From a virus, in IMG/VR virus record IMGVR_UViG_3300023175_000012, positions 1 to 64,000 of that record: 64,000 nucleotides of DNA; one strand, given 5' to 3'. The notes beneath the pieces were generated by a model. The model was not told where the DNA came from and searched no databases. It saw only the letters and a list, made by a program, of their open reading frames with translations. Positions 1 to 64,000 of this stretch are shown here, one piece after another; the stretch's first letter is position 1, and each line of letters starts with the position of its first letter. The translations under genes and the position numbers were made by a program.

Positions 1-109
1 GCATTCCTCTATCTGGTTCAGGAGCCATTGGAGGTATACCGTCTTCATTTAATTGTTGTTTTTTTGTTTCGATATCAGTCATACGCTGAATCATATCTTT
101 CATATTCAT
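1..109 (-). CDS. Uncharacterised protein, N-terminal fragment
   Basis: Reading frame open from an ATG at 109 to the window edge. The first residues read MNMKDMIQRMTDIETKKQQL, then a short Pro-rich stretch. A GGGAG ribosome binding site sits at 116-120, six bases before the start, and overlaps the end of the preceding gene. It is the last member of the minus-strand run here and its 3' part lies outside the window. No family recognised. Confidence 0.6.
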   Translation of the reverse strand, partial: MNMKDMIQRMTDIETKKQQLNEDGIPPMAPEPDRGM

Positions 110-111
110 AA

Positions 112-663
112 TTAGCTCCCTATTGCACTTTTGGTGTTTTCGCTGTTGTCAATGTCACTAGACTCACCAACTGGTCCGTCAGTTGTATCGAAGCCTCTTT
201 CTTTACGTGCTGTTTCTAATTCTTTTAATAAGTCCATTACACGTTGGCCTGCAACTTCATTTTGACCGTCAACACTTTCTAATTCTGGAGTTGAAAGTTT
301 CGCAACATATTCATCGCTTGCTTGCTCTTCTTGATATTGCTCTTGTGGCTCCATTGGATTTCTAACAATTAGATATGATTGATCTATACCACAGCATTGA
401 CCTATATACTCTTGTAATACTTGGGTAGTTGTTGGATAGTTTAATTCAACTTCAAAATAAGTAACTTCTGTATTCTGTAGTTGTGGGAAATCTAAAGGAC
501 GTTCTTGGATAGGTGTTTTCTTTCCTGCGCTCATATTATTCACGCCATACTTTTCAAGACAAGTTTTAAGCATTGCCTCGCACCCTTCAGGTAGTTCACC
601 TGCTACACCCACTTTAAATGGATAAACTTTTTTTGCTTCTGTTAAATAATCCGTAAACGCCAT
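112..663 (-). CDS. Conserved phage protein of unknown function
   Basis: A 183-residue soluble protein with no signal peptide or membrane segment. The N-terminal half (about 1-105) looks like a folded alpha/beta domain containing KKTPIQERPLDFPQLQN, a stretch I associate with uncharacterised proteins of marine T4-like phages. The C-terminal third is acidic and Glu/Asp/Ser-rich, probably flexible. It follows the small terminase gene with 21 bases between, has an AGGAAA ribosome site, and its own late box at 686-693. The location among packaging and head genes suggests a virion or assembly role, but nothing shows which. Confidence 0.75.
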   Translation of the reverse strand: MAFTDYLTEAKKVYPFKVGVAGELPEGCEAMLKTCLEKYGVNNMSAGKKTPIQERPLDFPQLQNTEVTYFEVELNYPTTTQVLQEYIGQCCGIDQSYLIVRNPMEPQEQYQEEQASDEYVAKLSTPELESVDGQNEVAGQRVMDLLKELETARKERGFDTTDGPVGESSDIDNSENTKSAIGS

Positions 664-684
664 TATATTGTTTCCTATTATATA

Positions 685-1176
685 TTATTTATCTTTATCG
701 AGTCCTTTTAGACGTTCGAGTAGACTGTTTCTATCTGTAACTACATACCCTTCGCCGTTAATCATACCGTCTTCACCTGTGGCATTGTCTTTGTCTTGCT
801 TCTCTTTTTTAAGTTGCAAATCAATCATTTTCAATTTTTTATCCATTTTTGCTATCTTTGCATCTAAACTAGTTTTAAGCATACCTCCGGCAACTTCAAA
901 TATTCTACCACTATACCGACTTTCGACGTTCATACCTAAATCCATTAAGTCTTCATAACTTTGTAAAGCACGATCTGCAACATCATTTAATTCGTTATCA
1001 GCCATTTCACCTAAACCCTTTACGGCAGGTAATGCACTTGCAATCTTATCAAACTCTGCAATATCTCGCAAAGTTTCTTTATGCTTAGTAATCGGCTGTG
1101 ACTTTTCTGCTTTAGCTTCTTCTATTATTTCTTTAGATTCTGGTAAGTCTAAAAGTTCTTCTAATTTCTTTGTCAT
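685..1176 (-). CDS. 16: Terminase small subunit, gp16-like
   Basis: 163 residues, the same length as T4 gp16 (164). The middle (about 75-130) is a predicted helical hairpin (YEDLMDLGMNVESRYSGRIF followed by a Lys-rich helix), matching the central coiled-coil pattern of T4-type gp16, which forms rings that regulate the large terminase during DNA packaging. N- and C-terminal parts are charged and probably flexible. It has its own late box at 1203-1210 and an AGGAT ribosome site. gp17 is not in the window. Assignment rests on length, helical pattern and neighbours, so it is good but not certain. Confidence 0.72.
   Translation of the reverse strand: MTKKLEELLDLPESKEIIEEAKAEKSQPITKHKETLRDIAEFDKIASALPAVKGLGEMADNELNDVADRALQSYEDLMDLGMNVESRYSGRIFEVAGGMLKTSLDAKIAKMDKKLKMIDLQLKKEKQDKDNATGEDGMINGEGYVVTDRNSLLERLKGLDKDK
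686..693 (-). promoter_or_regulatory. Late promoter box GATAAATA
   Basis: Minus-strand GATAAATA, one base group from the T4 late consensus TATAAATA. It overlaps the TAA stop of the small terminase gene and lies about 22 bases before the start at 663, leaving room for a short leader with AGGAAA. Confidence 0.65.
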
Positions 1177-1202
1177 AGTAATATCCTATTAACTACTAGT
1201 AT

Positions 1203-1210
1203 TATTTATC
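1203..1210 (-). promoter_or_regulatory. Late promoter box GATAAATA
   Basis: GATAAATA on the minus strand 26 bases before the gp16 start, within the 3' end region of the gp4 gene. Confidence 0.65.
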
Positions 1211-1643
1211 TTCGTCTGCCTTGATGGAAAATATCATCTTCATTAACAATACGAAAAAATATACCTTTTTGCTTACACCATGATTGCGCGGCACCCCATT
1301 TTGCTTGGTTAACTATATACGCAGCTTGGTTTTGTTTAGACCTACCTACTTTTTCTTTAATTGTTTGATTAGCAGGTTTAACTTCTATAAGTTCAACACG
1401 TTGTTTGCCTTTTTTATCTGCATAAACTATAAAAAAATCAGGCACATAAATTGTATGTTTACCTGTAAACGGATGTCTATAAGGAATTTTAATTGCTTCA
1501 CTTGCCCATTGTGCAATACTAGGGTGTTCGTCGCAGAATCTCATAAATGCAAATTCCCAACTACTTCTATATGTTGGAGTTTTATTTCCTACATACTTGT
1601 CAGGATTTTTTAAGTTGAATTTGCCCTGAGCGAATCTAGGCAT
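1206..1643 (-). CDS. 4: Head completion protein, gp4-like
   Basis: 145 residues, close to T4 gp4 (about 150). The protein shows the family signature clearly: NPDKYVGN near the start, TYRSSWEFAFMRFCDEHPSI (about 24-43), HPFTGKHTIYVPDFFI (about 57-72) and ELIEVKPANQT (about 83-93). The PDFxI...ExK arrangement matches a nuclease-like fold of the PD-(D/E)xK kind. In T4, gp4 acts after packaging to make the head competent for tail joining. It is three bases downstream of the next minus-strand gene's stop, with a GAGGT ribosome site, so it is probably co-transcribed with it. Confidence 0.93.
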   Translation of the reverse strand: MPRFAQGKFNLKNPDKYVGNKTPTYRSSWEFAFMRFCDEHPSIAQWASEAIKIPYRHPFTGKHTIYVPDFFIVYADKKGKQRVELIEVKPANQTIKEKVGRSKQNQAAYIVNQAKWGAAQSWCKQKGIFFRIVNEDDIFHQGRRR

Positions 1644-1646
1644 TTT

Positions 1647-2027
1647 TTAAACCTCAAATATTTCTATGTTTCTTGATTCTAAAATATTTGAGTCTGTTTC
1701 TACTTTGAAACCTAATGTACTTGTCTTACCTCGACTATAGTTTAGAATTTCTGCAACTAGCGCACTCAATTGGCTGTCATTTAAGCCTTGTAGAGTGTCT
1801 AATAATTTAAATACAGGAACATTATCAATTTTTGCTTGTTGTAATAATATTGTAGCAACGCTTGCACTTGCTCTGTCTTCAAATCCTCTTTTGTCAAAGT
1901 ATGCTAGTACAGCGTCAACATCATTACTAGGGAATTCTATTTTCTTTTTGTAGTAACTATCATAAAATTCTCTTACTGGTTGATCGCTTGATTGAAAACC
2001 TTGTTGTGGTAAATTTCCTTGAGCCAT
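1647..2027 (-). CDS. Conserved phage protein of unknown function
   Basis: 126 residues. The central part (about 35-100) is helical, with FPSNDVDAVLAYFDKRGFED and LDTLQGLNDSQLSALVAEIL; the C-terminus is beta-like. It has a strong GGAGGA ribosome site and is packed between the tube-initiator gene and gp4, which suggests one transcript. I associate it with T4-like marine phages but know of no assigned function. It does not resemble gp53. Confidence 0.7.
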   Translation of the reverse strand: MAQGNLPQQGFQSSDQPVREFYDSYYKKKIEFPSNDVDAVLAYFDKRGFEDRASASVATILLQQAKIDNVPVFKLLDTLQGLNDSQLSALVAEILNYSRGKTSTLGFKVETDSNILESRNIEIFEV

Positions 2028-2028
2028 A

Positions 2029-3192
2029 TTATCCTCCGCCGTCGCCTACTGTTACTGGTAAGCCATTTGCTGCTTGAGCACCTGCAACTTTTGATGCTGA
2101 CAGTGCAGGATTATTTGTTGCACTATTTGTTGATGCAGATGTTGAATTATTATCGCCCCCGTTTGCTGTAGATTTTGGTACAAGTATTCCTGGTAATCCG
2201 CCTGGACCTTTTTTACCAGCATTTACTATTGCCCCTGTTAATATACTTAAACCTTCAGCTTTTATGCTATCTGAACTTAAATCTCTTGCATTTCTAACTG
2301 TATTTGCCGCTGTAATAAGTGTGCCTAAACCAAAGTTACCACTTGTAATATCTCCTAGTACACTTGATGCGCCATCAAGTACACCGCCGCCGCCAAATAA
2401 GTTACCTACACCACCGCCTGCAACACTTAATGGACTTGGAGTAGTATCATAGTGATCTGTTGCAAATGTTGCTGGACTGTCTTCGCCTACAGCACCTCTA
2501 CTATATAATACAGCTTCGTAGTTAATTGACATTTTGTTTTCTGCTATACCTGAACCTGCTGATTGGTCCATACTGTCGTGTCCCCAACTTTCAATAATTG
2601 GATTAACAAGTGTATATTCTGTATATTCGTGTCTACTAAATTGATATATTTTTATGTTCTTAAAGAAAGGAACCATTTTATCATTATCTAAACCAAATCT
2701 ATATGTTCTACCATTGGCTTCTTTATATGTTCCTCTTGGATCATAACTTGCTGTAATATCTGAAATATTCGAATCTCTATAATAGTATCTGTAGTATGCT
2801 TCCATTAACATTGTAGTAATGCCAACATTGTCGTCATGCATTGTTAAAGAAACTGGTGTGTAGTCTATTCTTGTTTGAACGTTTTTCTTTCTGTTATATT
2901 GATTTTTTACATCTACGGTTGATCTATACTGTGGTAAATCAACTGTTTTTACAAGCATATTAAGTTCTGCTCTATGCCTATTTTGTAATTTTGGAAATCC
3001 TGCTAGTACATCATGCTTATCATCTTTGTAAAAATTAAAATTTACAAAGTAAAGAAATTTAACTTTTGGTGCAAGCCTAAATGCGTTATCAACATAAAGT
3101 CTTTGGGCATGCTGGAAGTCGCCCAAATTGCCTTTTGGCGTTAACACACCGCCGAAAAAATTGTCTAAGAATCCATTTAACTTATTTGCCAT
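2029..3192 (-). CDS. Baseplate tail-tube initiator, gp54/gp48-like
   Basis: 387 residues. The N-terminal 240 residues resemble the tube-fold proteins that cap the baseplate and start tail-tube polymerisation: conserved stretches include NPKG-like LTPKGNLGDFQHAQRLYV, MLVKTVDLPQYRS and MEAYYRYYYRDS. The last 140 residues are Gly/Ser/Ala-rich and low complexity. It follows the tail-tube gene across a terminator and has its own late box. The ATG at 3192 starts five bases after that box and has no ribosome site, so the mRNA may be leaderless. I cannot distinguish gp54 from gp48. Confidence 0.68.
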   Translation of the reverse strand: MANKLNGFLDNFFGGVLTPKGNLGDFQHAQRLYVDNAFRLAPKVKFLYFVNFNFYKDDKHDVLAGFPKLQNRHRAELNMLVKTVDLPQYRSTVDVKNQYNRKKNVQTRIDYTPVSLTMHDDNVGITTMLMEAYYRYYYRDSNISDITASYDPRGTYKEANGRTYRFGLDNDKMVPFFKNIKIYQFSRHEYTEYTLVNPIIESWGHDSMDQSAGSGIAENKMSINYEAVLYSRGAVGEDSPATFATDHYDTTPSPLSVAGGGVGNLFGGGGVLDGASSVLGDITSGNFGLGTLITAANTVRNARDLSSDSIKAEGLSILTGAIVNAGKKGPGGLPGILVPKSTANGGDNNSTSASTNSATNNPALSASKVAGAQAANGLPVTVGDGGG

Positions 3193-3197
3193 AATAA

Positions 3198-3205
3198 TAT
3201 TTATC
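3198..3205 (-). promoter_or_regulatory. Late promoter box GATAAATA (leaderless arrangement)
   Basis: GATAAATA ends at 3198, and five bases separate it from the ATG at 3192. In T4 the start site lies about six bases beyond the octamer, so transcription would begin at the A of ATG. Confidence 0.68.
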
Positions 3206-3227
3206 AGAAAAGATTAAGTGCGTATAT

Positions 3228-3255
3228 AAAAAAAAGGAAGCCGTTTCCGACTTCC
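3228..3255 (-). terminator. Intrinsic terminator after the tail tube gene
   Basis: On the minus strand, GGAAGTC-GGAAAC-GGCTTCC forms a 7-bp stem (one G-U) with a six-base loop, followed by eight T. It lies between gp19 and the initiator gene, so the initiator needs its own promoter, which is present. Confidence 0.85.
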
Positions 3256-3292
3256 CTTTCTTATCTGAATAGCAATCTAGTTAAAGCGTCTA

Positions 3293-3919
3293 TTAAACGC
3301 CGCCGCCGGTTACTAACGTATTGACTGTTCTGCCAACCGCTGTACCAATACCTTGACCTTGCGGTGTTTGGATTGCGTTATCATATCTAATTGATAATGC
3401 AATGGTAGCTGCATCACTTGTTGCATAGTTTAGTGTATTGTAGTTAGCATTTTGTAAGAAACAGCCATAAAGCTCAAATGTTTCTAGTACACCAACTTCA
3501 TTAGCGCCGTTGCCGCCATCTAATACTTCAATACGTGTTAAGAATTTGTAGTCAATACCACTAGCTGCACTTGACTGTTCAAAGAAGTCAAATTGTTTCT
3601 GTAGTTGTTCGCCTACAAGTTTTTGTACGTTATTGTTTACATCGTCACGTACATTCAATGTAATTGGTTCCCAAGTATGCTTACCTGCTAAGTAACTTCT
3701 GGAGTTATACACGTCTAATGTAATTTCTTCAAAAGTAATGTTAGGACGGGTAACATCCATAACTTGTTTTGTCAATTCTGTTGTTGCTGATGTTACACCA
3801 AAGTTCTCTAAAGTCACTCTAAAGCGATATTGGAGTTTTGGCATCAAAAGTCCCTGATTGCTTGCGCTTGTGTCGCTCGCTAAAGGAACTGTAATTTTTG
3901 ATAATGTTGAGATTGCCAT
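3293..3919 (-). CDS. 19: Tail tube protein, gp19-like
   Basis: 208 residues; T4 gp19 is 163. MPKLQYRFRVTLENFG near residue 26-41 and the long central region ending with a beta segment (ATIALSIRYDNAIQ) fit the tail-tube fold. The gene follows the sheath gene directly, the T4 gene 18-19 order. It has an AGGAGA ribosome site, its own late box at 3941-3948 and a strong terminator, so it can be made in excess as a major tail subunit. The Gly-rich C-terminus is unusual but harmless. Confidence 0.85.
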   Translation of the reverse strand: MAISTLSKITVPLASDTSASNQGLLMPKLQYRFRVTLENFGVTSATTELTKQVMDVTRPNITFEEITLDVYNSRSYLAGKHTWEPITLNVRDDVNNNVQKLVGEQLQKQFDFFEQSSAASGIDYKFLTRIEVLDGGNGANEVGVLETFELYGCFLQNANYNTLNYATSDAATIALSIRYDNAIQTPQGQGIGTAVGRTVNTLVTGGGV

Positions 3920-3940
3920 TCTATTTTCTCCTGTTGCTAG

Positions 3941-3948
3941 TATTTATC
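3941..3948 (-). promoter_or_regulatory. Late promoter box GATAAATA for gp19
   Basis: GATAAATA followed on the minus strand by a short leader with AGGAGA and the gp19 start at 3919. A weak hairpin (GGCC...GGCC) lies just upstream after the sheath stop. Confidence 0.7.
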
Positions 3949-3987
3949 AAAGTGTCGGCCCCGTATTTCAGAGGCCTAATCACCTAA

Positions 3988-6900
3988 TTAAAGTCCTGCA
4001 ATTTCTCCTGTATTTTTAAGTCTAAGTGGAATGTAAATAAATTCTACAGCCTTAACTGGTTCAATTGCAATGTCTAAGTATAGCTCATTACGATCTATTC
4101 TACTTGGTGTATTGTTTGATTCGTCACATACAACTAAGAAGTCATAAAGTGCTCGTTGTCCTACTAGTTCTAGCATTAAACTTTCTGCTGCACCTTTAAT
4201 TTCATCTCTTGTGATCTTATCGTTTGGCTCAAACAAGTATGGTTTTGCAAGTTTATTAAGTTGACTACGTAAGTAAACAACTAAACGTGCTACGTTGATT
4301 CTATCCAACGCACTTGCATTTCTTGCTCTTGTTTTCTGACCAAATACAACTAAGCCACTTCCGCTTAAGAATGTAATTGGGTTAATAGCCTGTGAGTAAA
4401 GTGTATCTCTTTGACCTTCGTTAAGTGCTACACTTACAAATTCACCTTCATCATTAATATAACCTGCTGCTGTTGCGTTAGTTACACCACCACGTCTTGT
4501 ACCTGCTGGTGCAAACCATGGGTAGCTAACTTGGTCACTTAGTGCAATAGTTCTTAATGCCATGTGTGATGCTGGAACAACAATGTTGTTACCTGCGTTA
4601 TCGCTTGTGAATCCTGCTGGATAGTAAACACCCATATATTCATCAAAACTTACAAGTCCTTCATCGTTATCTTCAACAGCTCTGCGAACGTTTGTTGCCC
4701 ACTCATTAAGTGAAGTAGCATCTGGTGTCAATCTCATTGGTGAGTCACCAACAATAAATGCACTTAGTCCTCTATCGTAGTTGAGGCTAATCATTTCACC
4801 AATCAATTCTGGATATCCTGGTGTTGCCATAACATTAAAGATTCTTGATTCATCATCTCTAATATCGTCATTGCTATTAACCATTGCTTGTAACGCTTGT
4901 ATAACAACTTTACGCTGTGCTTTACGTCCGAAGCTTCCTGAACCATCTGCTTGGTTGCCTGACTCAGTTACCCATCTGTGTGGATAGTAGCCAGCCATTG
5001 ATTCGTCATTATTAAATCTTCCATTTGTTCCATTGATATCTACATAGTTACGCTCAAAACGCTTAACATTAAAGCCAGAACGTCTTAGGTTCCATAGCAA
5101 CATACCTTTTGGATATAGTGCTGGATCTGGAGCATCTGGATCTAAGTAATTACTTGTTAGTAGATCTACAATATCACCTGCTTCGTCGCTGTTTGCACCT
5201 GCTGTGTTGTAACGTGCATCTGCAAATAGTACACCGTTTTCAGTTGTTTGATCTGAAACATCTAGTAATGCCCATGCTAAATTAACACCATCATATCTAT
5301 AAACTAACGGATAGTTTTCTAAATCTGCTGTGCTAATCCAAATGTCACCGTCTACTAGTGCTGTTGCATCTGACTGTTGTGTTGGTTCTGAAGCACTTAC
5401 AATTGGTCCTGTTGGATTTGTGTAAGCATAATCAGCATTGAAATTTTGATAACCAACCCAAGTAGTACCATCATGTATCATTAAGTCTACTTCGTCAACA
5501 ACACTATTGTACCACAATGCGCCTTGTGCTGCTAATGCACCCGGTGCATCGTCGCTTGCTGTAAATATAGCTTTTTTCCAGTTACTTGCTGTAAGTACAC
5601 TGTTTCTGTTGTAAAGGTTTGCTGTTGTTGAAGGATTGCCTACAACAAATGCTACAAAGCCTGCTGCTGCAAATGCACTGTTTGTATCTTGGATTGTAAA
5701 GTCACCGCCTTGTAAATGCTTAACAATAAGTTTGTTATCTGAACTCACTTCTGCTTGAATGTTTTCAAGTGATGAATTGTTAATAGCGCCAGCCATTAAG
5801 TCAGCATCGCCAACAGCACCTGTTGCTACAAAACTAATTGTAACAGGTGAACCTAATGCATTGCTACCTGCGTCGGTTTCAGCAATATTAAATGCATAAG
5901 TTTGTGCTGAGAATGTAGTAGCTGTAATTGCACTACCTACAATCTGCGTAGCACCTGCGTTAGCACGACTGAATATTGTAAATGCACCTTCAACTGGGCT
6001 TGCAGCTTCAACGTTAGATTGTACAAATGTACTTCCTACTGGTAGGTTTACACCACCGCCTGCTCTATCTAAAGCATACAATGCCGCTGCTGCTGAATCA
6101 TAAATTGGTGCTGAAATGCTATCAAATAGTTGTGTGTTATCGTTATAACGCTTGTATTTCCAGTTTGCACCTTGATTAGGCTCAGTTGTTTTAAGCCATA
6201 AACTTCCTGTTGGACGTGGAATTGTGTCTGTTGACTTAAACTCTGGAACACTTGTGTGAGCACTAATTTGTAGTTTTGGTGCATCAAATGTTCCTGCTGT
6301 CAATCCTAATTTACCAAGTAAACCATCTACGTCTGCAATAGTAATTCTTTCATCATCTGATCCATCGTTAAAAATGCTAAACTTGCCATCAATTTTGACA
6401 AAGCTAATACCTGCATTTTGGAATGACACATCAGCGTTTGCTGTTGATATTGTGTCATCTAAATCAGTGCCTTCTGCTACTGTGATAGGTGAACCAGACC
6501 CTACAGTAATAGTTAAACTTGTACTTGCACCAAGTGTTGGGTTAGATGCTGTACCTTGTGCAACGTAATGTGAGTTAACCCATGCTGATGAGCCAACTTT
6601 TACCCAACTACCTGTGTAGTTTCTGTAATATACTCTAATGACATCGGTTGTTGCTTTAATTGCATAATCACCTATATTTCCAACTGACTCTTTAGGATCT
6701 CCGTTGCCGTCTAATTTTGTTGTATCTGTAATTACAATAGGAGTTCTAACAGTAAAAGACTGTCCGCCTGTTACATTCTTTGGAGAACTATTCCACTCAA
6801 AAATACCATATGAACTATCGTTAGTATCAAACCAGTTAGTTCCATCTGCTGGTGCATCTTGTGGCTCTGTTGCTGTTGGCTGTAAAACGCCTAAGTCAAC

Positions 6901-7239
6901 ATCTGCTCTAGTAACATAAACTCTATTGCTAACCCCTAATAATGAATATGCAGCTTGTAAACCATATTCGTTTAGTTCGCCGCCGTGTATTGGGTTGTTA
7001 TTTGAATCTGTATAGAAAACTGGATCGCCGAAAGTTTCAGCAAGTTCTCTTTGTGATGTAAGCAAGTAAGGTTTGCCAGCGTTTGCTTTTAGCGTTCCTT
7101 CTGCTGTTCCTGTGCCACTTCCGTTTGTTTTATTTTCTGCGGAAGCAACAAAAATCATTGGTACGGTGCCTGGTTCAGCTGGGGTATAAAAACTTTCGTC
7201 TATTACCTTGACTTCTACACCTGGTGATGATAATGCCAT
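3988..7239 (-). CDS. 18: Contractile tail sheath protein, gp18-like, with large insertion
   Basis: 1083 residues, against 659 in T4. The start (ALSSPGVEVKVIDESFYTPA) and the C-terminal 350 residues (from about WNLRRSGFNVKRFERNYVDI, ending EPVKAVEFIYIPLRLKNTGE) are typical sheath core and polymerisation domains. The middle carries an extra beta-rich block with at least four degenerate copies of a motif such as GALWYN..DGTTWVGY and GDIWIST..YRYDG, a module otherwise seen in fibre proteins. The insertion would sit on the outer face of the sheath. The gene has an AGGAGA ribosome site and a late-like GCTAAATA box upstream. Confidence 0.93.
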   Translation of the reverse strand: MALSSPGVEVKVIDESFYTPAEPGTVPMIFVASAENKTNGSGTGTAEGTLKANAGKPYLLTSQRELAETFGDPVFYTDSNNNPIHGGELNEYGLQAAYSLLGVSNRVYVTRADVDLGVLQPTATEPQDAPADGTNWFDTNDSSYGIFEWNSSPKNVTGGQSFTVRTPIVITDTTKLDGNGDPKESVGNIGDYAIKATTDVIRVYYRNYTGSWVKVGSSAWVNSHYVAQGTASNPTLGASTSLTITVGSGSPITVAEGTDLDDTISTANADVSFQNAGISFVKIDGKFSIFNDGSDDERITIADVDGLLGKLGLTAGTFDAPKLQISAHTSVPEFKSTDTIPRPTGSLWLKTTEPNQGANWKYKRYNDNTQLFDSISAPIYDSAAAALYALDRAGGGVNLPVGSTFVQSNVEAASPVEGAFTIFSRANAGATQIVGSAITATTFSAQTYAFNIAETDAGSNALGSPVTISFVATGAVGDADLMAGAINNSSLENIQAEVSSDNKLIVKHLQGGDFTIQDTNSAFAAAGFVAFVVGNPSTTANLYNRNSVLTASNWKKAIFTASDDAPGALAAQGALWYNSVVDEVDLMIHDGTTWVGYQNFNADYAYTNPTGPIVSASEPTQQSDATALVDGDIWISTADLENYPLVYRYDGVNLAWALLDVSDQTTENGVLFADARYNTAGANSDEAGDIVDLLTSNYLDPDAPDPALYPKGMLLWNLRRSGFNVKRFERNYVDINGTNGRFNNDESMAGYYPHRWVTESGNQADGSGSFGRKAQRKVVIQALQAMVNSNDDIRDDESRIFNVMATPGYPELIGEMISLNYDRGLSAFIVGDSPMRLTPDATSLNEWATNVRRAVEDNDEGLVSFDEYMGVYYPAGFTSDNAGNNIVVPASHMALRTIALSDQVSYPWFAPAGTRRGGVTNATAAGYINDEGEFVSVALNEGQRDTLYSQAINPITFLSGSGLVVFGQKTRARNASALDRINVARLVVYLRSQLNKLAKPYLFEPNDKITRDEIKGAAESLMLELVGQRALYDFLVVCDESNNTPSRIDRNELYLDIAIEPVKAVEFIYIPLRLKNTGEIAGL

Positions 7240-7271
7240 TTTTAATTCTCCTGTTGAGTAGTTGTTATTAT

Positions 7272-7279
7272 TATTTAGC
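7272..7279 (-). promoter_or_regulatory. Late promoter box GCTAAATA for gp18
   Basis: Variant late octamer on the minus strand 32 bases before the sheath start. It lies back to back with the plus-strand box at 7335-7342. A 13-base palindrome TATTTCAGAAATA (7283-7295) lies between them. Confidence 0.5.
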
Positions 7280-7334
7280 AGATATTTCAGAAATAGCTGT
7301 ATTAAACACTATGAAAAAGGGACCGAAAAGGGCA

Positions 7335-7342
7335 ACTAAATA
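7335..7342 (+). promoter_or_regulatory. Late promoter box ACTAAATA (leaderless arrangement)
   Basis: Plus-strand ACTAAATA followed by exactly five bases and then the ATG at 7348. No ribosome site is present. Same spacing as at 3192 and 9297. Confidence 0.55.
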
Positions 7343-7347
7343 ATAAT

Positions 7348-7689
7348 ATGAGACCTTTATGCAAAAACTGTAACAGTAAACCTGCTGCAATTAATTATTA
7401 TAAAGACGATAAACCCTACTACAGATCAAAATGCGAAAGTTGTAGTAGATATAGCGGACCTGGTAGGGGACAGCCTCGCTGGCAACGATTTGGCTATGTA
7501 AAGAAAACTGAGTGTGAAAAGTGCGGGTATAAATCAAAGAATGAAGAGCAATTTGACGTATATCATATTGATGGACGATTAGATAATTGTCGGCCTACTA
7601 ACTTAAAAACTATATGTGCTAACTGTCAGAGGATTCTTCAAAAGGACGGGGTGCGCTGGAAGCAAGGTGACCTAATCCCTGATTTCTAA
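7348..7689 (+). CDS. HNH-type zinc protein, probable endonuclease
   Basis: 113 residues. Two Cys pairs near the N-terminus (CKNC, CESC) and two more (CEKC at about 52, CANC near 90) suggest two structural zinc sites. Between the last pairs lies DVYHIDGRLDNCRPTNLKTIC, the His-Asp...Asn...Leu pattern of HNH nucleases. Small proteins of this kind are common in marine T4-like phages. It is a plus-strand gene among minus-strand neighbours, lacks a ribosome site and overlaps the 3' end of the kinase gene by 71 bases in antisense. It could be a homing-type nuclease or a packaging-related one; the sequence does not decide. Confidence 0.78.
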   Translation: MRPLCKNCNSKPAAINYYKDDKPYYRSKCESCSRYSGPGRGQPRWQRFGYVKKTECEKCGYKSKNEEQFDVYHIDGRLDNCRPTNLKTICANCQRILQKDGVRWKQGDLIPDF

Positions 7690-8179
7690 AGATAGTACGA
7701 ATAAGTGTATCTACATTAAGTTTTAATCTTTTTAAATCGCCGTTGTTGTCAATTGTATAATCACACATCCATTGTTCAATACTCATAGAACTAGGATCTT
7801 CGGTAGGCAAATGATCTGCACGATCTACCCAAATAGCATAGTCAAATATTTCTTCGTTTTGCATTGCAAAGAATTCTCTCTTATTACGTAACCCACAGTA
7901 AATGCTATTTTGTGCAAATAAATTTCTACCTAATTTTGCTAAGTCATCTCTGCAATAATCGTGAATCATATTATACCATTCGGCTCTATGATTATGCCTA
8001 TCTGTATAACATTCTTCCTCGTTGGTGTATCCGTACTTGTCTTTTAGATCGTTAAAAATAAACAGTTCTGAACAGAACTTAGAGCTTGATTGAAATGAAT
8101 AACCGTATTCTTCTAGCATTTCGCAGACAGTATCTTTACCGTGTCTGCCGTGACCGACAACAAGTAGTTTAGGTAACAT
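7619..8179 (-). CDS. 1: Deoxynucleoside monophosphate kinase, gp1-like
   Basis: 186 residues. A P-loop (GHGRHGKDT, residues 9-17) opens the protein, followed by LEEYGYSFQSSSKF, where the substrate-binding Ser/Arg region of phage dNMP kinases lies, and a hydrophobic FDYAIWVDRADHL strand. T4 gp1 phosphorylates dTMP, dGMP and hm-dCMP for DNA synthesis; substrates here are unknown. The last ~23 residues lie within the antisense overlap with the HNH gene and look like a non-conserved tail. It has AAAGGA before the start and a consensus sigma70-type promoter, unlike its late neighbours. Confidence 0.82.
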   Translation of the reverse strand: MLPKLLVVGHGRHGKDTVCEMLEEYGYSFQSSSKFCSELFIFNDLKDKYGYTNEEECYTDRHNHRAEWYNMIHDYCRDDLAKLGRNLFAQNSIYCGLRNKREFFAMQNEEIFDYAIWVDRADHLPTEDPSSMSIEQWMCDYTIDNNGDLKRLKLNVDTLIRTIFRNQGLGHLASSAPRPFEESSDS

Positions 8180-8212
8180 AATTTAAATTATCCTTTGTAT
8201 AATATACTTTAC

Positions 8213-8241
8213 AGTATATAGAATAATTACGCTTTTGTCAA
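8213..8241 (-). promoter_or_regulatory. Sigma70-type promoter for the kinase gene
   Basis: On the minus strand: TTGACA (8236-8241), 17-bp spacer, TATACT (8213-8218). This is one mismatch from full consensus with ideal spacing. The -35 lies in the 3' end of the preceding 73-residue gene. The region after it contains a short inverted repeat (ATACT-GTAA-AGTAT). It suggests early expression by host RNA polymerase. Confidence 0.8.
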
Positions 8242-8448
8242 GTATTTTTTACTTTTTTGAGCTTGTCGTTTTGCCCAGGCTGCTTCAAAACCAATCTCAT
8301 GCTGATATGCTTCGATGTTACCCCATAATCTTTTTACATAAGATTCATAAGTAGACATTATATCTTTTTCCTGCCATGATTCAGGGATGAGTTGACCTTT
8401 TACAATCCAATACAAACGATTTGCTTCTTTAAGTTGGAAGTATGTCAT
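8227..8448 (-). CDS. Small uncharacterised protein
   Basis: 73 residues, helical, basic at the C-terminus (RQAQKSKKYL), with WQEKDIMSTYESYVKRLWGN in the middle. No family recognised. The start at 8448 is four bases after a TGTAAATA late-like box and has no ribosome site. It lies between gp13 and the kinase gene. Confidence 0.6.
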   Translation of the reverse strand: MTYFQLKEANRLYWIVKGQLIPESWQEKDIMSTYESYVKRLWGNIEAYQHEIGFEAAWAKRQAQKSKKYLTKA

Positions 8449-8463
8449 ACTGTATTTACAGTA
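8448..8463. promoter_or_regulatory. Inverted repeat containing a late-like box
   Basis: TACTGT-ATTT-ACAGTA, a perfect 6-bp inverted repeat. Its minus strand holds TGTAAATA (8453-8460), and one arm touches the start codon of the 73-residue gene. Could be a variant late promoter or an operator. Confidence 0.4.
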
Positions 8464-8485
8464 GACTTATATTATAGCGTTAACA

Positions 8486-9250
8486 TTAGCCAATTAAGAA
8501 ACTGTAGCCAACGCCGCCAGCAACTTGTAGAGATAACTCTTGTTCTAGTTTCTCCATATCTGCTTGAGCTTCAGCTTTTAGTGTGTCACCGTTAAGACTT
8601 GTGCCGCCTTGTGGTCCAGCAACAGTAGCAAATTTACTACGAGCTTCTCCTAGCATGTATTTGCAACCTGCTAGTGTGTAATCTTTAATCCATTGCTTTG
8701 CTAGATAATCTTCAAATAATTGATTATCAGGTCTATAGTTGTAAGCATAGATTAAAACTTCTTCGTCAGCTCTAGGTTGTTGTAATACTGTAAGTTTCTT
8801 TGTAGTTGTGTTCCATTTAAATTCTATAAATGACCCAAACATACGCCCTACTAGTTCTTGATATCCTGCAAACATATCATAAGTTGCTAATCCTCCCATT
8901 TGAGTTGATCCACTTAAAAGATATGTGTTAGTAAATGCTAAGTTAAAAGGTTCAAATAGAGAGCCGCCTCCGCCGTTGCCTGTTCTAGATCCAATACTTC
9001 TACGGAATAGTTTTCTTACTTCGATAACTTCGCTAGGTAATATGTACTCATTTTGATCTTCAATTAGTGTCAAAAACAAGTAAGATTCTTCTACAGCGTG
9101 ATCTGTTCTCTGCCTATACTTTGTTAATGCTTTTGTTAGAGCAGATTCGTAGTGTATAGGATCTAATTCTACATCAACCATGCCGCCACCTAAAAAGGCG
9201 TTAACATAGTCAAATATTTCCTGTTTTTGTGTTGCTAAACTAGTTGCCAT
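8486..9250 (-). CDS. 13: Neck protein, gp13-like
   Basis: 254 residues (T4 gp13 is 309). Conserved pieces are easy to see: YVNAFLGGGMVDVELDPIHYESALTKAL (residues near 15-42, quoted here only as a location for its YVNAFLGGG start), YILPSEVIEVRKLFRRSIG, LFEPFNLAFTNTYLL, and RADEEVLIYAYNYRPD. gp13 and gp14 form the collar that closes the filled head and receives the tail. The gene is divergent from gp14 and they share a palindromic late-promoter region. A GGAGA ribosome site precedes the start. Confidence 0.92.
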   Translation of the reverse strand: MATSLATQKQEIFDYVNAFLGGGMVDVELDPIHYESALTKALTKYRQRTDHAVEESYLFLTLIEDQNEYILPSEVIEVRKLFRRSIGSRTGNGGGGSLFEPFNLAFTNTYLLSGSTQMGGLATYDMFAGYQELVGRMFGSFIEFKWNTTTKKLTVLQQPRADEEVLIYAYNYRPDNQLFEDYLAKQWIKDYTLAGCKYMLGEARSKFATVAGPQGGTSLNGDTLKAEAQADMEKLEQELSLQVAGGVGYSFLIG

Positions 9251-9270
9251 ATTATCTTGTTCTCCAATAG

Positions 9271-9291
9271 TATTTATCGTATCGATAAATA
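9271..9291. promoter_or_regulatory. Divergent palindromic late promoters between gp13 and gp14
   Basis: TATTTATCG-TAT-CGATAAATA is a perfect inverted repeat of 9-base arms with a 3-base centre. It gives GATAAATA on each strand (minus 9271-9278, plus 9284-9291). The minus copy leads to gp13 with a normal leader; the plus copy leads to gp14 with only five bases before ATG 9297. Confidence 0.75.
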
Positions 9292-9296
9292 TGTAT

Positions 9297-10520
9297 ATGC
9301 CAAGACTATCATTATATAAACCAGAAAAGGGAAATGACTACAAATTTATGGATCAAAGGATCTATGAAATGTTTACAGTCGGCGGTACTGATGTTAATAT
9401 ACACAAGTATGTCGGAACAGACGACGGTGAAGTAGTCAAAGATAATACCCAAATACAAGATTTACTGTTCTTAGAAAACAGAGACAGAAAGTATGATCCA
9501 GATATCTATACTATACGGGGTATATACAACGTTCAAGACATTGATTTCGATCTAAGCCAATTTGGTTTATTCTTATCTAATGATACATTGTTTATGACCA
9601 TACATATTACTTCTAGTGTAAAAACGCTAGGAAGGAAGATTATGAGCGGTGATGTTATAGAACTCCCGCATTTAAAAGATGAGTATGCTGAAAACGATTT
9701 TGCAACTAGTCTTAAAAGATATTATGTTGTTGAAGATGTAAACAGAGCGGCAGAAGGATTTTCACCTACTTGGTATCCTCACTTATATAGAGTTAAATTA
9801 AAACAGATTGTTGATTCACAAGAGTTTAACGATATTTTAGAAGTACCGGAAGATGAAGATATCTTTATGGGTGATTACAGTTCAACTGTTACTTATGAGA
9901 TAGGACAAGTTGTAAAATATAAAGGAAAACTTTATCAAGCAACAGCTCAAACATCAGGAAATACACCTACAGATGTTTTTAACTGGTCTGAATATACAGA
10001 AAACACTTTGAGAGATTTACTAAGCACTTATGATAAAGAAAAGGCAATTAATGATGCTGTTTTAAGCGAAGCAGAAGCTGACGCAGAAAAATCAGGATAT
10101 GATACTAGCCATTATTATACTATTACTACAGACGATACTGGTAGAACAAGTGTAACTACTTTAGACGACCCAGGCGCAGGTAAACCTAGTAGAAGTGGGT
10201 ATGCAGGTTATCTAGTAGAAGACGGTCAACCACCTAATGGAGCAGCATTCGGAAGTGGAACAAGTTTTCCTGCTATAAACGAAACAGGTGATTACTTTTT
10301 ACGTACAGATTTTTTACCTAATAGATTGTTTAAATTTGATGGTACTAGGTGGTTAAAGGTACAGGATAATATTAGAATGACAATGACTAATACTAACGAT
10401 AGAAAAACTCAAATCGGAACATTTATTAATAATACCAATACAAATGAAATTGGTGGAGAAACAATTACAGAAAGACAAGCACTTTCTAAAGCACTTAGAC
10501 CAAAACCGGATAATACGTAA
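9297..10520 (+). CDS. 14: Neck protein, gp14-like, with carbohydrate-binding-like insert
   Basis: 407 residues from the chosen start (T4 gp14 is 256). FMDQRIYEMFTVGGTDVNIH, then ENRDRKYDPDIYTIRGIYNV and FDLSQFGLFLSNDTLFMTIH, match T4-like neck proteins. Around residues 195-232 is a CBM5/12-like unit (YEIGQVVKYKGKLYQATAQT) also found in the giant fibre proteins. An upstream ATG at 9291 lies inside the late box, so I prefer the third codon (9297), five bases beyond it and beginning MPRLSLYKPEKGNDYKF. There is no ribosome site. It overlaps gp15 by one base (TAATG). Confidence 0.88.
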   Translation: MPRLSLYKPEKGNDYKFMDQRIYEMFTVGGTDVNIHKYVGTDDGEVVKDNTQIQDLLFLENRDRKYDPDIYTIRGIYNVQDIDFDLSQFGLFLSNDTLFMTIHITSSVKTLGRKIMSGDVIELPHLKDEYAENDFATSLKRYYVVEDVNRAAEGFSPTWYPHLYRVKLKQIVDSQEFNDILEVPEDEDIFMGDYSSTVTYEIGQVVKYKGKLYQATAQTSGNTPTDVFNWSEYTENTLRDLLSTYDKEKAINDAVLSEAEADAEKSGYDTSHYYTITTDDTGRTSVTTLDDPGAGKPSRSGYAGYLVEDGQPPNGAAFGSGTSFPAINETGDYFLRTDFLPNRLFKFDGTRWLKVQDNIRMTMTNTNDRKTQIGTFINNTNTNEIGGETITERQALSKALRPKPDNT

Positions 10521-12046
10521 TGCAATTTTTTTATGATGCACAGATAAGAAGGTATGTAACTCAACTAGTAAGAATGTTGAGTAATTTCAATGTGCAAGAT
10601 GCACACGGAAATGAAAAGCAAGTTCCAGTTATGTACGGAGATATGACTAGACAAGTTGCTAATATAATACGAGACAACAGCGAAAACAAGATTCCAACAG
10701 CACCAAGAATGTCTGTTTACATTACTGGTCTTGAAATGGACAGAGATCGCACAGCCGATTCTAGTTTAATAAGTAAGCGTCACATACGTGAACGCACTTT
10801 TGACGAAGCAACTGGACAATATCTTAGTACACAAGGTAAAAACTACACTGTAGAACGACATATGCCTGCTCCATATACATTAAAAGTAAGTGCTGATCTT
10901 TGGGCTACAAACACAGAACAAAAATTACAAATATTAGAGCAAATATTAGTTTTGTTTAATCCTAGTTTTGAAATACAAACTACAGATAACTATCTAGATT
11001 GGACTAGTTTAACTGTAGTAAACATAGAAGGTATAACTTTTTCATCACGTTCTATACCTATAGGAGTTGATAGTGAAATTGATGTTGCTAGTATACAATT
11101 TAGTACCCCAATATACTTAACACCGCCTGCAAAGGTAAAACGCTTAGGAGTAACTACAAGTATTATATCTAACATATTCAATGAACAAACAGGGGATATT
11201 AACTTAGGTGCTACAATAGCAGGACAAATTGATGGTACTGAACCTGTATTTGTTACAAGAGTTAATACAGGTCCAATAGACACCGAAGATGACGGAAGCA
11301 CATACAATGTTGATGACGGTGCATTTCCAAATCAAGGTGACGGAAATATGGACTTTAATACAAAGAGATTGTTTGATAAAACAAGTATTAGTAGTACCTA
11401 TCAAAATTATGGTTTAAGTGTAGTTGATGATGTAGCACAATTAGTGTGGCGTAATAAGATAGGCGAAGTAAATTGGAGAGAACTAGTTGAAGCCTACCCT
11501 GGCACATATAAAGCAGATGTAAGCAGAATACTACTTATGGTAGATAGTAATGGAAATTATATTACAGGAACATTTACTATTAATCCTATGGACGAAACAA
11601 AAATTGTAATTAATTTCGACAGCGATTCATTACCAGATGATACTATTATTGAAGGTCCTGCTAGAAATCCAAATAGTTATACAAGTGTAGATTACATTAT
11701 TGATCCTTTAAGATTTAATCCTACTGATGTAAAGGGAGCAGGTATTAGGTTACTCATACTTGGAGATATAGGAAATTCAGAAAATGTAGATGGACCAGAT
11801 GCTTGGAAAAATACTGACGGTTCAGATTTTACAGCAAATGAAAACGATATTGTTGAATGGGACGGCTCTAAATGGCATGTAGTGTTTGATGCTTCTGGTG
11901 CAAACGATGGAAGCACTGATTCACCTGCAACATACATAAGCAATCTAAATACCGGCACACAATATAAATGGAACGGCGAGTTTTGGATTAAGAGCTATGA
12001 AGGTGAATACTCAGGAGGGACCTGGAACATACTACTAGATGCATAA
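10520..12046 (+). CDS. 15: Tail completion and sheath stabiliser protein, gp15-like, extended
   Basis: 508 residues, nearly twice T4 gp15 (272). The N-terminal 235 residues carry the family features: FFYDAQIRRYVTQLVRMLSN, PVMYGDMTRQVANIIRDNSE, and IQFSTPIYLTPPAKVKRLG. gp15 forms the hexamer at the top of the tail that stabilises sheath and tube and binds the neck. The C-terminal 270 residues are an acidic beta-rich extension with NDIVEWDGSKWHVVFDAS and YKWNGEFWIKSYEG, the same W-D-G-x-W style of module as in the sheath insertion and fibres. Translationally coupled to gp14. Confidence 0.87.
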   Translation: MQFFYDAQIRRYVTQLVRMLSNFNVQDAHGNEKQVPVMYGDMTRQVANIIRDNSENKIPTAPRMSVYITGLEMDRDRTADSSLISKRHIRERTFDEATGQYLSTQGKNYTVERHMPAPYTLKVSADLWATNTEQKLQILEQILVLFNPSFEIQTTDNYLDWTSLTVVNIEGITFSSRSIPIGVDSEIDVASIQFSTPIYLTPPAKVKRLGVTTSIISNIFNEQTGDINLGATIAGQIDGTEPVFVTRVNTGPIDTEDDGSTYNVDDGAFPNQGDGNMDFNTKRLFDKTSISSTYQNYGLSVVDDVAQLVWRNKIGEVNWRELVEAYPGTYKADVSRILLMVDSNGNYITGTFTINPMDETKIVINFDSDSLPDDTIIEGPARNPNSYTSVDYIIDPLRFNPTDVKGAGIRLLILGDIGNSENVDGPDAWKNTDGSDFTANENDIVEWDGSKWHVVFDASGANDGSTDSPATYISNLNTGTQYKWNGEFWIKSYEGEYSGGTWNILLDA

Positions 12047-12054
12047 CTACTAGT

Positions 12055-12495
12055 ATGAGCGATATTGTTTGTAGTGGAGCATTATTCTACTCCCTAAATA
12101 CAAAAAGATTTTTATTCCTACATAGGACTGGTCCTAAGTCTAATATCTCTTGGGGATTAGTTGGCGGAACAAATGAAAATAAAGAGACTCCTTGGGAAGG
12201 ATTAAAAAGAGAAATTTACGAAGAAATTGGTAATGTAGATTTCAAGAAAGTAATTCCTTTAGAAAGTTTTGTAAGTAACGATAATAGGTTTTCATTTCAT
12301 ACCTATCTAATAGTTATAAATGAAGAATTCATCCCCCAATTAAATAAAGAGCATGATGGATATGCTTGGGTATCAATTGGACAATGGCCTAAGCCACTAC
12401 ACCACGGGTTAAGAAATACACTACAGAACAAAACAATACAAGGAAAATTATCAACAATAACAGAAGTACTAAAGGTAATGGAAGACAATGAGTAG
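12055..12495 (+). CDS. NUDIX hydrolase
   Basis: 146 residues. A complete Nudix box is present: G38-x5-E44-x7-R52-E53-I-x-E56-E57-x-G59, so the metal-binding Glu residues needed to cleave a nucleoside diphosphate linked to another group are in place. The substrate (nucleotide sugar, NAD-type cofactor, capped RNA, dNTP) cannot be read from sequence. It is eight bases after gp15 with no clear ribosome site, and overlaps the next gene by eight bases, so expression probably follows gp15. Position in a neck-protein operon is odd for a metabolic enzyme. Confidence 0.85.
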   Translation: MSDIVCSGALFYSLNTKRFLFLHRTGPKSNISWGLVGGTNENKETPWEGLKREIYEEIGNVDFKKVIPLESFVSNDNRFSFHTYLIVINEEFIPQLNKEHDGYAWVSIGQWPKPLHHGLRNTLQNKTIQGKLSTITEVLKVMEDNE

Positions 12496-12847
12496 TGACG
12501 TATCAAAACAATCATGGGGACATGAACTTACAATAGCAAGAACAAATGATTATTGTACAAAAATATTAGCATTTGAAAAAGTAGGAAGTATTACAGACTT
12601 TTTCTTTAACGTAAAAAAAGAAAAAACTTGGTTTGTAAATACAGGCAATTTTAAATTGCGTTGGATTGATACTGATACAGGAAAACTTTTTGAAACAGTT
12701 ATAGGCGAAGGGCAAATTCATCATGTTCCTCCCCTAATGCCGTGTTGTCTTGAATCTATAAAAGACGATTCGTCGATTACAGAATCAAGCAATGGTGAGT
12801 TTGAAAAAGATAAGTTTATAGTGCTTCCTGGTAAAAACGTAGGGTGA
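12488..12847 (+). CDS. Cupin-fold protein
   Basis: 119 residues. WGHELTIARTNDYCTKIL at the start and the small beta-barrel pattern that follows (KTWFVNTGNFKLRWI, GEGQIHHVPPLMPCCLES) resemble the mannose-6-phosphate isomerase type II/sugar cupin group. His residues at about 77 and 78 plus nearby Glu could bind metal, but the usual G(X)5HXH motif is not complete. It has a GGAAGA ribosome site inside the end of the NUDIX gene. With the NUDIX protein it may handle a nucleotide sugar; that is inference. Confidence 0.65.
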   Translation: MSSDVSKQSWGHELTIARTNDYCTKILAFEKVGSITDFFFNVKKEKTWFVNTGNFKLRWIDTDTGKLFETVIGEGQIHHVPPLMPCCLESIKDDSSITESSNGEFEKDKFIVLPGKNVG

Positions 12848-12850
12848 AAC

Positions 12851-13117
12851 ATGTTTCCACGATTAACAAAGTCAGAAAAATGGACTAATGATTTAAAGCG
12901 TTATAAGAATGCTACACTTATAATAGAAGATGAAAAAGTTAAACTCAAACTAGTCAATTATATAAAAACGTTTGAGGAACTATCTAATGAAATAGATGTA
13001 GGACATCAATCAAGTAGCGGAGGCATTATTAGTCCGCGTCAATTAATAGACACAAAACACAATTTGTTCAAAGTTAAAGAAAAAATTGAAGTAATGTTAA
13101 AACAATTAGATAACTGA
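12851..13117 (+). CDS. Small uncharacterised protein
   Basis: 88 residues, mostly helical and Lys/Glu-rich, with a Ser/Gly turn (SSSGGIISPRQL) in the middle and two helices. No family recognised. It is the last gene of the plus-strand neck operon, four bases after the cupin gene with a weak GGGTGA ribosome site. Its 3' end overlaps the convergent 650-residue gene by 12 bases. Confidence 0.65.
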   Translation: MFPRLTKSEKWTNDLKRYKNATLIIEDEKVKLKLVNYIKTFEELSNEIDVGHQSSSGGIISPRQLIDTKHNLFKVKEKIEVMLKQLDN

Positions 13118-15058
13118 TATACGTTTAATTGTTATAGCACCTACCATTGCAGGGTGCAATGTACACTGATATCTATAGTTTCCTGAAATAGTTTCAGGAA
13201 CTTCCCAATACAATGTTCCGCCATCTTTACCTTGAGCGTTTGCTCCAGTCGACACATTGCCAATAATATCTACATGAATTAATCCTGTATTATATGCTGT
13301 TCCTGTACCGTCTTGAATTTCAAAAGGATGTCCTGCAATTTGATCTAAGTCAAAAGCAATAGTCATACCACCTATTGCATATAGTGTAGGATTGTTTCCT
13401 GTATAACCGTGACTGTCGCACAGATACGCAGAGTTGCCTGCATTGTTTAGGCGTAACATAGCAAATGCTGGCATATAACTTTTATCTATAGTTCTACCAG
13501 TTCGCACAACTTCTTCTAGATCGTCATATTTACTAACACCTAATGCCGCTGGCATATCGATACGCACACTGTCGCCTGTAACTGTTGTGCTTATGTTAGT
13601 ACCACCAGTAAATGTGAATGTATCTGTTGTTGTGTTAGCAGAAACACTACCTGCATCACCGTTAAATGTTAACCATAAATTTTGATCTGGATCACCACCA
13701 CCACCACTTACTGTGTCAGGTCCCCATGTACTTCCGTCCCAAACAAGTGCTTGTCCTGTTGACGGTGCAGCACTACTGACATTGTTTAAATCTCCTATGT
13801 TAGAACTTGTCGATAAAGCATCCGTTATGCCGTATCCAGCTATTGTTGTAGGAGTTCCGGATAATGAACTAAATGCTCCATCAAAAGCGTCTGTGATCCC
13901 ATATCCTGCTATAGTAGTTGGCTTGCCAGACAATGAACTAAATGCTCCATCAAAGGCGTCTGTGATTCCATATCCTGCTATTGTAGTTGGAGTATTTGTT
14001 AATGAACTAAACTGTTTATCAAATAATAAACTAGTTGTATCAGTTAAGTCGCTTACATCGGAAGGAATAGTAGGAGTATTAATAAAGTTGTTATAATTTA
14101 AAAAGTATACACCTTCAAATCCGTCAAGTGTATCTGCGTTTGCACCTACACTAACATCTACTGTAAAGTTTGAATTGTAAACCATAAACACTGGAACATT
14201 AGCACCAACAGAACCAGGTGTTAATTCTGTTCCTGTTGTATCGTCATAGAAATTAGCTCTAAATCCGTTTACAGTTTTGTTTGCAATCTCAACAGATATA
14301 TTTGCATCGCCTGCAATTTCTAAATCAGTGACAACTACATAATTAGTATTACTTTGTGCTGTATCAAATGTAAAGTCTATGTAACTGTCTGTGTTTGCAT
14401 TGTATACGTGTGCCGCACTTTGCATTTCAACAAACTGTGTTGGTGTAGTTAAGTTTCCTGCATCTATTCTAGCAAACGCAAATGGTGCAACTACTGATGT
14501 AACATCATTGCCACCGCCACCTGCGGTTAAGTCTGCACCAGGTGACCACTTAGCACCATCCCATTTTAAAACATTACCTGCAGACGGAAGATTGCTACTT
14601 GTATCGACATCTGTTAAATCGTCAATGCCTAAATTAGCTGCGCCAGCACCTGTAATAGTAAGTGTATTACCGCTAATAGCCGTACTTACTGTGCCTGCTC
14701 CTGCAACTGTTAAACTGTCAGTAGGACTAGATGCTGTTATAGTTCCTGCATCTGCATTAAATGTTTGGAATAGATTTTGATCCGGGGTTGCTACTGATCC
14801 TGTAAAATTAATTGTAACTTGGTCTCCTGATATTGCTGTTGTAATATCAGTACCGCCAACTATAGCAAAAGAATCATCTTCTGCATCTGCTGTAGTTGTA
14901 CCGCTGTCTGCTGTGAAGGTCTTAAAGACATCAGGTGCTTCTGCTGATATACCTGCGCCTGCAACTACATTCCAAGATGTACCATCCCATTGCCAAGTTG
15001 TTGTGCCATCTGTAAATGTATCGTCTATACTAGGACTGTTAGGAAAATTTAATGCCAT
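13106..15058 (-). CDS. Fibre-like virion protein with C-terminal cupredoxin-like domain
   Basis: 650 residues. N-terminal segments alternate short beta motifs (TWQWDGTSWNVVAG, DQNLFQTFNADAGT, LVWDGSTWGPDTV). Residues around 350-420 hold three near-identical copies of the phage fibre repeat SSLSGxPTTIAGYGITDAF. The last 80 residues look like a small blue-copper domain: His577 (GHPFEI), Cys632, His635 and Met638 in YQCTLHPAMVG, the same C-x2-H-x2-M loop as amicyanin. Probably a trimeric fibre or adhesin; copper binding is inference. The start overlaps the protease stop as TAATG, with a GGAGGT site and late box. Confidence 0.72.
   Translation of the reverse strand: MALNFPNSPSIDDTFTDGTTTWQWDGTSWNVVAGAGISAEAPDVFKTFTADSGTTTADAEDDSFAIVGGTDITTAISGDQVTINFTGSVATPDQNLFQTFNADAGTITASSPTDSLTVAGAGTVSTAISGNTLTITGAGAANLGIDDLTDVDTSSNLPSAGNVLKWDGAKWSPGADLTAGGGGNDVTSVVAPFAFARIDAGNLTTPTQFVEMQSAAHVYNANTDSYIDFTFDTAQSNTNYVVVTDLEIAGDANISVEIANKTVNGFRANFYDDTTGTELTPGSVGANVPVFMVYNSNFTVDVSVGANADTLDGFEGVYFLNYNNFINTPTIPSDVSDLTDTTSLLFDKQFSSLTNTPTTIAGYGITDAFDGAFSSLSGKPTTIAGYGITDAFDGAFSSLSGTPTTIAGYGITDALSTSSNIGDLNNVSSAAPSTGQALVWDGSTWGPDTVSGGGGDPDQNLWLTFNGDAGSVSANTTTDTFTFTGGTNISTTVTGDSVRIDMPAALGVSKYDDLEEVVRTGRTIDKSYMPAFAMLRLNNAGNSAYLCDSHGYTGNNPTLYAIGGMTIAFDLDQIAGHPFEIQDGTGTAYNTGLIHVDIIGNVSTGANAQGKDGGTLYWEVPETISGNYRYQCTLHPAMVGAITIKRISVI
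13815..14005 (-). repeat. Tandem ~69-bp coding repeat, about three copies
   Basis: The DNA for SSLSGxPTTIAGYGITDAFDGAF is repeated nearly identically about three times. Approximate borders. Such repeats are common in phage fibres and can change copy number by recombination. Confidence 0.75.
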
Positions 15059-16626
15059 TAGTTACCTCCACTAATATTTATCGTTCCTGATATAGCCCAC
15101 GGATTTGCTTGACCATGTCTACTATACAGCATTCTATTAGGACCGCCTAATAGTGTTAACGTATAATTATCGTAATCTGTATCAGAACCTGTTGTTGAAA
15201 TAACACTCTTACAATCTGCAAAAACTTTATCTTGTAATTGTGCAGGAGTAAGATCAGGCTGTACTTGTAAATGTAATGCACAAACACCAGCAACTTGCGG
15301 TGATGCCATAGATGTGCCTCCTATACTCATAATTTTGTATATGCTGTTAGCTGGATAATCTAAAAGTGTATATCCAGAATCTGCAATTCTACTTGATGTA
15401 CTCATTATGTTATCACCCGGTGCATAAATGTTTATTGCAGGGCCTCTTGTAGAACTATCTGCAATTTTGTCTACAGTACCGTCTACCTCTGCATCAATAT
15501 TTCCGACCATAAATGCTTCACTACTAAAAGGTGAACTACCTTGATGATATTCATATGCAAACCCACCAAAAGTTACAGTGTTATCAAAGTCTGCGCCACC
15601 GGGCACATCGGCTTTATAACGATTGTTTCCAGCCGCAATACATATGTGTATTCCGGCATCAATCATATCTTCAATTTCTGCATCAACTGAGGCTACTCTA
15701 ACTGGTAATCGCATTTGACCGAAAAATTCTCTACTTACACCTGTTGCCGCCCACAGTTCGCCTCTAGTTGTATAGTCAACTCCGTATGTCCAAGGAGTTC
15801 CTCTATATACACCGTTTGTAGGATCAGAAGATTGTGTTGATCCATACCCCCAACTCATATTTACAACAGTTGGACTACCGTTTGTTTTTGCACTATGCCA
15901 TAAACGTATAGCATCAAATGCTTGAGAGATCGGAATGCCTGTGCCATCACTTCCTGATAATGTTTCTAGCCCTTGTAACTTTTGGCTGAATATTCTAGCT
16001 CCCTTAGCCCAACCATATGTTTTGCCTGCTGCTATGCCTGCACAATGAGTGCCGTGTCCGTCGGCATCTCTATAATGGTCTGCTGATTGCGTACCTATTA
16101 GTCCAGATTCTGTATACCAGTCAATTTGCTGTAATCTACTGTTGCCAGATGCATCTTGCCATTCTGGATGTTCAGGATCAATACCGCTATCTTGAATAAC
16201 AATATCTACACCAGTGCCATCTAGTGCATAAAGATAGTCGCCTGCTATTGTAGTATTAGTTCCATATACGTTAGTTTCTTCTATACAACGTCTTAACCCC
16301 CAATTTACAAACGTTGGTGTTGTTAATGCAGCACCCGAAATACTTCTATAAAATACTCCTGTTTGTGTTGCATTACGAATTAGCTCTATATCGTCTCTTT
16401 GATCTGGTGGAATTTCTACCGATAACACTCTTGGATCTTGTCTTAGATCTTGTGCTTCTTCGTCAGTTAGCATCCAATGTGTCATACGCTTGGAACCTAC
16501 TCTAGGATCAGCAATGTCTACACTTCTGCTAGGAATAGGACCTTCTCCTGTACTTGCAGATAGTTCTGCATCAAATGCTTCTAAGTCTATTCCTCTATGT
16601 ACTACTACAATATATTCTTTTTCCAT
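15058..16626 (-). CDS. Subtilisin-like serine protease (S8 family)
   Basis: 522 residues with a full catalytic set: Asp146 (VIQDSGIDPEHPEW), His191 (DGHGTHCAGIAAG), oxyanion Asn334 (AAGNN) and Ser439 (GGTSMASPQVAG). Residues 1-75 resemble an I9-type propeptide (EYIVVVHRGIDLEAF). There is no signal peptide, so it is not exported by Sec but probably carried on the virion, given fibre genes on both sides. It may cleave host surface proteins or process fibres; the sequence does not tell. The large loop at about 260-330 between His and Asn regions is longer than in compact subtilisins. Confidence 0.93.
   Translation of the reverse strand: MEKEYIVVVHRGIDLEAFDAELSASTGEGPIPSRSVDIADPRVGSKRMTHWMLTDEEAQDLRQDPRVLSVEIPPDQRDDIELIRNATQTGVFYRSISGAALTTPTFVNWGLRRCIEETNVYGTNTTIAGDYLYALDGTGVDIVIQDSGIDPEHPEWQDASGNSRLQQIDWYTESGLIGTQSADHYRDADGHGTHCAGIAAGKTYGWAKGARIFSQKLQGLETLSGSDGTGIPISQAFDAIRLWHSAKTNGSPTVVNMSWGYGSTQSSDPTNGVYRGTPWTYGVDYTTRGELWAATGVSREFFGQMRLPVRVASVDAEIEDMIDAGIHICIAAGNNRYKADVPGGADFDNTVTFGGFAYEYHQGSSPFSSEAFMVGNIDAEVDGTVDKIADSSTRGPAINIYAPGDNIMSTSSRIADSGYTLLDYPANSIYKIMSIGGTSMASPQVAGVCALHLQVQPDLTPAQLQDKVFADCKSVISTTGSDTDYDNYTLTLLGGPNRMLYSRHGQANPWAISGTINISGGN
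15075..15082 (-). promoter_or_regulatory. Late promoter box GATAAATA
   Basis: GATAAATA inside the last codons of the protease gene, 17 bases before the 650-residue fibre gene start, with GGAGGT between. Confidence 0.6.
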
Positions 16627-16628
16627 TG

Positions 16629-17951
16629 TTATGCCTTAAATATGTAAACAGCCCCACTACCTTGGTTTTCAGCTGGAACACCTACTACCATGTAATCGTT
16701 GTTTGCTCTAATTGTATATCCAAATCTATCGTTTGTACTTGTATCGTATTTATTTGGATTTACTACAGTATTTTGATAACTCCAATCTGTTGTACTAAAA
16801 ATATGTATCACACCACTTGCTGTACCATTGTCGTCATCTTCTTCTAGTGCTCCTACAGCAAGATAATTGTCAGTTAATGCTATTGATTCACCAAATCTAT
16901 CATCTGTATTTGTATTATAGGTATTTGGATTGTTAATAGTTTGTATTAGACTACCATTAGTAGGATTGTAAATATATACACGACCGCTATTTGTGCCGTC
17001 ACTGTCTTCTCCTGGACAGCCTACCGCTGCATAACTTTCATTTAAATCAACAGCATATCCAAATCTATCGTCTAAGTCTAATGCATCCTCTTTTGGATTG
17101 TATATAGATTGGTCAGTAGCACCCGTGCTATTGTTAAATAGGAAAAATGCACCACTGTCTCCTTGGCCCAATGCACCAGGTTCGTTTTCTCGCCAGTTAC
17201 CTACCATTGTCCATGTATCAGTAATTGCGAGTGTATTAATTAATTGACCTATTTGATCTCCAGGATATTCATCTTCTGCATCTAAATTAGGATTCTCAAT
17301 AGAATGATCTAAGTTATAATTATTATTTAAATCAAAAATGTAAATCCAACCAGTGTCATCTCCAATGCCTACAGCATTTTCTCTGTATGCACTTATAGAA
17401 GCATAGTTTTCTGTTAGAGCTACGTTTTGACCAAATGCATCACCATTGGGGTTAACTTCTGTTGTATTAGGATTGGGGTCATCGAATGTATGAACTAAAT
17501 TGCCATTTGTTACATCAAACAAATATGCTTTACCGTTGTTATCTGTTGTATCGTTTTCATTAGGTGCGCCTACAAGTACATAGCCCGTATTTAAGGCAAC
17601 ACTAGTTCCAAAACTGTCGCCGTCGCCTGCATTTATTGGTGCTACAGGATTAGGATCGTCTATAGTTCTTAAATAGTTTCCAGTGCTTGAATACAAATAA
17701 ACTTTACCTTGGGAGGGGACTCCGTTTGCATCCTGTTCCCCTGGTGCGCCTACGGCAATAAAATTACCATGTATTGCAACAGATGTTCCAAAAGCATCTG
17801 ATTGTGCAATTCCTTCCGGATTTGGATTTTCTAAATATCTTAATAATTTGAAGGGTGTTACTTTAGGTTGAAAATATTGTAAAGAACTTACTGAGCTATA
17901 TCTTGGCATAGTTTTTATCCATAATTTACATAACTGCCTAAAACGTTCCAA
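16629..17951 (-). CDS. FG-GAP-type seven-bladed beta-propeller protein
   Basis: 440 residues. Seven repeats of about 55 residues run from residue ~45 to the end, each with D-x-FG-x-x-V/I-A-x...Y-x-x-VGAPxE..G.x-Y-I/L, as in DAFGTSVAIHGNFIAVGAPG and DRFGYAVDLNESYAAVGCPG. Repeats 3 and 4 are degenerate. FG-GAP propellers bind ligands on integrin-like and lectin-like proteins, so this is a candidate receptor-binding or adhesin component. It has no signal peptide. Its start overlaps the upstream fibre gene by 37 bases; a later Met (MPRYSSVSS, residue 15) could be the true start. Confidence 0.8.
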   Translation of the reverse strand: MERFRQLCKLWIKTMPRYSSVSSLQYFQPKVTPFKLLRYLENPNPEGIAQSDAFGTSVAIHGNFIAVGAPGEQDANGVPSQGKVYLYSSTGNYLRTIDDPNPVAPINAGDGDSFGTSVALNTGYVLVGAPNENDTTDNNGKAYLFDVTNGNLVHTFDDPNPNTTEVNPNGDAFGQNVALTENYASISAYRENAVGIGDDTGWIYIFDLNNNYNLDHSIENPNLDAEDEYPGDQIGQLINTLAITDTWTMVGNWRENEPGALGQGDSGAFFLFNNSTGATDQSIYNPKEDALDLDDRFGYAVDLNESYAAVGCPGEDSDGTNSGRVYIYNPTNGSLIQTINNPNTYNTNTDDRFGESIALTDNYLAVGALEEDDDNGTASGVIHIFSTTDWSYQNTVVNPNKYDTSTNDRFGYTIRANNDYMVVGVPAENQGSGAVYIFKA

Positions 17952-19411
17952 GAACCTCCTGAGCGTATCATGGATAAAGTTATTACATCTGTTTTGTTTG
18001 CATTTCCTGTTGGAGCAACATTATCTATCCATTTCACTGTTTGAGTTACACCGTCAATCTGCACTACGTTAGGCACATATGGTGTTGTACCTTGTGTAAT
18101 TATAAATGCTATATTTGTTGCTCTGTTTTCTGTTGCAGGTACATTTGTAATATTTGCTGTCCAATTAGCTGCTGGAGATAAAATATTAAAAATAGGACCG
18201 CCTGAATAGTTATGGTTAACTGTACCCGTAACTCCAGTTTCGTTTGTAATTACTTCATTAGTTTTAAGTACATTTTCTAGTCTTATACCGTCTGGAGCAA
18301 TAAAATCTATAGTACTTGCACTTGTAAATGTAGGATTACCAATTCCTGTATTTTGTATATTTGCTGCATTTATACTGTCAACAGTTAATACACCGGTTGC
18401 TGTTATATCATCAAATGTTACATCATCTGTAGTATTAAGATTTTGATCGTATGTAGAGCCACCACCGCCGCCGGAGCTGTTTATTGTAATAGTATTTGTT
18501 GTATTATCTACGTCTAGTGTAACATTTGCTCCAGGAGCAAAATTTAAAGTATCGCTATTTCCTGACGCAATAATACTATCAGGATCACCACTTACTGTCA
18601 CATTTTTAAATGTGTTAACAGAAGGTAAAGGTGTAGTAGGCTGAACCCATTGACTACTGTCATCATCTGTTATGTAAATGTAAATTTTACCAGTTGAACT
18701 ATCAAACCATATATTACCTGCTTCTGGAGATGTAGGTGGTGTATCACTAACATCAACACTAGCACCACCGCTTGCACCACCTGTTCCTGGTTCTGCAACA
18801 GTAATAGAATTTCCCATGCCGGTATGATTTTTACACCAGTAATAAAGTGTAGTAGGCGTATCGTTTGTAACTGTAATCTGTACTTGACGTGTTATAGCTT
18901 CGTTGAATTTATCGTAGTATACAGCTCGTGTTACAGGATCATCATTTATATAATATCTAACATTGTCTTCATATGCTGTTCCGCCTACATCTAATTCGCC
19001 GTTTAGTGTTGTTGAAAATGCAAGTTGATGTTCGTTTAGGGTACCGCCTGTTGGATTTGGATAATAGACATTAGTAGGATCTGTTTGATCAAATACATAT
19101 GTATAACCTATAACAAATGTTAGTTCAGGTTTGTATTCACCATTAAGGATATACTTATTACCTTCACCTTGGTTTTCAACGACAACATTATACTGTACAG
19201 TTGCAACCTTAGCATTAGAAATATTTCGTTGTAAATTATCTTCAGTAACAACAGTATAGCCGCCAGCTAATTTTCCGCTGTATACACGTAAGGTATTTGC
19301 TTGTTTATCAAAGAATACTTCACCGCTAGAACCGACATTACGATCTAAGAAATCGTCAGGTCTTGGTATAATGCGTATTCTATCTACTACTGGTGCTGAA
19401 TTTGATGCCAT
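17915..19411 (-). CDS. Fibre-like virion protein with cupredoxin-like domain
   Basis: 498 residues. Residues 1-65 form a small beta module (GEVFFDKQANTLRVYSGKLA). Residues about 72-205 look like a cupredoxin domain with candidate copper ligands His128 (NEHQLAFS), Cys193, His196 and Met199 (WCKNHTGMG). The middle has a fibre motif (TPPTSPEAGNIWFDSSTGKI); the C-terminal half is beta-rich (DQNLNTTDDVTFDDITATG, typical of phage fibres). Late box at 19434-19441. Likely an appendage protein; copper binding is unproven. Confidence 0.7.
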   Translation of the reverse strand: MASNSAPVVDRIRIIPRPDDFLDRNVGSSGEVFFDKQANTLRVYSGKLAGGYTVVTEDNLQRNISNAKVATVQYNVVVENQGEGNKYILNGEYKPELTFVIGYTYVFDQTDPTNVYYPNPTGGTLNEHQLAFSTTLNGELDVGGTAYEDNVRYYINDDPVTRAVYYDKFNEAITRQVQITVTNDTPTTLYYWCKNHTGMGNSITVAEPGTGGASGGASVDVSDTPPTSPEAGNIWFDSSTGKIYIYITDDDSSQWVQPTTPLPSVNTFKNVTVSGDPDSIIASGNSDTLNFAPGANVTLDVDNTTNTITINSSGGGGGSTYDQNLNTTDDVTFDDITATGVLTVDSINAANIQNTGIGNPTFTSASTIDFIAPDGIRLENVLKTNEVITNETGVTGTVNHNYSGGPIFNILSPAANWTANITNVPATENRATNIAFIITQGTTPYVPNVVQIDGVTQTVKWIDNVAPTGNANKTDVITLSMIRSGGSWNVLGSYVNYG

Positions 19412-19424
19412 ATTAAAATCCTAT

Positions 19425-19446
19425 CTACAGTAGTATTTATCTGTAG
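19425..19446. promoter_or_regulatory. Late promoter box inside an inverted repeat
   Basis: CTACAG-10 bases-CTGTAG encloses the minus-strand GATAAATA box (19434-19441) that precedes the 498-residue gene. It lies just after the enzyme operon and restarts late transcription. Confidence 0.55.
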
Positions 19447-19447
19447 T

Positions 19448-19672
19448 TTAGTATATGACTCGCTTGTAATGCTTCCAAGTATCTAAAAAGTAATTGAATG
19501 CTTCTTCGTCATTCATTGTAACAAACTGTTTACAATGGCTTATTTTTATTCTAAAGCCGGCCATACGTCTATGTTGCACAGAGTAATTTAACCAATGTGC
19601 ATGCGCATCATTCATAAATTTAGTGTCTTTGTTTGCGTACAAACTTATTTCAACCTTGTGAAAACTACTCAT
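19448..19672 (-). CDS. Small uncharacterised protein, last gene of the enzyme operon
   Basis: 74 residues with many His and Tyr (HWLNYSVQHRRMAGFRIK, ISHCKQF, LDTWKHYKRVIY). Looks like a small alpha/beta domain. No family recognised. Overlaps the preceding gene by eight bases, so it is translationally coupled to the enzyme operon. Confidence 0.65.
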   Translation of the reverse strand: MSSFHKVEISLYANKDTKFMNDAHAHWLNYSVQHRRMAGFRIKISHCKQFVTMNDEEAFNYFLDTWKHYKRVIY

Positions 19673-20429
19673 GCCATTTTACTTCCTTTAATGGTTTGTA
19701 GTCTACAATAAATCTATTATCTAATATAGTAGATCGTAGCCTTAAGTTTTTAATATCTTTATCAGTTACATCTCTTATTTCTGCATCAATCTTGTCTTTC
19801 TTTACAAGCATATATTGAGCAAGAGGAGTACCCGCAGGTATCTTAGTAACATTATTTAGTTCGTGCCAGTATAGCTGAACATTTAAAAAGTTTGGTCCTT
19901 CGTCCCCGTCGATCAGTCCAGTAGCAGCTGTAAAACTATGATTATCTGGATAGGGAATAGGCATACTCATTAAATAATAACCTTTAGGAATATAAACTAT
20001 CCAAGGTGATTGTACCTTAATAACAGTATCTAGTGTATTTCTTTTATCTACTTGTCCAAATATTGACTCTGCATGATGTGACAAATAATCCCATTTCCAA
20101 ATATGATCTGCATCTACAGTTTGCTGAGATACTGGTGTTGCCCATTGAAAAGATTTACCATCACCATCTGTTTTTATTGTAAAGTCACACCAGCTGCGTA
20201 AAATCCAACCTTCACGCATAATTTTGTGTATGCCAGGGCACCTAGCAATGTGTGTTAGTTTTGTAGGTAGTTGTTCATGTTTTTCTTTAAGTTTTTTCCA
20301 ATCTTCCATAGCAGGCTTGATCCAATCAAACTTCATTTTACTAGCAGGAATAATAGGCATAATTTGATTTACTTCTGGTAATAGAGCAACAAATTCTACT
20401 TTTGGTTTTTTCTTAAAAAAACTAAACAC
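19665..20429 (-). CDS. Uncharacterised protein, paralogue of the 20838-21581 gene
   Basis: 254 residues. Starts MFSFFKKKPKVEFVALLPEV, then PIIPASKMKFDWI, RCPGIHKIMREGWILRSW (about 65-82), a beta-rich core with SPWIVYIPKGYYLMSMPIPY, and IPAGTPLAQYMLV (about 195-207). It shares these landmarks with the 247-residue gene two positions upstream, so the pair arose by duplication. The IPAGTPLAQ-type loop and beta pattern hint at a jelly-roll. No catalytic residues recognised. Overlaps both neighbours by eight bases. Confidence 0.75.
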   Translation of the reverse strand: MFSFFKKKPKVEFVALLPEVNQIMPIIPASKMKFDWIKPAMEDWKKLKEKHEQLPTKLTHIARCPGIHKIMREGWILRSWCDFTIKTDGDGKSFQWATPVSQQTVDADHIWKWDYLSHHAESIFGQVDKRNTLDTVIKVQSPWIVYIPKGYYLMSMPIPYPDNHSFTAATGLIDGDEGPNFLNVQLYWHELNNVTKIPAGTPLAQYMLVKKDKIDAEIRDVTDKDIKNLRLRSTILDNRFIVDYKPLKEVKWHE

Positions 20430-20838
20430 GAATGTTCTCCTTATACTTCTTATCTAATTGATTAAGTAGTGAATTTGTAACAGTCCAAGAGACAATATCA
20501 TCAACATGAATTAATTTAATATTACCATCTGGTTTGGTATAAAAAGTAACGTGATGAATTTCTTCAACATCTTCTCCTAAAACGTTTTCAACGGTAGTAG
20601 GCACTTCTGGTAACGGTTCGGCGCCAGCACAATTTTTAGATGCTATAACTTGCTGAATACCGTTAGCACCATCTTTATATAATAACACCATATCTTTTGC
20701 AGATAGAACTATGTTAAACCATCCTACATGCTTTATTCTATCTTTTTGAACTTTGCGAGCTGTATATTGATCTTTAGCAACTCTTAGTGTTTGAGTATAT
20801 GTTACAAATTCTTCTGTATTTGATTCTTGCAACGGCAT
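20422..20838 (-). CDS. Uncharacterised protein in the enzyme operon
   Basis: 138 residues. N-terminal half beta-like (FVTYTQTLRVAKDQYTARKV), middle VVLSAKDMVLLYKDG-like strand, then a Pro/Glu linker and a second strand-rich part ending in a basic helix (LLNQLDKKYKENIRV). No family recognised. It sits between the two paralogous unknowns and overlaps its neighbours by one and eight bases. Confidence 0.65.
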   Translation of the reverse strand: MPLQESNTEEFVTYTQTLRVAKDQYTARKVQKDRIKHVGWFNIVLSAKDMVLLYKDGANGIQQVIASKNCAGAEPLPEVPTTVENVLGEDVEEIHHVTFYTKPDGNIKLIHVDDIVSWTVTNSLLNQLDKKYKENIRV

Positions 20839-21581
20839 TATTTTTCTCCTTGAAAATGCTTTCTATACATTTCTTTAATTAATGATTTATTATGTTTAAA
20901 AGAATGTGTTCCCCAGAATAGTCTTTTTCTAAAAAATCTAAAATCATTCTCATTCATTTCTCTAATTATATAGTCATATCTTTTTTCAGTTAATGGAATA
21001 ATATGAGCAATAGGAGTACCTGCTGTTAATTTGCGTTCTCCGTTTGGTATATTCCAGTAACCTTGTATATTTAATTCTGTGTTTATAGCAGGATCTAACA
21101 CACCTATACTAGATTCAAACTCATAACTATCACTATATGCAATAGGTGTTATTAAAAATTTTACACCCTTAGGTGCAATAACATTCCAAGGCGTATTAAA
21201 TTTTACAATAGCTTCAATACTATGAGGGCGTTTTGGCAACCATTTAGATATTTCAGGTGGTTGACTTGTTACAGGGTCGCCTTCTAGTAGTTTACTAAGT
21301 GTTTGACTAGGATTTACATATTGAAATCCTTGTTGTCCTGCTTGTGTCTTAATTATAACATCGTGCCATAAAGGCAAAATAAATCCATAATTGTAAAGAT
21401 CAAAAATTCCAGGGCATTGATATAGATGGCTAGGCAAGTTTCTATCCTTGTTGTCAATGTAATTTTGTTTACACCGTGACATCCACTTAGGACGAAAATC
21501 TTTAGCAGGTATAATAGGATATGCTTCAGCAACTCCGTCTATTTTACTAAAAAATTCTATCTTATCTTTCTTCTTAAACAT
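20838..21581 (-). CDS. Uncharacterised protein, paralogue of the 19665-20429 gene
   Basis: 247 residues. Landmarks shared with its paralogue: MFKKKDKIEFFSKIDGVAEA, PIIPAKDFRPKWM, CPGIFDLYNYGFILPLWHD, FNTPWNVIAPKGVKFLITPI, and TAGTPIAHIIPLTEKRYDYI. The conserved CPGI...W-x-D patch and the PKG and AGTP loops are the best candidates for a functional site. No known family recognised. Immediately follows the 2OG oxygenase gene (TAATG overlap); the association suggests a substrate- or product-binding partner. Confidence 0.75.
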   Translation of the reverse strand: MFKKKDKIEFFSKIDGVAEAYPIIPAKDFRPKWMSRCKQNYIDNKDRNLPSHLYQCPGIFDLYNYGFILPLWHDVIIKTQAGQQGFQYVNPSQTLSKLLEGDPVTSQPPEISKWLPKRPHSIEAIVKFNTPWNVIAPKGVKFLITPIAYSDSYEFESSIGVLDPAINTELNIQGYWNIPNGERKLTAGTPIAHIIPLTEKRYDYIIREMNENDFRFFRKRLFWGTHSFKHNKSLIKEMYRKHFQGEK

Positions 21582-22156
21582 TATCTAACCTGTATTGTAA
21601 ATGCAATATTCATTCTCTGCCTATTACTAGTATTAGTTTCAACTTCGTGTGGCACCCAAGCAGGCCATAGTATTAGTTCTCCATCTGTAGGATAAACTAA
21701 AACTTCTCTTGTATAAGGAGAAATTGGATTACAATCGTTTAAAACATTTCCTGGATTTATAAACTTTAATGCTCCTGTATCTTTTCCTTGTACATAGTAC
21801 ACAGCCGCAAAACTATCAGCAACATGATTATGCAATACATTTCTACTACCAGGTTCATTTATATTAGACCAGTAATCTAAACTAATATGTTTTTCCTTGA
21901 TATGTTTTTTAAATGTACTATCAAATCCTGTATAATAATTAATTGCTTGTTCAGTTGCGGTTTTTACGCCGTCTAATAGCCAGTTAATATTTGAATATTG
22001 TACGGTACTTCTCCAGCAACCTGCATTACTCATGTTAATAGATTCAACATCATCAACATGTGCTTGATGCATCTGCTCTTTTAAGTCTATTAGTTCAGAT
22101 TCATTGCCTATTTTAGTTACAAAAAAATCTGATTTAAATAAACCTACTCTTTCCAT
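21581..22156 (-). CDS. 2-oxoglutarate/Fe(II)-dependent oxygenase
   Basis: 191 residues, the size of the compact double-stranded beta-helix dioxygenases common in marine phages. The first metal motif is in NVLHNHVADSFAAVYYV (His109, His111, Asp114 candidates), then GALKFINPGN, the distal His170 in LWPAWVPHEV, and Arg181 in NRQRMNIAFTIQ for 2-oxoglutarate. It resembles the prolyl-hydroxylase-like group. It would hydroxylate a residue or small molecule. It overlaps the halogenase gene by 13 bases, strong evidence that the two act in one pathway. Confidence 0.85.
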   Translation of the reverse strand: MERVGLFKSDFFVTKIGNESELIDLKEQMHQAHVDDVESINMSNAGCWRSTVQYSNINWLLDGVKTATEQAINYYTGFDSTFKKHIKEKHISLDYWSNINEPGSRNVLHNHVADSFAAVYYVQGKDTGALKFINPGNVLNDCNPISPYTREVLVYPTDGELILWPAWVPHEVETNTSNRQRMNIAFTIQVR

Positions 22157-23652
22157 TCACTATACCACTTATCTAAAAATTTGTAATGATTACCAAATAA
22201 TTCTTTAGCACTTTCTACTCTTACATCTTGTACTTTCATAAAATGTTCTATATACTGTTTTTGTTTATCTGTAAGATCAGATTTTGCATTAGGGTATGCT
22301 CCGCCAGCATGTAGCATACTCCACCATTGTATACTACTAAACATACTTCCGGGTGTAAAGAATATAAAATCACCTAAATTAGGATAGTATTGACTCATCA
22401 TCATTCTGCCATCTGCTGGTAATTCGTCTAGTGTTTTTGATCTAATTTCCTGCCAGTAAGGAGTATCATTCCTACTACTAAAATAATAGTGTGCATAAAT
22501 GAATGTGAGTATTTCTATACTCATTTCATAAAAACCTCTATTAATCATTGCCATAGGTTGTTCGTCCCAAACATTACCTGTACGATTTAACAAATCAGCA
22601 AGTGATGTTACTAATGCTGTAGTAAATGTAATACCTGTTGCTTCTAAAGGTTCAACAAATCCTGCACTTAGTCCTACACCTAAAACATTTTTAACAGCAA
22701 TGTTTTCATGAGAGCCGATACGCATTTTTAAATGGTTTGCTGGCGCTTCGTATTCGCCTATTGCTTCTCTAAGTTCTGCTTCTGCTTCTTCTGGTGTTAT
22801 ATGTTTTGAACTATATACATATCCGTTACCTATTCTATGGTAAGTTGGAATTGTCCAACGCCAGCCTGCTTTCATTGTTGTTGCTTTTGTATAAGGAAAA
22901 CATTCTTCTTCTGGATTAGTATATTGCGTTGGCATTGCAACAGCACTATCATTTATTAACCAATCGTTATAACTTATAAATGGTTCTTTTAGTGTTTTAC
23001 CAAGTAGGATAGATTGAAATCCTGTGCAATCTATATATAGATCTGCTTTATAATTTACACCTTTGTCGTCAATTAATTTTGTAATACCAGTTACATCGCT
23101 ACCTACTTGTGTTATTTTAGTATCTACATAATCTATTCTATCTAAAATTAATTTTTTAATTGTATCAATTATATCAAATGCACTAAAATGCACAGCACCG
23201 TAACTGTCTAATCCTACATTAAAATTAATATCAGTTGCATCATCTATTTTTGTTGCTGTATTGTTTTTTGCTAACCTGTATGCAGGATGCCACTTTTTAA
23301 ATTCGCTATAGGGCTTGTCTATAAAATATTTGCTGACTGGCAAATGAGGTGCCGGAAGTACATTGTCAACTACATCATTATCTACAAAATATGGCTCGTC
23401 ATTCCAGCCAGTAAGTTCTACGCCATACTTAAATGCCGCATTACTTGGCTTCATCCAATCTTTAGCATCTATACCACACTTATATAAGAATGATGCTGTT
23501 AATGGCTGAGTGCCTTCTCCTACACCAATTGGACCTTTAGATGCATCTTCAATTAATTGTATTTCTACAGGTTGAATTAAATTATTAGTAAGATATGCAG
23601 CTGTTAACCAACCACTAGTGCCGCCACCAAAAATTATTATTTTTTTTAACAT
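22144..23652 (-). CDS. FAD-dependent halogenase, tryptophan-halogenase family
   Basis: 502 residues, full length for the family. The FAD motif is GGGTSG (9-14); GVGEGTQP (43-50) is the usual second flavin region; Lys75 aligns with the catalytic Lys79 of PrnA/RebH; GWRWTIP (263-269) is the family signature; GFVEPLEATG (331-340) holds the candidate catalytic Glu. With FADH2, halide and O2 such enzymes make hypohalous acid and halogenate indoles, phenols or other electron-rich groups. A flavin reductase is not in the window. Viral members are known from marine phages (VirX1). The start overlaps the preceding stop (TAATG). Confidence 0.92.
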   Translation of the reverse strand: MLKKIIIFGGGTSGWLTAAYLTNNLIQPVEIQLIEDASKGPIGVGEGTQPLTASFLYKCGIDAKDWMKPSNAAFKYGVELTGWNDEPYFVDNDVVDNVLPAPHLPVSKYFIDKPYSEFKKWHPAYRLAKNNTATKIDDATDINFNVGLDSYGAVHFSAFDIIDTIKKLILDRIDYVDTKITQVGSDVTGITKLIDDKGVNYKADLYIDCTGFQSILLGKTLKEPFISYNDWLINDSAVAMPTQYTNPEEECFPYTKATTMKAGWRWTIPTYHRIGNGYVYSSKHITPEEAEAELREAIGEYEAPANHLKMRIGSHENIAVKNVLGVGLSAGFVEPLEATGITFTTALVTSLADLLNRTGNVWDEQPMAMINRGFYEMSIEILTFIYAHYYFSSRNDTPYWQEIRSKTLDELPADGRMMMSQYYPNLGDFIFFTPGSMFSSIQWWSMLHAGGAYPNAKSDLTDKQKQYIEHFMKVQDVRVESAKELFGNHYKFLDKWYSEWKE

Positions 23653-25361
23653 TAAATTTCCTCTATCGAAATTATATTTTCTTCTGGCTTAGATATTACA
23701 AGTATGTATAATCCGTTCCACCAACTTTCTAAATCTTCTACATCACATAACAGCATTTTTTCATATGCAACTTCAAACCCTGTTTTATTAATTCCGTTTC
23801 TTGCGCCTTCAACAACTCCTTGCCAATTAGCATCATCAAATATTAAAACAGCTTCGTCTGCAAATGTATCTTTATAATGTATAACAGCTTGTTCTGTACT
23901 TGTTGCATCATGAGGTCCGTCATAAAACCACATGTCTATTTTACCATTATATTTTGATACATCTGCTTCAAATAAATCTTTATCAATTACATCTACGTTG
24001 TTTTCTTGTTTATACTTGTCTAGATTCTTTAAAAAGTTTTCTTTTTCGTTATGTGGTAATCTTGGTGCATTTGGATCAGCAGGCTGTATATCACTTTGCC
24101 AGTCGTCAATTGCTACAGCATCTAACTTATTGTCTTTGATTGCACCACAGAATGTTGCACCTTGTGCTACACCTACTTCCATATAGTGTGTACTACCACT
24201 TGCAATATGATTAAGAACTGTTTGTACTCTACTACTAGTTAATCCTGGTATTTGTGTATTAACTGTTGGAACACCGCTTATAAGAATACTTTCAGCAACA
24301 TGCTTTACTTTATTTGTATGTTCAATTTTTGATTTAACTTTGTAAATATCATCACAAAAATGACATTCCCAACAATCAAATTTACAATTTTTAATTTTTT
24401 TACGCCAAGCATCAATTGGACGATCTTTTAAATTTGTACTACTTAGATAATTTTCAAAGTTATCAAAAAGTATTTTTTCATTATTTGCCCATCTTTTTAC
24501 AATATCCATTGTTTCGTAAAGTCTGCTAACAGCTTCTCTACCATGCATTTTAAAAACGTCAATGCCAAAATCATTTAAAAATTCGTCCCAATCTTCTCTC
24601 CAAGGAGGAATGTTTGCTGTTTTTAAATGAATACTAGGATCATCTACGTCCCACTTTGGACAACTAACTCTACTAATAGCATTGTTAAAATATTGTGGCT
24701 CATTTCCTGCTCTAGTATTATTGTATTCAAAATGTTCAACCATCATAGGACAGTTACCTTTACATCCTTCATTTGCTAGTAAACTATAATGTATTTCTTT
24801 TCCGTAATTCTCTTTAATCCAATCTTTAGCTTCTTTAAGACGTTGTAAAGTATCTCGATCTCTCATTAAGTCTCTGTCAAGATTAATATAGTCAAATCCA
24901 TATTTTGCTAGATGAACTATTTCTGCCGCAACTCTTACATCTCTTAATATAGTATTTTTTACATAAAGTTCCGGAAATGCTCGTTTAATTTGTCCTGTTG
25001 CCATCCAATGTGTATGCGGAATAGTAGCAATACGTATACCTTTGTCATATAAAGGTTTAAAATGCTTTATAAAAGTATCAAGATTTTTTTGACTTGGTGG
25101 AATTTGTATATTATTAAATGTAGCACTAATAGGAACTCCTGTTCTTTCTTGTACAAACAGTGCTTGATCTATTGCTAAGTTATAATCTTCGTCTAATACA
25201 AATATATCTCCCATTGCATCTTGTGTAAAGGGTGGGATTCTACATGTAAAATATATGTCTTTAATATAGTCTTTATATTGTTCGACAAAATTTATAAACT
25301 CTATATATTGCTCGTTAGAGAGTTTTGGGTTAAGAGGTATACTAAAAACTTTTTGATTCAT
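23652..25361 (-). CDS. Fusion: U32-like TIM-barrel domain plus class I methyltransferase
   Basis: 569 residues. Residues ~1-300 resemble the U32 family (UbiU/RlhA type): a barrel with NTILRDVRVAAEIVHLAKYG, Cys200-x3-Cys204 (EGCKGNCP), Cys234, and GIDVFKMHGREAVSRLYETM, the equivalent of the family's K-x-x-GR strand. A second cluster, Cys326, 330, 333 and 336, could complete an iron-sulphur site. Residues ~370-560 form a methyltransferase-24-like domain: SAM motif EVGVAQGATF and WFYDGPHD. U32 proteins often perform oxygen-independent hydroxylation of tRNA, rRNA or quinone precursors. The combination on one chain is unusual. First gene of the operon, GGAAGA site. Confidence 0.75.
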   Translation of the reverse strand: MNQKVFSIPLNPKLSNEQYIEFINFVEQYKDYIKDIYFTCRIPPFTQDAMGDIFVLDEDYNLAIDQALFVQERTGVPISATFNNIQIPPSQKNLDTFIKHFKPLYDKGIRIATIPHTHWMATGQIKRAFPELYVKNTILRDVRVAAEIVHLAKYGFDYINLDRDLMRDRDTLQRLKEAKDWIKENYGKEIHYSLLANEGCKGNCPMMVEHFEYNNTRAGNEPQYFNNAISRVSCPKWDVDDPSIHLKTANIPPWREDWDEFLNDFGIDVFKMHGREAVSRLYETMDIVKRWANNEKILFDNFENYLSSTNLKDRPIDAWRKKIKNCKFDCWECHFCDDIYKVKSKIEHTNKVKHVAESILISGVPTVNTQIPGLTSSRVQTVLNHIASGSTHYMEVGVAQGATFCGAIKDNKLDAVAIDDWQSDIQPADPNAPRLPHNEKENFLKNLDKYKQENNVDVIDKDLFEADVSKYNGKIDMWFYDGPHDATSTEQAVIHYKDTFADEAVLIFDDANWQGVVEGARNGINKTGFEVAYEKMLLCDVEDLESWWNGLYILVISKPEENIISIEEI

Positions 25362-25380
25362 TAAGATTTGTCTTCCATAA

Positions 25381-25419
25381 AAAAAGGTGCTATACTTTTA
25401 CTTATTATAGCACCTTTTT
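25381..25419. terminator. Strong hairpin terminator at the enzyme operon boundary
   Basis: A perfect 14-bp inverted repeat (AAAAAGGTGCTATA and its complement) with an 11-base loop, A/T tracts on both sides, so it can work on both strands. It ends the late transcript coming from 25438 and separates it from the enzyme operon. Confidence 0.88.
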
Positions 25420-25432
25420 AACAAAAAGTAAA
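25404..25432 (-). promoter_or_regulatory. Sigma70-type promoter of the enzyme operon
   Basis: TTTACT (25427-25432), 17-bp spacer, TATAAT (25404-25409) on the minus strand. The -10 is perfect and lies inside the upstream arm of the terminator hairpin. Transcription would begin near 25397. No late box precedes the operon, so host-polymerase, possibly early, expression is likely. Confidence 0.72.
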
Positions 25433-25437
25433 GTGAA

Positions 25438-25971
25438 TTAATCGTATAATTGTTGACTAAATTTTGTTGTTGTAAACTGTGGGGTTTTCTCTTGATTTGC
25501 TGTATAAGCACACTCCCATTCAAAATAGGTAGCCATATACATTTGTGTTTCTTCTAATGTTCTTAAACCAGGTACTTGAGCTCTAATCTGTATTAAGCCT
25601 GTTTCGTCTGTAAAATGATTTTCTGCCCAATTTAACATCTGTGCCTTTAAAAGTGCTACAGCATTTGACTCATCAATAGAATTTAGTCTGTAAGCAACTT
25701 TCTCGTAGTCATTGTCGCCTTCACTTGTTGGTTGGATGATATCTGAAGGATTATCTACTTTTCGCATAATACCAACTTCGCCGTTTAATGCATTAGTAAA
25801 ATGTCTTGCATGAAACATTGCTTCTGTGATCGTAGTAGGTTTTAACCATTCAATAATAGGAGTGCCAGTTATTCTAGCAAAACTAAAATGCCAGTCACTA
25901 CCTATAATTTCAATTTCTGGTACTAGCCTAGGGTCGTTACCAGGCACTGTTTCAAACATTATATATGTCAT
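25438..25971 (-). CDS. Uncharacterised protein, possible fibre accessory
   Basis: 177 residues: N-terminal strands (MTYIMFETVPGNDPRLVPEI, IEWLKPTTITEAMFHARHF), then helices with LLKAQMLNWAENHF and a C-terminal Gln/Thr-rich tail. No signal peptide or membrane segment. No family recognised. Overlaps the 289-residue gene by 20 bases and is followed by the strong terminator, so it ends the fibre operon. Confidence 0.65.
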   Translation of the reverse strand: MTYIMFETVPGNDPRLVPEIEIIGSDWHFSFARITGTPIIEWLKPTTITEAMFHARHFTNALNGEVGIMRKVDNPSDIIQPTSEGDNDYEKVAYRLNSIDESNAVALLKAQMLNWAENHFTDETGLIQIRAQVPGLRTLEETQMYMATYFEWECAYTANQEKTPQFTTTKFSQQLYD

Positions 25972-26821
25972 TTATTGTCTCCTCAGAGCCTCCATTAGTT
26001 TGTGGTTTTGGATTTTCTATTACATCGTATTTATCTTGCGGGGCAAGTAGTTCTTTATTATCAAACTTTGATTGTAATTTAAGATTTTCTTCTGCTTTTT
26101 GTTGTAGTTGAAGATTGTAATTTTGTAATTGTGTACTATAATTCATTGTTAGTGCTAGTATGTCTGCTTGTTGTTCAGGTCCAACACTAAGGATAGCATC
26201 CATGTTACCTGTACCAATGCGTCCATAGAATATCATATCTGTAGCTGCTTGTTTAGCTAGTCTATTAGTCCAATACTCTGCTTCGTAAATATCTTCTTCG
26301 TCTGTATTTAAAACATCCATATAAGTACGACCACTACCATCTGGTAGTTGTGCTTCGTCACTATCTAAAAACTCTTGTAAAAGATCTAGTAAGTGTTGTC
26401 TTTCTAAATACCAATCTTGCAATCTACGCTTCGACATAATATGATTACGTTCTGCATTCCACGCTTCAACACTGGCTAATTCTCTATCTAGTTCATCATG
26501 AGCTTCTTCAGCCATACGTTTAAAACGTCTAACTTCTACATCATACTTTGCAATTTCGTATTCGATGTTTTCAATTGATTCTTCCTTAGATTTAATTTCT
26601 AATAGATATTGTCTTAATTTACTGTATGGTGTAATTTGAGCTTGACCTACAAACCATCTTAATTTGTACTTAGGGTTAGTCCATTCTTTGTTAATTGCAT
26701 AACTAATTGCACCCTTTTCGCGTTCGTTAAGCATTGAAACATCTGTATTAACAGTGCTCTCATATCTATGATCAGACATATATTGCTTGCGACGATCGAC
26801 ATTTTGTACATCATTTGTCAT
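25952..26821 (-). CDS. Coiled-coil protein of unknown function
   Basis: 289 residues, strongly helical. Residues ~70-150 form a charged coiled coil (SIENIEYEIAKYDVEVRRF, MAEEAHDELDRELASVEAWN). A second helical part (~180-245) includes YWTNRLAKQAATDMIFYGRI. Late-like GGTAAATA box at 26850-26857 and AAGGAG ribosome site. Position at the end of a run of fibre genes is where T4-like phages keep fibre chaperones; a chaperone role is inference from position and coiled coil only. Confidence 0.65.
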   Translation of the reverse strand: MTNDVQNVDRRKQYMSDHRYESTVNTDVSMLNEREKGAISYAINKEWTNPKYKLRWFVGQAQITPYSKLRQYLLEIKSKEESIENIEYEIAKYDVEVRRFKRMAEEAHDELDRELASVEAWNAERNHIMSKRRLQDWYLERQHLLDLLQEFLDSDEAQLPDGSGRTYMDVLNTDEEDIYEAEYWTNRLAKQAATDMIFYGRIGTGNMDAILSVGPEQQADILALTMNYSTQLQNYNLQLQQKAEENLKLQSKFDNKELLAPQDKYDVIENPKPQTNGGSEETINDIYNV

Positions 26822-26849
26822 ATTAAACTCCTTGATAATAATATATGAA

Positions 26850-26857
26850 TATTTACC
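26850..26857 (-). promoter_or_regulatory. Late promoter-like box GGTAAATA
   Basis: Variant late octamer 28 bases before the 289-residue gene, followed by AAGGAG. Confidence 0.45.
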
Positions 26858-26860
26858 AAG

Positions 26861-27889
26861 TTAATCCCTCCAAGACATCGTTGCTGAACTTTGTCCATTA
26901 ACTCCTTTAGCATTAAGGCTTGCTCCGCCTGTAATACTTTGTCTAGTAGTGTATGTAAATTTAGCACTACTTACAACGTGTGAACCTTGATACCAGCCAA
27001 TAGCATAGCCCCAATCTTGTCCAACAACCATGTTTTCTTCACCACCGTAATAACCTTTTGTTCCAATAACGTCCTGTGTAGTATCGCTATAAAAGTTTGT
27101 TTCTCTCCAGTTTGAACTTGGATTACCTTCACGTCCAGCAACCATATTAGCATGCTTAAACATAAGAGCATGCTGGTGTTTGTCACCTTGTGGTGATGTA
27201 GCACTACGTCCGTATGGTGTTTCTGTTGCCCATTTAAAGCCTTGGTTATTAGTACACCAAATACCGTAATTTTCGTGTTGAATCCCCCAAATACCGCCTG
27301 ATGTATTTGAGTTTCCATATTGTGAGCCAAGGGTTTGAGTAATCATGTTAAAACGTCTAATTTGACTACTACCACCGCCTGTAATCCATGCTGTTGTTAA
27401 ACCTTGCTGTATAATACCAATGTTATTAGCACTCCATGTATGAGTTCTAGTGTAGCCGCTTGTAATATTGTTTTCTGTTCTATGATTGTAGCAAGTAATA
27501 CCGTTACTTGCTGCACAGTGAGCATTAGCTGCTCCTCCTACAGTCCAACACAAGTCACTGTTGTGCATGCTGTCTTTGTAGTTGTGTCCTCTTTCTTGTT
27601 TACCTGCTAAGTCAACAGTTGTATCTGTAGCAAATGTGACTCTGTTAGTTTCGTCCCATACCACACTACTAGCATACCCGCCATGAACATATCCTGTAGT
27701 AATAATTTGTCTTGTTAGGAAAGGAATAGCCATGTTAGTCCACTGGCCTCCATCTTTATCATGAAAAACTTCTATCCTACCAAAGTTACCGTTATACCTA
27801 ATATCACCCGATTCATGAACTCCATCGCCTGCACCAGGTAATGTTAAGTGACCAGTATCACTAATTGTAGTGTTTTTTAAATTAGCCAT
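26861..27889 (-). CDS. Tail fibre-like protein
   Basis: 342 residues. N-terminal block MANLKNTTISDTGHLTLPGA followed by DIRYNGNFGRIEVFHDKDGG is shared with the next two genes. The C-terminal 250 residues (RQIITTGYVHGGYASSVVWD to the end) form a Trp- and Gly-rich beta domain homologous to the C-terminal part of the 652-residue gene, including QDWGYAIGWYQGSH against QDHAYQLGCFNGAQ. The change of neighbours with a constant N-terminus suggests attachment by the N-terminus and receptor binding by the C-terminus. Confidence 0.75.
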   Translation of the reverse strand: MANLKNTTISDTGHLTLPGAGDGVHESGDIRYNGNFGRIEVFHDKDGGQWTNMAIPFLTRQIITTGYVHGGYASSVVWDETNRVTFATDTTVDLAGKQERGHNYKDSMHNSDLCWTVGGAANAHCAASNGITCYNHRTENNITSGYTRTHTWSANNIGIIQQGLTTAWITGGGSSQIRRFNMITQTLGSQYGNSNTSGGIWGIQHENYGIWCTNNQGFKWATETPYGRSATSPQGDKHQHALMFKHANMVAGREGNPSSNWRETNFYSDTTQDVIGTKGYYGGEENMVVGQDWGYAIGWYQGSHVVSSAKFTYTTRQSITGGASLNAKGVNGQSSATMSWRD

Positions 27890-29847
27890 TAATTATCTCT
27901 CCATGCGCCTAGTCCTGAACTAGATCCTGCTTTACCTTTTGGCTGCATAGAAACTCCTCCTGTAAAACCAGACTCGGTATAATAGTTCCAACGGAAACTA
28001 TCATTATTTTGCGCACCATTAAAGCAACCTAACTGGTAAGCATGGTCTTGTCCCATTGTAAAGTTTTCTTCACCGCCGGTAACAGGCTTAGCGTATGTAT
28101 TTGCTGTAGTTCTAGTAATCCAGTTTGTTCTTCGGAAGTTTACACCACTAGCATAGCCACCTTCGTTACCTGCCCAACAATAGTTTAATTTACTATTCAT
28201 AGACTTTTGTTGGTGATGATTACTTGGGAATGTACCGCTCCATGCACCGTAAGTTTCTGTAGTGAATTGGAATAATGTACCATCGTTATCTCTAGTAAAC
28301 ATTCCTTCATTTTCCCAACTCATGCCCCATGCTTGTACTGTTGATCCGCCTGGTGCACCGATGCCTACAGTTGATTGTGTTTCAGTAAGCATGTTGTATC
28401 TGTCAAGTTCTGCACTTCCTGATACCCACGCCATATAGTGTTCTTTCCATATAGTGCCGTCTTGTAACTTATTACCACTTAGGTTTCTATCAAATGTACC
28501 TGTATACTGTTGGTCAGTACGCATGTTAAATCCTATAACATAGTTTGATTGTACAGCGTGACCGTTACCTGCACCAAACACCCATGCTACGTTTTTACTA
28601 CAAGCACCTGACTGATAGTTGAATGCTCTTTCTAATGAATTGTCACCTAAATTAACAGTAGTGTCTGTTGCTATAGAACATCTATTTACATTATTCCATG
28701 CACTACTTGATTTATAACCACCTAACATATAGTTAGTTGTAATATGTGTTCTTTCTTTAAACGGAATAGATAAACTTTGCCATGTAGCATCTGAACTGTA
28801 AAATTCTGCTTCACCTGTGGTAGTATTGATTCTCATTGCACCTTGTGCTGTTTCTTGGGTAGGATTAGTTGTATTATATCTAACAATAACAATACCTGAT
28901 CCGCCATTACCACCGTAGTTATTTGAATTGTAGTGGGCGCCACCGCCTCCGCCACCGCCAGTGTTTGCGCCTGCATTGCCGCCTGGAGTGTTAGCCCATG
29001 TACTAGTGCCACCTCCGCCACCGTCGGCTCCGTTGTTGTAACCTACACCACCATATGTACTGTTAACGGCTCCACCGCCACCACCACCTAGGCCGCCGTC
29101 GCCGCCTGTGTTAGAGTATCCAGAGCCACCGCCACCGCCGCCCCAAAAAATTGGTTCGCCGGTAATTGTAATTTCTGCGCCTCTACCACCATGTGGTCTT
29201 GGATAAGAAGTTCCAGGTTCTCCAGCGCCGCCTCCGCCGCCTGGATACCAATAACCTGATCCCCACGATCCGTCATGTCCTTGTTCTGGATAAATTGATC
29301 TACCTCTTGAGCCACCTCCGTAGCCGCCGTTACCAATTAGTCCGTTATCATTAATTGTTCCGTTTGCACCACCGCTTGGAGGAACAGCACCACCTGATGC
29401 GCCTCCACCTGATGCGCCGTCTCCTGCTGGTGAAGTTGATCTATCGTGACAACTTGCGCCTCCGCCTCCACCATATGCTGTAATACTACCAAATACTGAG
29501 TTTCCGCCGTTGCTACCTCTTGCTTGACCAACACCTGCTGATGCTCCTGCGCCACCGCCTCCAATTGTAATTGAAATACTTTGTCCAGGTACTGTAGGAT
29601 AATTCCCGTCATAAACTACGCCGCCGGCTCCACCGCCGCCGCCCATATCAGAGCCGCCTCCGCCGCCTCCGCCAACAACTAGTACTTCGACACTGTCAAC
29701 ACCGCTCGGTACAGTCCAACTTGTGTTTCCTACACTTGTAAAGTATACTAATGTACCAGCAACAGTTGCTAATCTTTGTGCTTCTGATCCGACAGGCAAG
29801 CTCAAGTAACCTATGTCGTTTATTATTGTACTTTTAAGTATAGCCAT
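27889..29847 (-). CDS. Tail fibre-like protein with glycine-rich domain
   Basis: 652 residues. N-terminal MAILKSTIINDIGYLSLPVG block; a glycine-rich domain (about 45-330) opening WTVPSGVDSVEVLVVGGGGG and full of GGGGG tracts, similar to phage adhesin glycine-rich domains with polyglycine helices; then MRINTTTGEAEFYSSDATWQ and a C-terminal domain (about 365-652) homologous to the 342-residue gene. Polyglycine adhesin domains bind surface receptors. DNA here is locally GC-rich. Directly abuts the next gene (shared base). Confidence 0.8.
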   Translation of the reverse strand: MAILKSTIINDIGYLSLPVGSEAQRLATVAGTLVYFTSVGNTSWTVPSGVDSVEVLVVGGGGGGGSDMGGGGGAGGVVYDGNYPTVPGQSISITIGGGGAGASAGVGQARGSNGGNSVFGSITAYGGGGGASCHDRSTSPAGDGASGGGASGGAVPPSGGANGTINDNGLIGNGGYGGGSRGRSIYPEQGHDGSWGSGYWYPGGGGGAGEPGTSYPRPHGGRGAEITITGEPIFWGGGGGGSGYSNTGGDGGLGGGGGGAVNSTYGGVGYNNGADGGGGGTSTWANTPGGNAGANTGGGGGGGAHYNSNNYGGNGGSGIVIVRYNTTNPTQETAQGAMRINTTTGEAEFYSSDATWQSLSIPFKERTHITTNYMLGGYKSSSAWNNVNRCSIATDTTVNLGDNSLERAFNYQSGACSKNVAWVFGAGNGHAVQSNYVIGFNMRTDQQYTGTFDRNLSGNKLQDGTIWKEHYMAWVSGSAELDRYNMLTETQSTVGIGAPGGSTVQAWGMSWENEGMFTRDNDGTLFQFTTETYGAWSGTFPSNHHQQKSMNSKLNYCWAGNEGGYASGVNFRRTNWITRTTANTYAKPVTGGEENFTMGQDHAYQLGCFNGAQNNDSFRWNYYTESGFTGGVSMQPKGKAGSSSGLGAWRDN

Positions 29848-29858
29848 TTAATTTGTTC

Positions 29859-30722
29859 CTAGTTATATGGTATATATGGTATGTTAAAACGCTCAGCCAT
29901 ACATTGATAATTATGATGTTGCTCCGAATCACTTAGAGGTGTATCATAAACAGCAAAATAAGCAACTTCATGATGACCTGTATTAGAATACGTTGTACGA
30001 TCGGCGCCTCTACTATTAATTTTAGGATAGCTGGCATGCGTTTGTATTAACGTTCCATTTTCATAGTTTCCTGTATCTTCTTGTCTTAATCTACCATTAA
30101 TATAAGCTCTGACTCTGTTCCCGTCATAAGTTACAACAGAATGATACCATTGATTATCTGTTATTGCACCTGTACTTGACCAAAACCAACTTCTATCAGT
30201 TGTTTGCCAGGCCCATTGGAAAGTAGCACTATCTGTTTTTGCTTCCCATGTGTTTTCTTTGTTATACAAAATATCTTCTGGACTGTTTGAGAATCTTCTA
30301 AACACACATTCTACAGTGTTGTATTGTAAGTCATTACATTGGTTTTCACACACAGCCATTTGGTTACCGTCAAATCTCCAGTAACTGTTTAATCCATTAC
30401 TTGTATAAGTAGGAGATCCAAAGAACTCAAAATTTCTACCCGATTGGTACCCAATATTAGTCCAACCTGCAGCTGTTGTGCCATTAGTACTTGATGACAA
30501 ACTTGCATCTAACAATATATACTTGTTTTCTGTTTTTGTAGGGAGGCCCCTGCCAGTTGACAAATCAAACCAAAATCCGTTATAATACGCTTCTGTATAA
30601 CCTAAGTCAGTATTATATCTCATAGAACCGTTTGGTGGATTTGTAGGACGTTGTGCCGTTGTACCTTTCGGTAATGTTATGGCTCCAACATCGTTAATGA
30701 CAGTGTTTTTAAGTGTCGCCAT
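29859..30722 (-). CDS. Tail fibre-like protein with LamG/concanavalin-like lectin domain
   Basis: 287 residues. Residues 1-55: LKNTVINDVGAITLPKGTTAQRP module ending RYNTDLGYTEAYYNGFWFDL. Residues ~70-287: a laminin-G/concanavalin-like sandwich with WRFDGNQMAVCENQ, NTVECVFRRFSN, HSVVTYDGNRVRAYINGRLR and a final YFAVYDTPLSDSEQHHNYQC, the usual order of this fold. It probably binds glycans. Follows the S74 gene by three bases. Confidence 0.8.
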   Translation of the reverse strand: MATLKNTVINDVGAITLPKGTTAQRPTNPPNGSMRYNTDLGYTEAYYNGFWFDLSTGRGLPTKTENKYILLDASLSSSTNGTTAAGWTNIGYQSGRNFEFFGSPTYTSNGLNSYWRFDGNQMAVCENQCNDLQYNTVECVFRRFSNSPEDILYNKENTWEAKTDSATFQWAWQTTDRSWFWSSTGAITDNQWYHSVVTYDGNRVRAYINGRLRQEDTGNYENGTLIQTHASYPKINSRGADRTTYSNTGHHEVAYFAVYDTPLSDSEQHHNYQCMAERFNIPYIPYN

Positions 30723-30725
30723 TTA

Positions 30726-31676
30726 TTACCCCAGCTTCTGCTTTACATTATCTATTTCTTCTTTCAAAGATTTAATTGCTTCAATTAGATAAGCACTAAT
30801 TTTTGTGTATGAAATACTTTCTGCATTTCCGTTTGCATCTTTTGATACTAGGTTTGGTAAAACTTTATCTACTTCTTCTGCAATCAATCCTGCTTCGTTT
30901 TTACTTGAGCCGTCTTTACGATCATAAACAACACCAACTAGTTTTGTTAAACTTTCTAGTGCATTTTCAATTGGTTGCACATTTTCCTTTAATGCAATAC
31001 TCGATGTTTCAGTTACAGATGTTGCTGTAAACGAACCGCCTACGTATAAGTTTCCGCCAATACCGGCGCCGCCTGCAACTCTAAATGCTCCAGTTGTTGT
31101 GCTAGAACTTGCTGTTCCTTCATCAACATAAACTTGGCCTTTTGTACCTGCACTTGTACTTCTAAGTGTTAAACTGTTACCGTTACCTTCACCGCCACTT
31201 ACAATACCTACAAACAAGTTACCTGTGCTAGGTTGATATGCAAGTTTTGAATCACTTACACTTGTGCCTGTAATTGTTCCACTTGTGCTTGCTGTAAACA
31301 TCAAGTAGTTGTTATTATTACCTGTGGATACGTCATTTGTAACACTAATACCCGGAGTAGTCCAACTTAATGCACCTGAGCCGTTTGTTGTAAGTACCTG
31401 TGTATTTGAACCATAACTTGTTGGCAAACTAAAAGTCAAGTTACTTGTTACACTTGCAGGACTTTTTAAAGCTACCCAATGACTGTTGTCATCATCGCCA
31501 AGTTTTAGTGTTGATCCTGAATTGACCTGTATATGGCCGTTTACTTTGGTTTCACCTGCGCCGTTAGGATCTAGTATTAGGTCAGCGTCAGCGTCCAAAG
31601 TTGTTACAGTATTATCCAAAATTAGTGACTTACCTAATACTGGATCTCCTGCTGTTCCTATTCCTATCTTACGCAT
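30726..31676 (-). CDS. Fibre protein with C-terminal S74 intramolecular chaperone
   Basis: 316 residues. The N-terminal part contains one copy of the DADLILDPNGAGETKVNG repeat found in the giant genes. The last 100 residues are an S74 (endosialidase-type) chaperone: SSIALKENVQPIENALESL, VGVVYDRKDGSSKNEAGLIA, and EEVDKVLPNLVS followed by a coiled coil (EAIKSLKEEIDNVKQKLG). Such domains trimerise the fibre and then cleave themselves off at the Ser before ALKEN. A self-cleaved mature fibre of about 215 residues is expected. Confidence 0.87.
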   Translation of the reverse strand: MRKIGIGTAGDPVLGKSLILDNTVTTLDADADLILDPNGAGETKVNGHIQVNSGSTLKLGDDDNSHWVALKSPASVTSNLTFSLPTSYGSNTQVLTTNGSGALSWTTPGISVTNDVSTGNNNNYLMFTASTSGTITGTSVSDSKLAYQPSTGNLFVGIVSGGEGNGNSLTLRSTSAGTKGQVYVDEGTASSSTTTGAFRVAGGAGIGGNLYVGGSFTATSVTETSSIALKENVQPIENALESLTKLVGVVYDRKDGSSKNEAGLIAEEVDKVLPNLVSKDANGNAESISYTKISAYLIEAIKSLKEEIDNVKQKLG

Positions 31677-31688
31677 GTCTTATTCCTC

Positions 31689-32009
31689 TTATAGTGTTGA
31701 TGTTTCTAAACCGTAAACTACAGCCGAAACGCTTAAACTGTTGCTATAAACAACAAGTTTTTTACCTGCATCAAGTACAATACCTGATCTTTCAAGTGTA
31801 CCATTTCCTACTAATTCAGTATCATACTCTATGTATTCTGCTGCTGTAGGAGTATCTGCACTTGCTAATGCAAGTCTTATTGTTCTGTTGCCGGCGTCTC
31901 TATTACAAATGCTCACAGTTACAACAGCAAAATTGTCTGCTGGGACTTCATAAACTGTTGTATTTGTGGCTGCTGATAGATCCGCTGCTCCTAATCTTCC
32001 GTTTGCCAT
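31689..32009 (-). CDS. Small beta-sandwich virion protein
   Basis: 106 residues: VYEVPADNFAVVTVSICNRD, then IRLALAS, ELVGNGTLERSGIVLDAGKK, LVVYSNSLSVSAVVYGLE. It belongs with the 109- and 123-residue genes at 45545 and 57774, which share the pattern of a strand, a CN-type turn, and an AGxxLxVxS loop. A late box (32096-32103) inside the end of the giant gene may serve it. Likely a fibre-attachment or decoration protein; no function established. Confidence 0.62.
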   Translation of the reverse strand: MANGRLGAADLSAATNTTVYEVPADNFAVVTVSICNRDAGNRTIRLALASADTPTAAEYIEYDTELVGNGTLERSGIVLDAGKKLVVYSNSLSVSAVVYGLETSTL

Positions 32010-32024
32010 TTTATTTTTTCTCCA

Positions 32025-35000
32025 TTATCTTAAAAAGTACTGGTATGCTAAAGGATAACCTGTAACTGGACCAGTGAAGTTCATGTTTGCTGTAATATTT
32101 ATCAACTCGCCTGACACCGTTGTTATAATGTTTGAGCTTATGAAAATGTCACCAGCTGTGACACTGTTAACGTTCAATGCAGCACCACCGCCACCAATTT
32201 GTGCTTCAATGTATGCTTTAATAGCACGTTGCGTTGGCACAACACTGTCGCTGTTTGCTGTAAAGAATGGGTCTGTACTAAATTCGCTAATACTTGCTGA
32301 GTTACCACCTAGTGTAACTTCACCTAGTGTAAGTTCTTGTAGACCTGCAATGTTAAATGCTTCAGCATTCAAGTTTGCAACACCTGTTGCCTGTTCAATT
32401 TGGAACAGGTCACCAACCCTAAAGTTACCATCTTGGTCAGTTGATGTAAAGAACACTCGTCCTCCGTCAACATCATATGTTTCTTGAGCTTGGACCGGTA
32501 TTTGTAATGGTAGTCCAGGATAATTTGTTTCTGCAAAACTACCTGTACCAACATCTAGGAAATCGTGTCCTGTTAGACGTACTTGTGAATAACGTATTCT
32601 TGAAGTTACTCCGTCGCCGTCAGCTGGTGCATCTGCAATAGTCATACTTGGACTTAATTGTAAGAATGCTGTATGTGATCCTGGGTTAGTTCCTAAGAAA
32701 CTAACAACAGTTACCAACTTAAAGTACTGTCCTGGTAAACTATCAAACGTAATATTTGATCCTGCTACTGGTCTTTCAGTTAAACGTCTAACAGCAACAA
32801 ATGACCCGTTCTGTAAGAAATCTGCATTACCATTTGATGTTTGTCCATCAACTTCCATACTTGCTGCACTAAAGCCTGTTCCTCTATCTGCAAAACTAGG
32901 ATTACCTAAAGCACCATTTCCGAGTCTATTTTGGAATACAACATCGTCAATGTTGTTTGGATCAGTAATAGTAATTGTTGGCGGAGTACCACCATAACCA
33001 CTTCCTGGTTCTGCTAGTTTTACTTCAAATATTTTCTCGTTAGCAATGTTTACTCGTCCTCTTGCTCTAGCACCAAGTTTGTTTGATGCTACTTGAGTAG
33101 TTGTTCCGTCTGCTATTGCTAACCAGGCAGGCTCTTGGTTTATGTTACCAAATGCCGCTAGTTTGTAGCCGCTTACGTTTGCTGTAACAGTTAAGTTTGA
33201 CCAAATTAATCCATAATCACTGTAACAAACACTATTTGTGTCTGCACTAGTTACCATAAACATACCTTGTCCGTAACAAATATCTGTTGGAAGAGCTGCG
33301 CCTTCTGTGCCTATGGTTAATGCATACCAAGTAATACCATCTAAACTATATGCACCGTTTACACTGTTGTTTGATATTGCAATAAATCTGCCGTTACCCC
33401 AAACAACTTTACTCCAGTTTGAACTTGCTGGTAATGTGCTTGCTGTCCATGTAATGCCGTCTACTGAATATGCTGCTTGGTTTGAACCTGTTCTTACAGC
33501 AACATATTTTCCTGCACCATTAGTAATACTTGTAAATCCTGTATTAGGCAATGCTGCACTTGATAGTGTCCAAGATGTACCTGCGTTGTCTGAATAAGCA
33601 ATATCAGTATCATTTTGGGCAATAACTACAAATCTGTTCGATCCAGCACCTAAATAGCCGTATTGTACATCAACTCCTGTTGAAGTATCTAATCCTGCTG
33701 GTAGAGCTGATGTACTAAATGTTGACAAGTCCTCACTTAGTACAGCATTACTAGATCCTGTTGCAACAGCAACAAATGCACTTGACTTATATTGAGAACT
33801 ACCATCGTTAAGTAGTCCAGTTGTAAATCTATCGCATTGTTGTGGAAGTGTTACATTACTCCAAGTTGCAACGTCTCCGCTTGTGGCTGCTGAAGTATCG
33901 TCACTTAGTGCAACAAATTTACCTTTAGCACCAATACCAGTGAAATCAAAGTCAATAACTTCTCCGCTAGTACCAATGCTTGTTAATGTAATAACTAGAT
34001 CATTTTCAGGGCTTGTGCCACCTAATGATGTACCTGCAACAGTAATAGTTTCAAGTCTTGTATATCCACTACCAGCACTGTTTAATGCAACATAATATTT
34101 TGCGCCAACTCTGTCAATGTTAAAAGTTGCGTTACTACCTGTTCCTGCATAAGTATCAGCACCTTGGTTGTTTACCTGTTGTGATGTTTCAAAGAATCCA
34201 AAGTCTTCGTAAATATTTGAAGTAATTACAACATTCTGTGTACTTCTTGTAGGTGCTGAGAATGATACCGCTGGCTCAATCTCGTATGTAGATGAAGCGT
34301 TTGGTGAAACAAATGGTGTGCCAGGAACAAAGTGATCCCAACCTGCTGTGCCGTCTGATTCTTTAATTACTGTAGCAACTTTTGTACCTGCATCATATGT
34401 ATCAATAAGTGCATATAAGCCTGCGCCTGCGCCACCTACAATCAATACCTTCATGCCAGGATAAGAAGTATTTAAGTTACCGTCAGTAGCTGAAAGTGTA
34501 ATACTTGTTGCGTTACCTGACTGTGCTGTGTTACTTGCTGTTAAGTATCCACTACCACCTGCATCGCCGTCAACTTGATCGTCAATAACACGAGCTTGTA
34601 TTAGTGCTTCGTCTCTAAATTCATCACCAATAACTGATTCGCCACTACCTGGACCAAACACATTAAATGTTACTTCTGTGTAATCATTACCAGCATGTGT
34701 AAATTCTGCTGTTAGAATAGTGTCTTGGTCTGTAACAGCTGATGCTATTGTAGCATTATATTGTGTCTTGTTATCTACTATACCAGTTGTTGGAGTTTCA
34801 TCTGGGTCAACACCTTCTGCAACTGAACCATAATCACCATATGAGTTGTTACCGTTAGTTGCACGTATACGTCCGCCTGTTTCTGCTAGATAACCAATGT
34901 GTGAGTAATATGTAAACACCGACACAAGTTCTGCTCTACCATTATTTAAAATGTGTGCTCCAATACCATCACTTATAACCTGTGTAAAGTCGTTTGAAAC

Positions 35001-38000
35001 AATACTGTCATTACCGCCGTTGTGTAATGCACCGTCAATTCTTTGACCAGTTGCGGCATTACCAAATGTTGTACAGTTTTGTACATACGGTGAACGTGCC
35101 GTAATCCAACATCTATCATCATCTGGACCCCAACCTGGATCTAGTGACGCATACGCACCTGCTGTTACACGACTTGTACCAGCGGCTGTTTCTGCTGTCA
35201 TATCACCCTGTAGGCCTTCTAATGTTTGTAGTCTGATTCCTGTACCATTGCGTAGATAGTAGAAGTCTTCTTCTTGTGAGCCTATTACGCTATTAACATA
35301 GTATCTTGATGCATATCTAGTTGCATATGTAGCAGGTACTGTTAAATTAATATTACCTGTATATGTTCTTCTATAATTAGGTGCATATTTTAGATCCCAA
35401 ATCATTCCATCTACAATAGATCTAATATCTCTCTCGCACAATGTTACGTTGTAGTCGTAATCTTTTTCGACATCCATTGCACCGCTATCGTCAGTTACTG
35501 TTACATCTGTTCCGCCTATTGTAGAACTAATAGTAAATGTTGTTGAACTTAAAATGTTTTTAACATAATAAGTTTGATTTAGTGTTAATCCACCTATTGC
35601 TGTTCCAGTAAACTTAATTGGTCTGTTTTGTCTTAACCATCCTGTACTTGTAACAGTAAGTGCGCCTGTTGCAGCTGTAGTTGCTGTAACACTATCTGCA
35701 TAATAATCGTTAACATAAGCAACCGCTTCTTTTGCAATAAACTCTTTGTTAAGTTCAAGTTGCTGTATGCCTGCATAAACGTCTTGATCTTCTGCAGCAC
35801 GGTTACTACCTTCGTTACTACCACCTAAAATAATATCGTTTGTTGTAACAAAAGTGTTGTTAATTTGTGCCAAACTTGCCGCTTCAGAAACTTCAGCTCT
35901 TGCCGCATTTCTAGCATATTCATAACTTGCAAGTGTTGCTTCTTTTTGGTCGCCTGTAACTTTAGCACTTGGTTTTCTCAAGTAACTAATTGCCGCCACT
36001 GTTGACGCAAATGTTGTACCTAAACACCAATCGTATCTTGCCGCATCTAGTAAGTAACCAATATCTCTTTCACATTTTGCACTATCATATGTTAAGTTAG
36101 GAAAGTTTGCTGTAATCCAGTTTGTTGTGTCTGTTTTAATTGTAGCAGCCGCTGACCCTAATAGTGAATGGTCAGTTTGTAAACCTGCCGCAGCACCAGT
36201 AATACTTGGATATACTATAGTCTCGCTACCAGTACCGTTATCAACAATATTAATAAAGTCGTCTAGTAAGTCGCCTATTGTTGTTGCGCTTGCAGCATCC
36301 CCTGGATCACCAACTACTTGTTCTACAGTAGACTGTGTGCCAGGAGTAACAGTAATGTTTCTACCTACAGTTTGCATAATACCTTTTAGGTACCCATAAG
36401 CTGCTAGTGTTGCCGCTTTCTGTGCCGCTGGTAAGTTCGAAGTTGCACCAACATAATATGCTTCACCGGCATTTACAGTTTGCCAGTTACCGCCATATGT
36501 TAAGTCGTATGCTACAGCATCAATTAGGTATCCAACATCTTTTTTACATGCTGTTCTGCTGTATTTTAAGTCTGGATAGTTTTCTGTAATGTAGCCAATT
36601 AATTCTGCTTTTAAAAATTCTCTGTTAGCAATAAGCAAGTTTCTAGCATAGCCTGCATTAGGATCAGCCATTTCGTCAGCTAATGTAAATGTTGCTATTG
36701 CTTCTTCTTTGCGTCCTAAAGCCCAGTCTGTTCTTCTTCTATAAAGTCTTGCTAATTGTTCAGTTGCTTGTCTAACATACCCTGTTTCGTTGTTTGCTAA
36801 AGGATAAAGAGTACTTTGTGTTTGTGTATTTCCTGTTGTTGCTGTTACAGCTACACCTTCTACAATGTCTCCAATAATTGCTTCAACTCTTTCAATTGCT
36901 GTGTTACTATACAAATAATCTTCTGCAGAAGTAAGTGTTGAATTGTTTGATTTTCTTGGGAATACGTTTGTAGAACGTAGTTCGTCACCAATTATACAAC
37001 ATTCTGCAGGTACAATTATAGGCAATACTTCGTAGTATTTTCCTGTTGCAACTTTTATAAGACTGTTACGTATTAATCTGTCTGGAATATTATCTGCATT
37101 ACCTGCTGTAATTGCATCTGTAATAATTTTTACAAGATTTGAAATTTCAGTATATACAGTTTCTGATGAAAGACTTGCATCAAAGTATTGTGCAACTATT
37201 GCTGTTGAATTATCTCCGTTGTTAACTTGATAATTTACAGCCGGTGCTTCTTGATTCAATACAGCCTGTATAACTTCTAAGCCATAATTTATACTTGCTA
37301 CAGTTTCTGCTTTTTGTGTAAGATATGGTGATCCAACAGTATCATTAATATAGGAAAGTGCAGCTTCTCTTGACTTTACATTTCCGCCGTGTGTAATATC
37401 CCATATTACAGCATCAATAATATAGCCCATGTCTCTTTCGCATTTAGCACTATCGTAATCAAAACCTGTAGTGAATGGTGAAATGTTACCTGTAATTTGA
37501 GCGTCAGTCCATTCTACAATTTCTCTTTGTATAAAATATCTGTTCAGTTCTAGTAAACGTCTTGCTTGGGGATTCTTTGCTCCTCTTTCTACTTGTTCTG
37601 CTGCGTATCTTATTGTTTTCCACGGTTTGTCAATTGAACGTCCATTAGTAGGAGCAGGTGTATCTGCGCCGTGTGTTGCTACATAATAAACATCGTCTGC
37701 GACGCCCATGTAAGCCCATTCAGGTGTTTGATTGTTGCTGACTTGTAAAAATTGTCCTTCAGCACCGACAGGTAATCTTGCTGGTCCGCCTGCTGCATAA
37801 TAAACTAAATCACCTTTTGTAGTTAGTACACTTGCTTCATTACCAATTGACAATACTTGCCAGTATGTACCTGTTGTATCTAAATCAGGACGTGAATTCT
37901 GTGCACCGCCGCCTCCGGGCTGTGTTTGTATTGTTGAAAAGTCGTCGCCTTCTGAAAAGTGTCCTTGAACACAAACGTAAGAGTTGTCTGTAAATCTTAC

Positions 38001-39038
38001 AACGTCACCTAATAGATATTCTTGATCATCTACCCACTCACCTCTCCATCTTAGGCCAGTGTTTAGTCGTTGCCAATAGTTTGTATCAGTAGGTGTTTGA
38101 TCTTGGTGATCTGCTGTACAAATATATGTGTAGCCACCGTATCGAACAACTTCTCCTACTCTATAATCTTGAAGTGTACTGTCATCTTGCCAGTCACCTA
38201 AAAATCTAATACCTTGTGAGAATAGTTGCCAGTCTGTAGTTTCTACGACAGGATTTTTCTCGCTATGGTTAGTAAGTGCAATATATTGGTTGCCGCCGTA
38301 TCTAACAATATCACCTTTTTGATATTGTCTTAGTGCTTCCCAGTCTGATTCAAATTGGAATCCTCTAACAAATTGTTCCCAATTTGCACTATCTGTACTA
38401 AACAATGTTGAGCCAGTATGTTCAGTAGTACAAATCCAAAGAGCTGCACCATACTGAACTACGTCATTAACTTTATATCTAGTTCCAGATGTCCATGTAC
38501 TTTTGTATTCGATACCTGCATTAAATACGTCCCAACTTGCCTGGTCTGCTTCTAGCCCGTCGGCTTCAGTTGCAGCAGATGTATGATATGTATTACACAC
38601 ATAAGTTTGGCCGCCGTATTTTACTAGATCATTTATTAGGTACTTTGTATCTACGGTCCAGTCGCCTTTCCATGCTAAACCGTCAGCATAGACATCCCAA
38701 TTAGCAATATCAGCTTCTAGGCCAGCTGCTACTGTTGCTTGTGATGTGTGAACAACTTTACAAATGTATAATCTTGCACCATATTGTACAATATCTCCGT
38801 AAACATATCCGGTGCTTGTTGCCCACTCACCCTTCCATGTTTGACCGTCACTTACAAGATTCCATTTAGGTGGTACTATTTCAAAATCTGTAAAGAAATC
38901 AGTTGCACTTGTGTGGCCAATCACACAAATGTATACCTTACCTCCGAATCTTACAACATCGTCTTTGTAATATGTAGTGGCAGAAGACCATGCGTCTTTC
39001 CACACAAATCTTATTCTACCTAGTTTAAATTCTGCCAT
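32025..39038 (-). CDS. Giant tail fibre-like protein with CBM5/12 array, beta-helix and propeller
   Basis: 2337 residues. Residues ~10-400 hold seven CBM5/12-like modules, each with W-x-x-x-W...Y-x-x-G/D-D-x-V-x-Y/F-G-G-x-x-Y-I/V-C (e.g. WKGDWTVDTKYLINDLVKYG). Around 450 begins a parallel beta-helix region (YYVATHGADTPAPTNGRSID). Helical blocks follow (RSIDKPWKTIRYAAEQVE and similar). Near 1650-1900 are BNR-like propeller blades (FVAISNNSVNGAYSLDGITW). The C-terminus (GNFRVGDLFQIEQATG, FSTDPFFTANSDSVVPTQRA) is shared with the other giants. Paralogue of 39089-45091. TATAAATA box upstream. Confidence 0.82.
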   Translation of the reverse strand: MAEFKLGRIRFVWKDAWSSATTYYKDDVVRFGGKVYICVIGHTSATDFFTDFEIVPPKWNLVSDGQTWKGEWATSTGYVYGDIVQYGARLYICKVVHTSQATVAAGLEADIANWDVYADGLAWKGDWTVDTKYLINDLVKYGGQTYVCNTYHTSAATEADGLEADQASWDVFNAGIEYKSTWTSGTRYKVNDVVQYGAALWICTTEHTGSTLFSTDSANWEQFVRGFQFESDWEALRQYQKGDIVRYGGNQYIALTNHSEKNPVVETTDWQLFSQGIRFLGDWQDDSTLQDYRVGEVVRYGGYTYICTADHQDQTPTDTNYWQRLNTGLRWRGEWVDDQEYLLGDVVRFTDNSYVCVQGHFSEGDDFSTIQTQPGGGGAQNSRPDLDTTGTYWQVLSIGNEASVLTTKGDLVYYAAGGPARLPVGAEGQFLQVSNNQTPEWAYMGVADDVYYVATHGADTPAPTNGRSIDKPWKTIRYAAEQVERGAKNPQARRLLELNRYFIQREIVEWTDAQITGNISPFTTGFDYDSAKCERDMGYIIDAVIWDITHGGNVKSREAALSYINDTVGSPYLTQKAETVASINYGLEVIQAVLNQEAPAVNYQVNNGDNSTAIVAQYFDASLSSETVYTEISNLVKIITDAITAGNADNIPDRLIRNSLIKVATGKYYEVLPIIVPAECCIIGDELRSTNVFPRKSNNSTLTSAEDYLYSNTAIERVEAIIGDIVEGVAVTATTGNTQTQSTLYPLANNETGYVRQATEQLARLYRRRTDWALGRKEEAIATFTLADEMADPNAGYARNLLIANREFLKAELIGYITENYPDLKYSRTACKKDVGYLIDAVAYDLTYGGNWQTVNAGEAYYVGATSNLPAAQKAATLAAYGYLKGIMQTVGRNITVTPGTQSTVEQVVGDPGDAASATTIGDLLDDFINIVDNGTGSETIVYPSITGAAAGLQTDHSLLGSAAATIKTDTTNWITANFPNLTYDSAKCERDIGYLLDAARYDWCLGTTFASTVAAISYLRKPSAKVTGDQKEATLASYEYARNAARAEVSEAASLAQINNTFVTTNDIILGGSNEGSNRAAEDQDVYAGIQQLELNKEFIAKEAVAYVNDYYADSVTATTAATGALTVTSTGWLRQNRPIKFTGTAIGGLTLNQTYYVKNILSSTTFTISSTIGGTDVTVTDDSGAMDVEKDYDYNVTLCERDIRSIVDGMIWDLKYAPNYRRTYTGNINLTVPATYATRYASRYYVNSVIGSQEEDFYYLRNGTGIRLQTLEGLQGDMTAETAAGTSRVTAGAYASLDPGWGPDDDRCWITARSPYVQNCTTFGNAATGQRIDGALHNGGNDSIVSNDFTQVISDGIGAHILNNGRAELVSVFTYYSHIGYLAETGGRIRATNGNNSYGDYGSVAEGVDPDETPTTGIVDNKTQYNATIASAVTDQDTILTAEFTHAGNDYTEVTFNVFGPGSGESVIGDEFRDEALIQARVIDDQVDGDAGGSGYLTASNTAQSGNATSITLSATDGNLNTSYPGMKVLIVGGAGAGLYALIDTYDAGTKVATVIKESDGTAGWDHFVPGTPFVSPNASSTYEIEPAVSFSAPTRSTQNVVITSNIYEDFGFFETSQQVNNQGADTYAGTGSNATFNIDRVGAKYYVALNSAGSGYTRLETITVAGTSLGGTSPENDLVITLTSIGTSGEVIDFDFTGIGAKGKFVALSDDTSAATSGDVATWSNVTLPQQCDRFTTGLLNDGSSQYKSSAFVAVATGSSNAVLSEDLSTFSTSALPAGLDTSTGVDVQYGYLGAGSNRFVVIAQNDTDIAYSDNAGTSWTLSSAALPNTGFTSITNGAGKYVAVRTGSNQAAYSVDGITWTASTLPASSNWSKVVWGNGRFIAISNNSVNGAYSLDGITWYALTIGTEGAALPTDICYGQGMFMVTSADTNSVCYSDYGLIWSNLTVTANVSGYKLAAFGNINQEPAWLAIADGTTTQVASNKLGARARGRVNIANEKIFEVKLAEPGSGYGGTPPTITITDPNNIDDVVFQNRLGNGALGNPSFADRGTGFSAASMEVDGQTSNGNADFLQNGSFVAVRRLTERPVAGSNITFDSLPGQYFKLVTVVSFLGTNPGSHTAFLQLSPSMTIADAPADGDGVTSRIRYSQVRLTGHDFLDVGTGSFAETNYPGLPLQIPVQAQETYDVDGGRVFFTSTDQDGNFRVGDLFQIEQATGVANLNAEAFNIAGLQELTLGEVTLGGNSASISEFSTDPFFTANSDSVVPTQRAIKAYIEAQIGGGGAALNVNSVTAGDIFISSNIITTVSGELINITANMNFTGPVTGYPLAYQYFLR
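32096..32103 (-). promoter_or_regulatory. Internal late box GATAAATA
   Basis: GATAAATA within the last 80 bases of the 2337-residue gene, about 87 bases before the start at 32009. May be chance, as it encodes part of an ELINI stretch. Confidence 0.35.
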
Positions 39039-39058
39039 TTTTTAATGCTCCGTTATTG

Positions 39059-39066
39059 TATTTATA
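39059..39066 (-). promoter_or_regulatory. Late promoter box TATAAATA
   Basis: Exact T4 late consensus, 20 bases before the 2337-residue gene, followed by CGGAGC. Confidence 0.72.
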
Positions 39067-39088
39067 CATTTTTTACTGTCCTATAAAA

Positions 39089-42000
39089 TTACTTCATACC
39101 ATCATCAAAATTACGAAGTAACATCATTTGTCCAACATATGAACCGCTTATTCCTACAGGATTGCCGTTAGCGTCTGTACCTTCCATATTAACAGGCACA
39201 CCAACTAATATTTGTGCATCTTGTATGTTGTCAAATTGATTGTCTGGTCCTCCTACATAAATCTGTCCCGCTGAGAATGCATTTAACTCTAGATCTGAAC
39301 CGCCAACGCTTAATCTATCTGCAAGGAATGTTGCAATAGCTCTCTGTGTTGGTACTACATTATTACTATCCTCAGCAAATGTTGGGTCTGTACTAAACTC
39401 TCTAACAACCGCGCCCGAACCACCTAGTCTTACACCACCTAGTGATAGTTCGCTAAGGCCATCTAGATCAAAGAACTCGGCACTAATTGTCACAACACCA
39501 GTAGCCTGTTGTACTGAAAATAGTTCACCAGCTCTAAAGTTACCGTCTTGGTCTGTACTTACGTAGAATATACGTCCGCCTCCGGTTTCGTATACTTCAT
39601 TTTCAGGCGCACTAACAAAGTAGTTGCCGCCTGCATATATTTCTGGGTAATTTGTTTCTAAGAAATTACCAGTACCAATGTCTAAGAAGTCATGTCCTGT
39701 AATTCTACATTGGCTAAAGTTTTCGTTAATTGTTACACTTGTATTATGAACTAGATCGTATTCGTTACGCATTCTAGGACTGATTTGGAATTGTACTAGT
39801 TTTGTTCCATTACCAGTGCCATCATCACCTAAATCTGTTGCAACAGCAACTCTAAAACTTTTTAGATCGTCTGGATTGTCTGTTGTATCGTCTGGAATAT
39901 TAGGGAACAACAACTGGCTACCAATAGTTGGTACTCTCGGTAAACCTGCAATTTTTATAATGTTAGTTTCTGGTATAAAGTCAGCATAGCCATCGCCTGT
40001 AATATCAACTCTTGTAGTGCTTGATCTGTAACCAATACCTCTGTTAGTCCAACTTGGTTGTGCAAGAACTCCATTACCTACTCTATTTTCCCACCCAATG
40101 CCTACAGTGTATGCATTATCTGTAATTGTAAATACTGGTGGGTTTTGAGGAGAATATCCACTACCGCAATCAAGAATCTTTATTGTTTGTATTAAGCCGC
40201 CACTACCTAGTTTTGCACGGACTTTTACTTTTGCACCTGTTTCTACTTTTGCAATGCCTCCTATTGCGGTGTTTTTAGTTCCTATAATCCAACTACCTAC
40301 GTTATTAACAACACCAAAGCCTAGTCCAAAGTAAGTTTTAGACGCTGCAAGAGTTCTGCCTGTCCACAGTATTCCGTCTTCAGTAGTTGCCGCAAAATTT
40401 GTGTTATTACCGTCTATATCGCCGCCAACAATTTGATTGTTTGCATCACATATAGCAAAGAACACACCTTCTGCAAACTTCATATCATTCCAACGCATAG
40501 TTGTTGATCCGTCCTGTGTTGGAGCATCTGCTCCTTGTGTCCAAGTTGAACCATCAAAACTATAGTAAGTTTCGCCTGTTTCTAGTAGTGCAAGATATCT
40601 ATTATTACCGTATGCTAACCCTGCAACCTGTAAATTAGGTGTTGCTGGGAACCCAGTATCAAATGTCCATGTAGTTCCATCTGTACTATGACCTACTACA
40701 CCGTCGTTACCTGCTACAGCAACAAACTTACCTTTACCGTATGTAAGTCCTTGCCATTCTGCTGATGCACTGTCACCAACAGCATCGTTAGGCATGTTAC
40801 TAGATGTCCATGTTATACCATCTGCTGATTGAATAACATTTGTAGAGTTTTCAGCAATAACAACAAATCTACCTTCTCCAAAAGTAATGTCAATCCAATC
40901 TTCCACAAAAGGTAATGTTACAGAATTCCAATTTACTCCATCTAAACTATATGCAGCTTCATCAGTACCTTTAGCAATAGCAACAAATCTATTTGCACCT
41001 GCAGCTACTTTGATCCAATCAATGGCTGTAGAGTTTGGCAATAATACTTCATTCCAACCTTGTCCTGTATCACTTTCTAACACAAAATTTGGTTTTGCGA
41101 TAGCAACAAACTTACCACTACGTCCTGTACCTGTTACAACTACACTTGTAATCGAGTTTGAACTATCGTCAGTTACACCACTCACTTTAATATGACAGTC
41201 ATTAGTAACATCATCGCCGCCTAATACACTACCTAAAATTGTAATAGAATCACCAATAGCGTATCCTAAACCACCATCTGCAATAGTTACTTCATAGACA
41301 AGTCCGTTTTTAGTAATATCAAATCTTGCATTAGCAGGAGCAAGACCATCTTGCGTTATAACGTCACCTGTTCCTGGTTGTCCTTCAATGTCTGTAAATT
41401 CAAAAGTTGTATTACTAAATGCAACATCTATAATATCTCTACCACTTGCAATGTTATAGTTGTTTGCTGCATATGACGGTGCCGATGATACTATGCGTGG
41501 TTCAATTTGATATCTAGTATTTGAGCTCAGTGTTGTTTCAATTGTAGTACCAGGAAGTAAATGATCCCACCCTGGTTGACCTGTGCTTTCTTTGTTTATA
41601 GAAGCAATTTGATTAAGTTCGTTATAGGCAGATACATAACCATATTGTCCTGTACCATCACCTGAAATAATATAAAGTGCTTGTCCTACAATTTCTTCTT
41701 CAGTAATTGTTTCGTTGACGTTTAAGGTAATACTTGTACTATCTCCAATAGTTGCTTGGTTTTGAATATTTGTATATCCTACTCCGCCTATTGCTCCGCT
41801 GTCTGCAGGATTAACAATTCTTGATTGGAATAATGCACCGTGTCTAATATCTTCGTGTAATGCTTCAGCATTTGCTCCTGCACCTGTTATAGTGCTTGTA
41901 GCTGTGGTATAATTTTCGCCTGCATTTGCATATTCATAAATTAGGATTTCATCACCAAACGCTCCTGCAAACACCCCGTCTACCGTTGCTTCATTATCTC

Positions 42001-45000
42001 TGTTGAACACTGATGCTGTAATAGGTACTTCGTTAGGATCAATGCCGTCTGCAATACTACCGTATTTTCCGTATGAGTTGTTACCGTTTGTTGCACGAAT
42101 AACTCCTCCACGTTCTGCTAAATATCCAACTTGGTTATAGTATGTAAACACTGACACAAGCTCTGCTCTACCATTGTCTGAAATCCATGCACCAATACCA
42201 TCACTTAACACTTGTGTATAGTCGTTTGCTGTCATAGACTTGTTACCACCGTTATGTAATAATCCATCTACACGCATACCTGTACATGCTGTACCAATAG
42301 TTGTTACACCTTGTATGTAAGGTGATCTACGTTTAATCCATGTTCTATCATCTGCTGTTCCCCAACCTGGATCAAGTGCTGTAAAGGCACCCGATGTTGG
42401 TCTTTGGTATAAGTCGTAAACACCTGGTGGGTTTAGTGCTCCATCTAGTCCTTCAACAGTACATTGACGTAAGCCAGTTGTATCTCTCATTCTAAATAAA
42501 TCACTTAGATTACTACCTGTAATTGCATTGGCATATCTTTCAGCTGATAGTATTGATTTGTAAGTTCCTTCGTACCTTAAATCATAGCAGATAGCTTTAA
42601 AGAAGTGTATAAAATCTTCTGCTATTCTATTCATTCTAAATTGTTTAGTTGGATAGTTTTCACGCACCCATGCTTCAACTTGTTGAGAAAGATAACTTTG
42701 TAAACTTTCTAGTTTAGAAGCTGTTTGACGTCTAACACTGTTTGATGTAAGGGTGTTTGTTCCTGTCATAATAGGATCAACAGCACCGCTTTCTGCGTTA
42801 AATTCAACTTTATCTTTAATTACATCAATAAGAGTAATTGCTAAGTTAACTTCACTTAATCCTAAAGTTAAGGTAGTCTTAGGTTGTGTAAGTGTATTTC
42901 CAGGAAGTGGTGGAACGTCAACATTGCTAAACAAGTTAAGTAAAATACTTGTTACATAATCCCATGCAGCATTAAATTCTTCTGTTTCATTTTGATATTC
43001 GTCTAATCTCGGATTTGCAACAATAGTTACAGATCTAAGTTCGTCGCCCATTACCGCTGTACCTGCTGGTACGCTAATTGGGCCTATTTCTGTGTACCTT
43101 CCTGTATCAACTTTAATTTTTACAGGTGTTAATGCTGGAAATGTTTCTTCTACAAATTCACAAGCATATCTCACGGACCTAAATGGTCTATTTGGATCTC
43201 GTCCATATCCTTCTGTGTCCATGCCATGATGCCCAACATAAATTTCTTGCGCTGTTCTTAGATAATTTTTCCAAAATACAGTGTCGTCATCGTTAACTGA
43301 TAACAGTTGTCTTTCTTCGCCTATAGCTACTCCTGCAGGGCCAATAGTACTACCGTCGCCAACGTTTGTTCTACTTAAATTATAAGTTAGTAGATCGCCT
43401 TGGGCTGACAAACCTGACGGTTGTCCTGCTTCAACTAATGTATCCCAATAAAAGTATCCGCTACCGTTATCTCCAGGAAAGTTATCATTTGTACTAACGT
43501 GTGCTTCGTTACAAACATAAGCACTACCAAAGTGGTAAACAACTTCACCAACAAAATATGTACGTCCTGTAATCCATGCTTCGCCCCAAGTTTTACTTGG
43601 AACAAGTAATTGCCATTTTTCTGTTTGCAGATAATCAGATGTACTTCCGTCAACTTCTACTTTACCTATAGAAACTAGAGCCATGTATAGTTCGCCGCCT
43701 CGTTGAACTATGTCGCCTGGATTATATTCTGCGCCGTCTACCCATTCACCTCTAAAGTTGTAACCATATTGAAGTTCTACCCAACTTGATGTACTGTCTT
43801 GTGACTGGGCGGGTTGATCATCTCTATTGTATTTGGTTGCAAAATATAAGTAACCACCATATCGTACAACATCGCCTGCTTGATATTCTGCTGTGTCACT
43901 CCATTCTGACTCATATTGAAAGCCTGGTAATTCTATAGCAAATTTAGTAGTATCTAATTGATCTGCAAGATTGCCGTCACCATCTAAAAATCCTTGAGAA
44001 GCAGATTGGTGTGTTTCTGTACATCTCCATATACTACCGCCATATAATACTAAATCGTTTTTTCTATATAGAGTGTCTCTTGCCCATGCACCTACATATT
44101 CAATTCCGCTGTGGTAAACTTCCCATGAAACATCTGCAGATGTTTCAGTAGCAAGGGACGCACCCATTCCTGCATGATATCTACAATAGTAATAAAGTGT
44201 TTCTGGTGCGGTATATGGTACAGTAAATCTTACCTGTCTAGTTGTTGCTTGTGCAAAATTTGAAACATATACTTGCTGTGTAACTTCGTTACCGTTAAGA
44301 AAATATGTTACACCGTCTGCATAAGGAACTCCGCTATTCCAAAGCCCATCATCAGTAATACTTAATAATAATGGATGTGGATTCTGTACTGGATCGCCGT
44401 TCTGGTCAAAGCCGCCGCCAAAATATAAATTTGTATCATCGCTACCGTCTTGAGGAGCACTTTGATCAAATACATATGTTTTGCCAAATGCAAACGTTAA
44501 TTCTGCTTGAGGAATACCATTTAATGTATAAATGTTTGCTGTGTCTTCTGCATTTCTTACTACAGCAACTTGAATATTTGAAGGTGTAGTAACTAAGTTA
44601 TCTTCTAAAAACAATCCCGATACATGAGGAACTATACACTTGTATACGATGCCATTATATTTTACTAATGCACCTGTACCATAATCAGTTGCTGTTTCCC
44701 AATTAGTAGTATATTTTACTGACTCTGCAAGCAGGGCCCAGTCGTCTTTGTTTACATAAAATTCTGTTGAATCATGTTCGTTTAGACATACCCAAAGTGA
44801 TCCGTCTTTTAATACAATATCACTAATTGCATATGTAGTCGCTGTTGCCCACGCACCTTTAAAAGATCTACCATCTGTCATTAATCTCCACTTAGGGGCT
44901 GCTTGTGGTGGATTACTTCCAGGCAATGTAGCAAGTAAGTCGGTTTTAAATTTAGTATCAGCTGTATGTCCTTCTAAACACACATATGTTTTACCGCCAA

Positions 45001-45091
45001 CTCTTACAATGTCATCACGTTTGTATACTGTGGCTGCGATCCATTCACCTTTCCATGTATACTTAAAACGTTCTAGTTTAAATTCTGCCAT
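39089..45091 (-). CDS. Giant tail fibre-like protein with CBM5/12 array and inserted cupredoxin-like domain
   Basis: 2000 residues, paralogue of the 2337-residue gene. Seven CBM5/12-like modules lie in residues ~8-560; between the third and fourth (about 172-315) is a cupredoxin-like domain with His239, Cys303, His306 and Met309 (YYCRYHAGMG). Then come beta-helix (IYVGHHGMDTEGYGRDPNRP), a conserved block (RSPYIQGVTTIGTACTGMRV, AELVSVFTYYNQVGYLAERG), propeller-like blades (FVAIAKGTDEAAYSLDGVNW) and the shared C-terminus (FSTDPTFAEDSNNVVPTQRA). Possible host-surface polysaccharide binding. Confidence 0.82.
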   Translation of the reverse strand: MAEFKLERFKYTWKGEWIAATVYKRDDIVRVGGKTYVCLEGHTADTKFKTDLLATLPGSNPPQAAPKWRLMTDGRSFKGAWATATTYAISDIVLKDGSLWVCLNEHDSTEFYVNKDDWALLAESVKYTTNWETATDYGTGALVKYNGIVYKCIVPHVSGLFLEDNLVTTPSNIQVAVVRNAEDTANIYTLNGIPQAELTFAFGKTYVFDQSAPQDGSDDTNLYFGGGFDQNGDPVQNPHPLLLSITDDGLWNSGVPYADGVTYFLNGNEVTQQVYVSNFAQATTRQVRFTVPYTAPETLYYYCRYHAGMGASLATETSADVSWEVYHSGIEYVGAWARDTLYRKNDLVLYGGSIWRCTETHQSASQGFLDGDGNLADQLDTTKFAIELPGFQYESEWSDTAEYQAGDVVRYGGYLYFATKYNRDDQPAQSQDSTSSWVELQYGYNFRGEWVDGAEYNPGDIVQRGGELYMALVSIGKVEVDGSTSDYLQTEKWQLLVPSKTWGEAWITGRTYFVGEVVYHFGSAYVCNEAHVSTNDNFPGDNGSGYFYWDTLVEAGQPSGLSAQGDLLTYNLSRTNVGDGSTIGPAGVAIGEERQLLSVNDDDTVFWKNYLRTAQEIYVGHHGMDTEGYGRDPNRPFRSVRYACEFVEETFPALTPVKIKVDTGRYTEIGPISVPAGTAVMGDELRSVTIVANPRLDEYQNETEEFNAAWDYVTSILLNLFSNVDVPPLPGNTLTQPKTTLTLGLSEVNLAITLIDVIKDKVEFNAESGAVDPIMTGTNTLTSNSVRRQTASKLESLQSYLSQQVEAWVRENYPTKQFRMNRIAEDFIHFFKAICYDLRYEGTYKSILSAERYANAITGSNLSDLFRMRDTTGLRQCTVEGLDGALNPPGVYDLYQRPTSGAFTALDPGWGTADDRTWIKRRSPYIQGVTTIGTACTGMRVDGLLHNGGNKSMTANDYTQVLSDGIGAWISDNGRAELVSVFTYYNQVGYLAERGGVIRATNGNNSYGKYGSIADGIDPNEVPITASVFNRDNEATVDGVFAGAFGDEILIYEYANAGENYTTATSTITGAGANAEALHEDIRHGALFQSRIVNPADSGAIGGVGYTNIQNQATIGDSTSITLNVNETITEEEIVGQALYIISGDGTGQYGYVSAYNELNQIASINKESTGQPGWDHLLPGTTIETTLSSNTRYQIEPRIVSSAPSYAANNYNIASGRDIIDVAFSNTTFEFTDIEGQPGTGDVITQDGLAPANARFDITKNGLVYEVTIADGGLGYAIGDSITILGSVLGGDDVTNDCHIKVSGVTDDSSNSITSVVVTGTGRSGKFVAIAKPNFVLESDTGQGWNEVLLPNSTAIDWIKVAAGANRFVAIAKGTDEAAYSLDGVNWNSVTLPFVEDWIDITFGEGRFVVIAENSTNVIQSADGITWTSSNMPNDAVGDSASAEWQGLTYGKGKFVAVAGNDGVVGHSTDGTTWTFDTGFPATPNLQVAGLAYGNNRYLALLETGETYYSFDGSTWTQGADAPTQDGSTTMRWNDMKFAEGVFFAICDANNQIVGGDIDGNNTNFAATTEDGILWTGRTLAASKTYFGLGFGVVNNVGSWIIGTKNTAIGGIAKVETGAKVKVRAKLGSGGLIQTIKILDCGSGYSPQNPPVFTITDNAYTVGIGWENRVGNGVLAQPSWTNRGIGYRSSTTRVDITGDGYADFIPETNIIKIAGLPRVPTIGSQLLFPNIPDDTTDNPDDLKSFRVAVATDLGDDGTGNGTKLVQFQISPRMRNEYDLVHNTSVTINENFSQCRITGHDFLDIGTGNFLETNYPEIYAGGNYFVSAPENEVYETGGGRIFYVSTDQDGNFRAGELFSVQQATGVVTISAEFFDLDGLSELSLGGVRLGGSGAVVREFSTDPTFAEDSNNVVPTQRAIATFLADRLSVGGSDLELNAFSAGQIYVGGPDNQFDNIQDAQILVGVPVNMEGTDANGNPVGISGSYVGQMMLLRNFDDGMK

Positions 45092-45101
45092 TTATTTTCC
45101 C

Positions 45102-45545
45102 CTAGTATCCTGGTCCTGGTCCGCCTGTTTCACCAGGAAGCAATACCGCATTATCTACACCTTCACCGTATGCTGGTGAACTAATATTATCTTCGAATGT
45201 TACTTTTTCACTAACTGATTGTACAAAATGTCCTGTGCCTGCTTCAATATAATATGTTAAACTTCTACCGTCCCAACGTAGTTGAGGGTAACGCAAGTTA
45301 GGATAAACAATATCTTTATTTTCATCAATACCATCTAAGTAATCAATACCTTCTTCAAAATCTAAAAAGTTTTCTTCTGATATACCTAAATCGTTAATTG
45401 TAACACTGTTTGAGTCTCCGCCTGCAAGTTGATCAACTCTAACTAAAAATAATTCACCATCATCATTCCTACGTAAACCGTAAAAATATCTTTTGATAAA
45501 TCCGTTTTGTACGTCTGTTGGATTACTTCCTATATAATGACTCAT
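45102..45545 (-). CDS. Uncharacterised virion-type protein
   Basis: 147 residues, acidic. MSHYIGSNPTDVQNGFIKRY, FLDFEEGIDYLDGIDENKD and a C-terminal Gly/Pro tail (LPGETGGPGPGY). The strand-rich LRWDGRSLTYYIEAGTGHFV part looks folded. I associate this type with fibre regions of marine T4-like phages, function unknown. It overlaps the preceding gene by one base. Confidence 0.65.
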   Translation of the reverse strand: MSHYIGSNPTDVQNGFIKRYFYGLRRNDDGELFLVRVDQLAGGDSNSVTINDLGISEENFLDFEEGIDYLDGIDENKDIVYPNLRYPQLRWDGRSLTYYIEAGTGHFVQSVSEKVTFEDNISSPAYGEGVDNAVLLPGETGGPGPGY

Positions 45546-45874
45546 TATACTATCTCCACATAACTTGCTATAGCGTCTACAGCATCATCTGTACTTGCTA
45601 CTACTTGGACAATATTATCAGGTGCAACTATTAATTTTTCGCCTGTTGCAACAACTCGCAAACTAGTATTTGCTGGTAGCAACGTATCTTTAATATAATG
45701 TCCAGTTACACTTGTATCGTCTTTCATTAACACACTTACATAAACAAAACTATCAGTAAGATTTGTTAAACTTAACCCGATAACAGTGGCTCTAGTTGCC
45801 GAGTTAGTTTCAATAATGTCTATAGGTTGTGTGCCTACATTGTTAATAACTTTATTTTTAAATATCGTTGCCAT
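45545..45874 (-). CDS. Small beta-sandwich virion protein
   Basis: 109 residues: MATIFKNKVINNVGTQPIDI, then ATRATVIGLSLTNLTDSFVY, LLPANTSLRVVATGEKLIV. The start resembles the LKNTxIND block of the small fibres; the rest is related in pattern to the 106- and 123-residue genes. Three bases after the giant 1884-residue gene, overlapping the next by one. Confidence 0.62.
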   Translation of the reverse strand: MATIFKNKVINNVGTQPIDIIETNSATRATVIGLSLTNLTDSFVYVSVLMKDDTSVTGHYIKDTLLPANTSLRVVATGEKLIVAPDNIVQVVASTDDAVDAIASYVEIV

Positions 45875-45877
45875 TTA

Positions 45878-48800
45878 TTATCCTAAGTATAAAACTGTTT
45901 CAATTGCTAAGTCTGCTGCATCTGATGGATTAATACCAGATCCTGCACCAGCTGAAGAGGCCCAGTTTACTCCGTCGAATATTTCAACCCTGTCGTCTTC
46001 AGTGTTAAACCTGGCCATGCCTATTTCTCTATAAGCAACCGCAGGTCTTTCTGCACTAGTACCACTTGGTATTACAAGTCCACCTGTTCCACTAAACTTA
46101 ACATATCCGTTATTAGTGTTTTCAAAAAGAGTAATACTATTCGATACTGTATTTATAATCCTATTGTCTTCGAAGGCAAAGTTTTCTATTACTACTCTAC
46201 CAGTACCTGCGGCACTTAACACCAAGTCTTGATCAGTAGTAAGTGTGCTGATTGTGTTTTGCTCTATTTGTACATCATCTACTTCAAATCTATCTGCATA
46301 GAATCTATTTGAATCGATATTAGCTCTAACTGTATTATCTGTGTAGAATCTAATAATATTATCATTTTGGCCTTCAACAAGTTCTGCTGTAACTTTTGTG
46401 TTACCGTCTAAATCTTCAACACCTTGTAATATAATCCAATTAGTTCCGTTATATCCTTCGTATCTACTTAAATCTTGATTATAACGAATTTGTCCTACTT
46501 GTGGACTTGAAGGTCTTTGTAATGTTGTACCAACTGGAACATTTATAGCACCAGTACCAGCAAACTTTGTATAACCAGTAGCAGGGCTAATTGTCATATC
46601 ATCTGTTGTTGTAGATATTGTGCTTTCGTTGATGGTAAAGTTTTCTGCAATAATACCACCAGTGCCATTTGCACGTAGTTCTAAATTACTGTTACTTAAA
46701 GTTGTAGTAATAAAGTTATCATCAATTAATATATCACCTGTTGTAAAACTGTCAGCTTCGATAATACCTGTCGCTGTTAAGTTTCCAACAGTTAGTGTGC
46801 CTCCTACAACAAAATCATTTGTTACTTGTAAGTCATTGTTTGGAAATAATATATCTCCAGTACCGGATGTTTTAATTTCAATATCAGCATTTGATTGTGT
46901 GCCTATTATTGAATTTCCTGCAAGTCTAATACCTTCAAAATCGGCATCTCCTGTTACAGTTAAGTTTCCTGTAACATCTGTTGTACCAGTTTGTGTAAAG
47001 TTTCCAGTTTGTACTGTTGTACCTGTATGTGTAACATCTCCGTTAATAGTTACATCACTGTTTAAAGTAGTGTTTCCGCTTACTGTAAGGTCTTGTGTTG
47101 CTTGCAAACTGTCCTGGACTACTACTATGCCAGTTCCATTAGCCCTAAGCTCTAGGTCGCTGTTAGACGTTGTAGTTGTGATAAAATTATCATCAATTAG
47201 TATATCACCAGTAGTAAAGTTATTTGCTTCAATTGTTCCTGTGCTTTGAATATCACCAACTGTGAGTTGTCCAACAACAGTTAAATCACCAGTAACATTT
47301 ACGTTTGCACTTGGAATTAATACGCTACCAGTACCTGATGTTTTAAATTCTAAATCACTATTGCTAAGTGTAGTTTGTATAACATTGCCTGTAATTTGAA
47401 TATTTTCAAATTGAGAGTCACCTGATACAACTAAATTACCTGTATAATTTGCATTACCTGTTTGTGTGTAATCGCCAACTTGAACAGTATCCCCTGTATG
47501 ATTAAACGCACCATTTATGGTTGTATTAGATAATGTTGCACTACCGTCAACATTTAAATTATTATCAATTTGTACGTCATTATTAGGAATAAGAACTTCA
47601 CCAGTTCCATTAGCTCGTAATTCTAAATCGCTATTACTTAATGTAGTAGTGATAAAATTATCGTCAATTAAAATATCACCAGTTGAATAACTATTTGCTG
47701 TAATTGTACCTGAGCTGTTTATGTTATTAACAGTAAATGTTCCGTTAACATCAAGATCATTTGTAATAACAACATCATTATTAGGAACAATAACTTGTCC
47801 TGTGCCGTTTGCACTTAATTCTAAATCAGCATTTGAGCTAGTTGTTGTTATAAAATTATCATCAATTAATATTTCTTCTAATTGAAGAGTTTGATTTACA
47901 ACAACCTTGTCAAGTGTGCTTGTACCAATAACTTGAATATCACCGGTATGTGTTACATTTCCTTGTACTTGTAATGTTCCATTTACGGTTGTATCAGATA
48001 ATGTTGTTAATCCTTCAACAGTTACAGCATTTTGAAATGTTACATCATTATTAGGAACAATTATTTCGCCAGTGCCGTTTGCACGTAATTCTAAATTGCT
48101 ATTACTCTGTGTCGTTGTAATAAAGTTGTCGTCAATTAAAATATCACCAGTACTAAATCTATTTGCTGTTATGGTTCCTGAACTGTTAATATCATTAACT
48201 GTTAGTGTGCCTTGTACATCTAAATCATTTGTAATTTCAACATTTGCATTTGGTATTAAAACAATACCAGTTCCACTAGCACGTAGTTCTAAATTTGTAT
48301 TAGAAGTTGTTGTAGTAATGAAATTGTCGTCAATTAATATTTCTTCGAACTGTGCTGCACCCGAAACATCTAAATCTTGTGTAACTGTTACACTTCCTGT
48401 AATAGTTGCATCACCTGTTTGGTTTAAATCACCTGTAAGTGTAAATGTACCATTTACTGTAGTATCTTGTAGATCAGTTGTACCGCTTACAGTCAGGTTA
48501 TTATTAATTTGTACATTATTATCTGGAATTAATATTTCACCGGTTCCACTAGCACGTAGTTCTAAATCACTATTACTGTTTGTTGTAGTAATAAAATTAT
48601 CTTCTATTAGAATATTGCCATTACTAATTTCACCAGCAATATTAAAATTACCAGTCTGTGTAGTATCGCCAGTATGTGTTATTGTTCCTGTAATTTGAGT
48701 ATTCTGTAAACTGGTTGCTCCATTTACAGTTAGATTTTGCTGTATAACAACATCACTACTGTTGATTTTTACATCACCTGTGCCTGCAGCATCAATAAAC

Positions 48801-51532
48801 AAGTCAGTGTCTGCTGTAGTTACTTGTATGTGATTATTATCAATTCTAATTGTACCATTTATAAAATCAGTAGCATCTACTGTAGTTGCAACTAGTGTAT
48901 TTGCTTGCACAGAATCAGCAATTAAATCGTTACTGATTCTAAATGTGTTATTAGGAATTAATACTTCACCAGTTCCATTAGCTCTAAGTTCTAAGTCTGC
49001 GTTTGAACTAGTAGTTGTAATAAAGTTATCGTCGATTAGTATTTCTTCAAACTGAGCTTGTCCTGTTACTGATAGATTACCGCCAACAGCAACATCACCA
49101 ATAACTGTTTGGTTACCAGTTTGTGTAATATCACCGCCAATAGTCAAGTTACCAAGAATATCAACGTCTTGGAATGTAGAATCTCCTCCAACTATTAAGT
49201 CATTTGTAATTTCAACATTTGAATTTGGTACTAGTATCTTACCTGTTCCACTAGCACGTAATTCTAAATCTGCATTCGAAACAGTTGTTTCAATAAAGTT
49301 ATTTGTTATTCTAATGTCGCCAAAATCTGCTCCATTAGTATAAAGGTATTTCCACATCTTAGATGGATTACCTAAATTATATGTTGTATCTAGATTAGGT
49401 ATTAGGTCACTGTCAATACCTGCAACTATTTGTATAGTATCAGTTGCTTGATCACCTATTGTGATGTTGCCACCAATAGTTACATTACCAGTAACATCTA
49501 AACTACCTGCAACATTAACATCGCTGTTTAAATTTAATGTTTGTGTAAGTGGACTTATGTTTATATTACCACTTAAACTTTCTATAGTATTTCCACTTAT
49601 TCTTAAGTTACCAGTGTCAATTCTATCACCGCTTACAAAAGTTGAATTACCGCCACTTGTAAATGTTACACCTGAAGTTAAATCTACATTAAGTGCATTT
49701 GCAACAAAGTTTACAGTACCGTCATCTTGGTTAACATAAAATAGGTCACCAACTCTAAAATCACCTTTATGGTCTACTGAGTTATATCTAATCTTAGCAT
49801 CATTTAATTCAATAACTTCGTTATCTTGTAATACAGTACCTGGGTCATTAGTAACTTCTTTACCATTACCAATGTATGCTAGATTTTGTCCAATAGCATA
49901 AACAATTACACCCGGGCCGTCGCCGTATAATCCATAATTACCGTAAACCGATGCAGAGCCAATCATTCTTATTTCTGCACCAAAGTCTCTTACATCATGA
50001 TTAAGTATTGTTGTTGCTGTTACGCCCGAACCGTTTGAAATACTTTGCGGTGTTGTATCAAAATCTATAAAGTCAATATTTTTGCCGTCAATTACAAGTA
50101 CATCGTTGTCTACACTTTCAACATTTACATTTAAAACAGTTGAACTGTCTGTACTTGTAAATGTAACTGTATCGCCTGCTTGGAATGTGCCGCCGCTTAT
50201 GCCGCCTAGTCTAACAAACGTTTTACCATCGTTATACTTTCCTGCTGTGCCGTCAAACGCATACAAGCCTCTATTAGCAAAATATGTAAATGAGTTAAGC
50301 CATTCTACTCTAACACCGTTAGTTGCTTGTAGTGTGTCAACACCGGGTGTTATAAATGTAACAGCATGGAATAAACAACTTGCTTCTTTTGAATTTGCAT
50401 TTACAACACTACCGTCTAAATATGCGCCGCCACCTGCGTCTCCTGCATTAAATCCTCTTGGATCTTCTGCTGTAAGTGTTGAACCTTTTGTAATAACTGT
50501 AACGTTTCTAATGTAAGGACTTCTGCTTGTAACAGTCATATTGTTTGCAAATTTAAATGCAAATCCTGGACTATAAAAGTCTTTAATTGTAATATCTTCT
50601 ACAGTAGTTTCACCATTTAGTAAAAATGCATCATTTGTATTCGTGCCTGCTGTAGGAGTTATTGTAACGCTTCTTAATGAGTGTCCTTTAACTGTTACTC
50701 CTACTGGAACAGTTAAAGGAAATACTTCTTCATAAGCGCCTGGATAAATGTAAACAGTATCGCCTGTTGTTGCTACACTTAATGCTTGTTCTATTGTAGC
50801 AAACGGATCTTGAGGATGTGTTCCTGTTCTAGTATCATCTCCATTTTCAGCAACATAATAAATGTTACCTTGACGTAGAGTCATGTCAATACCGTCAACA
50901 AGAAGATCTGAACTGTTAATTGTTGTTGCGTTTAGATTTTGTAGCCAGACATCATCCCATCTTTTAACACTGTTACCTAATTTATAAGTGTCTGTTTGAT
51001 CTGGAATAATATCACTTGCAACAGCGGAGTTAAAAGTAACATTATCTGTATCTGCATCACCTAGTGTAATATTGCCATCAGCACTAATATTACCCGTTGC
51101 ATGTATATTACCTTCAACTTGTAAATTTGAATAAACTTCTACTTGGCCTGTGCCGTTAGGACGTAATTCTAAATTTGCATTAGAATCGTTTGTATTAATT
51201 ACATTGTCAAATATTGAAATGCTTTGAATGTCAAGTTGACGTTGATAAACAACACTATCGGCGCCAGTTGTAAGAAGATTAAGAGTATTTGCACTTTGAA
51301 TAGTATTACCAGAAATAGTAATATCAGCAATTTCTGCTATATTGTCTACTATTAAGTTGGTTGTACGTGTTGTGCCGTTAACGTGTAAGTCGTGTGATGG
51401 AGCATTAGTTTTAACACCAATTCGCTGATTGTTAACATCTAGATATAATAAGTCTGTCTCAAAAGCTAAATCGATTCCATTACGAATCAAATTAGACTTC
51501 AAGAGCGGACCTGATATGCGACCTACAGCCAT
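45878..51532 (-). CDS. Giant repeat-rich fibre-like protein
   Basis: 1884 residues, paralogue of 51674-57214. Conserved start VGRISGPLLKSNLIRNGIDL. Around residues 230-300 is a right-handed beta-helix (IYYVAENGDDTRTGTHPQDP). From ~600 to ~1700 it carries about sixteen copies of a ~32-residue unit of the form I-x-x-x-x-N-x-I-x-T-T-x-S-N-x-D-L-E-L-R-x-x-G-T-G, spaced by VSGxTxLxxTxVNGT-like linkers. The C-terminus has two fibre modules (RPSSPQVGQIRYNQDLSRYE). The repeat should form a long beta-solenoid or fibrous shaft. AAGGAG ribosome site after a ~110-base leader. Confidence 0.8.
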   Translation of the reverse strand: MAVGRISGPLLKSNLIRNGIDLAFETDLLYLDVNNQRIGVKTNAPSHDLHVNGTTRTTNLIVDNIAEIADITISGNTIQSANTLNLLTTGADSVVYQRQLDIQSISIFDNVINTNDSNANLELRPNGTGQVEVYSNLQVEGNIHATGNISADGNITLGDADTDNVTFNSAVASDIIPDQTDTYKLGNSVKRWDDVWLQNLNATTINSSDLLVDGIDMTLRQGNIYYVAENGDDTRTGTHPQDPFATIEQALSVATTGDTVYIYPGAYEEVFPLTVPVGVTVKGHSLRSVTITPTAGTNTNDAFLLNGETTVEDITIKDFYSPGFAFKFANNMTVTSRSPYIRNVTVITKGSTLTAEDPRGFNAGDAGGGAYLDGSVVNANSKEASCLFHAVTFITPGVDTLQATNGVRVEWLNSFTYFANRGLYAFDGTAGKYNDGKTFVRLGGISGGTFQAGDTVTFTSTDSSTVLNVNVESVDNDVLVIDGKNIDFIDFDTTPQSISNGSGVTATTILNHDVRDFGAEIRMIGSASVYGNYGLYGDGPGVIVYAIGQNLAYIGNGKEVTNDPGTVLQDNEVIELNDAKIRYNSVDHKGDFRVGDLFYVNQDDGTVNFVANALNVDLTSGVTFTSGGNSTFVSGDRIDTGNLRISGNTIESLSGNINISPLTQTLNLNSDVNVAGSLDVTGNVTIGGNITIGDQATDTIQIVAGIDSDLIPNLDTTYNLGNPSKMWKYLYTNGADFGDIRITNNFIETTVSNADLELRASGTGKILVPNSNVEITNDLIVGGDSTFQDVDILGNLTIGGDITQTGNQTVIGDVAVGGNLSVTGQAQFEEILIDDNFITTTSSNADLELRANGTGEVLIPNNTFRISNDLIADSVQANTLVATTVDATDFINGTIRIDNNHIQVTTADTDLFIDAAGTGDVKINSSDVVIQQNLTVNGATSLQNTQITGTITHTGDTTQTGNFNIAGEISNGNILIEDNFITTTNSNSDLELRASGTGEILIPDNNVQINNNLTVSGTTDLQDTTVNGTFTLTGDLNQTGDATITGSVTVTQDLDVSGAAQFEEILIDDNFITTTTSNTNLELRASGTGIVLIPNANVEITNDLDVQGTLTVNDINSSGTITANRFSTGDILIDDNFITTTQSNSNLELRANGTGEIIVPNNDVTFQNAVTVEGLTTLSDTTVNGTLQVQGNVTHTGDIQVIGTSTLDKVVVNQTLQLEEILIDDNFITTTSSNADLELSANGTGQVIVPNNDVVITNDLDVNGTFTVNNINSSGTITANSYSTGDILIDDNFITTTLSNSDLELRANGTGEVLIPNNDVQIDNNLNVDGSATLSNTTINGAFNHTGDTVQVGDYTQTGNANYTGNLVVSGDSQFENIQITGNVIQTTLSNSDLEFKTSGTGSVLIPSANVNVTGDLTVVGQLTVGDIQSTGTIEANNFTTGDILIDDNFITTTTSNSDLELRANGTGIVVVQDSLQATQDLTVSGNTTLNSDVTINGDVTHTGTTVQTGNFTQTGTTDVTGNLTVTGDADFEGIRLAGNSIIGTQSNADIEIKTSGTGDILFPNNDLQVTNDFVVGGTLTVGNLTATGIIEADSFTTGDILIDDNFITTTLSNSNLELRANGTGGIIAENFTINESTISTTTDDMTISPATGYTKFAGTGAINVPVGTTLQRPSSPQVGQIRYNQDLSRYEGYNGTNWIILQGVEDLDGNTKVTAELVEGQNDNIIRFYTDNTVRANIDSNRFYADRFEVDDVQIEQNTISTLTTDQDLVLSAAGTGRVVIENFAFEDNRIINTVSNSITLFENTNNGYVKFSGTGGLVIPSGTSAERPAVAYREIGMARFNTEDDRVEIFDGVNWASSAGAGSGINPSDAADLAIETVLYLG
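46600..49250 (-). repeat. Tandem coding repeats of the DLELRxxGTG unit
   Basis: Repeats encoding ILIDDNFITTTxSNSDLELR recur about ten times in the 3' half of the gene with clear DNA similarity, interspersed with diverged units. Approximate borders. High potential for recombination between units and with the paralogous gene. Confidence 0.75.
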
Positions 51533-51673
51533 CTCTTCTCCTTACACGGGGATCCTGTCCCTCTAGCCTAAATTTTCAGCTCTCGCTCTTTGCTGGCTAA
51601 CCACAGTTTGACCCTGCAACATTGGTCTATGCTGCATTAATAGTATTTATCGTTTTAGAGAAAAAGGGTGGAC
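51533..51673 (-). promoter_or_regulatory. Late promoter and structured leader
   Basis: GATAAATA at 51644-51651, then about 110 bases of leader to the start at 51532, longer than usual here. It includes the possible uORF and an imperfect hairpin near 51550 (GGGACAGGATCCCC on the minus strand). Confidence 0.55.
51563..51637 (-). CDS. Possible 24-codon upstream ORF
   Basis: In the leader of the 1884-residue gene, an ATG six bases after the late box opens a 24-codon frame (MQHRPMLQGQ..., ending RARAENLG). It lacks a ribosome site and would be a near-leaderless peptide. It may be a regulatory uORF or chance. A hairpin (GGGGATCC/ GGATCCCC-type) follows it before AAGGAG. Confidence 0.3.
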   Translation of the reverse strand: MQHRPMLQGQTVVSQQRARAENLG

Positions 51674-54600
51674 TTACCCTAGTATAAGAGTCCATTCGTC
51701 AAAGGCTTCGCCGAGAACTATCGCATCTGCATCACCAGTATCACCTGCAACAGATACCCATTCTGTACCGTTCCATATTTCTGCACCAGGTGCTTCTGTA
51801 TTATATCTAATTTCTCCAACAACCGGAGTTGCATCTCTAGTTGAATTGTCACCGGTAGGTAATACTATACCGCTAACTTGAGTATCAATTTTTACATATC
51901 CGTTATCAGTAGTTACAATATGTAAACCATCGTCGTTTGCAAGATTTTTAATCTTGTTGTCGTCAAACGACATATTATCAAACATCTTAACAGTACCCGC
52001 TCCATTTGGAACTAATTGCAATGCTGTATTATTTTCAGATGTAACTATGTTATTAGATATAGTAATATTTGCTGTTTTTAATGATGTGCTAATATTAACA
52101 CCGTCATAGGCTACGCTACCTACTTTAGTACCTGCTACTCTAAATTCAACTTCGTCATTGAGTGCTTGAACATTAGTCTGTGCGTCTTCACTAAACACAC
52201 CGCCAAAATACTGGTTTGCTTGACTGAATCCTTCAAATAGTCCATAATCAGTATTAAATCTAATGTCGCCGGCGTTACCGTTAGGCTCTAGCGAAGTTCC
52301 ACCGTCGTAGAACGTATCCGTTGGACCAAATACTGTTACAGCATCACCACCATCAACAGTGATAGGCTGTGGATCATTTACACCGTTACCACCATCTAGA
52401 ACTATTGTTGCTACAGATGCTACAATACGTTGTGAGCTATCGCCTATTGGAATCTGTATACTATGAGTACTATCAAACAATATTTCGTTACTGGTTATAG
52501 TTAGATCATTTCCACTAAACGTTTGTAATGTACTGTCTAACGCCCTTATACCTTCTAGATATATTTCTCCTGAGCCGCTTGTGCGTAATTCTAGATTACT
52601 GTTACTGTTTGTTGTTGTAATAACATTTTGAAATATTTCAATATCATCTGTAACTATAAACTTGTTAGCAGCTACAGCTTTTTCAATAAAAAATCCGTTA
52701 CTTGTTGCACTTGTAGCTGTTAAATTTTTATCTGCTCTACCTTGTTCTATAACAACATTTCCAGTTCCAGAACCAGTTATAGTCATGTCTCCGATATTGT
52801 TATTAAGTATTGTGCTATCTTCGAATGTAAAGTTTCCGAGATCGGTTCTTCTGTCAACAATTAAGTTTGTAGCAGAATAATCACCTGTAATATCTCTATT
52901 ACCAGTTTGTATAATATTTGCATTTACTGTTATAGGAGCATTAATTTCAGTACCTTGTAAAGATGTAGTTCCATCTATTTGAGATGTTCCGGTAACACTA
53001 AAGTTGTTGTCAATTTCAACATTTCCTGCCGCTCTAAGTTCTAAATTACTATTACTATTTGTTGTTGTAATTACGTTATCAAATATTTCTATGTCAGTTG
53101 AACTAACCATATTTTCTAATGCAACACTATCTAGAATTCTTAGACTACCAAATGACGCACTTGCTGCTGACATATCTCTACTTACAACAGTATCAGTAAA
53201 CACTACATCACCTGTGCCTGCGGTGTCAAGCACTACATCACCTGTCTGTGTATATTCTAAAACATTTCCGTCAATAGTCCAGTCTCCTAAATCAGTTTTT
53301 CTATCAACTGTTAAGGCTCCATTAATTGTGTAATCGCTTGTAAGTGTAACCGTAGAATTACCTGTACGAACAGTATCACCGTTTATGTTTAACGATCCTG
53401 TTACTGTAGTATCATCATTTATTACTGTTTGATCATTTACTGTAAAATTATTTGATATATTTAAACTAGCGTTATCAACAATAACCTGCCCTGTGCCATT
53501 AGCACGTAATTCTAAATCGCTATTGCTAAGAGTTGTTGTTACAACATTACCAAACGCTTCTATGTTTTCACTATCAATTAACGCCGCTTCAAAACTTTGA
53601 TCAGCAATAATGTTATTTGCATTTAGATCATTTACTGTAACATTTCTATCAAAAGTTGCATTATCTATTACTACCCTGCCTGTACCACTTGCACGTAATT
53701 CTAAGTCTGTGTTAGTTTCTTGAGAAGTAATCTTGTTGCCATGTATACCTACTCGTTCAAAGTCTTGATAATTTTCAGTAAGAACTAATTTGTCTGTTGT
53801 TAATTGTCCTGTTAAGTTATAGTCTTGTGCAAAGTTGGTATTGCCAACAATATTTGTAGTCCCTGTAATTTCTATATTTTCAGTATTTGTTTGGCCATTA
53901 ACATTTAAATTGTTAGAAATAGTTGTGTTGTCAACATATAATATGTTGCCACTTCCGTTAGCTCTTAAATCTAAACTTTCATTAGAAACTTTTGTGCTGA
54001 TAAAATTATCATCTATTTCTATAATACTAGGCGGAATAACAATTTCATTAAGTAGTATATCTTGAGCAACTGTAACATTTACAACATTTGCGTCATTTAC
54101 TGTTAAATTATTATTAATAACAACATTGTTGTTAGGTATAAGAACTTTGCCAGTTCCACTAGCACGTAGTTCTAAATCTGTGTTCGATGTAGTCGTAGTA
54201 ATAAAATTATCATCAACTAGGATTTCTTCAAACTGTGCAAATCCAGTTACATCTAAATTTTGTGATATTGTAAGATTACCATTAAAACTTCTATCACCTG
54301 TTTGATATGAAAACCCTGGTAGGAATGTTCCATTAACTGTTACATCTTGAAAATCACTTGCTCCAGTTACAGTAAAATTATTATTAACTTGTACATCATT
54401 GTTAGGTATAAGAACTTCGCCGGTTCCACTAGCACGTAGTTCTAAATCACTATTACTGTTTGTTGTAGTAATAAAGTTATCTTCAATTAGAATATTGCCG
54501 TTACTAATTTCACCAGCAATGTTATAGTTTCCAGTTTGGGTTAAGTTACCTGAATGAACAAGTGACCCTGTTATATCAGTTCCTTGTAGTGTTGTGTTAC

Positions 54601-57214
54601 CGTTAACAGTTAAGTCTTCTTGAATAATAACATCACTACTGTTAATTTGAACTTCGCCGGTACCGTTTGCATCTAAGTTTAAGTCTTGATTAGTGTTAAA
54701 TGCTTCTATTGTGTTGTTATTAATTCTTATTTCGTCAGTTTCTAAAGTTCCAAATGTCACAGTTCCAGCAATGTCTACATTTCCAGTCTGTAGTGTACTT
54801 TCGTTAATTAATAACCCGTTAACTCTTACTAATTCTTGTGTAGTAACTTCGCCTGTACCTGCAGCTCTTAATTCTAAATCGCTATTACTTTGTGTAGTAG
54901 TAATAAAATTATCATCAATTAGTATATTCTCTAGTTGGGCTTCTCCTTGAATGTCAAGATTTCCTTGGATATTAAAATCGTTAATACTAAAGTTTGTTGC
55001 TTCTAAGTCTGCATTACTTGTTAACACTTGTAGTGAAACATTTTGAAAAGTACTTGTTCCTAATGCTGTAAGTTGATTATTAATATTAACTTGATCTGTA
55101 ATATTAACTTTACCAGTTCCACTAGCTCTAAGTTCTAAGTCTGCATTCGATTCGTTTGAAGTAATATAATTTGTTTCTATAGTGACGCCGTCTATTTCTG
55201 CATCATTTACATAAGTCCAATTCCACCTTTTTGTTTCGTTACCTAAAGTAAAAGTTAAGTCTTGATTGGGTTCTAAATCTTGACTAAATTCTGTATTAAA
55301 CGTTACTGTGTCTGTAGGTTGATCGCCTGCTAATGAAAGTGTGCCATCAAACGTAAAGTTATCTGTAATGTCTAAATTACCTACAAGGTTAGTATTGCCG
55401 TTTAGATTTATAAAGGTACTAGCAGGACTGTCAATATTAATTTCGCCTGATAGGCTTTCAATTGTGTTGCCGCTAAATCTTATATTTTGATTTTGAACTT
55501 TATTGCCATCAATAATTGCAATATTTCCGTTAGTTGTAACAGTTAGTCCTGCTAATGCATTAACTGTAGATTCGTCAATAGTTAGTGTACTGTTACCAGT
55601 TTCTAGATCAACAAAAAACTGATCGCCTACTCTAAAATTTCCTAAATGGTCCGTAGAACTGTAATAAATTTTACCCGAGTTTAATTCAATAGTTTCATTT
55701 GTCTGTATAACTCTGCTAGGATCATTGTCTACAAATTTTCCAGATCCTATATAACCAAAGTTGTGTTGAATAAGATACATTAATGTATCAGCGCCATCTG
55801 CTTCAGCGCCTTTGTTACCGTATACGTTTGCTGAACCAATTGAGCGTAGTTCTGCACCGTACTTAATTGTACTTCCGTCTGTGCTTAAATGTCCTGTTGC
55901 ACCATTAACAGCATATAAACCTCTGTCTGCAAAATATGTAAATGAATTTAACCACTCTACCCTAACACCATTTGTCATTGTAAGTGCATCTACACCTGGT
56001 GTAATAAATGTTACAGCATGGAACAACATGCTTGCTTCATTGCTTGTACCTAATACACTTGCTCCGTCTACTAACGCACCTTTACCAGCATCGCCACTAG
56101 CATATCCTCTAGGATCGCTTGCACTAGTTGTGCTACCTTGTGTGCTTACTGTAACGTTTTGAACATAAGGACTACGTGTTGTAATTGTTGCATTAGGAGC
56201 AAATCTAAAAGCATAACCTGTGTCATTTACACTGTCATAAAAGAAATCTTTAATTGTAAAATTTGCTACGGTACTTTCGCCGTTAAGATGAAATATATCT
56301 GTAGAGCTTTGACTACTTGGCGGTGTAATAACTGTGTTTCTTAAATCGTGACCAACTACTGTAACACCTGCAGGAACAACAATTGGTGTAGATTCTTCGT
56401 ACTCTCCAGGAAATACATGGATAGTATCTCCTGCCGTTGCTTGCGTTACAGCATAATCAATAGTTTCAAATGGGTGTTGTACATGTGTACCAGTGTAGTC
56501 ATTGTCGCCATTTTTAGATACGTAATAAGTTTTACCTGGTCTATTATTAAGGTCAACTCCGCCTAATATAAAACTACTAGATTCAACAGCAACACCATTA
56601 ACAAGCCTAGTATTCAATTCTAACCAACGCTTGTTATACTTTCCTAAATCGTATACTTCTGTGACTGTAGGATCTATATTACTGTTTACATCAGTTTGAA
56701 ATGTTACAGTATCATTTAATGCTGTTGAATCATCACCGGTGTCGCCAAAAATAATGTTACCATCAAGAGTGATATTGCCTGTTGCATGTATATTACCGTC
56801 TGTATGTAGATCGCTGTAAACTTCTACACGACCCGTTCCGTTAGGACGTAGTTCTAAATTAGAATTGCTATTTGTAGTAGATATGTAATTATCATCTATA
56901 AAAATGTCGCCTGTTTTAGCGTTTGAAGATGTTATCTTATATCTAGCATCAAGAAATAATTGTCCCGGAAAAGGCTGTATTGTTGAGTTTTGAAAGTTTA
57001 TATTAGCAATATCTGCTTGTGTATCGCCGTATAATGTAGTAGTTCTAGTAGTATCTAAAACATGTAAATCGTTAGTAGGAGCATTATTTCTTATACCTAT
57101 TTTGCCATTATTAACATCAAGGTAAAGTAAGTCTGTTTCAAAGGCCAGATCAATGCCGTTTCTTTCTAGATTAGCGAATAATAGTGGTCCTGAGATTCTA
57201 CCTACTTGCGACAT
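51674..57214 (-). CDS. Giant repeat-rich fibre-like protein
   Basis: 1846 residues, paralogue of 45878-51532: same start (VGRISGPLLFANLERNGIDL), same beta-helix block (YYVSKNGDNDYTGTHVQHPF, about 225-270), the STDHLGNFRVGDQFFVDLETG strand module (cited by its GNFRVGD core) and about fourteen copies of the N-x-I-T-T-x-S-N-S-D-L-E-L-R-A-x-G-T-G unit. The C-terminus has an LPTGDNSTRDATPVVGEIRY fibre module. AGGAGA ribosome site and AATAAATA box. Repeats are more diverged than in the paralogue. Likely a long shaft of the tail fibre apparatus. Confidence 0.8.
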   Translation of the reverse strand: MSQVGRISGPLLFANLERNGIDLAFETDLLYLDVNNGKIGIRNNAPTNDLHVLDTTRTTTLYGDTQADIANINFQNSTIQPFPGQLFLDARYKITSSNAKTGDIFIDDNYISTTNSNSNLELRPNGTGRVEVYSDLHTDGNIHATGNITLDGNIIFGDTGDDSTALNDTVTFQTDVNSNIDPTVTEVYDLGKYNKRWLELNTRLVNGVAVESSSFILGGVDLNNRPGKTYYVSKNGDNDYTGTHVQHPFETIDYAVTQATAGDTIHVFPGEYEESTPIVVPAGVTVVGHDLRNTVITPPSSQSSTDIFHLNGESTVANFTIKDFFYDSVNDTGYAFRFAPNATITTRSPYVQNVTVSTQGSTTSASDPRGYASGDAGKGALVDGASVLGTSNEASMLFHAVTFITPGVDALTMTNGVRVEWLNSFTYFADRGLYAVNGATGHLSTDGSTIKYGAELRSIGSANVYGNKGAEADGADTLMYLIQHNFGYIGSGKFVDNDPSRVIQTNETIELNSGKIYYSSTDHLGNFRVGDQFFVDLETGNSTLTIDESTVNALAGLTVTTNGNIAIIDGNKVQNQNIRFSGNTIESLSGEINIDSPASTFINLNGNTNLVGNLDITDNFTFDGTLSLAGDQPTDTVTFNTEFSQDLEPNQDLTFTLGNETKRWNWTYVNDAEIDGVTIETNYITSNESNADLELRASGTGKVNITDQVNINNQLTALGTSTFQNVSLQVLTSNADLEATNFSINDFNIQGNLDIQGEAQLENILIDDNFITTTQSNSDLELRAAGTGEVTTQELVRVNGLLINESTLQTGNVDIAGTVTFGTLETDEIRINNNTIEAFNTNQDLNLDANGTGEVQINSSDVIIQEDLTVNGNTTLQGTDITGSLVHSGNLTQTGNYNIAGEISNGNILIEDNFITTTNSNSDLELRASGTGEVLIPNNDVQVNNNFTVTGASDFQDVTVNGTFLPGFSYQTGDRSFNGNLTISQNLDVTGFAQFEEILVDDNFITTTTSNTDLELRASGTGKVLIPNNNVVINNNLTVNDANVVNVTVAQDILLNEIVIPPSIIEIDDNFISTKVSNESLDLRANGSGNILYVDNTTISNNLNVNGQTNTENIEITGTTNIVGNTNFAQDYNLTGQLTTDKLVLTENYQDFERVGIHGNKITSQETNTDLELRASGTGRVVIDNATFDRNVTVNDLNANNIIADQSFEAALIDSENIEAFGNVVTTTLSNSDLELRANGTGQVIVDNASLNISNNFTVNDQTVINDDTTVTGSLNINGDTVRTGNSTVTLTSDYTINGALTVDRKTDLGDWTIDGNVLEYTQTGDVVLDTAGTGDVVFTDTVVSRDMSAASASFGSLRILDSVALENMVSSTDIEIFDNVITTTNSNSNLELRAAGNVEIDNNFSVTGTSQIDGTTSLQGTEINAPITVNANIIQTGNRDITGDYSATNLIVDRRTDLGNFTFEDSTILNNNIGDMTITGSGTGNVVIEQGRADKNLTATSATSNGFFIEKAVAANKFIVTDDIEIFQNVITTTNSNSNLELRTSGSGEIYLEGIRALDSTLQTFSGNDLTITSNEILFDSTHSIQIPIGDSSQRIVASVATIVLDGGNGVNDPQPITVDGGDAVTVFGPTDTFYDGGTSLEPNGNAGDIRFNTDYGLFEGFSQANQYFGGVFSEDAQTNVQALNDEVEFRVAGTKVGSVAYDGVNISTSLKTANITISNNIVTSENNTALQLVPNGAGTVKMFDNMSFDDNKIKNLANDDGLHIVTTDNGYVKIDTQVSGIVLPTGDNSTRDATPVVGEIRYNTEAPGAEIWNGTEWVSVAGDTGDADAIVLGEAFDEWTLILG

Positions 57215-57232
57215 TTAAAGTTCTCCTACTTG

Positions 57233-57240
57233 TATTTATT
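57233..57240 (-). promoter_or_regulatory. Late promoter-like box AATAAATA
   Basis: Variant late octamer 18 bases before the 1846-residue gene, followed by AGGAGA. Confidence 0.55.
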
Positions 57241-57243
57241 GGA

Positions 57244-57774
57244 TTACTTGTCGAAGTTATGTAGTACAGTTACTGGCTTATTAAGGTCTGGTGCTGATGT
57301 AAATTTAAGATACCAACCATCAGCGTATGGAGCATTAGGGCCTGTTAAACTTCCGCTAACGCTTTGTTCTAATGTATAGTTTGTTGTGCTTATTTGAAAC
57401 ACGTTTTCAACAAATACTAGAACGTTTTGTGCGGCTACTGGAACCGGATATTCAGGATCGTTGCTTGCTAATGGGCCGAATACTGTTTCTGACGCATCGC
57501 CATTACCTAAGCTCTGTTGGGTTATTCCAACGCCAACCGGGGCTACAGCTCTAACACCGCGCCAGGCTCCGTTTTCATACACTTCAAATCTAGTATCATC
57601 TGTATTATATCTAAAGTGTCCTTCTTCAGGATTTGCTGGTCGCTGAGCTGTAGTACCTTTGGGCACACGTATACTATTAGTACTTTCCATATAGACTTGA
57701 TCGTCTACATCAAACTGTACTCCTCTTCCGTAAATTGTTCTACGGTTTGTATTTTGTGCCTTCAATAATCTCAT
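57244..57774 (-). CDS. Short fibre-like protein
   Basis: 176 residues. Contains the common fibre module (IRVPKGTTAQRPANPEEGHF, RYNTDDTRFEVYENGAWRGV, about 36-75), then a small beta domain with VFVENVFQISTTNYTLEQSV and LKFTSAPDLNKPVTVLHNF, a pattern found at the ends of phage fibre proteins. One-base overlap with the upstream gene. Confidence 0.7.
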   Translation of the reverse strand: MRLLKAQNTNRRTIYGRGVQFDVDDQVYMESTNSIRVPKGTTAQRPANPEEGHFRYNTDDTRFEVYENGAWRGVRAVAPVGVGITQQSLGNGDASETVFGPLASNDPEYPVPVAAQNVLVFVENVFQISTTNYTLEQSVSGSLTGPNAPYADGWYLKFTSAPDLNKPVTVLHNFDK

Positions 57775-58145
57775 TATGTAATTTCCAAATAACTAACTGT
57801 GCAAGCAAGTCTTCCTGTTCCGCTTGCTGACGGTCCTCCGTTAATTTGAACAGAGTCGCCTGCGTCTAATACTATTTTTTCTGTATCTAATGTAAATGTT
57901 TCGCCTGCTGGTAATGACAAGCGTCTAACTACAGATGTAATAGTGTCACTGTATGATCCGTTTGATGGAACAAAATGTAAATCAAATTCACAAGTTTCGT
58001 TTTCTGGATTAGACGCACTTGGGTCATAAGTATTGCAAACTAAAATATTAGTAATAGCATATGACTTATTAGCAGGAACAGTTAACATAATGTGTCTATA
58101 ATCTCCGCCACCTTGATCAATTATTGCTGTATTAACTATTGCCAT
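57774..58145 (-). CDS. Small beta-sandwich virion protein
   Basis: 123 residues: HIMLTVPANKSYAITNILVC, NETCEFDLHFVPSNG, RRLSLPAGETFTLDTEKIVL. Same pattern as the 106- and 109-residue genes. Ribosome site AAGGAAA. Three such small proteins each sit beside a fibre block, so an adaptor or decoration role is possible. Confidence 0.62.
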   Translation of the reverse strand: MAIVNTAIIDQGGGDYRHIMLTVPANKSYAITNILVCNTYDPSASNPENETCEFDLHFVPSNGSYSDTITSVVRRLSLPAGETFTLDTEKIVLDAGDSVQINGGPSASGTGRLACTVSYLEIT

Positions 58146-58154
58146 ATTATTTCC

Positions 58155-59168
58155 TTAAAAGAGCATACTATAAACTAGTGCTCTATTTCTACTTATAATT
58201 TCATCTCGTTGGTTTTGTGCATTTACGAAATACATACCTGTGCCTGCTGATTGAGATGGTTTAGCATACAACAGTATTCCGTCATCTGGTTCTACTGGAT
58301 CGGTTATTCCGTCAACACCTTCGTGTGGAGTATAACCTAATCTTAAGTTGTCGTCAACTACAACATGTCCGGTACCAGTTGCACTTAATATTAAATCTTC
58401 TTGACTTGTACCAAGTGTTTTAATTTCAGTACCATGAACAGTTTGTTCAATACGTATTCCATGTGTATCAGTCCAAGTTGCTCTAACATCTTGAACTAAG
58501 TTACCGTCAACAACAGTTTCTGCTCTACTAGGACCCGAAACACTGTCATCATACACATGTACCTTAGTATCGCCTACTTGAACTCTGTTAGGTACAACAG
58601 TACCAAAGAAGTTAAAGATAGCATCATCTACATATTTTTTGTTAGGTATATGGTCGTCATCAGTAACTCGTTGCTCATAGTTTGCTGTTCCTGTAACAGT
58701 AACAACTCCGGGGTTTGCTGTACTTACACCTGATAATGTATATCTACCAAGTAAGTTTAAATCTACGCCCGGTGTTGTAATACTTACAGTTTCAATGCCT
58801 CCGATTCTACCTCCTGGGTATCTCGATGACCAAGCACCTTTATCAACTGTGCCTCCGTTAGCTGTATCTGTCCAAGTTACATTTTCTACAAATAAGAATT
58901 GAGCGTCTTGTATTGTACCCCTATCAACACGAATACCGGAAGCGCCATCTCTAGTAATGCCGTTTCCGGTTTCGCCTTTGTTAAGTTCAATGATATTGTC
59001 TTCAACAACAGTGTTGACTGTATCAAGAGTAGTAGTAGTGCCTTCAACAACTAGGTTGCCGGTGATGTAAACATCTCCAACTTCCGTACCTGTATCAAGT
59101 GTAATTCTACCACCTTCTTTAACAACTACTCTGTAGTTGCCGTCAGCTACTCTTAAATACTTGTCCAT
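58155..59168 (-). CDS. Fibre-like virion protein
   Basis: 337 residues, beta-rich. MDKYLRVADGNYRVVVKEGG, YITGNLVVEGTTTTLDTVNT and NIIELNKGETGNGITRDGAS are typical phage fibre/baseplate-appendage strands; DLILSATGTGHVVVDDN is a degenerate copy of the giant-gene repeat. AAGGATAA ribosome site. First fibre gene after the 151-residue gene. Confidence 0.7.
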   Translation of the reverse strand: MDKYLRVADGNYRVVVKEGGRITLDTGTEVGDVYITGNLVVEGTTTTLDTVNTVVEDNIIELNKGETGNGITRDGASGIRVDRGTIQDAQFLFVENVTWTDTANGGTVDKGAWSSRYPGGRIGGIETVSITTPGVDLNLLGRYTLSGVSTANPGVVTVTGTANYEQRVTDDDHIPNKKYVDDAIFNFFGTVVPNRVQVGDTKVHVYDDSVSGPSRAETVVDGNLVQDVRATWTDTHGIRIEQTVHGTEIKTLGTSQEDLILSATGTGHVVVDDNLRLGYTPHEGVDGITDPVEPDDGILLYAKPSQSAGTGMYFVNAQNQRDEIISRNRALVYSMLF

Positions 59169-59180
59169 AAGTTATTATCC

Positions 59181-59636
59181 TTATGCGTCTTCAGTGAAGT
59201 CGTCGTCGTCAGTACCAAGTAGTACGTCATCATCACCAGCTTCTTCAACTTGTACAGCACCGTCAACAGCACTTACTGTGAAGTTCCATGGAATCGATTG
59301 TCCGTTTAATGCATTCGAACCTGTTGCACTGTGAGCAATGATAGTTGCCTTACGTCCTGAAATTTTACTAACGCCGTAAGTTTCACCGTCATCACCTTTA
59401 ACACTGATGCACATTTCTTCGCCTGTTAAAGCAGCAGGTAATTTTCCTGTAGTTAAAAAACGATCGTATGTAGTTCCTGGTGTGCCAATTGCGGCAACAC
59501 GAAACTTTTTAGATCCTAATTGTTTTACAATGTAGCCTTCTAGAACAGCTGATGTGCCATCATAGAAATCTACTTTGATTTCATTGCCACCTGCTGTAGC
59601 AGGTCCAAAGTATCTTTTATTAAGTGGTCTTCCCAT
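59181..59636 (-). CDS. Virion structural-type protein of unknown function
   Basis: 151 residues. Starts MGRPLNKRYFGPATAGGNEI, a signature I associate with structural proteins of marine T4-like phages. Beta-rich core (VLEGYIVKQLGSKKFRVAAI, YGVSKISGRKATIIAHS), and a very acidic C-terminus (DDDVLLGTDDDDF). Late box at 59732-59739 with a ~95-base structured leader and AGGAGA before the start. Decoration or baseplate role possible. Confidence 0.7.
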   Translation of the reverse strand: MGRPLNKRYFGPATAGGNEIKVDFYDGTSAVLEGYIVKQLGSKKFRVAAIGTPGTTYDRFLTTGKLPAALTGEEMCISVKGDDGETYGVSKISGRKATIIAHSATGSNALNGQSIPWNFTVSAVDGAVQVEEAGDDDVLLGTDDDDFTEDA

Positions 59637-59739
59637 TTGTTTTCTCCTATAAAGTAGTCCTATCCGGGTTCTATCCGGTACGCTGTGGGTAACAGCATAA
59701 GTCCGCCTTGCGGCACACTATCTGACACAAGTATTTATC
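59637..59739 (-). promoter_or_regulatory. Late promoter GATAAATA and structured leader
   Basis: Box at 59732-59739, directly after the ncRNA terminator. The leader contains GCCGC-AA-GGC, CTGT...ACAG and CCGG...CCGG short pairings and a 12-codon frame, then TAGGAGAAAAC before the gene start at 59636. Confidence 0.6.
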
Positions 59740-59749
59740 AAATAAGAAG

Positions 59750-59773
59750 AAAGCCCGCACAGTGGCGGGCTTT
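59750..59773 (-). terminator. Intrinsic terminator of the putative ncRNA
   Basis: Perfect 9-bp stem AAAGCCCGC/GCGGGCTTT with a six-base loop, followed on the minus strand by TTCTTCTTATTT. Works as the 3' end of the transcript beginning near 59994. Confidence 0.85.
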
Positions 59774-59994
59774 AAGAATAAGCAAAATAGGTAGGACTCG
59801 GTTACACCTACAAGCCACGGACCAAATACCATTTCATCTCCGCGACAACCTGCTTCCGCTCGGTAGAGCGATGTGACATTGCCTGTTTCCAGTACAACAC
59901 CTGGGTACCACCCCTAAACAGTCAAGTTCGACGCTCTGGTAAACGCCTCTTCCTTGCACTATAAACATTGACTAGCTAAGTCTTTGTTGCTTAT
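59750..59994 (-). ncRNA. Putative structured non-coding RNA, ~245 nt
   Basis: No ORF of significance on either strand; base composition is richer in GC than surroundings. On the minus strand it runs from a sigma70-type promoter to an intrinsic terminator. Pairings seen: GACU-AGUC near the start; CUGUUU/AAACAG (59916-59921 with 59883-59888) enclosing CCAG/CUGG; hairpin CGCUC-UACC-GAGCG (59857-59870); CGCGG/CCGUG (59840-59844 with 59816-59820) around AAAU/AUUU; and GUAGG/CCUAC (59807-59811 with 59791-59795). It does not match tRNA, tmRNA, 6S, SRP or RNase P as I know them. Function unknown. Confidence 0.55.
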
Positions 59995-59997
59995 GTT
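59968..59997 (+). promoter_or_regulatory. Possible sigma70-type promoter, plus strand
   Basis: TTGACT (59968-59973), 18-bp spacer, TATGTT (59992-59997). It points toward pqqA with about 105 bases of leader. It overlaps the start of the opposite ncRNA. Confidence 0.4.
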
Positions 59998-60000
59998 ATT

Positions 60001-60028
60001 AATATAACATCTTTAAAATAAAAGTCAA
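60001..60028 (-). promoter_or_regulatory. Sigma70-type promoter of the putative ncRNA
   Basis: TTGACT (60023-60028), 16-bp spacer, TATATT (60001-60006) on the minus strand. An inverted repeat TGTTAT-TAAT-ATAACA (59994-60009) covers the -10 and start region, a candidate operator. Confidence 0.65.
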
Positions 60029-60082
60029 CCACTTTTTATGAAAAATTAATGATTTTCTGCAAGATTTTTGTCAAAAAGTGTG

Positions 60083-60090
60083 TTTAAATA
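60083..60090 (+). promoter_or_regulatory. Late promoter-like box TTTAAATA for pqqA
   Basis: TTTAAATA on the plus strand, then a predicted start near 60096 and AAAGGAGA at 60098-60105, six bases before the pqqA ATG. Confidence 0.5.
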
Positions 60091-60110
60091 ATAATTGAAA
60101 GGAGATTGTT

Positions 60111-60182
60111 ATGTGGACAAAACCTAGCTATACAGAAATGCGTTTTGGCTTTGAAGTTACAATGTATGTAATGAACAAGTAA
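60111..60182 (+). CDS. pqqA: PqqA, precursor peptide of pyrroloquinoline quinone
   Basis: A 23-residue peptide. It starts MWTKPSYTEM and contains FGFEVTMY, matching bacterial PqqA (for example Klebsiella MWKKPAFIDL...LGLEVTLY) residue for residue along its whole length without a gap. Glu15 and Tyr19, the two residues that PqqE cross-links and that become PQQ, are present in the E-V-T-x-Y motif. A strong AAAGGAGA ribosome site lies six bases upstream; a late box and terminator flank the gene. It is on the opposite strand to the head genes. No pqqB-F gene is visible here, so the peptide would feed the host's pathway. Identification is strong; the role in infection is inference. Confidence 0.9.
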   Translation: MWTKPSYTEMRFGFEVTMYVMNK

Positions 60183-60195
60183 AACCGTAGTCAAA

Positions 60196-60221
60196 AAAAT
60201 AGGGCCCTAAGGCCCTATTTT
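60196..60221. terminator. Bidirectional terminator between pqqA and gp23
   Basis: Perfect 11-bp stem AAAATAGGGCC/GGCCCTATTTT with a CTAA loop, A-tract on one side and T-tract on the other. It can end both pqqA (plus) and gp23 (minus). Confidence 0.9.
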
Positions 60222-60238
60222 CTCGTTTTAAGTAAAAC

Positions 60239-61417
60239 TTAGCTAAAGCTCACGCTTCCGTTAGTAATCGCAACTTTACCTAAGTAATCTGCTGCGTTAC
60301 CAAGTGATGAAGCTGTGTTTGATAGCTCAACGTAACCATATCTGGTCATAAATGACACAGTTGGCTCGAATGTTGCTGGATCAAGCACAACACCACTTGA
60401 CATTAGTGGAATGTATGGGCAATAGAACGCTGGTGCGTCTGATTCACTTGAACCCTTATAACCAACAAGTACTGGTGCATCGTCTGCACTGTATGTGTTG
60501 ACGTACACTTTCATTGCGTTATTCAATGTACCAACCATTTTAGTGTTAGTTGGTGCTTCGAATGTACCTTCAGTTGTTCTTGCGAACGCAGAAGTTGTAG
60601 CACTTTGTAGAATTGTTAACGCAAATGGGCTAACAACAGCGTAGTTACCTGCGCCTCTACGTGTACGCTGTGCAATCAAGTTTGCAACTCTGTTGATTTG
60701 AACAGCTAATGCAGCATGCTCGTCACCAACGAATGTTGCTGTACCTGATACAGCACTTTGGTCATATGTTTCAGCAGCATTACCAGCTAGGCTGTTTAGG
60801 CTTGCTAAAACTTCTTGGTCAATCTCAGCGGTAATTTCTTGTGCTAATGCAGCCATAATTTCTGCTTCAACATCAATACCGTGCATTGATTGTGCATCCT
60901 GTGCAGCTTCAAAAGTCCAACGAGCTGATAGCTTTCTGGATTTAGCTTCTACAGTTTGCTTTAAGATTTGGATGGACAATTTACGTCCAGCTTGACCTTC
61001 TAAAGCTGCTGTTGTAGCGGCTTTATCGTCAGCTGCACCGGAATATCCTTCCGCAATCTTGAATGGGCTAAGTGCCTCTTCACCTGCTACAGTATCAGTT
61101 CCGCTTGTGCTATCAAAAGCTTCAGCGTAACGAACACGTAGAGTGTGGATTTGGCCAACTGGGCCAGTCATTGGTTGAACACCAACTAGCTCGTTAGCAA
61201 TAACAGTTGGCATAACACGTCTGATAACTGGTAGGATTACACGGTTTAGTGTAGCTACGTTACCAGCGGATGTTGCTCCAGCTGTTGCACTCTCAGACAA
61301 ATACTTACGAGTGTTTTCTAGTGTGGCAGCCATTACCGCCTTCTTGTTACCGTCCAGGCCTTCAAGAAGAGCGTCTTTGGTTTCTGTCCAGCGACTTTCT
61401 AATAGTTCTGACATCAT
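60239..61417 (-). CDS. 23: Major capsid protein, gp23-like
   Basis: 392 residues, shorter than T4 gp23 (521) and most T4-like marine relatives. Conserved pieces: NRVILPVIRRVMPTVIANEL, GPVGQIHTLRVRY, SARWTFEAAQDAQSMHGID, NLIAQRTRRGAGNYAVVSPF, and the C-terminal GYKGSSESDAPAFYCPYIPL. YLSE-S at residues 39-43 (Leu40-x-Glu42) fits the gp21 cleavage consensus, removing a 42-residue N-terminal peptide. The size deficit suggests loss of the insertion domain. Two start codons occur in tandem; the second (61414) has better spacing from AAGGAG. Confidence 0.96.
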   Translation of the reverse strand: MMSELLESRWTETKDALLEGLDGNKKAVMAATLENTRKYLSESATAGATSAGNVATLNRVILPVIRRVMPTVIANELVGVQPMTGPVGQIHTLRVRYAEAFDSTSGTDTVAGEEALSPFKIAEGYSGAADDKAATTAALEGQAGRKLSIQILKQTVEAKSRKLSARWTFEAAQDAQSMHGIDVEAEIMAALAQEITAEIDQEVLASLNSLAGNAAETYDQSAVSGTATFVGDEHAALAVQINRVANLIAQRTRRGAGNYAVVSPFALTILQSATTSAFARTTEGTFEAPTNTKMVGTLNNAMKVYVNTYSADDAPVLVGYKGSSESDAPAFYCPYIPLMSSGVVLDPATFEPTVSFMTRYGYVELSNTASSLGNAADYLGKVAITNGSVSFS

Positions 61418-61424
61418 TTTCTCC

Positions 61425-62519
61425 TTATTTAATTCCAGCTAGACGGCGTATATCAAGTACTTTTGACTCGTCTGCTTTGATATGTGTCGTGTTTTCTTTT
61501 CTGTTGCCTGTAACTTCTGTTGCCTCTGATAATATAGCCTTACGCTTTGCTGGAGCCTGGCCATCGATAACTGATGGTAAGTACTTGTCAAATGATTTTT
61601 GAAGTCTATCTGTTTGTACTGATTCCAGTAAGTCTGTCATAATCTCTTGCTGATCTCTGCTCAATGGAGCAATTAGACCACGCATGATCTTTTCGCGGTT
61701 TGCTGATTCTACAAGTTTATTGTTTTCTGCCTTTTGAGCTTCTGCAATATTCTTTGCTTTTTCAGCAAATGCTTTTGCTTCTGCAAGTTGCTTGTCTTTC
61801 AACTCAACAACTTTTAGTAACTTAGCACTTTCGCTTTTTTCATTTAGGTAGCTATTTGAATACTCATTGCTGAATGCTTCAAATATTTTGCGCCCAAAAT
61901 CATTTCTTCGTGCTTCTTCAATATCTTCTTTAAGTTGAGTAATTTCTCCTTTAAGGACTTTATCAACTGTTTCTGATACCGCTGTAGCACTTCTTTCAAT
62001 AAAGTTAGATTTAACCTTCTTGAAGTGTTCTTTAGCTTCACGTACTAAACGTACTTTCGTTTCTGCTAAATCTTTTTTATCTTCATAGAACTCTGCAATT
62101 TCTTTAGAAAGAGCTTCAACTACAAATTCTTCCAACTGAGCGGCTTTAATAGCCATTGCTTTTTTGTCTTCGTGTAGTTCGCTTACTTCTTTTTGTAGCT
62201 GCTCTAAAACAAAATTCTTCATTAGGTCTGCGTTTTCGCGCATTGCTATTGCATATTTTGCTTTTGCTTCAGCTAGTTGTTTACGATCATCTGCAAACTC
62301 TGAAATTTCTTCAATTAGCTTTTCAGACAACATTGCATCGATTGCTTCAACCATAGTTGATTTATCATGCTCGTATTTTTTAGCGAATTCTTCACGAAGT
62401 TCAGCTGTAACTTGTTGACGATTCTCGTTGATCTTCGCTTCCCAAGCTTCTTGTATTTCTGCTTTTACTTCTTCAGAAAGTGCTGTGCTCTCGAAGAGTG
62501 ATTTTAATGCTTCCAACAT
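61425..62519 (-). CDS. 22: Prohead core scaffold protein, gp22-like
   Basis: 364 residues (T4 gp22 is 269), almost wholly helical and charged, with long coiled coils of Lys/Glu repeats (TAELREEFAKKYEHDKSTMV, LEEFVVEALSKEIAEFYEDK, KLLKVVELKDKQLAEAKAF). Located between protease and capsid genes as in T4. gp22 fills the prohead and is cut up by gp21. The C-terminal KRKAILSEATEVTG segment holds a possible gp21 site (ILSE). Late-like GATAAATG box overlaps the upstream stop; AGGAGA ribosome site. Confidence 0.9.
   Translation of the reverse strand: MLEALKSLFESTALSEEVKAEIQEAWEAKINENRQQVTAELREEFAKKYEHDKSTMVEAIDAMLSEKLIEEISEFADDRKQLAEAKAKYAIAMRENADLMKNFVLEQLQKEVSELHEDKKAMAIKAAQLEEFVVEALSKEIAEFYEDKKDLAETKVRLVREAKEHFKKVKSNFIERSATAVSETVDKVLKGEITQLKEDIEEARRNDFGRKIFEAFSNEYSNSYLNEKSESAKLLKVVELKDKQLAEAKAFAEKAKNIAEAQKAENNKLVESANREKIMRGLIAPLSRDQQEIMTDLLESVQTDRLQKSFDKYLPSVIDGQAPAKRKAILSEATEVTGNRKENTTHIKADESKVLDIRRLAGIK
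61426..61433 (-). promoter_or_regulatory. Late promoter-like box ATTAAATA for gp23
   Basis: Variant octamer whose TAAATA includes the TAA stop of gp22. It is 8 bases before the gp23 start, with AAGGAG directly after, leaving a very short leader. Confidence 0.4.
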
Positions 62520-62532
62520 ATTATTTTCTCCT

Positions 62533-62540
62533 CATTTATC
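62533..62540 (-). promoter_or_regulatory. Late promoter-like box GATAAATG for gp22
   Basis: Octamer differing from GATAAATA at its last base; it contains the TAA stop of gp21 and leads to AGGAGA and the gp22 start. Confidence 0.4.
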
Positions 62541-63162
62541 GGAGCCCGCTTATTATTTTTAATAAGCTCTCTTTTAAGTATTTCTGTGCCTTTTGGTCTT
62601 CTTTAGTTGCCTGTGCTAATTCAAATGCCTGGTACCCTCCGCGGGTGTTCATCAAGTGTTCGTATATTGGCGTAGGGTACGCACCTGGAGCACTGGGTTG
62701 TGCAACAACGTCCACCGTTATGATTTCAAAGTCGGAAACTTGACCGCTTCCGTCTTCTGATACGTTACCAGATCCCCTAGACGAGACACCTAGTTTAACT
62801 CCGCTCTCGAGCATTGTTTTAACTAGTTGCCCCATCGGGGTTGGTAATATTTTAAGTTTACCGTAACCATTTGGTCCGTCCATCCATGTTTCAGTTATCA
62901 TGTGTGATACACGGTCCAGGTTAATGTTAAGTCCTTCTGGATGATCTACCTCTCCGAGAACACTATATCCTCCTTGAATTTGATCGTTGAGAGTTTTGAC
63001 AGCCCTGCCAATTTCTTCTACAGGATACACACGCTGGTTTGCATTGCGTACACCGCCCTGGATGCAAATACCTTTTAGGTAAAGATCCTTTCCTTCGTTA
63101 GCAGACTCAACAACCATTTGTGCTTGGTCGAATGTCAGATGCTCTCTTAGTAGGTTTCCCAT
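62536..63162 (-). CDS. 21: Prohead core protease, gp21-like
   Basis: 208 residues (T4 gp21 is 212). His74 in LGEVDHPEG and Ser127/Ser128 in GVSSRGSG are the catalytic His and Ser of this herpesvirus-protease-related family; Asp151 (VDVVAQPSAPGAY) is the usual following segment. It cleaves scaffold and gp23 N-termini during prohead maturation at (L/I)-x-E sites. Late-like AGTAAATA box at 63173-63180, AAGGAAG ribosome site. Confidence 0.95.
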   Translation of the reverse strand: MGNLLREHLTFDQAQMVVESANEGKDLYLKGICIQGGVRNANQRVYPVEEIGRAVKTLNDQIQGGYSVLGEVDHPEGLNINLDRVSHMITETWMDGPNGYGKLKILPTPMGQLVKTMLESGVKLGVSSRGSGNVSEDGSGQVSDFEIITVDVVAQPSAPGAYPTPIYEHLMNTRGGYQAFELAQATKEDQKAQKYLKESLLKIISGLR

Positions 63163-63172
63163 TCAGCTTCCT

Positions 63173-63180
63173 TATTTACT
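63173..63180 (-). promoter_or_regulatory. Late promoter-like box AGTAAATA for gp21
   Basis: Variant octamer whose TAA is the stop of the upstream acidic gene. Confidence 0.4.
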
Positions 63181-64000
63181 TGCCGACTACAGATGATTTG
63201 TTATCAGCGTTTTCTGGCTTACCTTTTTTCTCTGCACCGTGTCCTGGCTCGCTTTTGCCAGCTTTAGACGCTTTACCGCCTGGTACATTGATGTTTCCGC
63301 CATCTTGGTCTTTTGCGTTTAAATCACCTAGACCAGCATGGTCGCCGCTTCCTGCTTCTCCGCCTTTAGCGATGTTAGCTGAAGTGCCACCCATGTCATT
63401 TGCTCCTGCTACTGGTGACTTTGTGTTGTCGCCATTGTCGCCTGAGCTTTTCTTTTCTGCGCCGTGTCCGCCTGCTACTTTGTCAACGTACTCGCGCATT
63501 TGTTCTCTTTCTGATTTTGCAGACTTAGACTCTTCTACTTCTTTTTCATCAGCTTCGTCAACTTCTTCATCAGATGCTTCGTCTACTTCTTCGTCAGCAG
63601 CTTCGTCTACTTCTTCGTCAGTTGCTTCAAATGCAAATGCTTCTTCTGGCTCTTCTTCACCAGCTTCGTCGCCTTCGCCTTCGTCGCCCATCATTTTTTC
63701 AAATTCAGCTTTTAGGTCGTCTAGTGCATCTTCAAGGTCAACTACGCGATCTTCAAGGTCTTCATCTTCTTCACCTTCTTCGTCGCCTTCTTCGTCGTCG
63801 CCTGCTTCGATGTCACCCATCATGTCGTCTACTGGATCTCCGCCCATTTCAGGCTCACCTTCGACTTCAAATTCGTCTAAATCAAAGTTTTCGTCAACTT
63901 CTTCGTCGCTTGACTCATCTACTTCTTCATCAGATGCTTCATCTACTTCTTCGTCAGTAGCTTCATCTACTTCTTCGTCAGTAGTTTCTTCGACTTCTTT
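63176..64000 (-). CDS. Acidic prohead-core-type protein, 5' end missing
   Basis: The frame is open to the edge of the window, so the ATG at 63847 need not be the start. At least 274 codons. Extremely acidic, with repeated EVDEA-type units (TDEEVDEATDEEVDEA), an (E/D)n block, then a Gly/Lys/Ser tail (KSEPGHGAEKKGKPE). Located upstream of gp21 where T4 has gp67/gp68, the small acidic or charged core proteins, but much longer. Tandem repeats make the DNA prone to slippage. Assignment by position and composition only. Confidence 0.55.
   Translation of the reverse strand, partial: KEVEETTDEEVDEATDEEVDEASDEEVDESSDEEVDENFDLDEFEVEGEPEMGGDPVDDMMGDIEAGDDEEGDEEGEEDEDLEDRVVDLEDALDDLKAEFEKMMGDEGEGDEAGEEEPEEAFAFEATDEEVDEAADEEVDEASDEEVDEADEKEVEESKSAKSEREQMREYVDKVAGGHGAEKKSSGDNGDNTKSPVAGANDMGGTSANIAKGGEAGSGDHAGLGDLNAKDQDGGNINVPGGKASKAGKSEPGHGAEKKGKPENADNKSSVVGK
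63540..64000 (-). repeat. Tandem ~24-bp coding repeats for the DEEVDEA unit
   Basis: Two blocks (about 63540-63625 and 63885-64000) of near-identical units encoding TDEEVDEA, separated by non-repeat sequence. Continues past the window edge. Confidence 0.8.

Follow-up and report, generated by a model that had tools for sequence, protein, structure and literature searches.

Here we describe seven overlapping genes embedded in the tail-fibre region of an uncultivated T4-like phage, whose order, protein families, catalytic residues and control element are shared with relatives, and which we tentatively read as an accessory oxidative-tailoring operon, separately transcribed and acting on an aromatic small molecule or on some component of the host, with free tryptophan excepted. 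This is the explanation that we favour, at a confidence falling somewhat short of even. The window analysed (the whole stretch of 64,000 nucleotides) is part of a 115,784-bp virus record; within it, genes A to G are minus-strand open reading frames running from 25361 down to 19448, with tail-fibre genes on either side:

25362-25437, minus strand: composite control element, a predicted intrinsic-terminator hairpin AAAAAGGTGCTATAATAAGTAAAAGTATAGCACCTTTTTTT with an extended -10 TGCTATAAT in its 5' arm/loop
23652-25361, minus strand: A, U32-like TIM barrel joined in one chain with a class-I O-methyltransferase-like domain (PF13578), both predicted
22144-23652, minus strand: B, predicted flavin-dependent halogenase, PF04820
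21581-22156, minus strand: C, predicted 2OG-Fe(II) oxygenase, PF13759
20838-21581, minus strand: D, phrog_7084, dUTPase-like fold (predicted structure), putative halogenase-adjacent partner
20422-20838, minus strand: E, conserved protein, fold not assigned
19665-20429, minus strand: F, GTG start; phrog_7084, D paralogue
19448-19672, minus strand: G, conserved small protein, 74 aa
19433-19440, minus strand: ATAAATAC motif of late-promoter type, preceding the next fibre gene (17915-19411)

The overlaps measure 1 bp for A/B, C/D and D/E, 8 bp for E/F and F/G, and 13 bp for B/C, confirming an earlier sequence-only reading that had described seven overlapping frames joined by 1-13 bp. That reading also saw the operon as splitting a run of fibre genes, and indeed fibre-type genes lie on both flanks, with head, tail-tube and tail-sheath genes farther out; likewise, profile matches uphold its assignment of a halogenase (B), a 2OG oxygenase (C) and a paralogous pair (D/F). 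No recognised assembly enzyme appeared among the family profile matches of A-G, a set that includes tailoring enzymes, and megablast of the window's first 25 kb retrieved no near relative among cultured phages. Elsewhere in the window, a subtilisin-like serine protease gene (phrog_3677 protease; 15058-16626, minus strand) sits in the fibre region and is kept in many relatives, a glycine-rich fibre/adhesin-like protein (27889-29847, minus strand) is encoded upstream of the operon, and two adjacent genes (2029-3192 and 3293-3919, minus strand), the second much shorter, both match tail-tube families (phrog_4542).

Protein A was proposed as a U32-like/methyltransferase fusion, a description that the structural comparison and the C-terminal profile support and that finds no Pfam U32 match behind it. 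Its AlphaFold model (mean pLDDT 86.6) matches the U32 peptidase Mk0906 (5d88) with a Foldseek E of 2.2e-6, a TM of 0.69 by target length and 11% identity, and other TIM barrels match the model as well; the Pfam peptidase U32 family is absent from the matches of 39 family members. The N-terminus may thus be called U32-like on the strength of its predicted fold. Seven cysteines (C200, C204, C234, C326, C330, C333 and C336) are invariant in 42/42 sequences, among which two belong to cultured cyanophages, and include C-x3-C and C-x3-C-x2-C-x2-C arrangements, a spacing unlike what we take to be the four-cysteine Fe-S spacing of U32 proteins. The C-terminus matches PF13578 (E=4.5e-10), as do 39/39 family members, and its best fold matches in the PDB include the O-methyltransferases 5x7f, SafC 5lhm and Rv0187 6jcl, with YrrM giving a weak profile match to A. 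Positions E395, G397 and G401 are kept in 42/42 sequences and D481, D509 and D510 in 41/42, providing the SAM-binding motif and acidic residues expected of a class-I, COMT-like O-methyltransferase, as which we predict this domain. PDB sequence searches with A and D returned nothing convincing. When genome contigs were searched with A, two short contigs (L105 and L106) turned up, from MAGs labelled Euryarchaeota and Dehalococcoidia; by eye, L106 contains fibre-type and 2OG-like frames, and both are probably phage sequence misbinned in those MAGs.

The prediction of B as a halogenase is founded on a PF04820 match (E=1.4e-90) together with the GxGxxG motif, catalytic Lys and Glu, and WxWxIP motif that characterise flavin-dependent halogenases. 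No change is seen at K75, at W264 or at the glycines of GxGxxG in 34/34 aligned rows, nor at E337 in 35/35, with position 266 of WxWxIP being W in the window and F in 14 relatives. The best PDB sequence matches are tryptophan halogenases of the PyrH/AbeH type (8fov, 2wet), which share the catalytic Lys/Glu of B; the cyanophage halogenase VirX1 (6qgm) is also matched, at ~31% identity in the alignment. In AbeH, comparison with PyrH/Trp has put the lid residues Gln160/Gln164 at the carboxylate of tryptophan (PMC11840605). This lid is not conserved in B, whose alignment to 8fov shows a gap and nothing equivalent to the lid, making free tryptophan an unlikely substrate. C exceeds the PF13759 cut-off (E=2.1e-15) and keeps H109, H111, H170 and R181 invariant, and we therefore predict it to be a 2OG-Fe(II) oxygenase. 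Across these alignments key catalytic residues are invariant, and the loss in homologues that the earlier reading had named as evidence against itself is not seen.

D and F both belong to phrog_7084; DUF6065 stays below the cut-off for this pair, with 2/46 members matching at a best E of 0.14. The AlphaFold model of D (pLDDT 93.8) matches dUTPases in Foldseek at an E of about 3e-4, and because the query TM is low (0.3-0.4) we read the resemblance as a shared fold core. D163 is nearly invariant in the D alignment. We considered D as an enzymatic dUTPase and set this aside, since neither the full catalytic motif set nor phosphate-binding (P-loop-like) motifs could be recognised by eye in the alignment. 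VirX1 and canonical dUTPases are both trimeric; a role for D as a halogenase partner is suggested by the adjacency of the two genes. Profile searches gave no convincing family match for E or G. Sixteen aligned homologues of G share a SH(D)K...W..Y motif. A RiPP-like precursor was also considered for G or E and rejected, both proteins being conserved over much of their length. In L011, L014 and their relatives, a small J-domain-like gene, recognised from its sequence, lies between F and G.

To place the operon among its relatives, uncultivated contigs were gathered by similarity to A, D and the B alignment and annotated by profile, with near-identical copies collapsed before loci were counted. 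The figures that follow describe this lineage, given that loci were picked by similarity to the window's genes. Of 59 non-redundant halogenase loci whose upstream sequence is long enough, 55 have A upstream of B at a distance of two genes or fewer, A adjoining B in 40 and standing one gene apart from it in 15; counted in reverse, B lies at most two genes from A in 53/65 A loci. Among the 57 A-B loci having 5 kb downstream, C is found at most two genes downstream of B in 48 and D within four genes of B in 48, any 2OG enzyme within four genes in 54, E within four genes in 33, and a DUF401 permease, absent from this record, at most six genes away in 15. Gene order is kept down to about 53% identity. 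Furthermore, in 63/63 uncultivated loci A has up289 (phrog_1409; window 25952-26821, minus strand) no more than four genes away, and A adjoins fibre genes even at loci with no halogenase. Pairwise Nei-Gojobori dN/dS between the window and L003, L004, L006 and L010 spans 0.007-0.41 for the operon genes (two G values not computable), with synonymous sites near saturation. An order kept in dozens of contigs, dN/dS at or below 0.41 where computable and invariant catalytic residues together argue that the gene set is not a chance assembly.

Several relatives carry further genes around the cluster. A second, divergent halogenase-like gene occurs in the same cluster in L038, L044, L052 and L128; heme oxygenase and bilin reductase homologues lie near the halogenase in L034, L174, L180, L182 and L184, confirmed by profile in L034 and assigned by homology label elsewhere. 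Downstream of D in L048, L159 and L160 are a DUF401 permease, a Dps/ferritin-like gene and a TonB-dependent-receptor-like frame, the last with no Pfam match, and a DUF401 permease directly follows A in L071, L072, L074, L075 and L080, loci with no halogenase.

The linkage is not universal. Four non-redundant loci carry the halogenase and no A: in L138 and L149 the frame next to the halogenase resembles a DNA polymerase, judged by sequence, and in L182 and L184 the halogenase is followed by the heme oxygenase and bilin reductase homologues; in none of these four records, all of them fragments, was A, C or D found. Six cultured records were searched whole: P-HM2 and S-CAM4 yielded A, while Syn10, S-RIM44 and HTVC008M yielded B, and no record yielded both, A lying in fibre regions of the cultured cyanophages with no halogenase found in the genomes tested. 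Co-occurrence across phage genomes, which the sequence-only reading had proposed as a check on its claim, is therefore borne out for A and B in 55/59 loci and fails in the cultured phages tested and in a few contigs with halogenase and no A. The coherent tailoring pathway that the reading envisaged is accordingly favoured by this linkage, by the intact catalytic residues and by purifying selection, and is called into question by the separation of its genes in some phages and contigs. D keeps company with the halogenase more widely, adjoining it in the cultured cyanophages Syn10, where it overlaps the VirX1 gene, and S-RIM44, and lying beside it by coordinates in P-TIM40, S-CREM1, Sf-FP1 and Sf-FR1; a D relative also occurs, with no halogenase, in halovirus HRTV-15.

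Between A and the gene upstream of it, a 76-bp gap is predicted to form a terminator-like hairpin (-16.7 kcal/mol, z=-4.5), whose 5' arm/loop holds the extended -10 of a candidate sigma-70-like promoter, TTTACT-17-TATAAT. Such a hairpin is present in 16/56 halogenase loci, where shuffled sequences give a rate of 0.010, and in 0/15 loci with no halogenase. Compensatory changes at 5/13 pairs preserve the structure across 14 hairpins, a biased sample hand-picked from loci having one, and in 14 of the 16 hairpin loci the extended -10 begins 4-8 bases inside the stem. The extended -10 itself occurs before A in 20/43 gaps, and among the other gaps in 7/230 (Fisher p=4e-13, to be taken as indicative only, the motif having been chosen after viewing the alignment and the gaps of one locus not being independent). 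In a plain consensus scan, promoter-like sites over the region as a whole were no commoner than in shuffles; before A the mean promoter score is only slightly higher (8.32 vs 7.56 in shuffles), and many other loci have a best score ahead of A that does not exceed shuffles.

Neighbouring fibre genes bear NATAAATA motifs, reported as the late promoter of cyanomyoviruses, for which a sigma-70-like recognition sequence has been discussed in connection with earlier transcription (PMC2984593). ATAAATA is found in 23/38 orthologous gaps before the next fibre gene, compared with 0/43 gaps before A. The ten matches to ATAAATAC in the window, all on the minus strand, are not significantly above shuffles overall, and TATAAATA is rarer than expected (2 vs 9.5), so support for reading them as late promoters comes from position and from the relatives. 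With a terminator and extended -10 before A, and NATAAATA motifs at the fibre genes, A-G probably form an insulated transcription unit apart from the late fibre transcript, with early or middle timing, as judged from these predicted elements. In cyanosiphophage Mic1, a putative halogenase belongs to the middle-phase genes (PMC11237433). The link between operon and fibres implied by the earlier reading is weakened by this apparent promoter of the operon's own, set behind a terminator.

Under the explanation that we favour, upstream fibre transcripts would end at the hairpin before A, while the sigma-70-like promoter inside it would start a separate A-G transcript that, lacking the 5' arm of the hairpin, would escape termination; the downstream fibre genes would restart at NATAAATA late promoters. 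The U32-like domain of A, presumed to carry an Fe-S cluster, would hydroxylate an aromatic ring and the methyltransferase domain would O-methylate the new hydroxyl, after which B would halogenate the activated ring and C would hydroxylate. D and F would act as non-catalytic dUTPase-fold partners, binding or presenting substrate to the halogenase, and the substrate would be modified from early or middle infection onward. Doubtful, to our minds, is the further proposal that hydroxylation and methylation of an aromatic by A, and halogenation by B with a dUTPase-fold adaptor, yield a phage-specific halogenated product and that the native substrate of VirX1 is of a similar kind.

A metabolite or host component is favoured as target by the early control and by halogenases in non-fibre contexts, whereas the constant neighbour up289 (63/63) and the presence of A in cyanophage fibre regions with no halogenase found point, for A, to a virion target; we rank the former above the latter, though not by much. 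In the virion version, which we consider somewhat unlikely, the operon would modify a tail fibre, up289/up177 or another virion protein, hydroxylating, O-methylating and halogenating aromatic residues, with C hydroxylating other residues, to tune receptor binding or stability. Its setting between fibre genes, never far from up289, and the occurrence of A in fibre regions of cultured cyanophages lend this weight, as does the open active site of VirX1, which takes large substrates (PMC8407142); the insulated sigma-70-like promoter and the halogenases found elsewhere with no A argue the other way.

It is unlikely, in our judgement, that these are unrelated accessory genes, independent in their action, that have collected in a hypervariable island. 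Such an origin would accommodate the separation of A and B in the cultured phages tested, the few contigs with B but no A, C or D, and the hypervariability described for this host-recognition cluster of related phages (PMC7029224), but sits poorly with overlapping genes whose order is kept to about 53% identity, with the one shared control element and with the 55/59 linkage. Very unlikely, finally, is action on RNA or nucleotides, whereby a U32-like hydroxylase and an O-methyltransferase would produce methoxyuridine-type modifications and the dUTPase-fold partners would bind pyrimidines. TrhP and TrmR give just such a tRNA modification by successive hydroxylation and O-methylation, and reportedly one study is devoted to tRNA hydroxylation and U32 peptidases; the two folds joined in one chain in A, its weak YrrM profile match and the dUTPase-like fold of D are in keeping with this. 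However, D has no dUTPase phosphate-binding motifs recognisable by eye, no RNA-binding domain was found in the operon proteins, and we know of no halogenated RNA bases in phages.

Returning to the oxidative-tailoring operon that we favour, its closest parallels lie among systems already described. Halogenase and 2OG genes are documented in cyanophages (PMC3037559; PMC10452541), and A-G is a variant of these known phage halogenase/2OG clusters. In the VirX1 neighbourhood of Syn10, too, a PF04820 halogenase and, next to it, a phrog_7084-type protein are encoded downstream of structural genes; this neighbourhood differs in lacking A and in having two tandem halogenases. The halogenated-metabolite cluster predicted for cyanophage S-SSM6a, with a secondary metabolite or capsule decoration as its expected product, also combines a halogenase with 2OG oxygenases, yet includes carbamoyltransferases and a HemK-like methylase (PMC7824862), families with no match among A-G. 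In the literature covered, which left most subscription journals outside, we found no description of the A fusion, of an operon joining it to B-C-D, of the D-halogenase pairing or of the control element. Bacillus subtilis TrhP/TrmR, a U32-type hydroxylase followed by an O-methyltransferase on tRNA, resemble A, which differs in being a single fused phage protein with seven invariant cysteines, in not matching the Pfam U32 model and in lying beside a halogenase.

VirX1, the viral halogenase that has been characterised, has broad in vitro activity, and accessible sources do not state its native substrate. The conserved operon, in which a fixed set of enzymes comes with a dUTPase-fold partner that recurs, offers a concrete pathway and a candidate complex. 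The composite terminator/promoter suggests, furthermore, that enzymes encoded as an operon amid late structural genes can be expressed on a separate schedule, and location in a fibre module need not imply a fibre function.
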